This document shows positions 1-64,000 of a DNA stretch of 64,000 bases, piece by piece. Origin of the DNA: Fragilaria crotonensis. Lineage: Eukaryota > Bacillariophyta > Fragilariophyceae > Fragilariales > Fragilariaceae. Below the pieces are notes generated by a model. The model saw only the letters and a program-made list of their open reading frames with translations, did no database searches and had not been told where the DNA came from. A program made the translations under genes and the position numbers. Every line of letters starts with the position of its first letter. The first letter of the stretch is position 1. The stretch lies in NCBI GenBank assembly GCA_022925895.1, contig JAKSYS010000219.1:1-64000 (forward strand). The letters run 5' to 3'.

Positions 1-45
1 GTAGACTGTAGACTATAGTCTGTAATCTGTAAGCCGGTAGCATTG

Positions 46-245
46 CAGCCTACAGTACTGTAGTATGGGCACAGACAGCGAGCTCTGTGTTAGTACTGGA
101 GTACTGTCGTTTCACCAGAATAGAGTCGGGGCTCGGGGTACAAGTACTGGAGTACTGTAATACTGAAATCCACTCAACCCAGTGCAGATAAGAAGCATTC
201 AGAGAGCTCGGAGCGGATTATCATACAAACCAGGTACTCCAGTAC
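46..245. repeat. GTAC-rich intergenic motif cluster upstream of the SRPBCC-like gene
   Basis: This gene-free stretch contains repeated AGTACTGGAGTACTG-type words (around 88-106, 142-160 and 232-246). Each is a partial or complete palindrome built on GTAC. The same word family recurs in nearly every intergenic region of the window and is rare inside the recognised coding exons. The function is unknown; it could be a dispersed regulatory or recombination motif or a miniature repeat. Confidence 0.6.
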
Positions 246-246
246 T

Positions 247-1697
247 ATGACAAACGTACTTGGGACAGTACAGTTGCTTGTACTCAACAGTTCTCTCATC
301 CATCCGCAGTGGGTGACACCAATGCCATATGCCATCACTGTCGTCGTCATCATCGTCATCATGATGTTCTTGTTGTCATCGTTCGTTCTTCCCATGGCAG
401 TGAGGCGATGCATTGTCATTACCTTTCTGGTGCTCTTTCCCACTCTCTTGCACTCTATCGACCCATCGGAGGATAGTCGCATTGCGGAAAGTGGAAGCCA
501 AAGTACCACTACGGATAGTGCTGGTAGTAGTAGCGATAACGGCGCCAATTTGTTGGCGTCAGATCATCATCAACAACAACAACAGCAGCAACAACAATGC
601 TTACAATTACAAATGACATGGCCACCAATTGGCACTTTTCAATTGAATGACGGCGCACTTGATGTGTTGAAATATGGTAATCCATATGAGGTATGTGTTG
701 CACTATATCATTCTGTCCTTCATGTTTACTTCAGTACCACAGTACTCAACAGCACGATCATAATTAATAGACGGTAGTTTCAATTGGAAACAATCATGGA
801 GAAAATGAGGAACAAAAACAACATCTCAACATGGTGGTTCAAGATGTTCAAGCGCCACCGAGTATCATTTGGGAACATATAGTGGATTATTTTGACTCGT
901 ACTCGACCGATGAACTCCATGATGATGCCAAGGATACGATTGTTGAATCCACATCCAACAATGGCAGTCAAACCATGTTTACACGTCTACGTCTCAAAAA
1001 CAATATGGATGCAGATTCACTTTCCGATACACTATTTCTCCAACATTCCTACAATCCAACTCTGGGTTCGTTAATTTCTTGGTCGGTGATTGATCTCGAG
1101 GCACAACAGCAACTGCAAGAAGAAGATGAACCCAACTCGAATGCAGCAACTACCATTCATGTTCCATCTTCCTACACGTACTGTGGATACTGGTATGTTG
1201 TAGCAGTTCCACAGACACCACCAACAATACCCTTGACTCGTGTCCATCACAGTGTCCATGTTGGCATTGCACCGGGGAATGAAAATAAAGAACAAACTGC
1301 AAACGAAGAAGAAGAACAACAACAAATGGCCGTTGCGCAGTACCTATCATCGCACAAGGCCTCAATTGAAACTATGGAATGGGTCAAGACACGATCGGAA
1401 GAGAAACATGGCAACGATGAGGGTATGAAGCAAGAAACATTGGTTGACACCAGCAGTGTCATTCATGATTCTGACGACGGCGTTAGTCATAGTGACAACG
1501 ATATCAAAGTCCATGAAAATGACGAGACATGTGATTCTGCTCCGACTGAGTATAGCGAACCAACTAATGACGCAACAACAAAAACCGCACCGGCAGACAT
1601 TGAAATTACAAAGCAAGTTGGTCTGACAAGGTATGCCATGTTGGCATCGATTGTTGTACTTTCGCTGTACAATGTTCATTTGTACTTTTCACAATGA
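247..1697 (+). CDS. SRPBCC/START-like membrane-anchored protein, two exons
   Basis: I propose exon 1 at 247-676, a 101-nt GT-AG intron at 677-777, and exon 2 at 778-1697, giving about 449 aa. Exon 1 starts with a hydrophobic stretch (about residues 27-62: signal anchor or two short helices), then a Ser/Thr-rich region and a poly-Gln run near residue 110. Exon 2 opens with V-V-Q-D-V-x-A-P-P-x-x-I-W, which matches the first strand and helix of SRPBCC (polyketide cyclase/lipid transport) domains. An acidic low-complexity region follows, then a C-terminal transmembrane helix (about the last 22 residues). The SRPBCC call rests mainly on that N-terminal signature. Joining the exons is inferred from phase: donor GTAATC leaves one base and the acceptor frame needs two. 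An alternative donor at 691 would break the frame. Ligand and location are unknown; an internal membrane is likely. Confidence 0.55.
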
Positions 1698-1991
1698 TGA
1701 TTAATATCACAACATGTCAAGTTCTGCTTCTATCGGGGTCTCAAGCATGCGAGGTAATGCCAAGTCAAGTATTATTACCTTGAGTTCTGCAATTTTCGCA
1801 CGTTTGGACACGACGTTGATCTGCCACGGTACCAATGATGACTTTCTCCTCTCTGCGCTTCCGTCAAAGTTGGATTTTCAGAGAACGGATCACACTCCCA
1901 AAAATGCTGCAATGTACATCTCGTTTTCCTGGATCAACAATCGTTGCAATGGTCAAATGTTCAGAACGAGAGAAAGAAAGAGTGGTGCACA
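1698..1991. other. Convergent intergenic spacer
   Basis: The 3' ends of the SRPBCC-like gene (+) and the MFS transporter (-) face each other here. I see no additional gene, RNA or repeat in this stretch. Confidence 0.5.
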
Positions 1992-3625
1992 TTACACAAC
2001 CAGCAAGCTGTGCGATTCTTCCACATCTGCCATTTCCACACCATCCTCACGCATGTCGTCATCTCGTCGATCGGCAACAGAACGCCGCAGGGGTGCTTGG
2101 AATCCTCGAAAGTAAATGTACGTAACGATAGTCACAAGCATCAAAAGAACAACATCGCCTCGCACCGTGCTGGCCAAGATTGGTATCGATGTCAGTACGT
2201 TGTAGTTTCGCCGCGACGCGCGTTCGGCCAACGGCACCAAAAGGGCAAAAAACAAATTTCCACCAATCTGTTGGATACTTTCAACTGCAGTTTCGTCTCC
2301 CGGATATGTCACGTCGACTGCCAATTCAGCATTGATGGGTTGAATGGGACCTGCAAAAAATCCAAGCCCCAACATGGCCAGTACTACCAACGCGGGAGAC
2401 GGTCCGAAGGCATCGCTGCGCCATCCCAATGGGATGATGCAGATACACGAAATAATCAAACATGCAATTGTGACGCTCTTGTACTCCTTGGTTCTGTCAA
2501 CATAGCTTCCAAGAAGAATACCCCCGAGCACAATGGCAAACTCAAAACCTGCCCCCGTCAATGCCACGTGCAATTTATCCGTCATTCCAGCGTTATCCAT
2601 TATTTGGTCAATGAATGCCTGTAAACAAATACGCGTGACAATTTAGTGTGAGAATAAGATCGACCGCGGCGAGTTATGGCTTTGCAGTCACCGAAAATAT
2701 CCATGAGCAAAGCACTCACCCCGACAATGTTGGTAATGGCAATCGAACAAATAAATGCTGCAAGTGGCCTTGAAAAGCCCGGAGTCTTGAAAAATTTGAC
2801 GACCGATAGTCGAAAGGGCGGTTCTCGTCGATTTGATATTCTCTTCTTCCATTCCGACGTTGATGGAGCCACTTCTGGTTCTTCCTGGTACTGCAGCACG
2901 GTCCCGAGGAACAGTACAGTTGAGCAAATGGACATGAGACCAAAGTAATTGGATAGTCCAATGGTGGAGGTTGCCATGGCGCCTCCGACTATAAATGCGG
3001 TGGCGATACCAACTTGATTGAAATTGAGAGCCACGGCTGTGGACGTGGCACGTTCGCTGGACGCAAACCACTGCGCCGACAGTAGGGGTGGAGTGCACTG
3101 AAAGAAAGGCTGGGCAACAGCAACCAGAATGGTTCCAATCACAACATTTTCAATGGGCTCAAGTTTCGTATCCCACAGATTCCAACCTGATCGGAACCAA
3201 CAACCAACGCACATGAGTCCGGCTGATGTCCGAAGGGAGGCCTTCATGCCGAATTTGGCCACCAGGTCGGTGACGCAAAAGCAACTGGCAACGTTGACAA
3301 AAAGGAACAAATCAATAAGCGATGCCGATGAATAGCCTTCGTAGTATTTCTCAAAGGCCTCCGGAGCAGCTGCCAAGGAGAAACATACCCAATCTGACAA
3401 AAGTGCCAATAAACTTAGATACGCGAGTTGGATCCAACGCTGAAAAAATACTCTGGGAAGCTTCTGGATATTTGTCCCATCATTGCTTAACAGTGAAGCG
3501 TCTAGAGACTGATCGGTCAAGTCATGATTCGACGCTGGAGTCAGTGACGTTGACGCCATGTTGGCCGATTGGGCTGCTCCTGCAGAGTGAGATATTCTGT
3601 TGCTCGTGGTTCGGCTCAATACCAT
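1992..3625 (-). CDS. MFS transporter, SLC49/FLVCR-like, two exons
   Basis: Exon 1 is 3625-2720, the intron is 2719-2619 (101 nt, donor GTGAGT, acceptor TTTACAG), and exon 2 is 2618-1992. Both exon ends are in phase 0 and the joined protein is about 510 aa, normal for MFS. The first half carries a hydrophilic N-tail and the block F-F-Q-C-x-P-P-x-L-S-A-x-W-F followed by R-A-T-S-T-A and N-Q-x-G-I-A. This resembles the SLC49 family (heme/choline exporters FLVCR1/2 and DIRC2), where the second half of helix 4 and helix 5 read similarly. Exon 2 contains the remaining helices and an acidic, Arg-rich C-tail. Start choice: ATG at 3625, with an in-frame alternative at 3559. Substrate cannot be predicted from sequence (choline, ethanolamine or heme are known for relatives). 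It is likely at the plasma membrane or an organelle membrane. Confidence 0.82.
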
Positions 3626-4689
3626 TCGCACCACCAACCGTACTGCAGTACTGAAGCACTGGAGTACGAACTCTCAAGTAGAAATGTACAGTACTAAGCA
3701 CTGAAATACCGTCAAGTTCGAATCTCTCTCAACAACAAATTTCGTTGCAACACTTTTCGCTTGTCCTGCTCTCTTGTATAGTACTCTGTGCACTGTACTT
3801 CGTGCTTTGCGCTGACTTCCAACTGCAAACTTATGAAAGGCTGAGGAATTGCAAATGCGAGATGTTCAGAGTCAGGAGAAGATAAATGCAAGAGGGTATG
3901 TGAAGGGAAATGGTATCAAAGTCTCTGCTCTCTGCAGGCTGCGCGTGACCTTTTTTCGGCGTTTTTGCTCCGTAGTATTTTTGGGTTGGGTTCGTTTTCG
4001 CTTTTAGTGTATGTCCTACTGACATTCACATCGTCAGGTCATTCATGCTTCTTGTGATAGGATGCTTGCCGTCTGCTTTTTCGATTTCTACGTATGACTA
4101 TGTACAAAATTATACTACACAGTACTGGAGTATCTACCGGTAAATAACACATTACTGTAGTACCACCTTCACATTAGGACCCATACGGATGTAGCAGTAT
4201 CGTTAAACACAGTGTACACTTACTCGTGTACTCCGAGTATTGGAGAGCAAGTACGAGCCCAATGAATCCGCTGAAAAACGTTTACTGTTGCGTCTCGAGA
4301 CAAAGTATGCAGAGTGTGGAAGTCTAAAGAAGGCGTGTACCTGCACTGTGTACGACAGGTTGTGCACGCGTACCGCCCAAACGCGGATCCCAAATCCAAA
4401 GGTAACCCAAAAAGCAACACTCTATGAAGTCCTTTCCCTATAAACATCACATCGAAACAGAGCAGTACAATACCAGGAAACAAACACCAACTTCCTGAGT
4501 CTCAAACCACCAGGCCATACCTTCATAAGGTACTAGAAAGCAAGAAGAAGTTCATGTCGACCCTGGTAACTTACTTACCGTGTACGTTCCTCTCGTAACA
4601 ACATATTATGCTACCTAATATAGAAAGCTGACTCCTTTGATGGCAACGCGCTGAAGTCTTGCTACAAGCGTTAGCGTCGAACGGAAACA
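3626..4689. other. Gene-free intergenic region with GTAC words
   Basis: About 1.06 kb without a supportable gene. It contains GTAC-palindrome words near 3641-3700 and 4120-4150. Short open frames on both strands (for example 4220-4483) show no domain and no protein-like composition. Confidence 0.5.
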
Positions 4690-4856
4690 CAGTTGTTCAA
4701 TAGGGAACTATGTACTCAGATTAAATGTAAATAAAAAATGAAGAAACCCAACTATCACGCAGCGCGTCAAATCAGAAGTAACGCTTGATCTGTCAGAACA
4801 AATCATTCGCACAATGGTGCCAAACAAGGCATTGCCATATTTTCCAATACCACCGT
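4690..4856. repeat. Conserved 3' flank of the TM family, copy 1
   Basis: The stretch beginning with GTTGTTCAATAGGGAACTA is similar to sequence following TM2 (about 9086-9229), TM3 (about 11115-11278) and TM4 (about 15093-15256). All four share the words TTCAAT, GATTA(A/C), the CATGCG/CACGCA region and TGTCAGAA before the TM stop codon. It marks one edge of the repeated unit of the tandem array and probably includes the TM 3' UTR. Confidence 0.6.
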
Positions 4857-5747
4857 TTATACAAGATTGAGCAGTGCGGCCTTCTCGTTGACGGTACCCA
4901 CATCTCTGGAATTCTCGACATCTACTTCATCGACAACAGCGATTGCTACTGCCATTCCAGATTGCTGTTCACCAAGGACCGCATGAACATCATCTCGCAC
5001 CCCTTCAACTTGCGCCAATGGTGACTCCTTCATGACGCGCAGCTTACGGCTCTGGTACACGTCGTCCTCTACATCACTTGTTTGGGAATTGGAAATGCAC
5101 CATGCAACCTCCTCGTCATCGACTGGCTGCATCCAGAACTGAAACCCAAGACCGACAGTCCAAGCAAGTTTATGCCCGCGTTTCAAGACATGTTTCCGAA
5201 TTGTCTCGACAGTGACACCACGCTGTCCATATTCAGCATTTAGACCTTGTGCTAGGGAAGACCACTTTTGTTCGAATTCCGAGAGGATGTTCATATACTG
5301 GTGTTTGAACGATCGGTTGACCGAGATAATGATGCTGGTCAACAACATGGCCAACACAATGGCCCCCATAACAACAAACCCAGACCAGTTAGGTAAATCT
5401 CCGCGTTCATTCTGAAAACTGCACAGAACGATGAGAACAATGAAGGGCATCACAAACACGAACGAGCCAATCATAGCGCTGGTTCTTGTCATTGGTTGGG
5501 CTAGTGTAGCAAGTGCCGCAGTTCGATCCTTCCAAAGTTGACTGGCGCCGTCGACGGCATGCCTCCACGACTCCAACGCAATTCCAGTTCGCGCGAACTC
5601 AGCGGGGACGTGCGTACGACTGTACGTCCAAGGAACGTCACGTTGAAGCGTCGCCTGCAACGATGTTTGCTCTTCTTCCAGATCATTTCCGTAGTTCTCG
5701 TCCGTGGGTTTCAAGTCGAGCTCGATGTGAAAGGTGTGGTGGGCCAT
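4857..5747 (-). CDS. TM1: two-helix membrane protein of a local tandem family
   Basis: 296 aa, starting at the ATG in CACCATGGCC at 5747, a context identical in TM1-TM3 and nearly so in TM4. The reading frame extends 12 codons upstream but without an ATG. Architecture: a polar N-terminal domain (about residues 1-90: H-x-F-x-I-E-L-D-L-K-P-T, then a D-V-P-W-T-Y-S block and V-P-A-E-F-A-R-x-G-I), two adjacent transmembrane helices (about 95-145), a conserved S-V-N-R-S-F-x-H-Q-Y juxtamembrane motif, an amphipathic helix E-F-E-Q-K-W-S-S-L-A, a basic linker, and a beta-rich segment ending M-Q-P-V-D-D-E-E-V-A-W-C. The tail is acidic and variable. I recognise no known domain. It lies head to head with ARM1. 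Membrane location is inferred from hydrophobicity; function unknown. Confidence 0.75.
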   Translation of the reverse strand: MAHHTFHIELDLKPTDENYGNDLEEEQTSLQATLQRDVPWTYSRTHVPAEFARTGIALESWRHAVDGASQLWKDRTAALATLAQPMTRTSAMIGSFVFVMPFIVLIVLCSFQNERGDLPNWSGFVVMGAIVLAMLLTSIIISVNRSFKHQYMNILSEFEQKWSSLAQGLNAEYGQRGVTVETIRKHVLKRGHKLAWTVGLGFQFWMQPVDDEEVAWCISNSQTSDVEDDVYQSRKLRVMKESPLAQVEGVRDDVHAVLGEQQSGMAVAIAVVDEVDVENSRDVGTVNEKAALLNLV

Positions 5748-6210
5748 GGTGAGAGAAAGAGCTTGGATTCGGTACTGTGTCAATGAATCTGAGGTCTGTC
5801 AAAATGTTTTAGTCACCTCTGTGTTCGTGTTCCAAGTTCAGACAGGGATACGCCAGCGCATGACACAAGTTGCCTCTGCATATTTATGATGGTACCCGGT
5901 AGATCTGTGTAAAAAGAGTACTGTGCATTCTTAAGTCGTGTTTCTACTGTACTCGTACTCCAGTACTGGAGTACTCCAGTCTGCACATCGTGACTGGATA
6001 TATATAATACAATCAGCAGCATCTGAACTCTGCGAACACATTCATATATTCTTTCGAGGGGGGTCCACTATTATTTGCCCCTTTTGTCCCATCGGATTAG
6101 CTTTGAAGATTTAGTGTGAAGTTCTAGTAGCCGAGGGTCGAATTTAATCATTGTGGCGTATCGATGTTAACTTGAACTCTCACAAGTCGCATTCGGCTTC
6201 TTTCCACAGA
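5748..6210. promoter_or_regulatory. Shared divergent promoter region of TM1 and ARM1
   Basis: The 463 bp between the two divergent start codons includes a perfect 20-bp palindrome GTACTCCAGTACTGGAGTAC at 5955-5974 and the conserved words CATCGGATTAGCTTTGAAGATTTAGTGTGAAG split across 6091-6122. Matching words lie upstream of TM2 (10150-10501) and, in weaker form, between TM3 and ARM3. Conservation outside coding sequence suggests a bidirectional promoter, but recent duplication alone could also explain it. Confidence 0.5.
5955..5974. repeat. Perfect 20-bp GTAC palindrome
   Basis: GTACTCCAGTACTGGAGTAC reads identically on both strands. It is the clearest example of the palindrome family scattered through intergenic DNA in this window. 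Confidence 0.8.
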
Positions 6211-8275
6211 ATGTTTATTCACACGAATTCGAATGTTGCTGTGAGAAAGGACGAGGATGTGGGGACCAAGACCGTTCCTACCGCGAAGGTATGTTTCGTC
6301 AATTATTTCTTGGCGTCTGGTGCATGATTCTTGCGATATCGATATGCGGGTAGTCATTCGTTGTGTTGTTCTCTACTCAAATCATCTCTTGAAGTTGTAA
6401 TCTAACAATTGTATCTCTATCTTCTGACGCAGACCTCCCCTACTGAGCCTGAAAGTCTAGAAGATATTCCCAAACTCATCGAGATTATGCTGAACGAGGA
6501 GGGTCAGATGAGCGCTGACGCCATCAAGCGCATTTATGAACTTTGCAATGTTAGAAATGCGCAAAACCGTGTCCCTCTGGTATGTAGTGGAAAGTACAAT
6601 GTACTTGTTCCCCTTGCCAAGTCTTTGCTTAGGGCTTATCCCGATAAACATCAACTGGCATGTGCCTCGTTGAACAAACGTTCCAATCCTACCAAGATCA
6701 AGAAGGTCACGGCAGTTGTGCCTGAATGCAAGGTCAACAATCGGACTATGGACCCTGGAGGTCGACGTCATTTGGCTTGTCTCGCTTTGAACAATCTGTC
6801 CATCCCAACCGAGAACAAGTGGGTCATGGCACTCGGGCCTGAATCCGAGACCATCATCGGGGCTCTGTGCGAGGTTATTGCCCAGGATAATGAGGAGTCG
6901 TATTTGTGCTGCGTCTGCCTCATGAATCTCTCCTTCTTGGAGGCCTGTTCCACTACGATTTTGCAACATTCTCCACTCGCCGCGGGCAAGAATGCCAAGA
7001 CCCTTCTTGACAACGAAGCCTCCCTCCTCCGCATTCTTGAGAAACTCCTCAACAATTTTTTATCTGCATCAAAGTCTGAACCATCCAAGTCCAAAGCTGC
7101 ACAGTGGGCTTGTGGATTGATCAAGAACCTTGCCAAGAGCAGGGCGAATGCTACTCTCATTGGGAAAACAGATATTCCAAAGTGTGTCACTGAAATTATC
7201 CGGGTTGCTCTCGCCCATCGTGGTCTTCGATTGGGCTTCTAATTTGATCAAGAAGAATGCGAGGTCTGACGAGAATGCAAATCTGATAAGAGGGATTGAC
7301 TCGCAGAAACGCATGACTGGAGCAACCCTTGCCGCAACTGCTCCTCTTTTAAACATAAAGTCCAACTCCATCGAAGACTTCTCGCTATTTGTTATCCTCC
7401 ACCTTTCTCAGTGGCCAGAGACACACGAAGCGCTTCACAAGGCTGGCGCACTCGAAGTCATCCAACCGCTCATGTCGCAAGGAAATCTTCAAGGCTTGAA
7501 GGCCACCATGGCTTGTGCGTTTCTTGGTGCCGAGTGGTCCGCCTTCCCGGGAGGTGGGATTCCCGCATCCGAAGCAGTCGCAGAGCTCATGGCAAATATT
7601 GTGGAGAAAAAGGACAAGGCCGATGAATACGCACACACCGTCTTTAATCTCTCCACTGCTACCAAGGCATACTGCGCCCTATCCCGAGCCGCCTTGAAGG
7701 CTGACAAGGGCAGTGGAGAGTTCACAAAGGTTCTCGCTGTTCCTTCCGCTCTTGCCTTGCATCTTCGAATCATTTCCGACCTGATTGTTGCCGCCATGGA
7801 AGGTGCCAATACGGGAGAGAAGAACAATGCTCCCGACTCCGTGTCCGCTGAACCCGCACACGACCCAATCGTTCCTGACATTGTTCGTGAGATCATGGAC
7901 CAGCATCAGTCATCGACATTCGGTCACGATCGTGGTACCGATTGTACAGATGATGCAGTTTCAGCAGCGGAATATGCCATTGGGACGATTCACGCCCTTC
8001 TACCTGGGATCCTCCATGGCGTGGAAACTCCTGGTCGCAACGTCCTTCCTACCAAAAAGGCATGGAGTGAGATCAGTTCCATGCTTCTCACCTACGTTGA
8101 AATCTGTAACCCTTGTTCCAGCACCAAGGCGCAGGCGAAAAGTGTTGCTGAGAAAATATCAGGGGCTGCTTCGATTGGAAATTCGTGTCCCATCCTCGAG
8201 ACATCCCACTATCTTTGGACTCAATACCGAAGGTGCGAGGGACAACCATTGGATCAATTCAATTTCACACATTAG
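6211..8275 (+). pseudogene. ARM1: ARM/HEAT-like repeat protein, frameshifted copy
   Basis: Exon 1 is 6211-6288 and the intron is 6289-6432 (GTATGT...GACGCAG, phase 0). Exon 2 runs from 6433 in one frame to a stop at 7242, while homology to ARM3 continues from about 7210 to 8275 in the next frame. Against ARM3 the break is a 44-nt deletion near 7204-7212. The first part carries repeated helical units of the type L-A-C-x-A-L-x-N-L-S-I-P-T-E-N, like ARM repeats. The second part contains a conserved block (L-S-P-I-V-V-F-D-W-A-S-N) and ends near S-H-Y-L-W-T-Q-Y-R-R-C, the same C-terminus as ARM3. The C-terminus is shorter than in ARM3 because of a further small deletion. It is either a recent pseudogene or gives a truncated 300-residue ARM protein (exon 1 plus 6433-7242). 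Function unknown. Confidence 0.7.
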
Positions 8276-8529
8276 TAAGACATTCGACTCGTATGAGTAA
8301 AACTGCACGTCTTTCTTTATTTCTTGTCACGTGTTCGTGTGCGCCAGTTCTCGTCGTTTGCGTAGTACTCGATAGTGTGGAGGAGTAGATCGAAATTCTC
8401 TCCACTCACTACAATGCCGACAGGGAGAGCAAGGAACAATACTTTTTTGGCGTTGTGACTTCTGCATAGACGTCACAACACGGGGAATACGAAGGAATTA
8501 TCATGTCGCGAGCATATGAGACTGCATAA
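8276..8529. other. Spacer between ARM1 and the ARM2 fragment
   Basis: No gene is seen. This is the downstream flank of ARM1 running directly into the exon-1-like segment of ARM2. No TM copy lies between them, so a unit has been partly lost here. Confidence 0.45.
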
Positions 8530-9085
8530 GCTGTGAGAAAGGACGAGGATGCGGGATCCAAGACCGTTCCTGCCGCAAATGTAGGTTACGTCAATGCTTT
8601 CTTGGTGTCTGGTGCATGATTCTCGCGGTATCGAAGTCATGGTAGTGATTCAATAGTTTTCCAACGAGAAAAGAAATCGTCTCTTTTATGTTCCAGTCTT
8701 ATAATGGTAACTCAATCTTCCGACGCAGACCTCCCCTACTGAACCAGATAGTCTACATGACATTCTCAAATTTTCGTGGAGGATCAGACAAGCGCTGCCG
8801 CCACCATGCGCATTTACGAACTTTGTAATGTTAAAAATTCGCAGAACCATATCCCTCGAGTTTGCAGCGGAAACTGCGATGTACTTGTTCCTCTCATGAA
8901 GTGCTTGATGGGGACAATGAAGATCGACATCAACTGGCTTGTCTCGATCGTCAACTAATCTTCAACTTTTCCATCGCAACCGAGAACAAGCCGGCAGTAA
9001 GGCATGTCCAACACAAGGCTATTCGGGGGCTTTCCTTGCTTTGAACAGTCTTGCCATCCCAAGCGAGAACAAGGAAATACGCATT
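8530..9085 (+). pseudogene. ARM2: truncated ARM-family pseudogene
   Basis: An exon-1-like segment begins near 8530. The donor reads GTAGGT instead of the GTATGT of ARM1 and ARM3. The acceptor CTTCCGACGCAG and exon 2 start (8729) are preserved. Translation matches the N-terminus of ARM1/ARM3 (R-I-Y-E-L-C-N-V, V-C-S-G-N, D-V-L-V-P-L) but has at least two frame-breaking indels (about 8770 and 8905). It ends at a partial L-N-S-L-A-I-P-S-E-N-K repeat, where sequence jumps into the 3' flank of TM2. It lacks the C-terminal three quarters of the gene. Confidence 0.7.
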
Positions 9086-9229
9086 CGGATTAAGTGTAAA
9101 TTAACATTTATGAAACCAAACTACCATTCATGCGCAGCAAATTGGAAGTCAAGTTTGACCTGTCAGAGGGTGAATCATTCGCACACTGGTACCCAAGTAG
9201 ACCTTTGGCATGTCATCCAATACCACGGT

Positions 9230-10105
9230 TTATACAAGATGGAGCAGTGCGGCTTTCTCGTTGACTGAACCCATGTCGCTGGAATTCTCGACATCTACTT
9301 CATCGACAACAGCGATTGCCACTGCCACTCCAGATTGCTGATCACCAAGGACCACGTCAACTCCATCGTGTGACAATGGTGTCTCCTTGATGACGCGCAA
9401 CTTACGGTCCTGGTAGGCGTCGTCCTCCACGTCGCTAGTTTGGGAATTGGAAATGCACCAGGCAACCTCCTCGTCATCGACTGGCTGCATCCTGAACTGA
9501 AACCCAAGACCGACAGTCCAAGCAAATCTACGCTGGCGTTTCAAAACATGTTTCCGAACCGTCTCGACTTTAACACCTCGCAGTTCGTATTCTGCGTTGA
9601 GATCTTGTGCTAGGGACGACCACTTTTGTTCGAATTCAGAGAGGACATTCGTATACTGGTGAATGAAAGTCCGATTCACTGAGACAACTACCGCGATCGA
9701 AACAATGAACGACACAATGGCCCCAATGATAACAAACCCAGACCATTCTGGTAAATATCCGGATCTATCCATAGAACTGATCAGAATGGTGAGGGTAATG
9801 AAAGGAATCGAAACCACGAACACAGCAAGCGTTGTGCAGATTCTTTTCGCTGCTTGGGCTGGTGTCGCAAGTGCCACAGTTCGATCCTTCCAAAGTTGAC
9901 TGGCGCTGTCGACTGCTCGCCTCCACAACTCCAATCCAATTCCATTTCGCGCGAACTCCTTAGGGACGTGCATACGACTGTACGTCCACGGGACGTCACG
10001 TTGAAGTATCTCCTGCAACAATGTCTGCTCTTCTTCCAGATCATTTCCGTAGTTCTCGTCCGTGGGTTTCAAGTCAAGCTCGATGTGGAAGGTGTGGTGG
10101 GCCAT
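9230..10105 (-). CDS. TM2: two-helix membrane protein of the tandem family
   Basis: 291 aa from ATG 10105 (CACCATGGCC). It is collinear with TM1 throughout: N-terminal F-H-I-E-L-D-L-K-P-T, D-V-P-W-T-Y-S, two transmembrane helices (about residues 95-145), S-V-N-R-T-F-I-H-Q-Y, and Q-P-V-D-D-E-E-V-A-W-C. The transmembrane helices are the most divergent part, while the flanking soluble motifs are almost unchanged. That pattern suggests selection or gene conversion on the soluble regions. It is convergent with the ARM2 fragment and has an ARM-type upstream flank remnant behind its start (10420-10501). No known domain is recognised. Confidence 0.75.
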   Translation of the reverse strand: MAHHTFHIELDLKPTDENYGNDLEEEQTLLQEILQRDVPWTYSRMHVPKEFARNGIGLELWRRAVDSASQLWKDRTVALATPAQAAKRICTTLAVFVVSIPFITLTILISSMDRSGYLPEWSGFVIIGAIVSFIVSIAVVVSVNRTFIHQYTNVLSEFEQKWSSLAQDLNAEYELRGVKVETVRKHVLKRQRRFAWTVGLGFQFRMQPVDDEEVAWCISNSQTSDVEDDAYQDRKLRVIKETPLSHDGVDVVLGDQQSGVAVAIAVVDEVDVENSSDMGSVNEKAALLHLV

Positions 10106-10501
10106 GGTGAGAGAAAGAGTTGGGATTCGGTTCTGTGTCAATGAATCTGAGGTCTGTCAAACTGTTTTATTTGTTCATCTCTGAATTCGTGTTCCAAGTT
10201 CAGACAGGGATACGCCAGCGCATGACACAAGTTGCCTCTGCAGAATTATGATGCTACCCGGTAGATCTGTGTAAAAAGAGTACTGGAGTACTGTACATTC
10301 TTTTTTAGTCGTGTTTCTACTGTACTCGTACTCCAGTACTCCAGTCTGAGTGGCACTTCGCGCCTTGATGTGATAACTGGATCAGCATCTGAACAAATAT
10401 TTTTTCGACAGGGAAACGCCGTTTCACATGTAGGTGTTGCCCTTGTGTCTCATCGGATTAGCTTTGAATATTTAGTGTGAAGTCTCTAGCCGAGGGTCGA
10501 A
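10106..10501. promoter_or_regulatory. Former divergent promoter region upstream of TM2
   Basis: This matches the TM1-ARM1 spacer, including GTACTCGTACTCCAGTACTC near 10323-10342 and the CTCATCGGATTAGCTTTGAA word near 10448-10467. The ARM gene expected to start on its right is missing; unrelated sequence begins after about 10502. Confidence 0.5.
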
Positions 10502-10530
10502 TGGGCACCTTCCATTCCGACTAATATGGC

Positions 10531-10866
10531 ATCAAATTTGATGGCGACGCCATCCTTATTAGCGGCACAAGATCCACTCCCAGCAGCAACCTCTGGACCA
10601 TCAACCTAGGTAACCAACAACTACCAAAACACACCGCCAACCCCATCCTCCTCACCCACAGTCCCGCCACCCTTCAAATGCCTTCCTCCGGCCGAGCACC
10701 ACACTTTTTTCCTCTGTCTCTCTTGATACGGCCTCCCATGTGCGACGCCACCCCGTTCCCTCCATCGCTATGTTCAAAGAGGGCAGCTACCTTGCCCAAC
10801 AGTGTGCCGACGTGCGCTCCACCAAAATCTCCACTTCAGTGAGATGCTTTTTGTCAACGATAGCGA
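10531..10866 (+). pseudogene. Relic of a retroelement polyprotein
   Basis: The frame starting at 10531 reads I-K-F-D-G-D-A-I-L-I-S-G-T-R-S-T, then L-W-T-I-N-L. After a frameshift near 10713 it continues with V-R-R-H-P-V-P-S-I-A-M-F-K-E-G and R-S-T-K. This order (a short strand-rich segment, the W-T-I-N segment, then R-x-H-P-x-x-S-I-A-M) is what I associate with the region between protease and integrase in LTR-retroelement polyproteins of diatoms. It is short and broken, and it sits where an ARM gene would be expected. Identification is from memory of family patterns and needs a search. Confidence 0.45.
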
Positions 10867-10959
10867 CAGCAACTTAATCCATAGTGCGGCCATGAAATTA
10901 TAACCAAGCCATCGGCATTCTTGCAGCATACAAACACACGGTCACGCTCTGCCGCAACT

Positions 10960-11010
10960 CAAAAGACTTGACAACGAAGCTTCTTTGTTACTGCTTTTTT
11001 CATGTCCAGC
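10960..11010 (+). pseudogene. Small ARM-family relic between TM2 and TM3
   Basis: GACTTGACAACGAAGCTTC near 10968-10986 resembles the ARM1/ARM3 segment TTGACAACGAAGCCTCCCTC (7008-7027). The surrounding 100 bp no longer aligns well. It suggests that a third ARM copy once stood between TM2 and TM3 and was replaced by retroelement sequence. Confidence 0.35.
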
Positions 11011-11278
11011 CGAGATGGTGATTTCTGTCGTGTGGTGCCTTCAGCGGAAGGCACCTCCGTACGAAGAAAACCATTTTATTGCCGGTGCGTCACATGTTGT
11101 GAATACACAACACAACTGTTCAATAGCGAGCTATCCAGTCGGATTAAGTGTAAATTAAAGTTAGTGAAACTCAAATAATAACCATGCGCGTCAAAGCGGG
11201 CATAAAGTTGACCTCTCAGAATGAATCAATTCCATTGAAACCGAAGACGTACTTTGGGATGTCATCCAGTTCCATGGT

Positions 11279-12166
11279 TTAAACGAGATTGAGCAGCGCG
11301 GCTTTCTCGTTGACTCTGCACACATCGCTGGCACTCTCAACATCAGCTTCATCGACAACAGCAATTGCCACTGCCATTCCAGATTGCTCACCCAGGACCA
11401 CGTCGAGCCCATTGCTCATCCCTTCAACTTGCGACAATGGTGACTCCTTGATGACGCGCAGCTTACGTCTCTGGTACACGACGTCCCGCTCGCCGCTAGT
11501 TTGGGAATTGGACATGCACCAGGCAATCTCCTCATCATCAACCGGCTGCATCCTGAACTGAAAACCAAGACCAACAGTCCAACCAAGTCTACGCTCACGT
11601 TTCAATACAGTCGTCCGAATTGTCTTGACAGTAACACCACGCTGGGCGTATTCAGCATTTAGATGTTGTGCTAGGGAAGACCACTTTTGTTCGAATTCCG
11701 AGAGGACGTCCATATACCGGTGAATGAAAGTCCGATTCACTGAGACACGTATCATGAATAAAGCAATACACAACGCAATCGCCAAAATCAAGAAATACCA
11801 TACCCAGTGCGGTGGATATCCATTTTCATCCGAAAAATGAATCAGGATGAAAAGAGTAATGAAAAAAATGCAAGGCATGAAGGTGTCAAGCGTTAAGACG
11901 TTTCTCTTCACTGGTTGGGCCAGTCCAGCAAGCGCCGCAGTTCGATCCTTCCAAAGTTGACTGGCGCTCTCGACGGCACGCCCCCACGACTCCAATCCAA
12001 TTCCGTTTCGCGCGAACTCAGCCGGCACATGCATAGAACTGTACGTCCATGGGACGTCACGTTGAAGCGTCGCCTGCAATGATGTCTGCTCTTCTTCGAG
12101 ATCATTTCCATAACCCTCGTCCGTTGGTTTCAAGTCAAGCTCGATGTGAAAGGTGTGGTGGGCCAT
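11279..12166 (-). CDS. TM3: two-helix membrane protein of the tandem family
   Basis: 295 aa from ATG 12166. It has the same motif order as TM1: acidic N-terminal domain with D-V-P-W-T-Y-S-S-M-H-V-P-A-E-F-A-R, helices at about residues 95-145 (here aromatic-rich and very different from TM1), S-V-N-R-T-F-I-H-R-Y, E-F-E-Q-K-W-S-S-L-A, and Q-P-V-D-D-E-E-I-A-W-C. It lies head to head with the intact ARM3, giving the only pair in the array with both partners intact. Function unknown. Confidence 0.75.
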   Translation of the reverse strand: MAHHTFHIELDLKPTDEGYGNDLEEEQTSLQATLQRDVPWTYSSMHVPAEFARNGIGLESWGRAVESASQLWKDRTAALAGLAQPVKRNVLTLDTFMPCIFFITLFILIHFSDENGYPPHWVWYFLILAIALCIALFMIRVSVNRTFIHRYMDVLSEFEQKWSSLAQHLNAEYAQRGVTVKTIRTTVLKRERRLGWTVGLGFQFRMQPVDDEEIAWCMSNSQTSGERDVVYQRRKLRVIKESPLSQVEGMSNGLDVVLGEQSGMAVAIAVVDEADVESASDVCRVNEKAALLNLV

Positions 12167-12912
12167 GGTGAGCGAAAGATTCTGTTCGGACTTGACTTGT
12201 GTCAAGCTTTTTCCTTGAAGTTGACGGCCGGACCAAGTCCAAGAATGAACAGCTCATGCTCAGTGCTCAGACAGGGATAGGCCAGCTCGTGATAAAATTT
12301 AGCTGCGTACATGTGTACCATCTACGTATTATTACTTAGTCAGAAATCGTACTCCGAGTACTCCGATAATCTCTTAATCGAGTAATAGAGTGTATGAAGT
12401 ATGGATACTTGTTATTCGCCGCTCGCCGCTTTTAGTATGAATTTAATTAGGGCATCCTGAACGTTTGCATATGTCATGGGGCGTTACTCAATTGGCACGT
12501 CTTATCGACAGGCGTTCAGGGATTGAATGATGCTTTTTGTCAAACATACCCAGACAATTGAAGTACAGAAGTAGTATCTATGATCGTATGTAATCCGAGT
12601 ATACTCCGAGTACGATGCACAGTACCTACCGGTATCGGCACTGTCGGCTCTCGGAATATTCCTCCAGAAATGGTGTGCAAGTCCCGATCATGCCGAACAT
12701 GCATTACTTATTTCTTCCCCCCCCCCGATGCTGATCAACGATTAGTGATAACGGGTTCACATGTAGGTGTTTGTTTGGCTTGTGTCGTCCACGAAAAATG
12801 GTCCGCAGAAAGTTTCCTTGATTTCGTTTGATCCCAGTCTCGGATAAGCTTTGAAGGGTTAAAGTGAAGTCGCTTGCGGCGGAGGGTCGCAATACTTGAG
12901 CAGCCACTCACA
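12167..12912. promoter_or_regulatory. Divergent spacer between TM3 and ARM3
   Basis: About 750 bp, longer than the TM1-ARM1 spacer. It has GTAC words at 12347-12372 and 12598-12640, a C-run at 12719-12726, and a recognisable AAGCTTTGAAGGGTTAAAGTGAAG word near 12846-12869, split like the one at 6101-6122. No separate gene is supported. Confidence 0.4.
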
Positions 12913-15072
12913 ATGCGCATGCCTGCTTTCCACAGAATGCTTAATCGCGCGAACACGAATCTGATGGTGAGAAAGGACGAGAATGCCGGAATCACGACCT
13001 TTCCTGCAGCAAACGTATGTTTCTTCAATCACTTCTTGGCGCCTGGTGCGCATGATTCCTTACGATATTGAACTGCGGGCTGCGATTCATTGTGTTGATC
13101 TCAACTCGAGTATAGTTTCACAAAGTGAAAAGAAATAATCTCGTCTTGAATTGTGATCTAACGATGATCTCTCTATCTTCCGACGCAGAACTCGCCTTAC
13201 GAGCCGGAAAGCCTAGACGATATGCCCAAACTCATCGAGACTATGCTGTATGAGGAGGGCGAAAAGAGCGCTGCCGCCGCCAAGCGCATTTCCGAACTTT
13301 GCAATGATAAAAACGCGGAGAATCGTGTCCCTCTGGTATGCAGCGGACAGTACGATGTACTTGTTCCCCTCGCCAAGTGTTTGATTAGGGACAATGCAGA
13401 TGAACATCAACTGGCTTGGTTCGCGCGTCATATATTCAACAATTATCCCATCCCAACCGAGAGGAGGTCACTCAGGCATGAAGCCAACGCCACCCTTTGG
13501 GCTTGCGTCGCTTTGACCAACCTATCCATCCCAACCGAGAATAGGTGGGTCATGGCACTCGGGCCTGAATCCGAGATCATCATTGGGACTCTCTCCAAGC
13601 TTATTGCTCAGGATAAGGAGGAGTCATACTTTGGCTGCATGTGCCTCAATAATCTTTCTCTTCTCGAGGCCTGTTCCACCACAATTATGCAACATTCACC
13701 GGTATCCAAGGGCCAGAAGTCCAAGGCCCCTCTTGATAACGAAGCCTCCCTCCTCCGCATTCTTGAGAAAATTCTCAACAATTTTATATCTCCATTGAAG
13801 TCTACCCCTTTTGAGTCCAAAGCTGCACAGTGGGCTTGTGGATTGATCAAGAACCTCGCCAAGAATGGGGAGAATGCTGCTCTCATTGGGAGAACAGATA
13901 TTCCAAAGTGTGTCACTGAAATTATCCGGGCTGCCACGGCTCCTCCTGTCAACTGGACTACCAACATTGTCAAGCAACTCTCGCCCATCGTGGTCTTCGA
14001 TTGGGCTTCTAATTTGATAAAGAAGAATGCGAGGTCTGACGAGAATGCAAATCTTATAAGAGGGATTGACTCGCAGAAACGCATGACTGGAACAACCCTT
14101 GCCGCAACTGCTCCTCTTTTCAACATAAAGTCCAACTCCATCGAAGACTTCTCGCTATTTGTTATCCTCCACCTTTCTCAATGGCCAGAGACACACGAAG
14201 CGCTTCACAAGGCTGGCGCACTCGAAGTCATCCAACCGCTCATGTTATGTGGAAAGCTCCAAGGCTTGAAGGCCACCATGGCTTGTGCGTTTCTGGGCGC
14301 CGAGTGGTCCGCCTTTCCGGGAGGTGGGATTCCCGCATCCGAAGCAGTCGCAGAGCTCATGGTAAATATTGTGGAGAAGAAGGACAAGGCCGATGAATAC
14401 GTACACACCGTGTTTAAGCTCTCCACTGCTACCAAGGCATACTGTGCTCTATCCCGAGCCGCCTGGAAGGCTGACAAGGGCAGTGGAGAGTTCACAAAAG
14501 TTCTCGCTGTTCCTTCCGCTCTTGCCTTGCATCTTCGAATCATTTCTGACCTGATTGCTTCTGCCATGGAAGATGCCGATGCTGGCGGTACGAAGAACAA
14601 TGCGCCCGACTCTGTGTCCGCTGAACCCGCACACGACCCAATCGTTCCTGATATTGTTCGTGAGATCATGGACCAGCATCAGTCATCTACGTTCGGTCAC
14701 GATCGTGGTACCAAGTGTACAGATGATGCAGTGTCATCAGCGGAATATGCCATTGGGACGATCCACGCGCTCCTACCTGGGATTCTCCACGTTGTGGAAC
14801 CTCCTGGGTGCAATGCCCTTCCGACCAAAAAGGCATGGAGTGAAATCAGTACCATGCTTCTCACCTACGTCAAAATCTGTAATCCTTGTTCCAGCGCCCA
14901 AGTGCAGGCGAAGGATGCTGCAGAAAAAATCGCAGGAGCTGCTGCCATTGGAAAATCGTACCCCATCCTCGAGACATCCCACTATCTTTGGACTCAATAC
15001 CGAAGGTGCGACGGACAACCATTGGATCAATTCAACTTGACACATTTCGACCATATTAGTGACAATGTGTAA
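12913..15072 (+). CDS. ARM3: intact ARM/HEAT-like repeat protein, two exons
   Basis: Exon 1 is 12913-13014, the intron 13015-13188 (GTATGT...GACGCAG, phase 0) and exon 2 13189-15072, giving about 661 aa; an in-frame ATG at 12874 would add 13 residues. A short basic N-terminus is followed by alpha-helical repeats resembling ARM/HEAT units, for example A-C-V-A-L-T-N-L-S-I-P-T-E-N-R and C-M-C-L-N-N-L-S-L-L-E. The central block has W-A-C-G-L-I-K-N-L-A. The C-terminal half is alpha-helical with H-A-L-L-P-G-I-L-H and ends in a conserved S-H-Y-L-W-T-Q-Y-R-R-C segment. No transmembrane helix or catalytic motif is visible, so a cytosolic scaffold is the simplest reading (inference). It is head to head with TM3 and convergent with TM4. 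Confidence 0.75.
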
Positions 15073-15256
15073 CAGTAGCGACAAAACGACGCATAGTTGT
15101 TCAAATGGAAACTATGTTCTGAGATTACGTGTATATATTAACATGAATCAAACCCAACAATAACTCATGCGTGTCAAAGTGAAAAGCTAAGTTAGGATTG
15201 TCAGAATGAAACATTCCAACACTGGTACCGAAAAGATGGTCTAATAGTACCACGGT

Positions 15257-16120
15257 TTACACAAGATTGAGCAGTGCAGCCTTCTCGTTGACTGTACCCA
15301 CATCGCTGGAATTCTCAACATCTACTTCATCGACAACAGCGATTGCCACTGCCATTCCAGATTGCTGTTCACCAAGGACCACGTGAACACCATTGCTCAT
15401 CCCTTCAACTTGCGACAATTGGGACTCCTTGATGACGCGCAACATGCGGCTCTGGTAAACGTCGTCCTCTACATCACTAGTTTGGGAATTGGAAATGCAC
15501 CATGCAACCTCATCGTCATCGACCGGCTGTATCCTGAACTGAAAGCCAAGACCGATAGTCCAAGCAAGTTTATGCCCGCGTTTCAAAACATGTTTCCGAA
15601 TTGTCTTCACAGAAACACCACGCTGTCCGTATTCAGCATTAAGATCTCGTGCTAGGAAAGACCACTTTTGTTCGAACTCCGCGAGGACATTCATATACTG
15701 GTGAATGAAGGACCGATTCACTGAGACAAGCATTATGCTCAACACAATGATCCCAAAGATGATAAACCACACCCCGATATCAGGATCTCCGTTTGAATTC
15801 AAGAACAAAAGCGCAATGACAATGAGCAACACAGTGGTAAACCGATTACGGGATTGTTTCGTCGCGGTATGGGAGACTGCAGCAAGCGCCGCAGTTCGCT
15901 CCTTCCAGAGTTGACTGGCGCCTTCGACGGCTCGGCTCCACGACTCCAGCCCAATTCCAGTTCGCGCGAACTCAGCCGGCACGTGCATGGAACTGTACGT
16001 CCATGGGACGTCACGTTGAAGCGTCGCCTGCAATGATGTCTGCTCTTCTTCCAGATCACTTCCCAATGTCTTGTCCGTAGGTTTCAAGTCAAGCTCGATG
16101 CGGAAGGTGTGGTTGGCCAT
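15257..16120 (-). CDS. TM4: two-helix membrane protein of the tandem family
   Basis: 287 aa from ATG 16120. N-terminal F-R-I-E-L-D-L-K-P-T, the D-V-P-W-T-Y-S-S-M-H-V-P-A-E-F-A-R block, two helices (shorter loop than TM1), S-V-N-R-S-F-I-H-Q-Y, and Q-P-V-D-D-D-E-V-A-W-C are all present. It closes the array: no ARM copy follows upstream of its start, where GTAC-rich DNA leads into an unrelated gene. Confidence 0.75.
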   Translation of the reverse strand: MANHTFRIELDLKPTDKTLGSDLEEEQTSLQATLQRDVPWTYSSMHVPAEFARTGIGLESWSRAVEGASQLWKERTAALAAVSHTATKQSRNRFTTVLLIVIALLFLNSNGDPDIGVWFIIFGIIVLSIMLVSVNRSFIHQYMNVLAEFEQKWSFLARDLNAEYGQRGVSVKTIRKHVLKRGHKLAWTIGLGFQFRIQPVDDDEVAWCISNSQTSDVEDDVYQSRMLRVIKESQLSQVEGMSNGVHVVLGEQQSGMAVAIAVVDEVDVENSSDVGTVNEKAALLNLV

Positions 16121-16765
16121 GGTGAGAGAAAGAGTTTGGATACTGTTCGGTTTTGTGTGCAAAACGACTAAGTTCTGTCAATTTGTTATCCTTGAAGTTG
16201 AAAATACAGGTGCGACAGTGATGATGTACTCTGTTGGTGTCTATATATGAGAATATGAGAGCCAGGAGCACACGCTCACATACCGAGGAGGCAGATAGGC
16301 CATCGCGTGATAAATGATAATAAACGATAGCCAATTTAAGAATCATCATTTGTATTCTCATATGTATATATTCATATCATACGTACGCCGGTACTAAAAA
16401 AAACCTCGGAGTACCAGGTACGAGTACAGTACAGCGAATACGCCCTATACTGCTGGTTGCTGGTACTGGTACATACTTCGAAACTGCGGTAGAAATGTAC
16501 TCCGGAATCCGGAATAATACGGTACTGCGTAATGGGTAATGGGGCTGGACAATTCGCACAACAAAGCAGCAGACACTGGAGTCTTGAGTCTGTACGTCTG
16601 TACATATACAGACACGTATGTAACATTACAATCGGTGAGTACGTCACTTTTAGTCCGAAGATAGTCAACTCTGAGAGGTATCCACACTGAAGCCACAGAC
16701 GCAGAAACATCTATCAACTATAGCCAACACTCGGCACCGCGCTGTGTTTTGTTGAAAGCAGTGAC
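16121..16765. other. Intergenic region, GTAC-rich
   Basis: No gene is supported. Dense GTAC words occur at 16381-16515 and 16590-16615, in the upstream region of the NAD(P)-binding gene and of TM4, which are divergent. Confidence 0.5.
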
Positions 16766-17782
16766 ATGACGAGGACGATGAATCATCTCAATGTTCGATT
16801 AGTCGTATTATGGCTAGCCTGCATCTCTATTCCATGCTTGGGATGGAATCCTTCAACTATTGGTCGTACCAGCAAGGTCTCAAGTGAAACAAAAATGCAA
16901 ATGAGCTCAGAAACCGGATTCGTCAATAGCGACGCCAACAACAGCAAAGGCGGAGTCCTGCAAGTCACGGTCGTCGGTGGCACTGGATTTGTCGGATCCC
17001 GAGTCTGTCAAATCCTCACAGCACAGGGAGTATCGGTTCGCAGCATTTCCAAGTCGGGCACAGTTCCAAAATGGTGTCGAGATGAGGAATGGTCCTCCCA
17101 AGTGACATGGTCTGCCGTTGATCTCTTGGACGCGACGCCGTCGGCCATTGATGAGGCCATGGGAAACCAACCGGATGCTGTCGTCTCGTGTGTCGGAGTG
17201 ATTGGCACGGATCCCGAAGTTTTGAAGAAGGGCAATGGCGATGCCAACGTGGCTGCCTTTGAAAGTGCCAAACGCTTGGGAGCGAAACGCGCGGCGTTCA
17301 TCTCGGTTTCGTCCGAACTTCTGGCGTGTCGCGAAGACTTTTTGCCAGAATTTATGGGATCCTACTTTGATGGAAAGGAAGCGGCAGAAAAAGCCGCTGC
17401 GGATGCCGTTGGACCAGATTCTCTCACCATCCTCAAGCCAACATTTGTGTACGGTGGCAACTCCTTTGGAATCAACCCACCACGAGTCACATCGGACTAC
17501 GGAGCCATTATTGATCAATTGCTATCCCTGCCTCCAATCCAAATCTGTGCTGATTTGTTACCGGGCATGGTCAAGGTTGCCTTGCGACCACCCGTGTCGG
17601 TGGATACCCTTGCCGGTGCCTGTGCCGCAGCCGCCACGGGGACGCTTGTGCCGCCGGACGGTGGTACTGGTCCACTCACTCTCGATGGCACCAAGGCAAT
17701 CAATGCCGTGATGAAAGTACCACCGTCCACCGGACTCACTGACGCGATTGTGAAGGAATTCAATTGGATCATGGACACGTAA
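16766..17782 (+). CDS. NAD(P)-binding Rossmann-fold protein (atypical SDR/NDUFA9-like), probably targeted
   Basis: 338 aa without introns. The N-terminus carries a hydrophobic signal-like stretch (about residues 11-27, ending C-L-G-W) followed by a Ser/Thr-rich stretch, consistent with a signal or bipartite plastid presequence. The Rossmann dinucleotide motif V-V-G-G-T-G-F-V-G follows at about residues 69-77, then D-A-V-V-S-C-V-G-V-I-G and A-F-I-S-V-S-S. The Y-x-x-x-K pair appears as Y-F-D-G-K near residue 200, and a K-P-T-F-V-Y-G-G motif is typical of atypical (extended) SDRs such as NDUFA9-like and plastid epimerase-like proteins. Substrate unknown. The organelle location is an inference from the presequence. 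Confidence 0.82.
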   Translation: MTRTMNHLNVRLVVLWLACISIPCLGWNPSTIGRTSKVSSETKMQMSSETGFVNSDANNSKGGVLQVTVVGGTGFVGSRVCQILTAQGVSVRSISKSGTVPKWCRDEEWSSQVTWSAVDLLDATPSAIDEAMGNQPDAVVSCVGVIGTDPEVLKKGNGDANVAAFESAKRLGAKRAAFISVSSELLACREDFLPEFMGSYFDGKEAAEKAAADAVGPDSLTILKPTFVYGGNSFGINPPRVTSDYGAIIDQLLSLPPIQICADLLPGMVKVALRPPVSVDTLAGACAAAATGTLVPPDGGTGPLTLDGTKAINAVMKVPPSTGLTDAIVKEFNWIMDT

Positions 17783-18091
17783 GGTAAGGTGGCAACATGG
17801 ATGGGAGCGAGACTCAAGGAACAAGCCATGTCCAAGTAGTAGTGCGACCTTCATCGGCACGCGGCACTCTTCATCGCTAGCTTTATTTCTTTTCCGGATA
17901 GAGAACACGAAACAAGACGAGGATAGATCACGTGCATCGGCGTTGCTACTTCCTGCTAGAACTCTGTAATTATCTATTTCTCTAGAGTAGAGGCATGGTA
18001 GTTCGCGTTACTCGAAACCGCAATAAGTGCAACGTGCAGACCTGATTAGGTCGCCATTCATTTCACTTGCTGCTTGCCACTCATTGGCAAC
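17783..18091. other. Convergent spacer
   Basis: About 310 bp between the reductase-like gene and TM5. No gene or repeat is recognised. Confidence 0.5.
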
Positions 18092-18889
18092 TTAAACGAT
18101 GCAAACATTCAGGGCATCAACTTCGCTGATCACCACAGTTTCCTTTGGTGGCGATTGTACCACACTGTTATTGGAACGATCAAAGTCCTCCTCGTCTGCT
18201 GGATTCATCCTGCAGATAAACTCAAGCTCAAAGGTATCGTATGGTGACCTAAACATAGAATATCGAAACAGGTCAAAAGCATATGCTTCGTACTTGGCGT
18301 CCAGGGCCTCTAGTTGGTGTCGGCAATCATCGACAAGCTGACTCGTTGCATCCCGATCCTCGGACATGATTCCTTCAAGTAAGGCTTCGAGATAACGGGT
18401 CAAAGCCTTAAAAGCCAATATAAACCCCCCAGACCATATCAATGAATATGGCAATCCCGTATAAGCATATATGACAATAGCCGTACACATAACAAGAAGA
18501 ACACAAGACAAGTAGGCAAAGAAAAAGATGAAAAAGATCCAGAGTCTCCATTCCCTCCGACTCCACAGAACTTGTCGCTTCTTCCAAAATCCATCACTGA
18601 CAATGTCATATTCTTGTTGCCAATGTGATAAAGGCATTCCTGCTCGCGCGGGCGCTTCTGGCACGGTATTACGACTGTAAGACAAACGCATCGAAGGAGG
18701 AAAAAACAAGGTAGGCCCACACAACCAAATGATTTTCCAAAGAACCGTTGTTGGTTTTGTAAGTTCCAAGGTCACCACAACGTGGTACCTCATTGTTGTT
18801 TGGTTCATACTGTCGCTTATCGTGAAAAGAGTGATGAGCGTCGTGAAAGTAAGAATCGGTGCGTTTCCGCAACTTGTATGATCATTCAT
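18092..18889 (-). CDS. TM5: divergent paralogue of the TM family
   Basis: 265 aa from ATG 18889. The ATG at 18793 (M-R-Y-H-V-V-V-T-L-E-L) would align with the starts of TM1-TM4 and gives 233 aa. Shared features are N-terminal beta-like L-E-L-T-K-P-T, the block V-P-E-A-P-A-R-A-G-M-P-L-S-H-W, F-W-K-K-R, two adjacent transmembrane helices, a conserved helix after them, and M-N-P-A-D-E-E-D near the C-terminus (compare M-Q-P-V-D-D-E-E). Overall identity to TM1-TM4 is low, so it is an older duplicate than the array. It has no ARM partner beside it. Confidence 0.6.
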   Translation of the reverse strand: MNDHTSCGNAPILTFTTLITLFTISDSMNQTTMRYHVVVTLELTKPTTVLWKIIWLCGPTLFFPPSMRLSYSRNTVPEAPARAGMPLSHWQQEYDIVSDGFWKKRQVLWSRREWRLWIFFIFFFAYLSCVLLVMCTAIVIYAYTGLPYSLIWSGGFILAFKALTRYLEALLEGIMSEDRDATSQLVDDCRHQLEALDAKYEAYAFDLFRYSMFRSPYDTFELEFICRMNPADEEDFDRSNNSVVQSPPKETVVISEVDALNVCIV

Positions 18890-19359
18890 CTTACATGTAT
18901 GACATAGAAAGACATGCAGATGACATATTTAGTTGAGCATATGTTCTTGTATCGTAATTTATATATCATGCATGACGACACACAACTGGATGGCTACGAT
19001 AATAACATTAAAACATACATTTGAGAATATACAACTGTTGCAAATCCTGGATGATGTGTACAGGCAACACTGTGGTACGATAGTACCGTTGGACACTGAA
19101 AGAGGTGACATGCATATCATTCCAGAGCATGGCAACTTTGATCATATGAATTTGATACTTCTTCCTTCTTTGATATATGAATCCTTCGTTATACCTTATA
19201 CCAGATTCATTCAGCGTCTGTACGCCGAACGAGAAAGGGATAGACCATGGGTTTATGGACGTCGATACATCCAGTGTGTACCAGGTACATCGTAAATCAT
19301 AATCTAATTCTAGAGGAGAGGCACGGCTTTTTTATTTCAATTGTAGTTTGCCATTTGCA
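18890..19359. other. Stretch between TM5 and the TM6 relic
   Basis: It contains one open frame (18933-19295, +, 120 codons) of unremarkable composition, with no recognised domain. I do not call it a gene. Confidence 0.35.
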
Positions 19360-19655
19360 ACTCATTGACTCCATACTTGTCGCAAACATCCACGGCATAA
19401 ACTTCACAAACAACTGCACTTTGTTTCACTTCCTCTTGGAGCCTTTGTAATTTCATAGGATGGCGATTGTGGCAAACTTTGATTAGAAGGATCAACGTCC
19501 TCCTCCTCGGCTGGGAGCATCCAGCCAACAAATTCAAGCACAAAGGAATTGTATGTTGAAGTACATGACGTTCTTCAAAACATGTCAGTAGCACATTTTC
19601 GGTGTTGCCCAGGGCCTGTCATTCTTGGTGATGGCAATCATCGATAAGCTGTTAT
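19360..19655 (-). pseudogene. TM6: 3'-terminal relic of a TM5-like gene
   Basis: The plus-strand sequence around 19381-19655 aligns by eye with the TM5 3' half (about 18101-18350): shared words are GCAAACAT, GGTGGCGATTGT/GGATGGCGATTGT, AAGTCCTCCTCGTC/AACGTCCTCCTCCTC, CCAGGGCCT and GCAATCATCGA. Frameshifts break the reading frame, and the 5' half is missing before the copia LTR at 19734. Confidence 0.55.
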
Positions 19656-19733
19656 ATAGGGAAAGAAAAAAGTTCGAGGTGCCAATAGCGCCCGGACAAG
19701 CAGGGTATGGATTGATTTGAAACCAGATCCCTG

Positions 19734-20058
19734 TGTTGGAAGTATGCAATCTGACCCAATCGCTACCGTCGACTCGAGTAACGGTACGGTGGCAAGGGCG
19801 AATGGAGAAACAGAAATCCATTCACAGACTCACGTCACATGGGCTGACGTAGTAAAAAGAAAGCGCGTCACAAGAGCAATCAAACCAAACCATATGAGTT
19901 TCAAGAGTCGCATTCTCTTGAAATAATCCAGTTAGTAAGCATCAGGGTTTGATTGACTCTTCACGCTTGTTATCAATAGTTTGAACACGCTGCGTTCTTC
20001 ACCATCGCGTTGGGTTTAGGGCCTGTATCGCGTCGCAGTAGAGTTTCACTCTACAACA
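19734..20058 (+). repeat. 5' LTR of the copia element
   Basis: 325 bp, TG...CA ends. It differs from the 3' LTR by scattered substitutions and a 1-bp indel near 20000. It contains an open frame (to the stop at 19924-19926) that repeats the C-terminal tail of pol found in the 3' LTR. Confidence 0.9.
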
Positions 20059-20062
20059 TTAT

Positions 20063-20431
20063 TTCAAGAGAAATACAATTTTCACTACGTATGGAGGATT
20101 CCGCATTGACGATCTCATCGCCGAACTACACGCGTTACGGATCCAAGTTGCTCGCCTAGAGACCGAAGTTCACCGCCGCGAGAACAGGATTACGCCTCCC
20201 ACTACCCCTCTGGTAGTAGCCCCTCCGCGGACCCCCGAGTACGCCGTAGGGGACAGAGTACGCATACTCAACAAGGTCAAGAAGCCTGCGACTTGGAACA
20301 ACAGCATAGTGTGGAGCGAGTCCGCCGCAAGACTAGCGACAGTCAGCGAAGTCAGGCCCACTCAGATATTCTTCACCACCGACAACGGAGTGGAGACGTG
20401 GAGAGCCCCTAACAACCTTCGCAAGCTCTGA
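20063..20431 (+). pseudogene. Leader ORF of the copia element
   Basis: An open frame of about 120 codons ends at TGA 20429-20431 and has no ATG in frame. It encodes a predicted helix with heptad-like spacing (L-I-A-E-L-H-A-L-R-I-Q-V-A-R-L-E) followed by V-G-D-R-V-R-I-L-N-K and a small beta-like region. It may be an N-terminal Gag segment or a separate small protein. An ATG in another frame lies at 20091, so a start-proximal frameshift is possible. Confidence 0.45.
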
Positions 20432-20439
20432 GCTCGATC

Positions 20440-21651
20440 ATGAGTAGCTCCATCATTGGTTCCACTGTGACAACCGGCACTGACGCATCCGGGCGTGGGA
20501 GAGGACAGGAAGGATCCTCCCGCAGCGGATCCGGAGGCCGAGGCCGAAATGGAGGACGGGGAGGACGAAACAACCGCCCCAACAGGACGAGGTCCAACCC
20601 CACCGGAACGAGAAGTGGACGAGGGTCTGTTTTAAGGGCAACACCGAAGGAATGAACGGACACGTGTTCGAGTGCTATTTTGAGCAAGGCGACAAGCGCC
20701 AATACGCTCGCACTGTTGAGGCTCTCGAGGGATATGCAAAGAAGAATCTAAAGTTCTCTGAAGACTTTGCCTCCTTGTTTGCTTTTGAGGCATCGGAACC
20801 CGCCATTGAGAAGCCGTCGGACCTTGAACCCGGATACTCTACCACGGACGAAATGATCTGGAAAGAGGAAATCAAGGCGTACGTAAGCCGACTGGGAGTA
20901 CTCAGAGGAAACCTGGCTGCAATATTCGCGGTCGCCCTGGGACAATGCAGTGAGGCTATGAAGGCCAAGCTCAAGTCATTGAAGGAGTTCGAAGCTCGCA
21001 GCAAAGAATGACTGTCACTGGCTCCTCAAGAACATCCTCTCCATAACTCTTCAATTCGACCAGAAGCGAAACGGGTACCTCGCCATCATGGACGCCCACC
21101 AAAACTTCTTAACTTGCAAGCAGACTCAGGAGCAGACGACGGAGGAATACCTCGAGCACTTGACTTTGTGGGCTGACACCATCGAGTACCACGGTGGCAC
21201 TTTTGTGGAGAACTATCATCTCGCCGGGACCCACAACGCGGACGGCACTCCTAGGACCGAGGACGAACGAAGGAGCGCGGCCAGAGATGAAACGCTTGCC
21301 ATGGCTCTCATCAGGGGTGCAGACCCTTCGCGTTTCGGCACCCTCATTGCCGAGTTATCCAACCAATTTGCCCGCGGACGAAACGAGTACCCGACTGATT
21401 TGAACTCAGCGTACAGCCTGCTCGTGAACTATCGCACGCCTACAAACACGAGGCCCAGGAACAGCACCGGAAACGACAACGCTAACAGTCAGCGAACAAG
21501 TCAGACCTCCCCGGCGGCCGAAGAAAGCGCAATGACATTCGCCCAACAGAGCACTCCGGCGGCCGGAAGCCAGGGAGGCCATAACAGCGCCCAGTCATCG
21601 ACGGACCCCGACCGTAACCCCAGCTCCAAACTCCTCCGCCGTCTCAGTTAA
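20440..21651 (+). pseudogene. gag region of the copia element, frameshifted
   Basis: Gag-like sequence lies in three overlapping frames: a Gly/Arg-rich basic N-terminus (20440-20655), a helical capsid-like part (20652-21011) and a further helical part with a Gln/Asn/Ser-rich tail (21088-21651). Breaks fall near 20630 (T-run, TGTTTTAAGG) and 21005. The order and length suit a copia Gag; no zinc knuckle is seen. Confidence 0.65.
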
Positions 21652-21667
21652 CACCGGCACTACGCTC

Positions 21668-24600
21668 GTGCAGTACGCCGTAATGATGGCGCAGTCCAAC
21701 GCCCAGTCCATTGACCCTAACTGGGTGCTCCTTGACTCCCAGTCCACCATCTCCGTGTTTCGGAACAAAAGCATGCTACACAACATTCGCCGGAGCCCAC
21801 ACGTCCTCCGAGCCATCACGAACGGGGGCTACCAGGATTCGCACATGATTGGGGATTTCCCGAACCTTGGCCCAGTGTGGTATAATAAGGACTCCATTGC
21901 GAACATCCTCTCACTATCGGAAGTTAGGCGAGTGTGCACGGTGACTATGGACACGTCCAAGGAGCCCGCCATGAATGTCCACCGCAAGGACGGCACGATC
22001 ATGAGTTTCATCGAACACCCCTCGGGTTTGTATGTGTACAATGGTAATGATGTGACTAGCGATGCTGTTAATGCGTACACGTTACTCAATACTGTGGCCG
22101 AACACAAAAAGATGTTCTCCCAACGTCAAATCGCGGCCGCCGACGCCGCCCGTGCTTTGTACAGAAAAATCGGACGCCCCGACGAATCCGAATTCCAGTC
22201 CATCCTGCGCGGGAATTTCATCCGGAACTGCCCAGTCACACCGGATGACGCAAGCCGTGCGCTGCTCATCTACGGACCCGACGTCGCGGTGTTGAAAGGC
22301 AAGATGACACGCTCCCGCGCATCCCCACGTGCGCCAACGTTCGAGGCCATCCCCATCCCGGCTCCAATCCTGGAGCATCAACGCAACGTTACTTTGTGCG
22401 TGGATTTTTTCTTTGTCCAGGGTATTGGCTTTCTGCACACCATTTCACGTGGGATCGGTTTCCGCACGGTCGCACCTATCGTGGACCGTTCACACAAGAC
22501 TATTTTAAAAGAACTTTCCACCGTCATCAGCGTTTACCAGGCTCGGGGTCTCGTTGTTCGGGACATTCATGCCGATAACGAATTCGAGTGTATTCGCAAT
22601 GACGTCCGACCAGTTGCCCTCAACATCATCCCTTCGGACAGTCACGTTGGAGAAGTAGAGCGCTCTATCCGCACTATCAAGGATCGTCTTCGATCGGCGG
22701 TCCACGGCCTTCCGTTTAAGCGTTATCCAAAACTAATGATTCGGCATCTGGTATCCGACGCCGTCCGGTGTCTCAACCAATTTCCTCGCAAGAACGGTGT
22801 CTCTGACACCATGAGTCCCGCTACCATTGTGGTCGGCACCGGCACGCCCGATTTCACAGCCATGCGCATTGAGTTTGGGGCATATGCACAAGTATTCGAG
22901 GAGTTTGATCCCACCAACACCCCGCGTGCGCGTTCGCTGGGCGCCATCGCCCTTACCCCCACGGGGAACGCTCAGGGGGACTACTACTTTATGTCGCTTG
23001 CTACGGGTGCACGCATCTCGCGCCACCGTTGGACCGAACTTCCGATCCCCGACACCGCCATTGCCCGCGTCGAAGCCCTCGCCATCGCCGACGGTCAACC
23101 CCTCATTCAAGCCACCGGTTTTGTGGTTGAGTGGCGTCCTGACCATCCTATCGACGACGATGCGTACGATTTCGATTTCCACCCATTCCCTGACCACGCG
23201 GCTGACGATAATCTTGACGTTGATTTTGACCCCATCGATGCCGACGAGCTCGCTGCCCTCGCCGCCCCTGCACACGATCCTGCCCCGCTACCGCCGGTCC
23301 CGGATCAAGGAGCGGTCATGACCGTCGATGTCAACGAGTATGTAGAAGAACCAGAGGAACCTGCCGACGACGCAGAAGATGAGGACGACGCAGAAGACGA
23401 GGACTACACCGGAGACTACACCGATGATGCAGACGAGGACCAGGACCAGGACGATGACCCTGTCGAAGCATACGACCCGAACGAAGCGAACGATGGTGAT
23501 GTCGTAGATCGCGAAATCAGGGGAGAACAACTTTTGGAACCCATCGAGGAGCAGCCTACGGTGCAAGAACAAGAGCCAGAACCAATCGAAACACTCGAAC
23601 CCCATGTAAATCAAGGAGCGGAAGAGATGGCTGAGGCCCAAGGTGCCATGGGCATTCCAAATCCCACGAGTCACCCGTACAACCTACGTCATCGGGGCAC
23701 ATCATCGACCGATTTCCGAGTCGCCATCGACGAACCTCACAACAGCAAGTCCTACTTTCCCCCACGCCACCAGATGCATCAGGTCGGCCACATCAAGATT
23801 AGAGACCCTCACCGTTTTGCTTTCGATTACGTGTTCGCACACATGAGTGCCCTCCTCTTCACACAGATGAGTGCGAAAGCTGCGATCAAGAAACACGGGA
23901 AAGCTGCCGAAGCCGCCCTCATGAGAGAATTTGGGCAACTGGAAGACTTGGACGTATACGAGCCAGTCCATGCAAGGACTCTAACAAAGGAACAACGAAA
24001 GGGTGCCCTGAGGGCCCTTCCTCTCGTCGCGGAAAAGCGCTGCGGGACGTTGAAAGGCAGGACTGTAGCGGACGGTCGACAACAGCGCAATTTATATGAC
24101 AAGTCCGAAACGGCGTCCCCCACTGTCTCAAACGACGGTCTAACACTCACTATTGTTGAGGACGCCTATGAGGGCAGAGACGTTGGAACCGCGGATGTTG
24201 CAGGCGCCTACTTAAAGGCTTACATGAAAGATTTCGTGATCATGAAGTTCACTGGAGAGATGGTTGATATCCTTTGCAAGATGAATCCCAAGTACATTGA
24301 ATACGTGGTGTTGGAGGCGGGTGTACGAACTCTTTACGTGCGTCTCATAAAGGCCATCTATGGATGCGTGCAATCCGCACTTCTCTGGTATGAGCTTTTA
24401 GCGAGACCTTGCAGAAGATGGGTTTCGTGTTGAACCCGTACGATCGGTGCGTCGCGAACTGCGACATCAATGGTAAACAATGCACCATAGCCTGGTACGT
24501 GGACGATACCAAGATATCGCACGTGGATCCGGAGGTTGTGACCATGATAATTAACAAATTGGAGGCTGCGTTTGGGAAAATGACTGTGACTAGAGGCTCA

Positions 24601-25695
24601 TCGCACGTGTTCCTTGGGATGAATATTGAGTACAACAAATCCGAACGAACAGCTAAAATCACAATGAAAGACTATTTGAAAGAAGCCATCATCGAATCGG
24701 GCCTGGCGATCAACAAGACAGCATCCACACCAGCGAGCAAGGAGTTATTTGAGGTGGACGACGCTTCCCCTGCGTTACCGAAGCGGTACGGAGACGTTTT
24801 CACAGCGTCGTGGCTAAACTATTGTACGTCTCCATACGGGCACGAATGGACCTTCTTTTGTCCACCAGTTTCCTCACCACCAGAGTGTCACGAAGCACAC
24901 GACAAGACATGGGCAAGTTGAAGAGACTATTGGAGTATATTAACGGTACTATCGATCTGGAGTACACTGTCGGCGCGGACGACCTGGGACGCATGCGCAC
25001 CTGGGTTGACGCCGCGTACGCCGTGCATGCTGACATGCGTAGCCATACCGGAGGGGTCATTTCTTTCGGAAGGGGCGGCATAGCGTGCAAGTCGAGCAAA
25101 CAAAAGCTTAACACCAAAAGTTCCACTGAAGCAGAGTTCGTGGGTGCGAGCGACTACCTCCCGAACACCATCTGGGTGAAAATGTTCATGGAAGCGCAAG
25201 GATATAAAATCAACGAAAACATTCTTGAGCAGGACAACGAGAGCGCCATAAAGCTGGAAAAGAACGGACGCATTTCTGCGGGGCCAAAATCCAGACACAT
25301 TCACATTCGATACTTCTGGTTGAAGGATCGGCTGAAATCTGAGGACATCTCCGTCCGGCACTGTCCAACGTTGCAAATGCTGGCGGATTTTTTTCACCAA
25401 GCCTCTACAAGGAAACCTTTTCCGACGTTTTCGCGACGTTGTACTTGGACGTTGCCACACCGACACCCTCGCCTCCGTCAACGATGGGTCGTTTGAGGAG
25501 CGTGTTGGAAGTATGCAATCTGACCCAATCGCTACCGTCGACTCGAGTAACGGTACGGTGGCAAGGGCGAATGAAGAAAAAGAGATCCATGCACACACTC
25601 ACGTCACATGGGCTGACGTAGTAAAAAGAAAGCGCGTCACGAGAGCAATCAAACCAAATCATATGAGTTTCAAGGGTCGCATTCTCTTGAAATAA
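21668..25695 (+). pseudogene. pol of the copia element (PR-IN-RT-RH), frameshifted
   Basis: Protease: L-L-D-S-Q-S-T near 21728-21750. Integrase: catalytic D in C-V-D-F-F-F, D in H-A-D-N-E-F and E in G-E-V-E-R-S, about 22400-22680. A long acidic spacer follows (23200-23600). Reverse transcriptase: the V-G-T-A-D-V-A-G-A-Y-L block near 24180, then a frameshift near 24400, then the Y-V-D-D catalytic box near 24496. RNase H: T-K-S-S-T-E-A-E-F near 25118-25145 and the terminal K-P-L type motif. Frame changes at about 24400, 24800-24900 and a T-run at 25388-25394 destroy the frame. Restoring only the last one lets pol run through the LTR boundary to the stop at 25693-25695. Confidence 0.85.
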
Positions 25696-25826
25696 TCCAG
25701 TTAGTAAGCATCAGAGTTTGATTGACTCTTCACGCTTGTTATCAATAGTTTGAACACGCTGCGTTTTCACCATCGCGTTGGGTTTAGGGCCTGTATCGCG
25801 TCGCAGTAGGGTTTCACTCTACAACA
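25503..25826 (+). repeat. 3' LTR of the copia element
   Basis: 324 bp, TG...CA. The first 190 bp encode the predicted C-terminus of pol, with a Ser/Thr-rich stretch and a basic K-R-K-R cluster, ending at TAA 25693-25695. Confidence 0.9.
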
Positions 25827-26840
25827 CATAGAGTTACACCATTGCTTGGAGCTTGGAGTACAAACATACTCTGAGAACTGAGAAGTATGTACTTCGCGGT
25901 ACGGAGTACTTGTACCCTAATTAAAAAGCGCTCTTTGAGAAGCGTTTCGCATGTGGTGCCAACAACAAGTTCACAAGATGAACCTGCATCACATTCATAT
26001 CTTCCCATGTCACTTCCTCAAAATGTTAAACCAAGGTGGTCCGTGCGCTCCTCTCGCGACAAATAGCCTCAGGAAGTTTATCATCACTCTCAGACCCGAG
26101 ACATGCTCGTACTTGTAAAGCCTAAAAGCAGTTCGGTTGCCAATACTACCTCATGCAAGATCTCGGAGTGCTCTCCAACACGCAAGCGCAAGGTGCCAGG
26201 CGGCTGTCTGGATGTCGCCACGTTCGCCACACAGTATCCAAAGGTAACCTTCGAACAGGTGGGCGCAAGCATCAAGAAGGGAATCGATACGTCCGAGCTC
26301 GCGAATCAACTCGCCTCGGTCTAGTTGGCATAGTCGAAGGCTTCCCGTATTGATCTTGATAAGGGGTAGCCTGCTCGGCGAAGTCCACTATCAGTGCAAC
26401 GACACGCGGCAGATGATCAGTACGATACGCAACCGTGTCGAACGGCTTGATTCCAACAAGTTGCCTCGCCAGCTTCCATAGCATCGTCTGCATACCAACA
26501 GAACCACTCAAGAGCTTAGTCGTCCATCGCCGACTCCCAACTGCGTAACGACGCCATGCAGAAACGACAACGCATCATTGACGGTCAAATTCTTTGCTTC
26601 CCATCGCCAGTGTTCCGGCCTGTTCAAATGTGGTATCTCTTTGTTACTCAAATGCTGTCGTATCGTGATCTTGTGACGTGTGTCAACTTCATCTCAAATC
26701 TGCCTGTTTTGTACTGTGGAGTATTCAGTAGTCGTACTTGGTCGGTCTACATGGAGTAAACGATAGGTGACCATTTAGTCGATATGCTAACTTCACGCCA
26801 ACACTGAAGAGTCGATTTGTAAAGAAGTTTAGATAAGATG
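25827..26840. other. Region without a recognised gene
   Basis: About 1 kb. GTAC words occur at 25855-25915. Open frames at 26103-26324 (+) and 26272-26511 (-) have protein-like composition (the latter reads R-T-D-H-L-P-R-V-V-A-L-I-V-D-F-A) but no family I recognise. They may be fragments of a decayed gene. Confidence 0.35.
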
Positions 26841-27455
26841 TTATGACGAAAGCAGTTTAACTCGATGATAAATGCTGCCCTGCAGTTGTTGAACAATTAG
26901 CAGGTGCTCTGCTCGCTCCTTTGATCGGGGTGCCACAACCATATCCAATGCCTTTGTAAGTGCGTCGGCGACGTTGATCAGCATTTGAGGCCTTGGTTGC
27001 GACTGAGGCATCAAGACGACAGAGCTTACAGCTTGGAGTGCAACACATGCTGCCGATTGAACGGCAACCGAGCCTGAGTGCATTCTCATCGTTGCAAGAA
27101 TCTGAAGCATTGTTTCCATATTTCTATCATCTTGCAGGTCGCTGCCGTTTCGCACGAAAAGTCTTCCAAGTGAGTTACAACAAACTTCTTGCAGGCATGC
27201 ATGCTCGGGAAAGGCTTTCATTGCCTTGACGATGGTGGCAACACCATCAGCCGAACGGATAACAACACGATAGAAGGCATCGTCAGCGAACTCAGCGAGC
27301 ATTGCGCACTCGTAGTAAGGGATGTCCGCTTCGGATACCGTCGCGGCTCGGGAAGCATCGTCGCATTTCTTGTTCAAATTAGACACCAGCTCTTTCGCTC
27401 CCTTGGCGTTTGATCTCATCGACTTCATAACAATTGCTTTGTGTTTGAATTGCAT
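26841..27455 (-). CDS. Small ARM-repeat-like protein
   Basis: 204 aa from ATG 27455; the open frame extends upstream to 27686 but that part is Ser/Thr-rich and unlike the rest. The core has helical repeats: D-G-V-A-T-I-V-K-A-M, L-Q-E-V-C-C-N-S-L-G-R-L and Q-S-A-A-C-V-A-L-Q-A-V, matching ARM/beta-catenin-like repeat spacing. It is not obviously related to ARM1-ARM3. A different minus frame near 27530-27640 also looks coding, so an upstream exon or a decayed N-terminus is possible. No partner is evident. Confidence 0.55.
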   Translation of the reverse strand: MQFKHKAIVMKSMRSNAKGAKELVSNLNKKCDDASRAATVSEADIPYYECAMLAEFADDAFYRVVIRSADGVATIVKAMKAFPEHACLQEVCCNSLGRLFVRNGSDLQDDRNMETMLQILATMRMHSGSVAVQSAACVALQAVSSVVLMPQSQPRPQMLINVADALTKALDMVVAPRSKERAEHLLIVQQLQGSIYHRVKLLSS

Positions 27456-27689
27456 CGTCTTGTGTGGTACTGCCGTAATCTTTCTGATATTCCAACAGGC
27501 AGTTTTAGTTGTCGAACTACTACGCTCGTGAGAACATGTGGTGCTTGATGACTGTGCAGTTGACGAGCCGAAGGTTACGCCATTTGGCATTGAAGGGGTC
27601 AGCTTGCAAGTCATTTCGTTCAAGTTGTTGTGCCTATGAATTGAAGGTGATGTATGTATGGATCTCCGCAAGCCGATGGCGCTCAATTA

Positions 27690-28870
27690 TATGTCATTCA
27701 GCGCTTTCTGATATTAATGCGATGCACGAGCCGGTTTCCAAAGTAAGTTCGCAATTGTTGCGACGTTGGAGTGTTCGGTTTTGTTGCAAACTGCGACATT
27801 TTAGCGCGCGGATCAATGGGTGATTTTAAGATGGACATTTAGCGGTCATTCGACACGCGTTGTACTTATAAAACAAGGAATACTGGATTTCCTTATCTCG
27901 AAGACATCGATCCAGTTAGGAAGACTTTCACGTAAATTACTATAAAATTAGAAAGAAATCTAAGCTAATGTCCTAGGCGTGTTTCGTAACATGCATATGT
28001 GCTAATTGCCTGACAGTATGTCGTAGAGCGAAGGGAAATGAATCGTGGGATTCGAAAAGCTAGGATGCATTCTACGCCGAAAATGACCCCGAGAATTTCC
28101 AGAAAGACTCAAATGGTCAGATGTCATCATGAGAATCCTTAGATAGACTATATAATGTAAGATATATGATATATTTAATTAATTGCCCGTACGATACATA
28201 CGACACAAAAATGAATTGTTCGGAGTTCGGATGACGAGGATCTCAAATAGCTCACCGTCAGGTTTGGGGGGCATTCGGTGCTGTCGACTTTACTCATTAC
28301 AAGATTAGACCGGGAGTCGCAGGTATAAAATCCATCGATTTTACATGCTGCCTCCCGTACATATGACATACATATGTAATAAAGAAGGATCGACACTTGG
28401 GACTGTTAAGTAAAATCCCCTTTAGACGGATAAACATGCGGGGAAACGGCCAAATGCCGCGGATGAATGACCCCATATGACTGTATCAATAAATAGGCGT
28501 CCTCAGCTGGCACGTAACAGGACACACTCGATGTTTTTCCATGTGCGTTGGCAGTTTTCCCAATTATACACATGTTTAAAACATTGATTTCCGGGTTGCA
28601 CGCAGTGTGGCCATCATCAAAGACGGGAATGTCTGAAAATATCAAACCCATTGATGGATGCCCACGTGAACCCCTACGCTCATGGAAGTACAAGTACCAG
28701 CCCAAACCAACCCTGAACACGCACGCTCTACGCAAACCTACCCAAACGCACCCAAACCCAGTTGTCAGTACCAGGTAAAGGAGTAGATGGTTCTACTACC
28801 GGTAGCAAACATCTACTGGTTTTTTTGCTATGATTGTTGGCCCACCCAGACCCACTCATGAAATCCTGAG
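27690..28870. other. Gene-poor AT-rich spacer
   Basis: About 1.2 kb. No domain-bearing frame is present. It includes A/T-rich stretches near 27900-28180 and tandem-like C-C-C-A-A-A-C words near 28700-28765. Confidence 0.45.
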
Positions 28871-28940
28871 CTCACCCAAAACCCACCCTCAACCCAATGG
28901 GTTTGGGTGGGCCGTGAGTTTGAAATTCCCATCTCTGGTG
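28871..28940. repeat. hAT-like element end, outward-facing (left)
   Basis: The stretch reads, on the minus strand, CCAGAGATGGGAATTTC followed by GGCCCACCCAAACCCATTGG. CAGAGATGGG resembles the CAG(G/A)G-type tip of hAT transposons. A related end lies at 42618-42680. In both, the element body would lie outside the 29-42.6 kb interval. Confidence 0.4.
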
Positions 28941-29220
28941 GCCATAGACTTGTTTTCGACATCGTCACACACAGAGACCGTTTTGAATGTGCTACGTTTT
29001 TGAACATTGCGAGACAAGAGTCACCCTAATGTGACGTCAAAAAGAGAAGTGAATGTGCTGTTCGTGCCGTAATGTTATTAAAAATTGTAGACCGATCCAT
29101 ACTTTACCGTCAAATCCGTTATTAGCTGTCTTGTCGTTGTTGTTACTATCGCTATGATGATTGACAATCTTCCAATAGTTTAAGGTGCTGATATGTCCTT
29201 TCTCCTGACAACTTTTGGTG

Positions 29221-29246
29221 GCCATCTAAGGGTGCCAAAACCAAGT
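29221..29246 (+). repeat. Left terminal inverted repeat
   Basis: 26 bp beginning GCCATCTAAGGGTGCC. It pairs with 41066-41091 with one C/T mismatch. Confidence 0.8.
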
Positions 29247-29381
29247 CGGCTCTTGGATATGAAAAACCAATTATCTTTGATATGAGAATTTTTTGTTCAT
29301 AATTTTTACCTAAAATATAGGTAAAAACTTAGGACTAAAGAGCTTGTACATCATGTGTATGAAGCGGGTTTCCTCGTATTC

Positions 29382-29595
29382 CTGAACTCTGAAATTTATG
29401 TTTCCTGAACTTTTTCATCTCTTGCATAGGAGCTCATACTTTGCATTCCTGAGCTCCAAAATTTCAATTCCTGAATTTCACTGACTCATTTTTACTAACA
29501 CTCGGGTGGGATTCCTGAACTCTTGGACTCTAAATATATGAACTATACCACTTCTTCATTTGTGATCATGAATTTCAATTCCTGAATTAGATATT
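29382..29595. repeat. Left subterminal repeats
   Basis: Six or more copies of (A/T)TTCCTGAACT or close variants (TTCCTGAGCT, TTCCTGAATT) lie in about 210 bp. Inverted versions lie near the right end. Subterminal arrays of this kind serve as transposase binding sites in CACTA and Mutator-like elements (established for those families; inferred here). Confidence 0.6.
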
Positions 29596-29800
29596 CGAAA
29601 AGAAGAAGTTTGCTGTGTAGTGTGTATGAAGTAATCACCTCAGTAGTTCTGAGCTGACATTGTTCATATAATAGATGTTATTGTCGCTCATTTTAACTTT
29701 TGTTGGAGATTAGTTTTAATTGTGCCTATTCGTGTGGCTTTGATGAACCATTCTACTATTCATTACTAAGTGTCTGATCTATTCTAAACTGCCTCCACTT

Positions 29801-31408
29801 TCAATTCACTGTAGACAAGTTCAGGAGCAAGATGACTGGAGTAGTTATCATCCTCCTCATCAGAGTCCTCGTCAAATACATCAATGCACTTGTGTGGGCG
29901 TTTCTTACCCTTGTCATCAAATTGTTTCCTGACCCCCCCCGGCCAGACTCCTTTTTCCTTCTGGACAGAAACATTTTAAGTAGTTCCTGGTTGAATGTTG
30001 GGGTGGTTGATTTCTTTCTATCATTCTTGATGGCCATGTATAATTCATCGTATTTCCTCATTCCCACCTGTGACCAACCACAGCCTCCCCCCATTATCAT
30101 GAGCACCCTTGTTCCTGGAGAATGTGTAAAGTGGTGGCTGCCGAACATGGTATTGCAAAGATTGGTCAGAAGTTAGGATGTGGTTTTTTCATTTCATTTA
30201 GTATCATAGTGTAACTTACGGGTAGGTTGTTGTTGTCCTCATCAGTCCATGTACCAATTCGCTGTTTCCAACAAGTGATAACAAAACAAGTCAGTTTCTT
30301 GTTGTTTGTTCTGTGACAAACCATTCGGATAAACTTACCATTTTCTCTGTCTTAACTAATTCCGCGAACCACCTCTTCCCATAGTTGATCAGGCACAGCA
30401 AAATGAATGCTTCATCACTTATGGACAGGATTTTCTTGCTCCATACTTTTCTGTCAGTTGTTGCACAGTGGTTCTCCATGTTGATAGTGTTATTCCACTT
30501 GCTGCTGCCGACAATGCATGGGGCATAGGTGTCTATGATTTGGGCATAGTAGCAGATATTATCCCTCATCTTGAGGAGGTAACTGGTTTCTTCCTCGCTT
30601 CCACTGTATAGGCTGTGTTCATACGTTCCTAAATTGGAAGTGAATCCTCTGGATGCAAGGTGTTTGATGTTGAATGCAAGTGAGTGTGAGTATGCTCGGG
30701 CTTTGGCAAAGTACACTCACTTCAATTCCTCACCTTTGAATTTCGTTTGCATGTTTTTTATTGCATTGTTCGAAGATCAGTGTGTGTTTTACAACTATTC
30801 TCCGCATCCCAAGCCACCAGTTTTCGGTTCCTCGAATGTTTGTGTGCTTCATGATAAAGCCACAAAGTGTTTTCTCATCTTCACTGAAATGAGAATGATA
30901 GTCTTTTTGATAGAACTTCCAAATAGAGAACACGTGTTTTTTGATGCAAGTCTTGATCACACTGATTTGATTCTCTTCTGTATTTTCCGTCATGCTCATG
31001 TCCACTATGCTGCTTAGCCCTGGAACCGATGATGTTAGTTGGCTGTCACTTGATTTCCGACTTTAATAGTTGAAGGTAGGGATGGTGGATTTCCGTATGC
31101 ATGCTTCTGTCCTAGTTTTGCATCCATTTTCCGTGGCACTTCTTCCTCCTCCTCCTCCTCGTTGTCACTTTGAATCAGATCATTGGGATCTGTGGTCACT
31201 GTTTCACGCCTCTTATGAAGTCTCTCCTTTGTTTCCTAGAGCTGGGCTTTAAGGCAGTCATGCCTGCTGCTGTTTGGTGTGCCATTGATGCCATGGTTGT
31301 ATTTGTGGTGCTTCCTTGTTGTGTGAAAACTTTCCGATTGTGCGCCAAATTTTGAACACTGAAAATCCTGTTTGTGGGATAGTCTTTTTGCCACCATTTG
31401 AATTTCAT
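29801..31408 (-). CDS. Spliced accessory gene of the transposon
   Basis: A minus-strand gene assembled from several open segments: a possible N-terminus at 31408-31197 (M-K-F-K-W-W-Q-K), an acidic exon near 31190-31040, a segment at 31005-30732 (K-K-H-V-F-S-I-W-K-F and F-S-E-D-E-K-T-L-C-G), 30716-30340 (I-S-D-E-A-F-I-L-L-C-L-I-N-Y-G-K-R-W), a tiny exon near 30262-30220 (R-I-G-T-W-T-D-E-D) between GTAAGT donors and AG acceptors, and a last segment at 30148-29801 (R-K-Y-D-E-L). Spliced exons with short GT-AG introns are plausible, but exact joins are uncertain. I recall related proteins accompanying Plavaka-like elements in diatoms. No catalytic motif is seen; it may bind DNA or partner with the transposase. 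Confidence 0.45.
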
Positions 31409-31646
31409 ACCAAGTACCGAGTTGGTATGTAGGTTCTACACATTCATGCAGGGTTTTCAAATTTTGAATTCATACCACACCCCTTCATTCTTTACATACA
31501 CCAAAATGTACCGAAAGTAAATGTACAATTTGAATGCACGCTTTCCGAACTTCTGTTTAGTGAATCTGTGTCCTGTCAATTTCAACACCTCATTTTCACT
31601 TCACTCGTCCTCTTCAAAACCCTTTCTTCAAAACCTTCTCTTCAAA

Positions 31647-34601
31647 ATGTTGTCCTCGTCTGCTTCCTCAAAGGCACCCCTGCTCTTCTGTCAAAACCCC
31701 TTCTGCCTGAATTTCAACAAGAAACCCTTTTCCAATCAAGCAGCATATACACAGCATATTGATAGAAACATCGGGTGTTATAATTTCATTGTGAAGAAAT
31801 CACACCATGCAGCAACACATGGGGCTTCTGCTTCACACCGTCGCCGTCTTCATGAGGATGGGAATATCACATGCACAAGTAACAAGAGGCCTGCCCTTTA
31901 AGGCGACATATGGTGAATGATCCCCACATGGATTTTGATGGCACAGACAACCTTCTGCAGTTTCCGGCTGGCAATGGTGTGGAAGTTGAAAGCACTTCTT
32001 GTGAGGACATCGAGGACTGCAACAAAAGTGATGATTTGTCCATGTTAAGTGATGACCCAAACATTCTTACCTGTACGAATTCTGCACTTGATGAAGATGT
32101 GGAAGCCCCATCATTTCGTTCAAACTTCATGTATACTACCGATCAGAAGTGGACTGTTTCTCTCCTCAAAATCCTGGACCATGCCAATGCACCCGACTAC
32201 ACTTTTGGTCAAGTCCTGGAGGGGCACGCTCTGCATCTGCTGATAATTATTCTTACAACCCAGTGGGTGGACTCTCGCGTGCCAAAAATGTTGATGCCCT
32301 GATCAACTCAGTTCGTAATGGGAAAAGACTGCTTCCCTTTGTACGAAGAGTGGATGTACATCATGGCTCTCCATCAGATGTGATTTGTTTTGACTTCGCT
32401 TCACAGTTGCTAAGTTTGCTGCAAAATCCAAGCATTATGACTGCAGAAAACCTTGCCATCGATATCAATGATCCCTGAAGCCCTACCACAAATTGAAAGG
32501 CAGCAATGTTTTGGGTGAGGCACTGTCCGGGAGTGTCTATCGCAAGGCGTATGATCGATTAATCACAGATCCTCAGAAGCAATTGTTTGTTCCAATCATC
32601 CAATGGATTGATCGTACCTCTGTAACAGGGAATGATCGCTTTTCACTTAAACCCTACATGTTCACTCCAGCCATTTTTACAGAAAAATTCAGAAGGAGTA
32701 TCAAGGCATGGGGCTATCATGGCTTTCTCCCAAAGAGGAAGTCCTCATCAGCTCAGAAGCAGACACTTCGTATGGGCGATGCCATTCGTATCTATCATAA
32801 GGAGCTGGATGCTGTATTGGAGACCTTTCGAAATGTTCACCACAACTGTGTGGTGTTCATTTGCCAATTGGTCCAAAGGGTAGAATCTGTGTCGACATTG
32901 TCACATGTGTGTTGTTCATCATTCAAGATATGCAAGAAGGAGATATGCTGTGTGGTCGGTATGGTGTTCACACCAGTGGAATCCAACGCCCTCATCGGTG
33001 CTGTGATGTCAATTATGATGATCTGAAGAACTGTGATGTCCATTGCAAATACCTGGTAGCCTCGGATATGGGTTTCATTGCCAGGAGTAATGATGATGAT
33101 CTCAGGAAACGATGGTCTCAACATAAACTTGAAAATGCATTTGAACACATTGCCTTTGCTGACCCTGAGCGTGGAATCTTTGGGGCCACTCCTGTGGAGA
33201 CAATGCATGCATTTCGGAAAGGTGTCATCGAAAGTAACAAAACTTATATTGGACAGTCTTCCAGCATCCAAGAAGGCTGCCTTTGATGACCTTGCAATAG
33301 CATTTCACAAGTCTCATCGCCAAACCTACCGAAAGGAGTATCCATCAACAGATTTCAGCAATGGGGTAACAAATTTGACAAAGATAACTGCATCAGAACG
33401 CGTTGGCCTCGTTTTTTTTGTTTGTCATCCTCTTCCAATATGAAGCAGGATGGCAAATGATCCAAACATGTCTTGAGAAAAGAACAACTAAGAAGGTTCC
33501 TGAGGTCCTTGAAGTACTTGAATCTCTCCTTTGTTTCGATGCTTGGCTAAACCAGAGTCATTACTGGGAGACTACAAATCCAGCACATGTTGCAAATGAA
33601 ATGAAGAAACATCAGGATTCCATTCGCAATTTCATGGATATGTGCAAACAGTCCATTCCCTTGAAAGTTGAGGGAAAGGAGGATGACAAGAAAAAGGGTA
33701 AGAAAAAGGGGAACCATCATAAGGAAGGAAGGACAGAAAAGCAATGCCGAGGATGCATGGAAGTTTCCGAAATTCCATGAGTTGTTACACATTGTGGATG
33801 ATATGTCTCGGTTTGGCTCTCCAGTGAACTTTTGTGCACAGCGTCCAGAATCACTTCTAATTCCTGCTGCAAAGCACCCTGGGAGACGGGCACAGAAGCG
33901 AATTGAGGGTTCTGCATATGAACTTCAGGCAGCCCAACGTTTAATGTACTCCTTCATGATCGACACCATACACACGCGCATATGGGAGCAACCAGATGGT
34001 GATGCTGATGTACCCGACAGCCACCATGATGATGAAACAACAAGGAATGGAATCTTTCAGAGCACCGGACAAGCAACATTTGGCTGTGTTTATCGATTCA
34101 AATCGAGTAAACAAATTCAGTACAAAATTGAATGGGACACCAGAACTCACCGTGATTTACTTGCTCTTCCCCTGGAGTTGATTGAGTTTCTTTTTGATTC
34201 CTTTAAGGAATCCGACTCAATAACATTTTGTACTGAATACAAACGAGATGTCCACACCTTTCGATGTCATCCCTGCTATCAGTCCGATGGTCCCATACAT
34301 GACTGGATGATAATTGACTTTGGGGAACATGGGAAGTTTCCCCTGTCGTTTGGCTCTTGTAGTTGTTGTTGACTCACCCGCGGATCCGGACGAGAGATAC
34401 CAACTGGTTGTTCAATCAACAACAGAAGAAATTAAAGAACACGAGTCAACACTGTTGAGGGAGTGGAAGTGGTCTCCAACATACCACCTTGTCTCTGGAA
34501 ACACTGTCGTGGCCCCTTGTTTTGTTATATCCATCTCACACAACAGTTCCACAGTTCTTGAGACAAAACCATATACAGAGTGGGCATCCAAATTCGCTTA
34601 G
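31647..34601 (+). pseudogene. Plavaka-like transposase, multiple frameshifts
   Basis: It begins with a Cys/His-rich putative zinc finger (C-x4-C ... H-x5-C, about 31695-31780). Downstream, in alternating frames, come L-L-K-I-L-D-H-A-N-A-P-D-Y, a G-G-L-S-R-A-K-N-V-D-A-L block (32265-32305), L-L-P-F-V-R-R-V-D-V, V-P-I-I-Q-W-I-D-R-T near 32590, E-G-D-M-L-C-G-R-Y-G near 32940, and F-P-K-F-H-E-L-L-H-I-V-D-D-M plus P-A-A-K-H-P-G-R-R-A-Q-K-R (33768-33905). That order is characteristic of Plavaka transposases. At least five frame breaks occur (about 31900, 32221, 32476, 32850, 33280, 33690 and 34345). Catalytic acidic residues cannot be assigned with confidence. The gene is inactive as read. Confidence 0.7.
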
Positions 34602-34705
34602 CTAGCTTGTTGCATCAAAGTACCTAAAGGAAACATGTTGCCATCGTCTGTCCGAGCCCTCACAATCTTTGGACCATCACCATCGGCTCGCTTTCTTGTT
34701 TGAAT

Positions 34706-37700
34706 CTACCCAAAGAGTAAAACTTGCCTTCCTGTTGATGTCTGGGCCATCATAAAAAGAGTTGCCTTCCGAAAGCTCACAAACTCATTCTTCACAGTTG
34801 AGGTTGAGCAGCAATAATCCAAGGCCTCCTTGCAGAGAGGAATTGCAACCACTTCATTTGCATCATACACATACCCACTGTGAATGGTAACTGCATGTGA
34901 ACCATTTCCATCGGATTCATTGAGCACAGCCAATACCATTGTGTCCTTCATTTGTTCTTGAAGGAGTTGCCAATCAAACATGTGTGGTCTCTTCAGAACT
35001 TGTCGGGTGATCCATGTAGGCAGCTGAGTTTCAGCAAACTGTCCCACCTTTCGAATGGCATCAACAGTACCTCCTCTTAGGTGACTTTCACCAAAATGGT
35101 TAATGGATTTGGCAGCATTATCAAATCCAATTGCATATAAAGCACTGGCCAATGACTTTGAAACACAAAGATCTTCACCTTCGGATTGTACAAAGTGGAC
35201 CTGGGGTGCTTCAGGAACCTGCAGCTTGGGATATTCATGCAAATGTGATTCTTTGAAATCGCCCACTGGTATGTCAACAAATCCACACCTCATACGCTTG
35301 ACCTCCTCCAAGAATCCTGTCTTAAATTGTTTCACAAAGTCTTCATCAGTTCGAATGGGCTGTGTTTCTCCATGAAAGATGACCTCCCAGTAACCAGGGG
35401 CCTGTATCTGCTTCATATGTTTACCCCCTGGTGAGTCACTGTTGCTCCTTAAGGACCTTTTCGACTGAGGATCAAACACCCATTGTGTCTGTGGGGGAAC
35501 GTATCGCAGCTTATGTACCTTTTAGTATGAATGAGGATGGTTTCCCCTTCAGGAACAGGTACAAATCCATCCGTGTTTCCAACGTTAATGACATGTTGGA
35601 TTACCCCTTTGCATAATCGGCATCCTTGATCCAGTCTTTGGAAACAGCAATTTTTTCTTCCTTCTTTTCCAACTTTCCTTCTTTTGTCTTAACATTGTAA
35701 ACCAAAAGTGCAACAAAGGTATCTTCACGTGGGTTGTACTTGAGGCCATGCACCATGGCCTCAGTGCCAAATGTCCATTCCAATTCAAATGCCCTTTTGA
35801 ATTTCTTCCTTTCCTTCTTCATAAACTTTATTTCTTTCGTGTACTGCTCTCTGTAATCATCCTTTGTCTTTTTCTTCTTACATCCATCAATTTTTTTGCA
35901 TCTCGGCCCGCTTCTTTTCCACATTCTTCATGTGATCTTTGGTAGAGCTCCAACCCCAGTACAAAAATCTGTCCTCCACGAATTTGTTCATTGCTGCTTC
36001 ATCCCTAAGAAGCACTGGTCGATCTTCACCGTCATCTCCTTTCTTTCGCCACTTTTTTCTAAATTTCTCAACTTCATTGTCTGATACCAATGTTTTGTAC
36101 CTACTTTCTCCGAAAGGTAATTTCGGGCATTCATCAGGTACATGAATGTCTCCATAACCATACGTACGAGGAGGCCCACCTTTCCATACCCTGCTTGCTC
36201 GGGGAAGCTTAGCAGGATCATTCCACCAGGCTTCGTTGAGATCAATATCTTCTTCCTGTTGTTCAGGTCCATCAGCAGATCCAGATGGTTTGAAATCGGC
36301 AACATCCTCCTCTGATGGCAAACTCCGTTCATTGGCATTTGGCAAAACATCCTCCCTGGAAGAAACATCCTCCAACGTAACACTGTCGTCCTCTGTGGCA
36401 TTGGATGGTACTGGCACCCAGGGCCACGTGAAAGTCTGAAGTTCCAACTTCAGACTTCCGTAACAGGGATCCATCAAATGATTTGAATTCTGACGTTTTG
36501 GGACTGTGACGTGTTGAAATTCTGCAATGCGATCAAACAGCAAAAACCACTGTGCTTTCATCGCATGCAAGTAGGAAATGGAAGCCGAATCATCCCTTTT
36601 AAACAGTTTTGTGAATATTCCCTGTGGAAAACAGCAAATGTGCTCCTTCGATTTCACATCAGTTGACATCTGGATTTCCATGCGATCGCGTCTAAACATT
36701 TCGTTGTACGCTGCAACTCCATCTTGAGTCCCAATGATATCTCGGAGAATTATTGCAATTGCAGCTATAATCCCAATCCCACAGCTATGGCCATCTTCTT
36801 GCAGGGGAAGAACATCATTATCCAACACCCTCAATGCAGGGAATGTATTGGTGCCCTTCATTTGCCCAAAAAAAGGTTCGTCCGAACGGACTGAGCCACT
36901 TCATCTTGTTTGGAGTGCTGCTATCATTTGCACTGTTTTTCCTTTGCTCCTGGTAACTGAAGGCAAGGTTCAGGAACCAGACAACACCGACATTGTTTGG
37001 AATTTTTCTCGTGCCGGAGGGATGAAGACTGCAATAGCGAAAAAAACATGTCCGGAGGCATGATACATCATCCGTGGCAGCCACAACGTCTCCAGCATTG
37101 AAAACAAATGTTGCCCCCCAATGATCGTTGCTGAGATTCGTAGGAAACACAATCAACCTTTTCTGCAGAAGCCCTGGATAGAACAACAGGACTTCCTTCA
37201 CAACACGATTCATTTGGTCATCATACTTCTGGTAAAGTTCTTCCTTAGAACTTCCATACCTTTTTTTCACAAGGGCAAGACATTCTGCATGATCGGCTCC
37301 ATTGGCTACCATCAAGTCGTTTTCGTACTTCTTTGCAGATAGATGACGTTGAAGACGCAAAGCAACCTTGAATTACCTGCATGTCGTCAAAGACAGGATT
37401 GCAACTGATGTGTGATACCTGCCATCCCTCATGAGGAGTGAAGTCATCATTTGCAGCTCACGGGTGGCCATCCAAGTTTTCCCACCACTTTTGCTATGAT
37501 CAAGCCTTTCCTGTGATCCCATTTCTCCAAAACCACGCAACTGGTCAGGCAGAACCAGGTCACCAAATGGTGGTGGAAGAAGGTTGTTCAAATAGTCCAG
37601 ACCGGTAAATGCCTCTTCCAGATCTGCATTTGTCAGCAATGCTCCACTTGCAACATCATCTTGAGATCGATTGTTGATGAAGGGTATTGGCACCATACAA

Positions 37701-38913
37701 ATGTTTTTCTGGTGTTGCTACCATCATTCCGTGCACTGACTGTCTCATTGTTGCTCTGCACAATCTCCAAAACATCACTGCTCACGAGGGAAGGGGAACC
37801 ACCACTCGATTTTGCGACTATATTGATCTTGCTTTCTTCCTCTGACTCAACAACAGCACGCGGGGAACCATCATTTCTTGTTGCACTGATCACATCACTG
37901 TTGCTTTCAACAACCTCGACAGCAGCACTGTTAGCAGCACTGTTCAAAAGGGAACCGGAAGAAAGTTTCATCAGAGGGATAATGCAGTGCTCCTCAGACT
38001 CTGGTACAATCCATGCAAATCCACCTGTGGTCTCGTCCATTAAGGTGTCGGCAATTGTCTTGGGAAGAAACTCAATGCCAGTTGTGTCTTGGAGATTGAT
38101 TTGACGGAACCCACAGGCTTGGTAGAATTCCTTTGGCTCGTCATGGGGACACTGCAAGTAGATGTCCACACCATGTAGGCTCTCCTGACATTGTGACAGC
38201 TCACGGTGAGACAATAATAAAAAAGTTGAATGCTTGATGAGCATTACTAACATCAGACGTCCAAACCCTTGCCGTCTCCAGGATGTAAGACCGGATGGCT
38301 TCCGTGATTCAGATTCTGCAATCAACAGCCAAAGCACCAACGACGCACCAACTTCATCTCCAATTCCACTTCGAAATGTAATGCATGCAATAACAACAGA
38401 GTCTTGGCACCCTATGACAGATTTCTTGAAGGGGTCATCTTCTTTCCAAGAGGACGTCCCACAATCATTATTGATGGATCAGAATTCACAGCACGATCGA
38501 TAGAGCTCAAATCAGCTTCTGTAGAATTGAATGATGTGCTGTAGAATTGCCTTGCAGCTTCTGTCGCCCACTTAAACCTTGTCGCCTCAGCTTTGTTTGT
38601 TTGGACACGTGTGGGGTACAACGTAACTACCTTGAATTGCCAAATTTCATTGGAGTCCTCTTTCGTTCTGAGTCATAATCTTGGACAACGGGAGGTCTTG
38701 AAACCAAGAGCTGAACATGTGTAGTGGAAACTCTGAAACAGCACGAGCGGGTGATGATAAAAAGACTCGAACTTGCGATCTGAATTGTTTATTGACCTTT
38801 GTTCCTGGAGGTGGTGTGAATTCATCCATACCATCACGGAACAGGTACGCCTTATCCATAGGGACTCCTCCTTGCTGACGAGAGACAGGGGACAGTGATG
38901 GAACCTCTGCCAT
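34706..38913 (-). pseudogene. Large GNAT / Ulp1-like / papain-like reading frame, decayed
   Basis: Reading minus from ATG 38913, collinear protein-like segments lie in alternating frames. N-terminal region: 38913-38650 and 38621-38412. A GNAT acetyltransferase-like segment (about 38400-38080) has V-V-I-A-C-I-T-F, the acetyl-CoA loop-like R-R-Q-G-F-G-R-L-M-L and E-F-Y-Q-A-C-G-F. Then a linker (to 37373). Next an Ulp1/C48-like protease: H in S-N-D-H-W-G-A-T (about 37100-37125), then after a frame change Q and C in L-Q-E-D-G-H-S-C-G (about 36775-36805). A charged linker follows. The last segment (35479-34706) has D-L-C-V-S-K-S-L and G-S-H-A-V-T-I-H-S-G, resembling a papain-fold Cys-His pair. About seven frame breaks occur. 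Original length was probably about 1,400 aa. Proteases of this type occur in several eukaryotic DNA transposons; this domain combination is not one I can name. Confidence 0.6.
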
Positions 38914-39289
38914 TTTGTTGGTTGAAATATGAATAATCCTCCAACTGGTGTGCGTGTATACAACTCTTGAGCATGCGAACAGACAACTGACAAAAAGAAC
39001 CAATACCGGTAGATCAATCTGGTTTGATTCACTCAAATCAATGAGAATCTCTCAGATGACCGAATATTGGATTCTAGATGACAGATTGCCTTACAAACTC
39101 AATCGAAGCACGCACACAAGACGAAGTACTTATTCCCTCAATTAACAACAAAATGAGAAGCACAACACTTGTCGACAAGGATCCTAATTATGAAAGGAGA
39201 AGAAGAGGAGGATGTGAGATTGAAAGCTGGAAAATACAATCATGTGCAATGACACAACGTCAACAAGAAAGACTGGAGTACAGTACCAG

Positions 39290-40030
39290 CACAATGTTGT
39301 ACGGAAGCCTCCAAGGTACTGTCGTGGTGCGAACTCGTCCCAGTACTTGACAGTACCATGAGTACAGTACGTAGACAATGGTACAGGCACAACAGGAGTA
39401 CCTCAACAAATCAATCAGTTGCTCACAATGATGGAAACGACGATTCAACACAACATTCTTGTGTTGATAGGACAAAACAATCAAAAACTCACGAACAAGA
39501 ACGACAGTTAAGTGCCCTTGTTAGTGGAAAGGAAGAAGAAGCAAAGGGCAAAGGGGACAAGCACAGAATGAAACATTCAATGCGGTGTTGGGCATGACAC
39601 CAAGTTGTGACATCGACAACCGTACAGCAGGCACAAGGTAGTATTGTAATAAACCGTAGGCCCACCAAGGTACTGTCATACTCCCAGTACTTGATAGCAA
39701 CATGAGTACAGTCGTAGACAACAGTACATGCACAAGGTAGTGTTGTACCGTAGCCTCAAGGTACTGTCGTATTCCCAGTACTTGGCAGTACCATAAGTAC
39801 GGTACGTAGACCACGGTACAGGCGCGACGTAGTGTATTACCGTAGCCTCCAAGGTACTGTCGTACTCCCAGTACTTGGCAGCACCCTAAGTACGGTAGGT
39901 AGACGACTGTACAGGCGCGACGTAGTGTATCACCGTAACCTCAAGGTACTGTCGTGCGAACTCGTCCCAGTACTTGACTGCACCCTGAGCACCGTACGTA
40001 GACAACGGTACTGGCACAACGGGAGTACCT
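39290..40030. repeat. About 92-bp tandem repeat inside the transposon
   Basis: Units begin AAGGTACTGTCG at 39667, 39758, 39851 and 39943 (spacings 91, 93, 92), plus a diverged copy at 39313. Each holds CCCAGTACTTG, a GTACGTAGAC word and a short CACAAGGTAG/GCGCGACGTAGTG segment. The unit is GTAC-rich like the genome-wide intergenic motif. No coding function is seen. Confidence 0.7.
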
Positions 40031-40870
40031 CAAAACTCATTCGACCATCACCATGATGGAAACATTCAATCAACACAACAATCAACGAAAAAAGCACATT
40101 TGCAGTCTTACCACTTAAGACTGCAATGTCTTGTGGGTGGGAAAGGACGAAGAAGGAGCGAAGATGCCAAATAATGGAGCATCAATGTGGTGTCGGGCAT
40201 GACACCAAGTGGTGGAGTGCTCAACGAACGAAGTGTGAGATGTGACACTTCCCGCAAAAAAAATCACGTACGATTCTACTAAAGACAATACTGTGGCTGA
40301 AAAAGAATTAATTCCTTGTAGAAATATACAGCATGCACTGGTATTGGTGCCAAAGAATTAATCAGTACATACTATCGCCTACAATTCTACGGTTTGTTGT
40401 TGAAAACACAAGATCACGTAGTACGTAGCATAGTGTCATAGGAGTACTCGCATGATACAATACTGTACTAAAAATTATACGCTACCACCATACCGTAGTA
40501 CACAAAACACAGCGCTATAGTAATGAAAGTACCGTACACAGTACCACACTACCATACACACAGACCACGCCGTAGCTACCATACTGTACACCACCGCACC
40601 ATACTAAACGTACTGTAGCAGGCACCGAACACCATGCACCATGCACCAGACACGCCCATAGCTACTTGTACAACGTACAATGTACAGCGTATAACCAACA
40701 ACGAACCATTGCGCTAGTACGACGGTAGTATCAGCTGACAGCACTGTAAAAACCGCTGTATACTGTACACTGTACGGCACAACCAATAGTCCACCCACGA
40801 TACACCATGCTACTCCAGTATTTCGTACAAAACACGTACAGTACTCGGTGTTTTATGTGCATCGAAATAA
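40031..40870. other. Non-coding GTAC-rich segment inside the transposon
   Basis: Enriched in GTAC words (for example 40430-40520, 40640-40690 and 40740-40850). No gene is recognised. Confidence 0.5.
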
Positions 40871-40874
40871 TGAA

Positions 40875-41035
40875 GAAAAAGCTCAGGAATAATACTGCAG
40901 TAGTTCAGGAGCAAAAAAATTCTTCATAAAAATGAGGAAACAGCAAATGTCGGAATCCTGAACTAAATAAATAAACCAGAAAAAACTTCAGGAATCCTGA
41001 ACTAAATATGGGAATCCTGAAATTTTTCCAATAAA
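40875..41035. repeat. Right subterminal repeats
   Basis: Copies of GTTCAGGA, CTCAGGAAT and AATCCTGAACTAAAT in both orientations. They mirror the left subterminal array at 29382-29595. Confidence 0.6.
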
Positions 41036-41065
41036 TATGATAAAAATTCTTGTATCAACTATGGT

Positions 41066-41091
41066 ACTTAGTTTTGGCACCCTTAGATGGC
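41066..41091 (-). repeat. Right terminal inverted repeat
   Basis: The reverse complement of the left end: its minus strand reads GCCATCTAAGGGTGCCAAAA. It is followed by GTG, matching the trinucleotide before the left end. Confidence 0.8.
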
Positions 41092-41327
41092 GTGAATCTA
41101 TCAGCACCTACTGGCAATAGATTCTGTGTGGACGGCAGTGACAAGTGCACTGATTTTTATGATGACACGACCAAGAATGACAATGACAACAACCCACCAG
41201 TCTGTGCATTGCCCAAGCCAATGCCCAAGATAGCCCATCAAGGTTATGAATGAAAGTGGATTTGTCATCTGTCCATGTGAGCATTGACGAGTACGATGTC
41301 GAAAATGTTGGAACACATGTGACTTAG

Positions 41328-41756
41328 TGCAGCAACGGTGAGGAAGATGATGTTGATGTCGATGTCGATGTCAATGTCAATGTCAATGTCAATGTCAATG
41401 TCAATGTCAATGTCAATGTCGATGTCAATGTCGATGTCAATGTCGATGTCAATGTCGATGTCGATGTTGATGTCGATGTTGATGTCGATGTCGATGTCAA
41501 TGTCGATGTCAATGTCGATGTCAATGTCGATGTCAATGTCGATGTCAATGTCGATGTCAATGTCAATGTCAATGTCAATGTCGATGTCAATGTCGATGTC
41601 AATGTCAATGTCAATGTCGATGTCAATGTCAATGTCAATGTCAATGTCAATGTCAATGTCGATGTCGATGAGTATGGTGAAGACAATGACACTGGCTTAG
41701 ATGATGATGGCAAAGAGCGATACCACGAAGCTTGTTACAACTCTGTCATTGATTGA
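41328..41756 (+). other. Hexanucleotide repeat tract with an open acidic frame
   Basis: From 41346 to about 41670 the sequence is (GATGTC)/(AATGTC) in mixed order, about 54 units. One frame (41328-41756) reads E-E-D-D then alternating Asp/Asn-Val dipeptides and ends in a non-repetitive acidic tail (D-E-Y-G-E-D-N-D-T-G-L-D-D-D) with a stop at 41754-41756. The other two are Met-Ser and reverse-strand Thr-Leu/Ser repeats. The coherent tail suggests the Asp-Val frame is the one once translated. It has no ATG and may be an internal exon of a decayed gene. Confidence 0.45.
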
Positions 41757-44653
41757 AGAGGATGATGCAGACAATAGAAGCCTTTTTGACGTCATAACCG
41801 GCTTGTACTACATGTACACACATCATCAATTGGGCACCCAAGATGCCAACTTCCTCTGACATCAGGAAGCTTCAGGGATTGGATTTGAATGAGAAATATA
41901 TGCTCAGTAATTGATAGTAGTTGATATCAAGGGTTCAGACTATACTAGTAGCTAGATAGCTATCATCAGTTCAGACCATCATAGTAATCATGTCAATGGA
42001 ACAAAACATGCTGAATGCCAGCAGCATTGTATCGGTAGTGTATGATGCACAGTGCCAATAAACTACTACTTGCATCCAAAGCCAATGTCTAAGATTACAG
42101 TAGAAACAGTGCGTTCACATCTGCGTTTTGATTTCACAGCTTGTTTTTTGGTTAAGATGAGCGGACACACTTGACCTGCAAGCCAGCCAAAATGAGGGAT
42201 ATAATCAAACCTATCGAATGTGTCAGACTCCGTGCTCCAGGTAATGGAATGGTCAAAGAGCTTGTATATGCATATGTGACACATGGATGCGTCTGTTTTC
42301 ATATGATACTAGAAATGATGCGCAAACAAAAGAAATTAAGGAGGTAGCATTGATGGCTGTTATTAGTGAGGTTGGCGTGCGAGCAGCAGGGTCCTCAGCC
42401 TATGCAACACCTTTTTGACTTGGTTGGAGTATCCAATATTACCAGGTAATATAGGTGCTCAAGCAATACATACTATTAATTGTTGATATTTGACCTAAAA
42501 TTATGTTTATTCATCAGCTACCTGTGAACTGATGCTATCACTAACTGAGACCTGAGAACTAATTAAGAAGGTCATAGCAGCATAAGCTACTGTCTACCAC
42601 CTTACAGAGGGCATTTGCACCAGAGATGGGAATACTATTGGGCCCAGCCCACCCTAACCCATCGGGTTAAGGGTGTCCTCAATTCTAATTCTTCAGCAGG
42701 CAAGGTACTGCAACAGCTTGTACACACCTTGCTACCTGCTGGGCATCAAATGTCACACCAAGCTACTCTTGTCAAAGAAGATGCATTTCATCCTACTACT
42801 GCTGCCTGTTGCTACGTTATGATAAGGACAAACTAACGTAAAGCAGCAACCACGTGAAATCATCTGTTGGTACAAGATGAAATCCTCAGTTAGCTATCTT
42901 TCTAACATGCCTTGCCCACGATGGACAAAGAAAGAAATTCGGGTGCACCTCTTTCCTCTTTTCTGTTTGGCAAGATGTAGACAATGCATTGACAGGAGCA
43001 CCCACATTCAAGGATGAAATGGAAACCAGGGATTTTTAGTTCCAAATTGGCACAATTTTCTGGATACCTTTTCTGATCTTTCAAATCAAACCTCCATCTG
43101 TTTTTGCCATCGCTCCCAACTCCAAACACAACAATACATGAACACATACCAATAAACTATGTTGGTGTTGTTCTTTCATGAGGATGTCAGCAGGATCTAG
43201 AGCAACTGCAGACCTCAGGTGCTGCTAGTTGTTCCAACCACTATTGCTAGGACTAATGACTTTTGCCTGGGCCTATAGTCATAACTACTTTGATGCATTC
43301 TTGACCTCATGAGAAAAATGTCATGGTCTGGCACCATTAGCTACATGGGTTGGAGAACATTGATTCGTGGTTACCAGCAGCCAGCTATCCATATTTGTTC
43401 TTAGTGTTGTGTGAGGTTTGTCTAGAAAAACTATAAACACTTCACTTAGTTGTTGTATCCACTCAATGATAAATTGTAATCATCTGCTGCATTGTTGATT
43501 TCAAAAATGAATTTGCAGCCTTTTCATCTCATTGGGTCCTGTTGGAGTATATACCCAGATTTCCAGTGGAAACAACACCGTGTGCATCTGCCTGATGGAT
43601 CATAACTCCTGGAACCATTATTGGCTGATGGCCTCATCCCGAACAAGTGGCAAAACATTGGAAATGTATTCTCCTCATCATGAAAGGTGCAAATGACAAT
43701 ACAAAATTTGGTATGTACGTGACTTCAAAATGCTGACGGTCACTTCAAAACTTCAAAACATGCAGGCCTTGATTCTCAGACAGCAGCCATGATGGACAAA
43801 CTGTTGAGAAACTGTTGAGAAACTGCGAGACCCTCCCAAGTTACAAGTGCACATACTCAGGGGTACAAGGGATGAAACGTGTGGCTCACAGAGCTTGCCT
43901 TGTGAATGTATATGAATCCCAGCATGGGACAATGAACGATTCCTTGTGCAGTGTACTCCATGAGATGAATCTGATACATATCAAATACAAGACTGTCACA
44001 TCAGGGAAATGAAATTGTTGATCCGGATGTATGGGTGGATATCACCAACGTTGGATGTGCGTTGCCAAAAAATCTGCATCAATTTTCAGCTGGGACGAGG
44101 TGCGCAGATCATTTTGGGAGTCCCTTACCATACACCAATTACACATCTACTATAAGCAAGTCCCACTCAGGAATCAGAACATACGCGCCGTGCCGGGGCT
44201 CCCAAGGAAGAGATCGGACAGGTTATGGCTATCTGTGCCATTCGCTCCTAGCCCTGCCAATCATTGACTGTCTGTAGTTTGCTAGTTGCAACAGGTATCA
44301 CGTAGCAGATGGAATGCCGGTGCACTCGGCTATGAACGAATCCATCCGAAGCTGGATATCTTAGTTAAGTTATAGCGAGACCTACTAGGTACGAGAAAGA
44401 TGCTTCAGCAGACGGTTGGCGCTGAGTAAAAACCTGCAAGAATTTGCGGGTGAAGAATGAATGAGATACATTCATTGGAACTTTCGCTTTCCGTTCCAGA
44501 GCGAGAGAAGATGAATTCGTCGAGTCTTCACCGCATCAGTAAGCGGTAAAGTTTGCTGGCACGTCAATGCAACATTGACACGCTCATATCTAGCAGTAGT
44601 ACGTAGGTTGGCAACTGAAAGTAAGATATTCGGCAGGTAGCAGCTGTTTCGTC
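41757..44653. other. Repeat-rich region with no supportable gene
   Basis: About 2.9 kb. Short protein-like open frames (42066-42302 minus, 42902-43147 minus, 43815-44012 plus, 44035-44277 plus) show no recognised domain and are separated by stops. They look like remnants of transposable elements. An outward-facing hAT-like end lies at 42618-42680. Confidence 0.4.
42618..42680. repeat. hAT-like element end, outward-facing (right)
   Basis: CACCAGAGATGGGAAT followed by GGCCCAGCCCACCCTAACCC. It is homologous to the inverted segment at 28871-28940. I did not find its partner end further right. Confidence 0.4.
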
Positions 44654-45517
44654 TTATGAGAGCGTCACTTCCCAGACTTCTATGTCGTCCACCGAATAAA
44701 CTGGATCAAGGTCACGGGAAGGTATCCTCCGTGTTCGCAACCCCTTGGCTGCTGCTAATTGTCTGAACTTTTCTCCTGGATGATATTCTGAATAGTACCG
44801 ATGCTCATATGACAGGATGGCAACAGCGTCGTCTTTCATGAGTTCCACAAGGGCATCGACGAGGGGATCAATCGGGTAGAGTTTGGGCAAGACGCAGTCG
44901 GATACCAATATCACATCGAATCTTTCCTTCATCTTGCCACTTCCCCACCAGTACTCACAAACTTCTAGAACCTTACTGTCAAGTAAACCTTCATCATGTC
45001 GAGAAGCGTTTTCCAGTTGTTGACATGCATCGATGACATTAGCCTGGGCAAGCGTTACCACATTCTGAATTCCATCCGTGCAAACAACTCTTCGGGCTCC
45101 CAGCACTGCTGCTGCCAAGCTTGTGACACCAGTCCCTGCCCCCAAGTCAATCACAGACTTTTGCCGCACCTTGAGAGGGTACTTTTCCAAATACTTGAGT
45201 AGCACCATGCTGGCCGGCCACACTGTCGCCCCAGTTCCAAATGTTCCTTCAATTTCACCTCGTTGCACTTGCTTGACAGAAAATTGTATTCCTTCCAACA
45301 TGAAAATTGGATAATCTTCTGCCTGAGAGTATCGAGACCTCCACCCGAGACTGGACGATTGCTTCTTGACAAAATCACTCGTGACGCATCGTTTGGTCTT
45401 GGAAGGCGACGCACGTTGATCCAACGCGTCGAAGAATGCTGTCGCAGTGGGATGTGGTCGCCTTCGTTGCAATTGAGTTGTCACCTCTTGAGCCTCCAAC
45501 TCGGGTGATGATGCCAT
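44654..45517 (-). CDS. METTL21-like protein-lysine methyltransferase
   Basis: 287 aa from ATG 45517; the frame is open upstream without an ATG. Class I SAM-dependent methyltransferase of the Methyltransf_16 family. After a variable N-terminus, G-T-G-A-T-V-W-P-A-S precedes motif I V-I-D-L-G-A-G-T-G-V-T (about residues 122-132), the acidic loop V-C-T-D-G, and D-V-I-L-V-S-D-C-V-L-P, the post-motif strand found where METTL21/EEF1AKMT proteins have the D-x-V-Y type segment. These enzymes methylate lysines of chaperones, eEF1A or VCP; which protein is the target here is unknown. Its start faces the SPFH gene. Confidence 0.85.
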   Translation of the reverse strand: MASSPELEAQEVTTQLQRRRPHPTATAFFDALDQRASPSKTKRCVTSDFVKKQSSSLGWRSRYSQAEDYPIFMLEGIQFSVKQVQRGEIEGTFGTGATVWPASMVLLKYLEKYPLKVRQKSVIDLGAGTGVTSLAAAVLGARRVVCTDGIQNVVTLAQANVIDACQQLENASRHDEGLLDSKVLEVCEYWWGSGKMKERFDVILVSDCVLPKLYPIDPLVDALVELMKDDAVAILSYEHRYYSEYHPGEKFRQLAAAKGLRTRRIPSRDLDPVYSVDDIEVWEVTLS

Positions 45518-46134
45518 CGGTGGCACTTGTCGTGATCGCCCAATTCGAATGCGGTGATACGTTTCCAGTGATAATGGAACGTGCGTTGTTGTTGTTGCTT
45601 TTTGCTTACGGTATGGTTCTTGTCTGTCATACCAGTACTGTACGAGGTACTTTGTGAACGACGTGCGTCAATACTCTGCCTGATACTGTTATACACCGTA
45701 CAGTAACGGTACCTGGTGCCTGGTACTGTGTACTGTAGTATCATAGGCGCGAGATCATGCGCGACTCGCCAACTACCGGTACTTGCGGTACGGTTGTACG
45801 GTCATACAGTCGCCAGTCGCGCCTCCCCAATGACTCAGCCGTGGGAGATCGATCAGATTCTGTCGGTAACCAAAGGCCACTCTCAACTCAGACGCAGCCT
45901 AGATGACAAATCTTTTAATTCCCACAGAGAAGCTGAACCACAAGGTGTGAGTCTGTGAACAAGTGTAATGTGTACTGTAAGTATGCCAAGGCAAGGCGAG
46001 GTAGATAGTACTATTCTCCAGTACGAGTATATCGAATCTGACAACAGCGAACAGCGGTCTTGTTTCATAATTGAGCTGTTATCAACGAGAAATTGCATTC
46101 CATTTCCTTCTTACATTCATTCTGATTCGATCCG
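45518..46134. promoter_or_regulatory. Divergent spacer between the METTL21-like and SPFH genes
   Basis: 617 bp between divergent starts. GTAC-rich from 45630 to 45800 (GTACTGTACGAGGTACTTTG and similar). A bidirectional promoter is plausible by position only. Confidence 0.4.
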
Positions 46135-47229
46135 ATGTGCATCCCATGCCTCTTCACTATCTCCACCGCCGAAGTGGGCGTTATTGAAAGATGGGGAAAG
46201 TATTCCCGTTTGGTGCAACCTGGTCTGAACGTCATCATGTGTCCCATGGAACAAATGGTGGGACGCTTGTCCTTTCGCGTGCAGCAGCTCGATGTTCGGG
46301 TTGAGACCAAGACTCTGGATAATGTTTTCTTGACAGCCGTCGTTTCGGTCCAGTATCAGATTCTCAAGGAAAAGGTCTATGATGGTAAGTTCTGTTGCAT
46401 TCTACCAGTACCATGCGGAGAGCTGCTTGGGCGCAGAACAGTAAAAGCTGAGACGTGGTTCCACCATCCTTCGAGAATATCTCTAAAAATTATGAAAACA
46501 AGCGGTGAATTACTTCTCACGCCATGTCTCTCTCTCTATGATAGCATTCTACGCTCTTACGAATCCGGCACAGCAAATCACTGCTCACGTCTACGACGTG
46601 ATGCGATCCCAGTTGCCCACCCTTGAACTCGATGCCGTCTTTGAAGCCAAGGAAGACCTAGCCCTGGCCGTCAAGAGTCAGCTCTCCGAAACCATGAGTG
46701 CCTTTGGTTATCAGATCCTTCAGACTCTCATTACTGATCTTGATCCTGATCAACGCGTCAAGAATGCCATGAACGAAATCAACTCGGCCAAGCGACTCAA
46801 GTTTGCAGTGGCTGAACGCGCCGAGGGTGATAAGATTTTGCAAGTCAAATCCGCCGAAGCCGAGGCTGAGGCTAAGTACTTGAGCGGTGTTGGTGTTGCC
46901 AAGCAGCGCAAAGCAATTGTGGACGGGTTGAAGAGCAGTATTGTTGATTTTGCGGGCGGTGTCAAAGGATCGAGTACAAAGGAAGTTATGGATTTGCTTC
47001 TCCTGACACAGGTACGTAGTGCGCTATTCATCTTATCTTGTCTACGGCAAACGAAACTGCTTTTGGCGCTGCGCTCACCGCTCTTGTTCTCGTTCAACAG
47101 TATTTCGATATGATCCGCGACGTTGGCCATGCACCACACTGCAGGACTACCTTTGTCCCCTCCAGCAAGAGTTCTGGAGATGAGGTTCGCAACGCCATGC
47201 TTCAAGCAGAATCTTCCAAATTTGTCTAA
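46135..47229 (+). CDS. SPFH/band-7 protein, HIR-type, three exons
   Basis: Exons 46135-46384, 46545-47011 and 47101-47229; introns 160 nt (GTAAGT...ATAG) and 89 nt (GTACGT...ACAG). All phases agree and the protein is 281 aa, the usual length of plant hypersensitive-induced-response (HIR) proteins. Signature segments: A-E-V-G-V-I-E-R-W-G-K-Y near the N-terminus, R-V-E-T-K-T-L-D-N-V-F-L, Y-D-A-F-Y-A-L-T-N-P across the first intron, the Ala/Glu coiled-coil-like E-A-E-A-E-A-K-Y-L-S-G-V-G, and Y-F-D-M at the start of exon 3. Members form oligomers at membrane microdomains. N-terminal Cys residues (C-I-P-C) could be acylated, as in HIR proteins. Regulation is not visible. Confidence 0.9.
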
Positions 47230-47324
47230 TGTATTGCTGCACCTATGTATAGCGTATCGATTCCCGTCAAAGCCGTGGGTGACGGTACTGTTTGCGATAT
47301 TAATTTCTAGTAGAGAACGTGTGC

Positions 47325-50300
47325 CTATTCTGCATCGTCATCGTCAGAGGAGTCACTATCTCCAATGGACATGACTTCGATGTCACTGTCGTCATTTGCG
47401 GTCGGTTTACTTAGACCAACGACCGTGCTACCACCAATTTGGATTCTACCATCGAGTTGCTTGGGTGGGAGCACCAGCTTGCTCTTGGATTCCCAGGAGG
47501 CGTACTCCTTCTGAGCCGACCCGTCGTCATCTAGAACACCCATGGAAAAGAGTGTATAGTCCAGAAGGAAGGCATTGGCGTACATGCGATCAAGCCGATC
47601 AAAGTGTCGTTCAGCGTACGGTGTAATGCCGGCGAAGATTTCTGGCACGCCATCCGCAGCCGCCAACGTGTGCACGGGAATAGACGTTACCACCGCCTGA
47701 ACGACAAGCATCGCAATGTGCGAATTGCGAGCCCGCGTGTTCCAGTCGCGACAATACTTGAGGATCTGAGTAATCTTCTCCATGCCCCAGGTTTTGGTGT
47801 GTTGTTGAAGTGTCCGTAAGCCACTCTGGCCCTTTTGTACGTCATTCTCGACGATGGCATTCAACACTTTCAGGACTTGCCGCGGCTTTTCAAGGTCGAG
47901 CGCAATATCCAAAGCCTGTTCGTACTCCTTGTACCGCAGATGGTTGGCCAGCCTTTGTTCTAACATAATGTTCTTCTCATCTGCGGCACGTTTTGTCGCC
48001 TCTTCTTGTTTCGTCGTGTCGCCCCAGACCACAATCTGTGAATCAGCACCACCTGAGACTAACTTTTTGCCATCGGCAGACACATCCAACGCCCACACTT
48101 TATCTTGATGTCCATCCATCGTAGCTTCACACTCATTCGTTCGGATGGTCCAGAGCTTGATGAGGCCGTCAGCCCCAGCACTCACTAATTGAAGTCCTCC
48201 GGTCAGAAATCGGACACGAAGTGCACTCGCAATATGACCCTGAAACGTACGAACGCAGCAGTGATCATTCAACGACCACAGTTTGATGGTCTTATCGCCA
48301 CTTGATGTCGCAACGACCCTGTCGTAGGGAGAGAACTGACAGTCCCACACACCTCGTTTGTGCCCCTTCAACGTTGCTACAAGTGAAAGGTCAGTGGCAT
48401 TCCAAAGTTTGACCAACTTATCTTGAGATCCGGTGGCGACGAGCGAGTCGTTTGGAGCTACCGTAACGATGTTGATATCTTTTTCATGTGCTCGTGCACT
48501 GCAAAACGTCTTTAGCTCAATCGCTTCTTTAGTTTCGTCAAGTACAGAAGACCCTGGCAAATTCCATCGCTTCAAAGTTCGATCTTTGCTAGCTGTAACC
48601 ACGAACGAACCTGCTCCATTAATGGTTGCCTTTCCTGAAACGTCGTATCGACCAATCTTTCGAGAGAGGCCAGTTGCACCAATGGCTTCCGTGTGACCGG
48701 TTGCAAGGCCGATACACTGACAGGTGGACGCCTGCCAAAGTCGCATCGTTTTGTCTTTCCCACACGTGGCAATGTACCGACCGCAGGGACTCACATCCAC
48801 GCATAACACCGTGGCAGTGTGACCATTCAAAATTTCGCATGAAAACGTTCCTAGGTCAAAGAGGCGAACTTGAGCGCTGTTCGTCGCAACGACAGCACGA
48901 GTGCACTCATCATCTCCATTTGGCAGAAGTTTCAAATCCAGGACTTCATCATTGTGGCCTACAATGGTTCGCGTGGACAAAAGTTTCTGATCTTCCGACA
49001 AGGATAAGAACTGAAGATTGTGCTCAGCATCGGCGACAATCAGGTGTGCGTCGCTGACATCATCCTGCGAACGAACGTTCAAAGTGAGGTCCATGTATCC
49101 GCCCTTATCCTCCCCGAACATCTGAGCAGGTGGCTGTTCTGCTATACACTCAAATCCAGAGTGATTGTCGGTGCTCCACCATGCGCTCCAAATTCGCACT
49201 GATCCTTTGCTGCCGGCGGTGGCAACCAAAATGTCGCTCGATTTTGATTTTAAGACCACCATCCCTTCGACCTGCTCGTACAGGGGCTTGGTGTGAATCC
49301 TTTGATGCATCTTTGATGGTCCAGGCGTTGCATCTTTGGATCCCTTTTTCTTGCCTTTTTTCGCCTTCGGGGTGTCCTTGACGGTCGTCAACTTCCACAG
49401 GTTCAGAACTGCGTCACGACCCGCCGAAACAAAGAAGTTGTCGTTATTTGGACTCCAATCCAAGCACGTTACAGACCCCATGTGATCCCTTAAAACCATG
49501 AGATTCTCATCCTTTTCATCACGTAGATTGTGAATTGCAATCGAGCCATCCTCCCGCCCAATGGCGATAATGAGTTGAGTGACATTGTGAGATTTCCACG
49601 CCAACGACGTGACACTTCGCATCCCACCAGACTCGCCACCCTGGTAGGGTCGAAAGACATGTGTTACGAAGGACCCTCGGACATCCCAAATCCGAACGGA
49701 TCCATCGACGGAAGCTGTGGCCACAAAAATGTTGGAGGGATGGAACTTCATCAATGTGACGGGCAGGGTGTGGCCGGATTTAGACCATGTTTTCACCTCT
49801 GTTGGATGCTTCAGAGAGTATTGGCGAATTAACTGATTGCGAGAGCAAGTGATTATCATCTCATCGTTGGAGGAAAGAGCGTAGGCAGTGATGGCATCAC
49901 CATCCATACCTTCGTCGTCGTCGTCTTCCCGAGTTGCAACTGCATCTTGTCGAAGCATCCGAATCTTGGTACCTTTGCGGGCGTCAACCAATGCAAGATC
50001 GCCATCAACGGGCAGAACTAGAAAAGGCGTAACATCATCATCATCATCACCACCATCCCCATTTGTTAATCCCCTTGCTCGACCGTGAGCAATCTTTCCT
50101 CCAGTGTACGTTGGAACATGGGCGGATGTCACAGACCATGATTTCGACAGAGTCACAGCTGCAATCTGCTTTGCGCCTTCATCATCCCCTTGATCTTCTT
50201 GGTGAACTACATCATCGTCATCAATGTCATCTTCGACAACTTGAACGTACTTAATCTCTGTCATGGTCGATGTAGCTGCGTTGTCTGATCGTTGCTGCCA

Positions 50301-50399
50301 ACACAAGGCTTCGTCACGAAATTTTTCAAATGGAGAGCAAACGAGCACACGGGTTTGAGCCTGAGAAAAAGGATTGGCGCTGGAGCTCACGTCGCGCAT
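47325..50399 (-). CDS. UTP13: UTP13 (TBL3), WD40 component of the U3 snoRNP / SSU processome
   Basis: 1,024 aa in one exon. A highly acidic N-terminus leads into two WD40 propellers (repeated G-H...V...D/S...x-W/L units, about residues 100-800; for example G-H-T-A-T-V-L-C-V-D-V-S-P-C-G-R-Y-I-A-T), then the Utp13 C-terminal domain (R-Y-K-E-Y-E-Q-A-L-D-I-A-L-D-L, about residues 835-990) and an acidic tail ending D-D-D-D. The domain order and length match yeast Utp13 and human TBL3, which act in 18S rRNA processing in the nucleolus as part of the UTP-B complex. The start at 50399 gives about 45 extra residues before a second ATG (M-T-E-I-K-Y-V), either of which could be used. An LTR retrotransposon lies 132 bp upstream. 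Confidence 0.94.
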   Translation of the reverse strand: MRDVSSSANPFSQAQTRVLVCSPFEKFRDEALCWQQRSDNAATSTMTEIKYVQVVEDDIDDDDVVHQEDQGDDEGAKQIAAVTLSKSWSVTSAHVPTYTGGKIAHGRARGLTNGDGGDDDDDVTPFLVLPVDGDLALVDARKGTKIRMLRQDAVATREDDDDEGMDGDAITAYALSSNDEMIITCSRNQLIRQYSLKHPTEVKTWSKSGHTLPVTLMKFHPSNIFVATASVDGSVRIWDVRGSFVTHVFRPYQGGESGGMRSVTSLAWKSHNVTQLIIAIGREDGSIAIHNLRDEKDENLMVLRDHMGSVTCLDWSPNNDNFFVSAGRDAVLNLWKLTTVKDTPKAKKGKKKGSKDATPGPSKMHQRIHTKPLYEQVEGMVVLKSKSSDILVATAGSKGSVRIWSAWWSTDNHSGFECIAEQPPAQMFGEDKGGYMDLTLNVRSQDDVSDAHLIVADAEHNLQFLSLSEDQKLLSTRTIVGHNDEVLDLKLLPNGDDECTRAVVATNSAQVRLFDLGTFSCEILNGHTATVLCVDVSPCGRYIATCGKDKTMRLWQASTCQCIGLATGHTEAIGATGLSRKIGRYDVSGKATINGAGSFVVTASKDRTLKRWNLPGSSVLDETKEAIELKTFCSARAHEKDINIVTVAPNDSLVATGSQDKLVKLWNATDLSLVATLKGHKRGVWDCQFSPYDRVVATSSGDKTIKLWSLNDHCCVRTFQGHIASALRVRFLTGGLQLVSAGADGLIKLWTIRTNECEATMDGHQDKVWALDVSADGKKLVSGGADSQIVVWGDTTKQEEATKRAADEKNIMLEQRLANHLRYKEYEQALDIALDLEKPRQVLKVLNAIVENDVQKGQSGLRTLQQHTKTWGMEKITQILKYCRDWNTRARNSHIAMLVVQAVVTSIPVHTLAAADGVPEIFAGITPYAERHFDRLDRMYANAFLLDYTLFSMGVLDDDGSAQKEYASWESKSKLVLPPKQLDGRIQIGGSTVVGLSKPTANDDSDIEVMSIGDSDSSDDDDAE

Positions 50400-50531
50400 C
50401 GCCCACCAGTGAAAGAACCGTGATTGGACAGCAGAATCGTGACTGAATAAAGGTCAAGATGTCTACCGCGCGTATGATAGGTTGATGGTTCGCGCACTGG
50501 GCTCCCTGGGAACTGGGAACTGGGAATGTAC

Positions 50532-51428
50532 TGATAGACTTCCAGTATCGCCCTACATATTTTTACATCTATCCCGATCCCTAACTGACGCCCGTGTGCA
50601 CAGTAAAACGTTACATCCGTGCTCCAGTAACCAGTGCGACACTGCACGACTGGAATCAAAACTCTCGTCGATTCAAATCATGTTCATCTCATCCCATGAG
50701 CATGAACACTCATTTTCAAACGAGACTCAACGCCTCGTATACGGACGACCACACCGCGACACGAAACGACGTCTCCGCGAAACGAGGAGTGTTCCTTATT
50801 GTTCCAAAGGAACACTCCCTTCATTCAGACCTCTCATCTGTTGCCCCTCCTCACTCTTCTCACAATTGTCGAAATAATTCATTTTTAGTGCCACTTACCT
50901 TTTCTGCACATACTGTGAATATCTGCACAATCATGAATGAAATTGACCATGACGAATTTTTACCGCCGGTCGTCAAATTGTCAACCTCACCATACTGTAC
51001 ATATTTCAGTAGTCAGTACGACGGTACTCACTATTACGACAGCACACAACACGGCAATCAGTACAGCAGTACTTTTTGCACATCACTTCCTCTGCCCGGC
51101 CATAGTCCGTGCACGTCTGAGTCTATCGTTACCGTACATAACGATAAACTATTAGACAGTGCCCACTATGACCAAAGCGATATTATTACTAGTCAGTCCC
51201 TCGCACATTTATGTAGCGATAGACCGACAGATAGTATACGTATCGTTGTCTGTAGCGGTAGACAGCATTGTATTGCTGTACCGTTTATAGACACACTAAG
51301 CAGTAGTCAGTGTCGTACTAGACACTTACCTACTGGGGGCGTACCCCGTAACGGTTACGTCCTGGTTCTTAACCCGAACCTTACGCCGACCTGCGCGTCG
51401 ACAGGTTCCGTTAACCCGAACCATATCA
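50532..51428 (+). repeat. 5' LTR of the gag-only element
   Basis: TG...CA ends. Nearly identical to the 3' LTR: single-base length differences lie in the first 80 bp and few substitutions elsewhere, indicating a recent insertion. Contains a continuous open frame from 50594 that continues through the primer binding site into gag. Confidence 0.92.
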
Positions 51429-51691
51429 TGGTTGCTCGCCAGGCTTCTATCCTGGCCGGTCGCCGGGTTCCCTCCCCGGAAACTCCGAGCCTATTCAATT
51501 TAAATTTGGTGCCTAGCACCGATTTAAATTGCTCTAACCTTTGTTCTTTTCCCTTCCAGCTCAACTTTCATACCAGCAGTACATGTTCCTACTGCCTGAG
51601 AATTGAAATTCTCATTCCTTGTGCTCACTTTTTTTTGCAAAACTTGTCTAACCCAACTCACCCTTCATCCTTCAACTTTGCAACTCTCACC

Positions 51692-54600
51692 ATGGTCAAC
51701 CCAGCACTAACCCATTTGCCTCCAACTGAGGCCAACTGCCCACCCTCCCATTGTGTCAAGCCTACGAAACACATGGTGAACTATGTCGCCGCCGACGGCG
51801 ATTTTGCAGCTCCTTTTGATGCAGATGCACTCAAAAATGCTGCCCTACCTTTCAAGAAGCATTCCTTTTCCTATGTTGCAACTACTAACACTTCTTCCAT
51901 TGCTGAATCTAACACCTACAGGCCCAAGAAGAGCCCCAAGCAAGCTCCAGGCCATTTTCAGCGCACCGCAACGGCCCTGACTCCAGAGCAAGAGTCCGCC
52001 GTCATCTCGCGTTTTCTTGAAACCATCGATCAAGAACGCCTCCAAGACACCGACACCAACAACAGAGTTAACTACGCCTGCGAACTCTCCTACGAAGCAG
52101 GATCTACCGATATGGGTCGCTCCCATTCTCTTTCCATCAAACCAGGCGCCATCAACGACAACGCAGCCGCCAAATTCCAAGACAATCAAGACAACAACGC
52201 GCGCAATACCTTCGCTTCCACCATCATCCCGCGCCAAGAAGACCTCCAACTTGCCTCCTACGAAAGGCCTATCAAGAACCAACGTGTCAGATTCAATTTT
52301 AACGTCGAAACCATCAAGATCAAGAACAACAATGAAGTCGCGAAATGCGACTCTTTCAAGATTCCGGCGACGAACGCCGAAGACCTCCACTACGACAAGA
52401 GGGGTATCATCCAAACCGCCTTGAAAAGGCTCTCCAATGCATGTCTCAATCAAAATTCCGACGAATACTCGAGGAGAAATCGTCCGAACAGTGGACTGCA
52501 TCAAAGAATTAGCGCAGAACGTACGTTTTACTACGCCGTGCAAGCGCGAAGCTCGCAAGAGCGATTCTGACGACGACATCACATCAAGCGAAGCCAGAGC
52601 TTCCCACAACATGTCTACTTTCCTTCAGGCACCAAGAATTGGCGGAGAACAAGCAAAAACAGTAATGGCAATAATGGACAAGTTCCATGGCCAAAATTGC
52701 AAATTCTCCTCTGAGTGCCTCTCCAAGTCTCCAGAACTGCTGAATCCACCTACAAGTACTACAATGATGCAGCTTCCTATGAGATTGGAAGAACTTCACA
52801 GAATTTTCTTCCCAACTTTACCTGAGAAGGTCATTCCATTTGTAAGGCACCATAACAAAGCAGTCATACAGCATGACAGCATCCTTATCTTGCCTGTGAC
52901 CCCTCCGGTTACAACTTCCCATCAAACTGTCAGCACTTCAATTGCTACTCAGAATGATGAGAACACCCCCGTCCACGGTGACGCCATCAATGGCCCTGTT
53001 CCGCACGACGGAATTGGTCCGATGTCCGAACGCGATCCCGGAATTGAAAATGCCGTTAACCCCAACTTCAACGACGACATTTCCGATAACGGCCTTGACA
53101 TAGGTAACATGTCATGCGGAATCCGATGGAAACGAACGATGACAGAAATTTTCATCAAGACTCCCCCGGACGAGAAATCGAAATTCCCTACGTCGAATTC
53201 CCCTCCCACGCCGCCCTACACAGACAAGACTCCCGCGGACACCACCTACGAATCTGCGGACATGCTGACGACTACGATTCCAGCACAGCCACAGACTACG
53301 TCCGCCTTCCGCCACCCGCCGGACACCAAGATCTACCGTGACTCAGACATCAAGCACAAGAAAACTACCCAATTCTCAGTCACACTTCCACAATTTTTGA
53401 ACAGAAAGCCTGTAGCTTTTGAAAGCTGCAATCCCTTCAGTTTTCTGTCAATTGCTGAGAACTCTCACAAGTTGCATCCCACCACCGACAGCGCCTCCGA
53501 TTGCCTACTATCTACGACTGCAGGCATCACCAACTTGATCAAGACAATGTCACACAATCCCCCAGAATACCCATACACAAACAAGACACCAGAGACACTC
53601 CTTCATGTCATTCCTGGTGAGTCTAGTTCTGTGTGTTCAAACAATGAAAACAAAGAAAAATCTATTACTTGCAACTCACTTACTCCTCCTGGCCACAGAC
53701 ACAATGATGTGAATGTAGCAACAGAGGATTATTGCAATGTGATAAGATATGAATTGGAAAAACAACAAAGCATTTGCAAACACAATGCCCTTGCTGTTCA
53801 AACTCCCAGATCATTAATTTTACCCAAAAAATCCGAAAACACAGACATCAACAACAAACGCTCCGTCAACCGAAAATGCACCTCCAGAAGGAGCAAATGC
53901 TCACCAAGAAGTGCACCACCCAATGTTTGCAAACACGCCAACTAATTGTGAAACATTTTTTGATGACAATGAGCATGAAAACAATGATGATGATCTGCCT
54001 CAAATTCCCTTAACCTCCCCAGATGCCCTGACATCATCAACCAGAACTGACTTCACATATCCACCGATTGAAGACCTCACAAGGACGCTCCTGAAATATG
54101 CCAAGATTGCAAACCTTCAGGAACTTAGCTTCCCAACTGACCTTCTCTCACGAAGACGACAATTCAATGCCTTCATGGATAACCTCCGAATCATATGCAG
54201 CATATCACCATGGACACGCCAAGTCTTTGACCTTTGGCCGAGACAAATCAATTACTCTCATCCATGTGTTGGTATTGCAATCTTCAATCTGATTTTCACC
54301 AACATCTGTGAGCCCTGCCAGACACACATTATTGACTGTTCCCAGATGCCAGAACAGCCATTCTGACTCTAAGACGTCACTGTGCACCGCTCACCCAAGA
54401 TCACATTGAACGCACGCGAATCCTTCTACTCCATCAAGCAAGGACATCAAGAAGTTGCAACATCCTACTTGAATCGCATTCGGACATTATCGCGCGACTG
54501 TTATCACGCCGGAATCACAAACACCGATGCTGATATAATCAAACGAGCCATTCATGGCGGCAGCAATCACCACTTCTATGCTGCTTCCTACCAACGCTTT

Positions 54601-55398
54601 GATGCCGACATCCGTCGAGCAGAATTACATGACAAAGAACTACCAACATTTGCGGAACTTGAGAGCCACTTATTGAATATTGATGATTCCTGTGGACTTA
54701 CTCTCCCTTCCCAAAACCAACACAATTACAACCAACATGCAAATTCTGCACACCAACCTTCATCAAGTCTGCCTTTTCAACATCAAGGCACAACTTATGA
54801 TGATCTTCCACCACACCAACACCAAGCCTTCACCAGCTCTTCAATGATGCACCCAAATGCAGCCAAAAACAATAACAGGCCACCACATCAAGAAGTTGAA
54901 AATCAAACAAACAATCTGGCCTCTGCACAGCATCCAAGAAGACAAAACAATGACAATGATTGCAGTATTGCAATGCAACAGCCTCAGCCTTTTCAAAAGC
55001 AACATCACAACACAAGACCTCATTTCAGACAAAATTCTTCAAACAATGCAAATCAAAGGCGTCCTCCAGATAATTTCAGCTCACCCAATGCTGCAAATAT
55101 TACATGCTACAATTGTGGACAACTTGGCCACTATGCTAATCGATGCATAACCGTCAACAGATCACAAAACAGCAACCATGGAGGACTCCAAAACACAAAT
55201 CCAAACAATGATGAAACCGCACCCCACAACCAACGTGCGCATTACATCACTGATTCAATTCCATCTCAATCACATGCTTTTCACCATCAAGCATACATTG
55301 CCTCCTGCAATGACCAGGGCAACTTCAACTGCCCAAAACCAGTTACTTCATGGCCTGATATTGACACCCCTGAGCAGATGGCAATCAACAGAGTATAA
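51692..55398 (+). pseudogene. gag of the gag-only element, frame-broken
   Basis: ATG at 51692 opens a frame to 52570. Protein-like sequence continues in another frame from about 52437 to 53945, a third to 54366, and after a double break (about 54340-54415) to 55398. The C-terminal part resembles retroelement Gag: F-Y-S-I-K-Q-G-H-Q-E, S-Y-L-N-R-I-R-T-L, then a zinc knuckle C-Y-N-C-G-Q-L-G-H-Y-A-N-R-C (55105-55146). Gln/Asn/His-rich low complexity surrounds it. Either one long Gag decayed, or two to three Gag-like proteins are produced; the young LTRs argue that this copy may be mobilised in trans regardless. Confidence 0.65.
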
Positions 55399-55625
55399 CT
55401 CAATGATTTCTAACCATCAGTTCCAATATCTCCATACAGGCCAACAACAAGACACACTACACATCAACTACGCTGAAAACCTTGTGAATCACATTTCACA
55501 GACATTCCCAAAAAAAAAATGCAAGTCTCACCAAAAAAAAACAATCTTCAGATCAAAAGATTCTGTATGTTTCCAAAGCAAATGCTACAACATCAGAAAT
55601 CAACAGAGATTTGATTCAAGAGGGG

Positions 55626-56518
55626 TGATAGACTTCCAGTATCGCCCTACATATTTTACATCTATCGATCCTAACTGTCGCCCGTGTGCACAGTAAAACG
55701 TTACATCCGTGCTCCAGTAACCAGTGCGACACTGCACGACTGGAATCAAAACTCTCGTCGATTCAAATCATGTTCATCTCATCCCATGAGCATGAACACT
55801 CATTTTCAAACGAGACTCAACGCCTCGTATACGGACGACCACACCGCGACACGAAACGACGTCTCCGAGAAACGAGGAGTGTTCCTCATTGTTCCAAAGG
55901 AACACTCCCTTCATTCAGACCTCTCATCTGTTGCACCTCCTCACTCTTCTCACAATTGTCGAAATAATTCATTTTTAGTGCCACTTACCTTTTCTGCACA
56001 TACTGTGAATATCTGCACAATCATGAATGAAATTGACCATGACGAATTTTTACCGCCGGTCGTCAAATTGTCAACCTCACCATACTGTACATATTTCAGT
56101 AGTCAGTACGACGGTACTCACTATTACGACAGCACACAACACGGCAATCAGTACAGCAGTACTTTTTGCACATCACTTCCTCTGCCCGGCCATAGTCCGT
56201 GCACGTCTGAGTCTATCGTTACCGTACATAACGATAAACTATTAGACAGTGCCCACTATGACCAAAGCGATATTATTACTAGTCAGTCCCTCGCACATTT
56301 ATGTAGCGATAGACCGACAGATAGTATACGTATCGTTGTCTGTAGCGGTAGACAGCATTGTATTGCTGTACCGTTTATAGACACACTAAGCAGTAGTCAG
56401 TGTCGTACTAGACACTTACCTACTGGGGGCGTACCCCGTAACGGTTACGTCCTGGTTCTTAACCCGAACCTTACGCCGACCTGCGCGTCGACAGGTTCCG
56501 TTAACCCGAACCATATCA
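55626..56518 (+). repeat. 3' LTR of the gag-only element
   Basis: 893 bp, TG...CA, with the same long open frame as the 5' LTR (here starting at 55684). Followed by TGTAC. Confidence 0.92.
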
Positions 56519-56523
56519 TGTAC

Positions 56524-57261
56524 TGGGGCCTGATCCTGATGAGCAAACCAACATCTAGCTAGCTAGTACTGGAGTAGTGAAATCAAACACTACCGGTACA
56601 GTACCATGAAAAACTACCACGACTCGCACGAATGAGATTCCTCGTCGGAGGCCTCGTAGGAAATGTACTACCAGGTACCTACGTTGTAATCCAGTACACT
56701 CTCTACTTTCCACTATGTACTCCCTCGTATTAGCTATTAGCTAGAGTCGTGAGTAGATACATGTATGCATACGTCAACAGCGGGCTGCCTGGCGCCTTGC
56801 GCATGCTGGGGAGCGAGGCGAATCTTGAGCAATTGGTTCGGCGAGAGCCGAGAGCGAGACGTACTATGTAGTACTTGTACCAGGTACAGTAGTACCTCTA
56901 CTCTCCAGTACGTATGTATGCGTGTTGGAGTGCAACGTGCATCTCAGTATTCAATGCAGCGAGAACAGGAGGGAATTGAGAACACCGGACCGAAGAACAA
57001 AGAGGAATACGGAATACGTGATACAGATGTGCGTACGTGATCCTCCGTACATCATATGCAGTATACCACGATATCCTAGTACTACTATTGTACTGCCACT
57101 GAACGCTGTACTCTAACGTGAGCAGTGGACTGTTCTTATTCAGATGTCATCAATCCCACACACGAATCTCAACTCCCAACTCCCAACTCCCAACTCCCAA
57201 CACATGAGCTTTCCCACAATTTCCATTACAACTCCCTACTCCGGAAACAACAGCAGTAAAC
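56524..57261. other. GTAC-rich intergenic region upstream of the TLDc gene
   Basis: GTAC words occur throughout 56560-56930. CAACTCC repeats at 57167-57200 form a short direct repeat (CCCAACTCCCAACTC). No gene is supported. Confidence 0.5.
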
Positions 57262-58767
57262 ATGAGCGACGAGAACGACAATGAGAAGAAACAAGAAGCG
57301 GCTCGAGAGCTCCAATCATCTATTATGAAAAAACGAGCATCTCTGACCGATGCTGAAATAACATTTCTCCGTGCATTGCTACTGGACGATACTGTGCCTA
57401 CAGCTAGCTTGACGCGTGCCTCCAAGAAGCTCAATGATGACATGCTTTTCTCAACTCCATTTGCCGGAACACAAGCTGAGAAACGCCCATCGAGCGTCAG
57501 GCGTACCCAACCCAATCAAATTGGTCTTTGGAGTGCCTTTCGCGACGGTATTCGACCGAAAGCATTGGCACGGAGGGGATCGAGAGTCACAGATTACGAA
57601 ACAGAGGAACAAGCACCTGCACCAAAAGAAGTGAGCGATGAAGATTCGATCCAATCCGATGAAGAAGTTCGACCGGAACGCGAAGACGACCAATCAGAGA
57701 ATTCGTCATTGGCAGATGACGACTTACCTCCAGAGCACTATGATGCGTGGGAAGTCCTGAAGGACGAGTACGCCGCGGACTTCGGTTATGACAACACACC
57801 CACTCAAGTACTTACAGCGCAAGACTTGGATGATGACGATAACAACTACTTCACTATCCTCGGAACCTCGGCCGACGACACTCTTGCACGTCCTCATGTC
57901 CTCTCGCCCCCACTTATGGACTCTCTCATGACGTTCTTGCCGGCAGCCATTAAGAACCAAAATTATTGGCTAAAATACTCTCTTGTTCGCGATGGTGCAT
58001 CTCTTGCGATACTTCGTCGCTACGTCCGAGGTGCTAGGCGAACAATTCTGGCCATTGAAACAACCGACGGCCATGTCTTTGGATCATTCACCAGCACGAA
58101 TTGGAGGTATCAACGACATGGCTTTTATGGAACCGGAGAGTCGTTCTTGTGGCGTATGCGACACAGTCGCAAAACAAAGTGTTCGTCCCTGTATGATCAA
58201 GCCCAGATGGAAAGTGAGATTGATGTCTACTTTTGCACCCATCAAAATGAGATGATTCAATTGAGTACCGACGAAATGATCGCAGTCGGCGGAGGTGAAG
58301 TGGAAAGTGACACTGACTCCTCTGTCGAAGAACGATCTGATCGGTTTGGGTTCGGCCTTTCGATTGATGATTTCATGCTCCACGGAACTTCAAGTCCCTG
58401 CGCCACCTACAAAAACCCCTGCCTCGTGGATGGTGGTTCAAAAGATAAACGCTTCCGCATTGCCAATGTGGAGGTGTGGACGTTAACTCCATGCGCCACG
58501 GTCGATGCCGCGGAGCGCCTCGAAATGTCTCAATTTTGGATTCAGCAGTCGTCTCGCGATATGTCAAGCACCATGTCTCTTCGGTCCGTGGCGGCAGGAT
58601 CCCCCCGTCCCTCACGGTCCCCCCGACCGGGATTTCGAAAGGTGGAGGATTTCGATGCTGATGACTTGTCTCAAGAGTCATTCTATCGACGTGTTGGTGA
58701 AAACGATGAAAGCGAACAGCAACGAGATATATGGCAGTATGCGACAATGATGAATACACACAAGTGA
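57262..58767 (+). CDS. TLDc-domain protein
   Basis: 501 aa, one exon. The N-terminal half is charged and low complexity (acidic stretches near residues 110-160). The TLDc domain starts near L-M-D-S-L-M-T-F-L-P (about residue 215) and runs through W-L-K-Y-S-L-V-R-D-G-A-S-L and F-G-S-F-T-S, then G-T-G-E-S-F-L-W. After an inserted acidic loop it closes with G-F-G-L-S-I-D-D-F, G-x-S-x3-T-Y-x-N-P-C-L and F-x-I-x-N-V-E-V-W. The split by an insertion and the terminal E-V-W are typical of the family (OXR1, NCOA7, TBC1D24), linked to oxidative stress resistance and V-ATPase interaction. The Ser-Pro-Arg-rich C-terminus could be phosphorylated. No partner is evident from position. Confidence 0.88.
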   Translation: MSDENDNEKKQEAARELQSSIMKKRASLTDAEITFLRALLLDDTVPTASLTRASKKLNDDMLFSTPFAGTQAEKRPSSVRRTQPNQIGLWSAFRDGIRPKALARRGSRVTDYETEEQAPAPKEVSDEDSIQSDEEVRPEREDDQSENSSLADDDLPPEHYDAWEVLKDEYAADFGYDNTPTQVLTAQDLDDDDNNYFTILGTSADDTLARPHVLSPPLMDSLMTFLPAAIKNQNYWLKYSLVRDGASLAILRRYVRGARRTILAIETTDGHVFGSFTSTNWRYQRHGFYGTGESFLWRMRHSRKTKCSSLYDQAQMESEIDVYFCTHQNEMIQLSTDEMIAVGGGEVESDTDSSVEERSDRFGFGLSIDDFMLHGTSSPCATYKNPCLVDGGSKDKRFRIANVEVWTLTPCATVDAAERLEMSQFWIQQSSRDMSSTMSLRSVAAGSPRPSRSPRPGFRKVEDFDADDLSQESFYRRVGENDESEQQRDIWQYATMMNTHK

Positions 58768-58856
58768 TGAGATCGTGTTCCGTTGAGTGTTGAACAGTAA
58801 ACAAATCTATGAAAATATGGCATGTTAATGTGGTTATCCCCTTCAATGCGTTTGTC

Positions 58857-59361
58857 TCATAACGTAGCTACGGCGGCCACGCGATCTCCAGCGTTGACGT
58901 CTCCGATGACGGCAGAAGGGTAAGTATGGGGTCTGGTGGGGGATACAGCGTTTTGTCGCAGAAAGTGCAATTGCTTTTCTGTCTTTCCCAGTCCACAGAC
59001 GAATGTATCGATGAACGTCTCGTCGGCAACGTAAAAGATTTCGTCTGATGGACATTTTCGACGCGGATTTGGAGGACCCATTTTGATGGAATCGACTACC
59101 TTGTTTCGAGCATGATTTGATCCACATCTGTATCCTGTCCAGTACCGCCGCAAGTCGCTCAACATCGGACGATGACTCCGAGCTGTTGCTGCGGAATTGA
59201 ACGTCGTCCTTCACCCAATCTGGAAGGAGTTTCCAAAGGAGTCTCGCCAAAATCACAGCCACTGCTGCGGATGTTACAGCAGGCAGCATTTCATATGCCA
59301 TTGTTTTGGCAGCCATGAGCTTGGGACCGCCCAACACAAACAGTGCTGGCGGTACTGGCAT
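58857..59361 (-). CDS. Small membrane protein with a probable 55-nt intron
   Basis: Proposed exon 1 59361-59100, intron 59099-59045 (GTAGTC...CATCAG) and exon 2 59044-58857, about 149 aa. Exon 1 encodes a hydrophobic helix (M-L-P-A-V-T-S-A-A-V-A-V-I-L-A-R-L-L) then a polar segment. Exon 2 reads D-E-I-F-Y-V-A-D-E-T-F-I-D-T-F-V-C-G, which is more protein-like than the unspliced frame (Arg/His-rich). No family is recognised. A degraded similar segment lies downstream of the lipase (62455-62550). If the intron is not used, the 172-aa frame ending at 58843 is the alternative. Confidence 0.45.
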
Positions 59362-59593
59362 TTTTGCTTCAGTATATCGTCGTCACATAGTCACATAACG
59401 CGAATGAATCAGCTACAGCAACACAGGAACGATCGTAGTTGGCATGCACGTGATTAGGGCAACTATCTTTCAGACGACGAGGACAAATGCAAACCAAGTC
59501 CCCATCACACCCGCATATGCCGAAGGACCAAACCTCGCATCAAAGAACATGTTCTTGCTGCAAGGCTGGAGTTAACACGCACCCGCGGAGCGC

Positions 59594-60457
59594 TCATTCC
59601 AGTACTTCTGTTTTCTCCGCTGACACCACATAGTCGAATCCAAATTTGATAGGCCCGTTCACTGTGGCGTCGAAAGCCTGCCTGTCCAACTCATCGAAAA
59701 CCTCCTTCATTGAACTCACTAAAGCTGGTGTCGGGAATGATGCAAACTTGGAGCGTCCAACATTGATTTGTCTGAGGATCGTGCTGTATTTATACAGAAT
59801 CGGAAACTTGTCGGTCTGCTTTAGTTGAAGGTTAGGTGTGCGCATGACTTGTTTCTCGATCCAATCAACAGGATATTCTCTATAACAGCGATGACCTGCA
59901 AGCAGTATGCATGCATCGCGAACTTGGCGAATCTTGCAAATGACGTTCCCGGGTCCTTCGGCTCTGTCTGGGATAGGTTCCAGACCCACAATGTAGATCC
60001 GGCCTCCAGGTTTCAAAAGATGCGCGAGCTTTGGAATAATCTCATCTTGCCGATAAGGAGAGAATCCATCCATTGCGCCGACCAGGTAATCCGCTATTAT
60101 GGTATCGTACTGTGGCTGCGGTAGTTGCAACTCTCCGAACCAGTTTCCAATAATGATATGATTGCCTTCAAGGACGCCTAGCTTCTGAGCTTCTCGCATG
60201 ACATTGTGTTGCATCGTTTTATCAGCTGTAATCGCTGTGAAAGAAGTCATCCCCTTCCCCTGCCCCAACGTAGCAATCCATTGCAATGAATGCGAGCCAG
60301 TTCCTGCATCAAGAACATCGCCAAATGGAATGTCTCCCTGTTGGGCCTCGATGCAATCGAAGAGAACATCACCTTTACCAAATTGCTTCTCTGCCATATT
60401 CGCTGAAGATGATGCTGCGAGTAGAGCCCAGATGTCAAACAAAGCTTTCATAGGCAT
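59594..60457 (-). CDS. SAM-dependent methyltransferase, class I
   Basis: 287 aa from ATG 60457. A short hydrophobic N-terminus precedes motif I V-L-D-A-G-T-G-S-H-S-L (about residues 48-58), the helical T-A-I-T-A-D-K loop, post-motif I-I-A-D-Y-L-V-G-A, and L-L-K-P-G-G-R-I-Y-I-V-G, the usual strand-4/5 order of class I enzymes. The second half is specific and contains Y-R-E-Y-P-V-D-W-I-E. The substrate is unknown; small molecule or protein both remain possible. A weak signal-like start (A-L-F-D-I-W-A-L-L-A-A-S-S-S-A) could be a secretory or organelle presequence. Confidence 0.78.
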   Translation of the reverse strand: MPMKALFDIWALLAASSSANMAEKQFGKGDVLFDCIEAQQGDIPFGDVLDAGTGSHSLQWIATLGQGKGMTSFTAITADKTMQHNVMREAQKLGVLEGNHIIIGNWFGELQLPQPQYDTIIADYLVGAMDGFSPYRQDEIIPKLAHLLKPGGRIYIVGLEPIPDRAEGPGNVICKIRQVRDACILLAGHRCYREYPVDWIEKQVMRTPNLQLKQTDKFPILYKYSTILRQINVGRSKFASFPTPALVSSMKEVFDELDRQAFDATVNGPIKFGFDYVVSAEKTEVLE

Positions 60458-61039
60458 CACAAATCCGTTTAGTGTTCAGTGACATGTTCTATTGCATGGT
60501 ACGGTACCATGGTACTATCCTGTCCTGAACAAATCCTGGTCGGATTTATGATTTTTATTCAATGGATTCGGAGAATGAGTCCGTACGAGTAGTACTCCAG
60601 TACACGTACACTACCCCGGTTCTAGTACCGTATGCGAGCATTCCAGATTCCTTACCGAGTCAGTCCTCGGTGCTCAGTGCTTTCATGTCATTGATCCTTG
60701 CCTCCTTTCCGCACTCTCACCTAATCTATGCAACAGATGTGCAGGACGAGGAAAGGCAATGCAAAAGAGAGCCAACAAAACTACTGAGGTGACAGCAAAC
60801 AAACCTGGAGATATTTTTATCTTGGACACAATTGGCCCATATGCTACTAAACTACAGTCATGGGACACCCAACTGCCTAGCGGCAGCACTGGTTCAACTT
60901 GAGGATGAAAAACAAGAAAGTCCTAGGATTTCTATGGTACCAGGATTGATGTTATTTCAAAATTCTTGAATAACTCATTCAACAGATTGAAGGCATCCAG
61001 AAAGCATGTGAATAATGCCAGTCAGTTTGGGGTTTTTGA
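60458..61039. other. Intergenic region
   Basis: GTAC words at 60590-60640. No gene is recognised. Confidence 0.45.
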
Positions 61040-61840
61040 AAGAGAGAGATTATTGACAAGTTCATGTGGGAGGAACTCAAGAAATGGTTCAATATAGTAT
61101 CTGATTTGGGACAATTGAAGAAACAGCTTGGCATATGGTATGACTGGAAAACTGATGACAATGAATACACCTAGTGGCAAGTATGACAAAAATTGGAATT
61201 GCGTATGGAGTCATTTGTGATGAGTGTTGGAAGGAAATATCAAAGAGGAGGCTGAGACTCCAGGTTATTCAATGAATTTCTGAGTAAGAACAAGGGAGAA
61301 CCAGTGAAAAAGACCAGTTAGCTTCTGTTCAATATTGGAAAGGTTGCACCAGATTTGACAAATGCAGATCAAAAATTTGTGCAACATTTGTGCAATCCAG
61401 GTGAAGAAGACCACTGCTGGTGGAAAGCACCTACAAGATTGCTTGTGGGACTTATCAAGGCAACTATGAAGGTCTCATGCGCAAGAAAGCAAAGGAATGG
61501 AGGCCCAGCCATATCTTTTGCAACTCTGATTATGCAATGAAAAAGATGACAAAAAGAGAGTTTCATCTGGGATACACTCACTTGGTGGTACTTCAGTAAA
61601 TTTGGAAAACCAAGACACAACATGTGGTGATGTTGTAAGAATGGAGGCTGAATGGAATCAGTGGTGCAAATGGTGCTACAATCTAACCAATGAGGAAGAA
61701 TGGACTGAGGTGGAGAACAAGGCATAGAAAGTTACTTTCAAGGAGCAAGAGCAAGATCAAATTGGAAGGACCTTAAGGTCTGACAGGATTGATGAAAGAA
61801 GTCTAAAGTAGTTACAACATTGCAGACTAGGAAAGTAGTA
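61040..61840 (+). pseudogene. Unidentified decayed coding relic
   Basis: Stop-rich frames contain protein-like stretches (for example F-M-W-E-E-L-K-K-W-F near 61058 and E-W-N-Q-W-C-K-W-C-Y-N near 61650-61690) separated by stops and shifts. It may derive from a transposable element. I cannot identify it. Confidence 0.35.
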
Positions 61841-62454
61841 TGGGTGTAGAGTTTAGAGTATTGTCAATCTACAACTAGCTGGTGGGGTATCGTGGTACTT
61901 GGCACCGTACTTGTAATACGTAAGTGCAGTAGTGGAGATCAGGAACGTCTCAACGATGCAGGCAACGATATCGCCCAGTGGGGCTCTCCGTCTTCACTCC
62001 GCGTTGTTCCACTTAGTAGTAGTTTCTACTAGGCGGGTGTTGCTAGGGCAGATTGGGACTGGTGGTTGGCGTTTCCAAGACTTGGTCTCGGTTGATTTTT
62101 CCCAAGCACCAACACCAACACACCCGGAGCTTGATTGTTCCTGGGGTGGGCTGGCGGTTAATTGAAGATAAGTTAATCCTATTAGGAATGCGTTGATCGG
62201 CACAACCAGCCTTATTTCTAATTCCGGTTTGGTGCGTCTCCGAGTATGGTCTCGTGTAGGATCCTGCGTGTTTCAATCTCACCTGCCAACTGATGTTGAC
62301 CATTGGCCATCCATTTCCTAGGTAGCTGTGGTTTTGATATTTGCTTCTAGTGGATTTGCAGGTAGAGGCAGTCCTTGCCTTTTGGAGCATGGACTGATTC
62401 GGACTGCTGGCAATGTTCTGACTCCTGCTTACTCCGTTGCATTGCAGACGAAGT
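61841..62454. other. Gene-free spacer
   Basis: Contains GTAC words at 61890-61925. Open frames on both strands are unconvincing. Confidence 0.45.
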
Positions 62455-62550
62455 GACATCGATGTACGTCTCGTCCTTGACGCAAAAAGATGGCCTCTAA
62501 TCGGCATATTCGACGCGGCATGTAAAGGACCCATTGATTGGAATCGACTA
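62455..62550 (-). pseudogene. Fragment similar to the small membrane gene at 59 kb
   Basis: The plus-strand words CGATGTACGTCTCGTCC, TTCGACGCGG and ACCCATTGATTGGAATCGAC parallel CGATGAACGTCTCGTCGG, TTCGACGCGGATTT and ACCCATTTTGATGGAATCGA at 59010-59095. It begins at the lipase stop codon and seems truncated. Confidence 0.5.
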
Positions 62551-63969
62551 ACTTTCAGCCAACGAATCAATCGCAGCCATGTATGATGCTGTCGTGTGGT
62601 CACCGAGCATTTGGTACCCGTTCATTTCAATCACTCTCAAAGATGGGGTACTTCCGTCAGTTACCAAGCAGTAGTACCGCCGGGATCCGACAATAGAAGG
62701 ATTCTGCAGGTCTTGCTGAGGATTGACGTTCCCTGTCGATTCCAAAAGAAGGACTTTACCAGGAACATACAAATGATCTGGGTCGCGCATTGCTACCTTA
62801 TCCCGTGCCGCAGCCAGGGCGTCGGCAAGATCTTGTTCGGACCAGAACGGCTCACCTTTGTCACCCTTTGAAAGCTGCATCAGTAGAGCTCCAGCAGCTC
62901 GAGGGTTCGACGGTGCCAAGTCTTGCGCAACCAAGACTTCGGACGACACTGTTCTTAGGAATTCCAGGAAAACAGTCAAATTAGCTAGACTGCACCTCGA
63001 AATCAGATCGGATTGATGAACAATGGATGTGACGTAGGTAGACGCCCCAATGGCCGAGTCGTAGTCCAAGACTGGCGGAGGTCCAAATGCGTAGACATGT
63101 AACCGGTCTGCTTGGATCAATTCTGGGTACATAGATCTGAGCATCAAGGCCAACAAGCACCCAGCACTGGCCCCCAAACTGTGGCCAACAATAACAAGCC
63201 GATGATCCCCCCGAACAATCTTTTCTTCGACTATCGGTCGCACTTGCCAGAACAGCCGCCTTGCTGAAATCAGTATCCCCTCGTGACATCGTATTTGTGA
63301 ATCAAGATTCGAAGATCGTCGAAGGAGCGGTCTACCAGGTAAGTGTTTTGAATCGCCGAGGTGTTCATCAAGCTGATTTCCATCTTGTTCAACACATACG
63401 CGTTCGTGACCACTGACTACTTCCACTTCTCCTTCCCATTCGTCGCCGACCCGATCGAATTCTGAGCCAAAACACACTTGATCTACCTCGCGAGCTACTA
63501 CTTCAATTCGAATACTGTTACCAATTCCCTCGCCAGAATCCTCCGCATAGCGATTGGGACCCTCGTAGGATACTGACCTGCCACACGCATCAGTTAGCAG
63601 TTCTTCCAGAGTAGAGGTTCCTCGAATTCCAAGTATCATGGTCGATTTTGGCTGGTCAGGAGAGACATTTGTTGCTGAGTCATCGGCTTGCTCTCCGATG
63701 GCCACGTAATATCCAACAGATCCCGGCCGGGATGGCAAGACACACGTCTTGAGACCAAAGTGCAAGGTCTCCAATTTCGCTTGCAAGTCAGCGGCATCAT
63801 CAATATAGTAAGCCCACGTGGCCAAGTTCGCCATATCTTTCAAGTTTTCAAAGTCAACATCAGCGCTGGCATGGACGAGGTCACCCTCAACCAACGCCGG
63901 CTTATCCCCACCATCCGATGGGTCTGTTTCCTCTTGCCGCAGTAATCTTTGCCTCTGATGCTGCGCCAT
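62548..63969 (-). CDS. Class-3 (alpha/beta hydrolase) lipase, 5' end at window edge
   Basis: 473 aa from ATG 63969; the frame is open to the window end, so the true start may lie outside. After N-terminal helices (N-L-A-T-W-A-Y-Y) the class-3 lipase core appears: I-L-G-I-R-G-T-S-T, the lid-region E-G-I-L-I-S-A-R-R, and the nucleophile elbow V-G-H-S-L-G-A (about residue 262-268 from this start). Asp in V-H-Q-S-D-L-I-S-R and His in L-G-D-H-T-T-A-S-Y complete the triad. The closest known group is diacylglycerol lipase-like/plant class-3 lipases acting on triacyl- or diacylglycerol. The insertion of about 60 residues between the G-T-S-T and H-E-G segments (acidic, variable) is unusual. Conservation of the triad suggests activity. 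Confidence 0.85.
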   Translation of the reverse strand: MAQHQRQRLLRQEETDPSDGGDKPALVEGDLVHASADVDFENLKDMANLATWAYYIDDAADLQAKLETLHFGLKTCVLPSRPGSVGYYVAIGEQADDSATNVSPDQPKSTMILGIRGTSTLEELLTDACGRSVSYEGPNRYAEDSGEGIGNSIRIEVVAREVDQVCFGSEFDRVGDEWEGEVEVVSGHERVCVEQDGNQLDEHLGDSKHLPGRPLLRRSSNLDSQIRCHEGILISARRLFWQVRPIVEEKIVRGDHRLVIVGHSLGASAGCLLALMLRSMYPELIQADRLHVYAFGPPPVLDYDSAIGASTYVTSIVHQSDLISRCSLANLTVFLEFLRTVSSEVLVAQDLAPSNPRAAGALLMQLSKGDKGEPFWSEQDLADALAAARDKVAMRDPDHLYVPGKVLLLESTGNVNPQQDLQNPSIVGSRRYYCLVTDGSTPSLRVIEMNGYQMLGDHTTASYMAAIDSLAES

Positions 63970-64000
63970 GAGCTGCCAGTATATCAAAAATGACGCGTAC

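Follow-up and report, generated by a model that had tools for sequence, protein, structure and literature searches.

Tandem duplicates are numerous in the diatoms Seminavis robusta and Synedra acus, and those of S. robusta are less constrained than its dispersed duplicates, as one study reports (PMC7335047). The array that we describe here, from Fragilaria crotonensis, resembles these arrays in its tandem duplicates, but the tandem families named in that study are mostly annotated (PMC7335047), whereas the unit repeated here consists of two unrelated, divergent and unannotated genes, one for a putative two-helix membrane protein (TM) and one for a protein labelled ARM for its likeness to armadillo-repeat proteins. 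Bidirectional gene pairs have start sites less than 1 kb apart, and here, too, the genes are divergent, with 463 and 770 bp between start codons in units 1 and 3; unlike such pairs, the arrangement is not kept among the paralogues found. With armadillo-repeat proteins the ARM protein shares an all-helical prediction of low confidence and, through a relative at locus C149, profile matches below the cut-off; it differs from them in that both the intact array copy (ARM3) and a relative at locus C765 score far below the cut-off, and comparison with solved structures (PDB) gave no match. Among the matches listed in the diatom literature on armadillo, transmembrane and tandem families, positive selection and divergent pairs, the array is not named.

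The window, that is, the whole stretch of 64,000 nucleotides analysed (contig JAKSYS010000219.1, positions 1 to 64,000), has a GC content of 47.0%. Self-comparison of positions 4000-20000 returned 13 repeat pairs (E 0 for seven) and resolved 4672-16187 into a set of long direct repeats that span TM, spacer and ARM in register. These repeats and the four intact TM open reading frames (ORFs) confirm that the tandem TM/ARM array proposed in a preliminary description is real; its limits, placed there at 4690..16120, have to be extended, as the repeat starts near 4672 and a fifth TM-family member and a fragment lie beyond them. The features are as follows:

4672..4856, minus strand: TM 3' flank repeat behind TM1, with copies at 9073-9229, 11109-11278 and 15076-15256 (self-comparison)
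4857..5747, minus strand: TM1, intact ORF of 296 aa with two predicted membrane helices (ORF list, hydropathy)
5748..6210, no strand: spacer of unit 1, 463 bp from the TM1 ATG to the ARM1 ATG
6211..8275, plus strand: ARM1, exon 1 at 6211-6288, intron at 6289-6432, then the main exon; frame shifted
8530..9073, plus strand: ARM2, N-terminal remnant with stops
9230..10105, minus strand: TM2, intact ORF of 291 aa
10106..10502, no strand: TM2 spacer, up to a break-point in the ARM leader, with no ARM coding sequence beyond
10503..11108, no strand: segment occupying the site of the missing ARM, one genome copy, no ARM match
11279..12166, minus strand: TM3, intact ORF of 295 aa
12167..12936, no strand: spacer of unit 3, 770 bp, with only short blocks in common with unit 1
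12937..15072, plus strand: ARM3, exon 1 at 12937-13014, intron at 13015-13188, exon 2 at 13189-15072
15257..16120, minus strand: TM4, intact ORF of 287 aa, convergent with ARM3
18092..18889, minus strand: TM5, divergent TM-family member, start codon uncertain
19449..19651, minus strand: partial additional TM-family copy, 72% alike to part of TM5

The resulting order is TM1-ARM1-ARM2-TM2-(leader)-TM3-ARM3-TM4, with the TM genes on the minus strand and the ARM genes on the plus strand. The alternation described earlier is therefore imperfect, since ARM1 and ARM2 are neighbours and no TM trace was found between them (8276-8529). TM and ARM are divergent, as had been stated, with starts that lie back to back rather than facing each other. 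The TM 3' flanks repeat, again in agreement with the preliminary description; the ARM 3'-flank repeat that it added was not seen past 8273/15046 in the self-comparison of 4000-20000. TM4 and an Epimerase-family gene (16766-17782) are divergently oriented, and no ARM trace was found near TM5. The in-register repeats and the spacers support the original proposal of whole-unit duplication with subsequent loss of single members; the layout agrees with a divergent TM/ARM unit that was duplicated in tandem and later lost members. Because ARM1 adjoins ARM2 with no TM between them, at least five ancestral units, or one additional ARM-only duplication, would be needed. Elsewhere in the window, two weak ARM-like matches of equal score (51146-51298 and 56236-56388, E 0.29) are separated by 5,090 bases, a possible sign of another duplication, and retrotransposon-like ORFs occupy the plus strand at 20652-24433, where a 916-aa frame matches RVT_2 weakly (20.4 bits, cut-off 31.6).

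Conservation of the spacer, claimed for the array as a whole, holds nearly throughout for units 1 and 2 (79% alike over 421 columns) and is confined to blocks of 34, 50 and 116 nt for units 1 and 3. These short blocks lie on the TM side and on the ARM side, with an unconserved middle between units 1 and 3. The TM2 unit ceases to resemble the TM1 unit at 10502/6143, inside the ARM leader, and the segment that follows (10503-11108) gave no ARM match and a single copy in the genome search, so that the fourth ARM trace is non-coding. Accordingly, three of the four ARM traces listed in the preliminary description stand (ARM3, ARM1 and ARM2) and the fourth is reduced to a leader. We dropped the idea that 10503-11108 is a decayed retroelement in view of its single genome copy and its weak matches elsewhere in the window (best E 0.022 or more for DNA and 0.14 or more for protein).

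The exon structure of the ARM genes was deduced from sequence alone. ARM3 is intact (653 aa, no internal stops, main exon open for 616 aa), and like ARM1 it starts with a short exon followed by an intron whose position is the same in both and, by eye, also in the C765 relative. ARM1 is frame shifted by a 44-bp deletion relative to ARM3 at about 7208, and ARM2 loses its similarity near 9073, at the start of the TM2 3' flank. ARM3 (window 13960-14130), and in large part ARM1, has an additional stretch of about 57 aa that the C765 relative lacks and that looks, by eye, like a duplicated repeat. Divergence between ARM1 and ARM3 is uneven: dS drops from 0.39 in the 5' part to 0.20 in the 3' part, with values of 0.05-0.17 in the three leading 60-codon windows of the main block and the 0.05 next to the deletion. 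DNA identity is 0.54-0.89 before 7181, 0.89-0.98 at 7181-7933 and 0.86-0.90 after, and the raised identity at 7181-7933 suggests gene conversion between ARM1 and ARM3. The dN/dS values of this pair (0.47 and 0.24 for the 5' and 3' parts) show a gene that was or is constrained, and this constraint, with the intact ARM3, argues that ARM is not mere junk.

TM1-4 are intact, their proteins are 66-75% identical in pairwise comparison, and each has two hydrophobic segments, as the preliminary description of four copies of a two-helix membrane protein had it. Both segments have a mean hydropathy above 1.6 in each protein (the first segment of TM4 barely, at 1.62), giving all four array members two hydrophobic helices of membrane-spanning length. 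In the structure model of TM1 the hairpin is the best supported part, with helices at pLDDT 80-87 over residues 91-140 and a mean pLDDT of 51. No Pfam model was matched above its cut-off by any of 8 TM-family members, the best match being DUF7472 in TM2 (21.2 bits vs 27). Comparison with solved structures gave six matches at E 0.28-0.50, which we took as chance, and a fold search with the TM model, a poor one, gave 630 matches at E <= 10 and none at E <= 0.001. Mean pLDDT values of 51 and 42 make the TM and ARM models unsuitable for fold matching. Pattern matches to TM in viral contigs (91) and in contigs of other genomes (100) were in no case confirmed by profile search. Array TM pairs have dS of 0.30-0.46 and an overall dN/dS of 0.40-0.53; outside the hairpin, 17 of 18 regional dN/dS values lie at 0.14-0.42 and one at 0.55.

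The ARM protein is harder to place. ARM3 gave nothing above the Pfam cut-offs (best E 0.17; ARM_ARMC5 E 0.97), and the C765 relative stayed far below (E 0.0035, 17.2 bits vs a cut-off of 79.9), so neither matches an ARM profile above its curated cut-off; Pfam Arm (PF00514) itself has 14 matches in the genome and none in the window. The relative at C149, found with the C765 query (E 6.7e-7; 28% identical over query positions 43-379), matches ARM_ARMC5 (PF24768) at E 2e-7 and ARM_PUB (PF25598) at E 4.8e-7, both below the cut-off. The ARM label thus depends on a single linking homologue, C149, itself below the cut-off. The earlier statement that neither protein belongs to a known family holds at Pfam cut-offs. 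The ARM model is all helical at low confidence (mean pLDDT 41.7), and 35 pattern matches in viral contigs yielded no relative confirmed by profile search. The C765 relative ends in CIIL, which ARM3 lacks and which we take to resemble a prenylation box; no convincing first exon beginning with a myristoylation signal turned up in the C765 gene.

We then compared these genes with their relatives in the F. crotonensis genome (62,107,879 bases, 881 contigs). The searches were six-frame and scored the best candidates only, so family members may have been missed. Three open TM paralogues lie in tandem at C48:17260-21336, and ARM relatives lie at C765:81233-82741, C116:75960-76529, C712 and C149. To examine the neighbourhoods, we searched every open stretch of 25 codons or more with the profiles, speed filters switched off. 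No ARM match was present near any of the three C48 paralogues (C48:8000-26900), and no significant TM match near any of the four outside ARM loci within the stretches read (C765:65500-93900 in three overlapping stretches, C116:71000-80900, C712:9000-18900 and C149:43000-52900). Beyond the window and C48, the TM profile scored best (E 2.8) just behind the C765 ARM gene and next best (E 3.4) in C712; neither match is significant and both were taken as chance. An ARM coding sequence stands in divergent position at 2 of 8 open TM-family ORFs (TM1 and TM3), with a non-coding leader at TM2; TM2 and TM4 persist without one, and an intact ARM is missing from that position in 3 of the 4 array TM genes. 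Adjacency of the two families is thus not conserved in the stretches read at C48, TM5, C765, C116, C712 or C149, and as far as this genome shows, TM-ARM pairing is a property of the array only. A separate search recorded, as fits a diatom, 19 silicon-transporter matches in the genome, 18 of them over the cut-off, and among 14 control genomes one with a match and none over it; three silicon-transporter domains lie in one 1456 aa open frame at C97:29749-33762 and two in a 1008-aa frame at C771:21664-24330.

The hairpin stands apart from the rest of the TM protein. In all nine within-cluster pairs (six in the array, three at C48) its amino-acid identity is 0.24-0.47, vs 0.60-0.90 elsewhere, and nonsynonymous change is higher in the hairpin than in the flanks (p <= 1.4e-10). 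Synonymous change is also raised in seven of the nine pairs (p 0.02 to 2.7e-8) and not different in two (TM1/TM2, p 0.56; TM2/TM3, p 0.86), so part of the hairpin contrast may be due to conversion of the flanks or to misalignment. In the array, hairpin dN/dS ranges from 0.73 to 1.44; three of the six pairs lie above 1 (1.44, 1.16 and 1.22, an excess over 1 that consists of point estimates) and the remaining three at 0.73-0.76. At C48, where pairs have dS of 0.18-0.56 and an overall dN/dS of 0.50-0.69, indicating weaker constraint than in the array, the hairpin ratio is below 1 in all three (0.87/1.69, 0.39/0.40 and 0.77/2.67). We simulated neutral change in TM1-3, which are alike in hairpin length, leaving out TM4. 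Residue change in the hairpin equalled the neutral expectation (p 0.24-0.63), and the second hydrophobic segment was kept better than under neutrality in all six directed comparisons (p 0.000-0.014), which are not independent. Overall hairpin hydropathy exceeded the neutral expectation in three of the six (p <= 0.05), and polar residues were fewer in two (p <= 0.01). We read the hairpin as a putative membrane anchor, constrained in hydrophobicity and unconstrained in its residues; diversifying selection on it is possible.

Together, these results are probably best explained by birth and death of a tandem family derived from a duplicated divergent pair, in which TM was retained and ARM, mostly a passenger, lost most of its copies to decay. 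Within one diatom lineage, a divergent pair (TM minus, ARM plus) would have gone through several tandem duplications, followed by birth and death of the copies, with selection maintaining the TM copies (4 of 4 intact). The TM protein may be anchored in the membrane through its two-helix hairpin, with the soluble N- and C-terminal parts on one side and working jointly as an adaptor or scaffold; the hairpin, free to change or diversifying while it stays hydrophobic, might direct the paralogues to distinct membranes or lipid environments. ARM would act alone, as a soluble binding protein built of helical repeats. Against a passenger role for ARM is the retention of ARM coding sequence in divergent position at TM1 and TM3, and a single ARM3 might act in trans for every TM copy. 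This last possibility belongs to a rival account along the lines of the functional pairing advanced in the preliminary description, a true two-component system: TM would recruit ARM to the membrane, the two would be co-expressed from a shared bidirectional promoter and the one intact ARM3 would now serve every TM copy. The divergent arrangement with its short ATG-to-ATG spacers, the blocks shared on both sides of these spacers, the intact ARM3 and the constraint on ARM1/ARM3 all speak for it; we nevertheless consider it unlikely, as no intact ARM stands in divergent position at three of the four array TM genes, the middle of the spacer is unconserved between units 1 and 3, and the family members outside the array (TM5 and the three C48 paralogues on one side, the four outside ARM relatives on the other) have no significant match to the partner family in the stretches read. 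A functional pair is possible, with the evidence within this genome pointing against it, and since the families lie apart elsewhere, TM and ARM are probably not an obligate working pair.

The loss of ARM1 assumed under birth and death would be only apparent if about 7200-7362 were spliced out, placing the 44-bp deletion inside an intron. The C765 relative, which has no counterpart of the 57-aa stretch, the low dN/dS of the ARM1 3' part and a GT that by eye follows the last shared codon in ARM1 agree with such splicing, which we still regard as very improbable, given that the stretch is open in ARM3, is nearly identical in the two genes and by eye looks like a duplicated repeat, and that ARM3 lacks this GT. 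A different role for the TM copies would follow if they formed a recognition or conflict family with membrane-borne specificity (for instance self-recognition or parasite response) whose hairpin is under diversifying selection, the array being its arsenal. The low hairpin identity recurs in every pair of two clusters, hydrophobicity is retained and half of the array pairs have point estimates above 1, but the other half and all C48 pairs lie below 1, synonymous change is mostly raised as well, and residue change at the neutral rate is what an anchor without residue-level constraint would give; we think there is little chance that this account is correct. Even less probable is a diatom membrane-recognition family in which the hairpin diversifies under selection, the soluble parts are homogenised and ARM is a local downstream binder.

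On the reading that we prefer, birth and death after duplication of a divergent pair, the array documents clearly how the two genes of one duplicated unit can survive unequally. Described with it is a family of membrane proteins that no Pfam model covers and in which, in each of two separate clusters, the hairpin evolves far more quickly than the remaining sequence; that this hairpin is so much more variable in both and still hydrophobic was previously unreported. Should this variation be under selection, it would suggest that specificity resides within the membrane; if it is not, the array would reflect routine turnover of lineage-specific genes.
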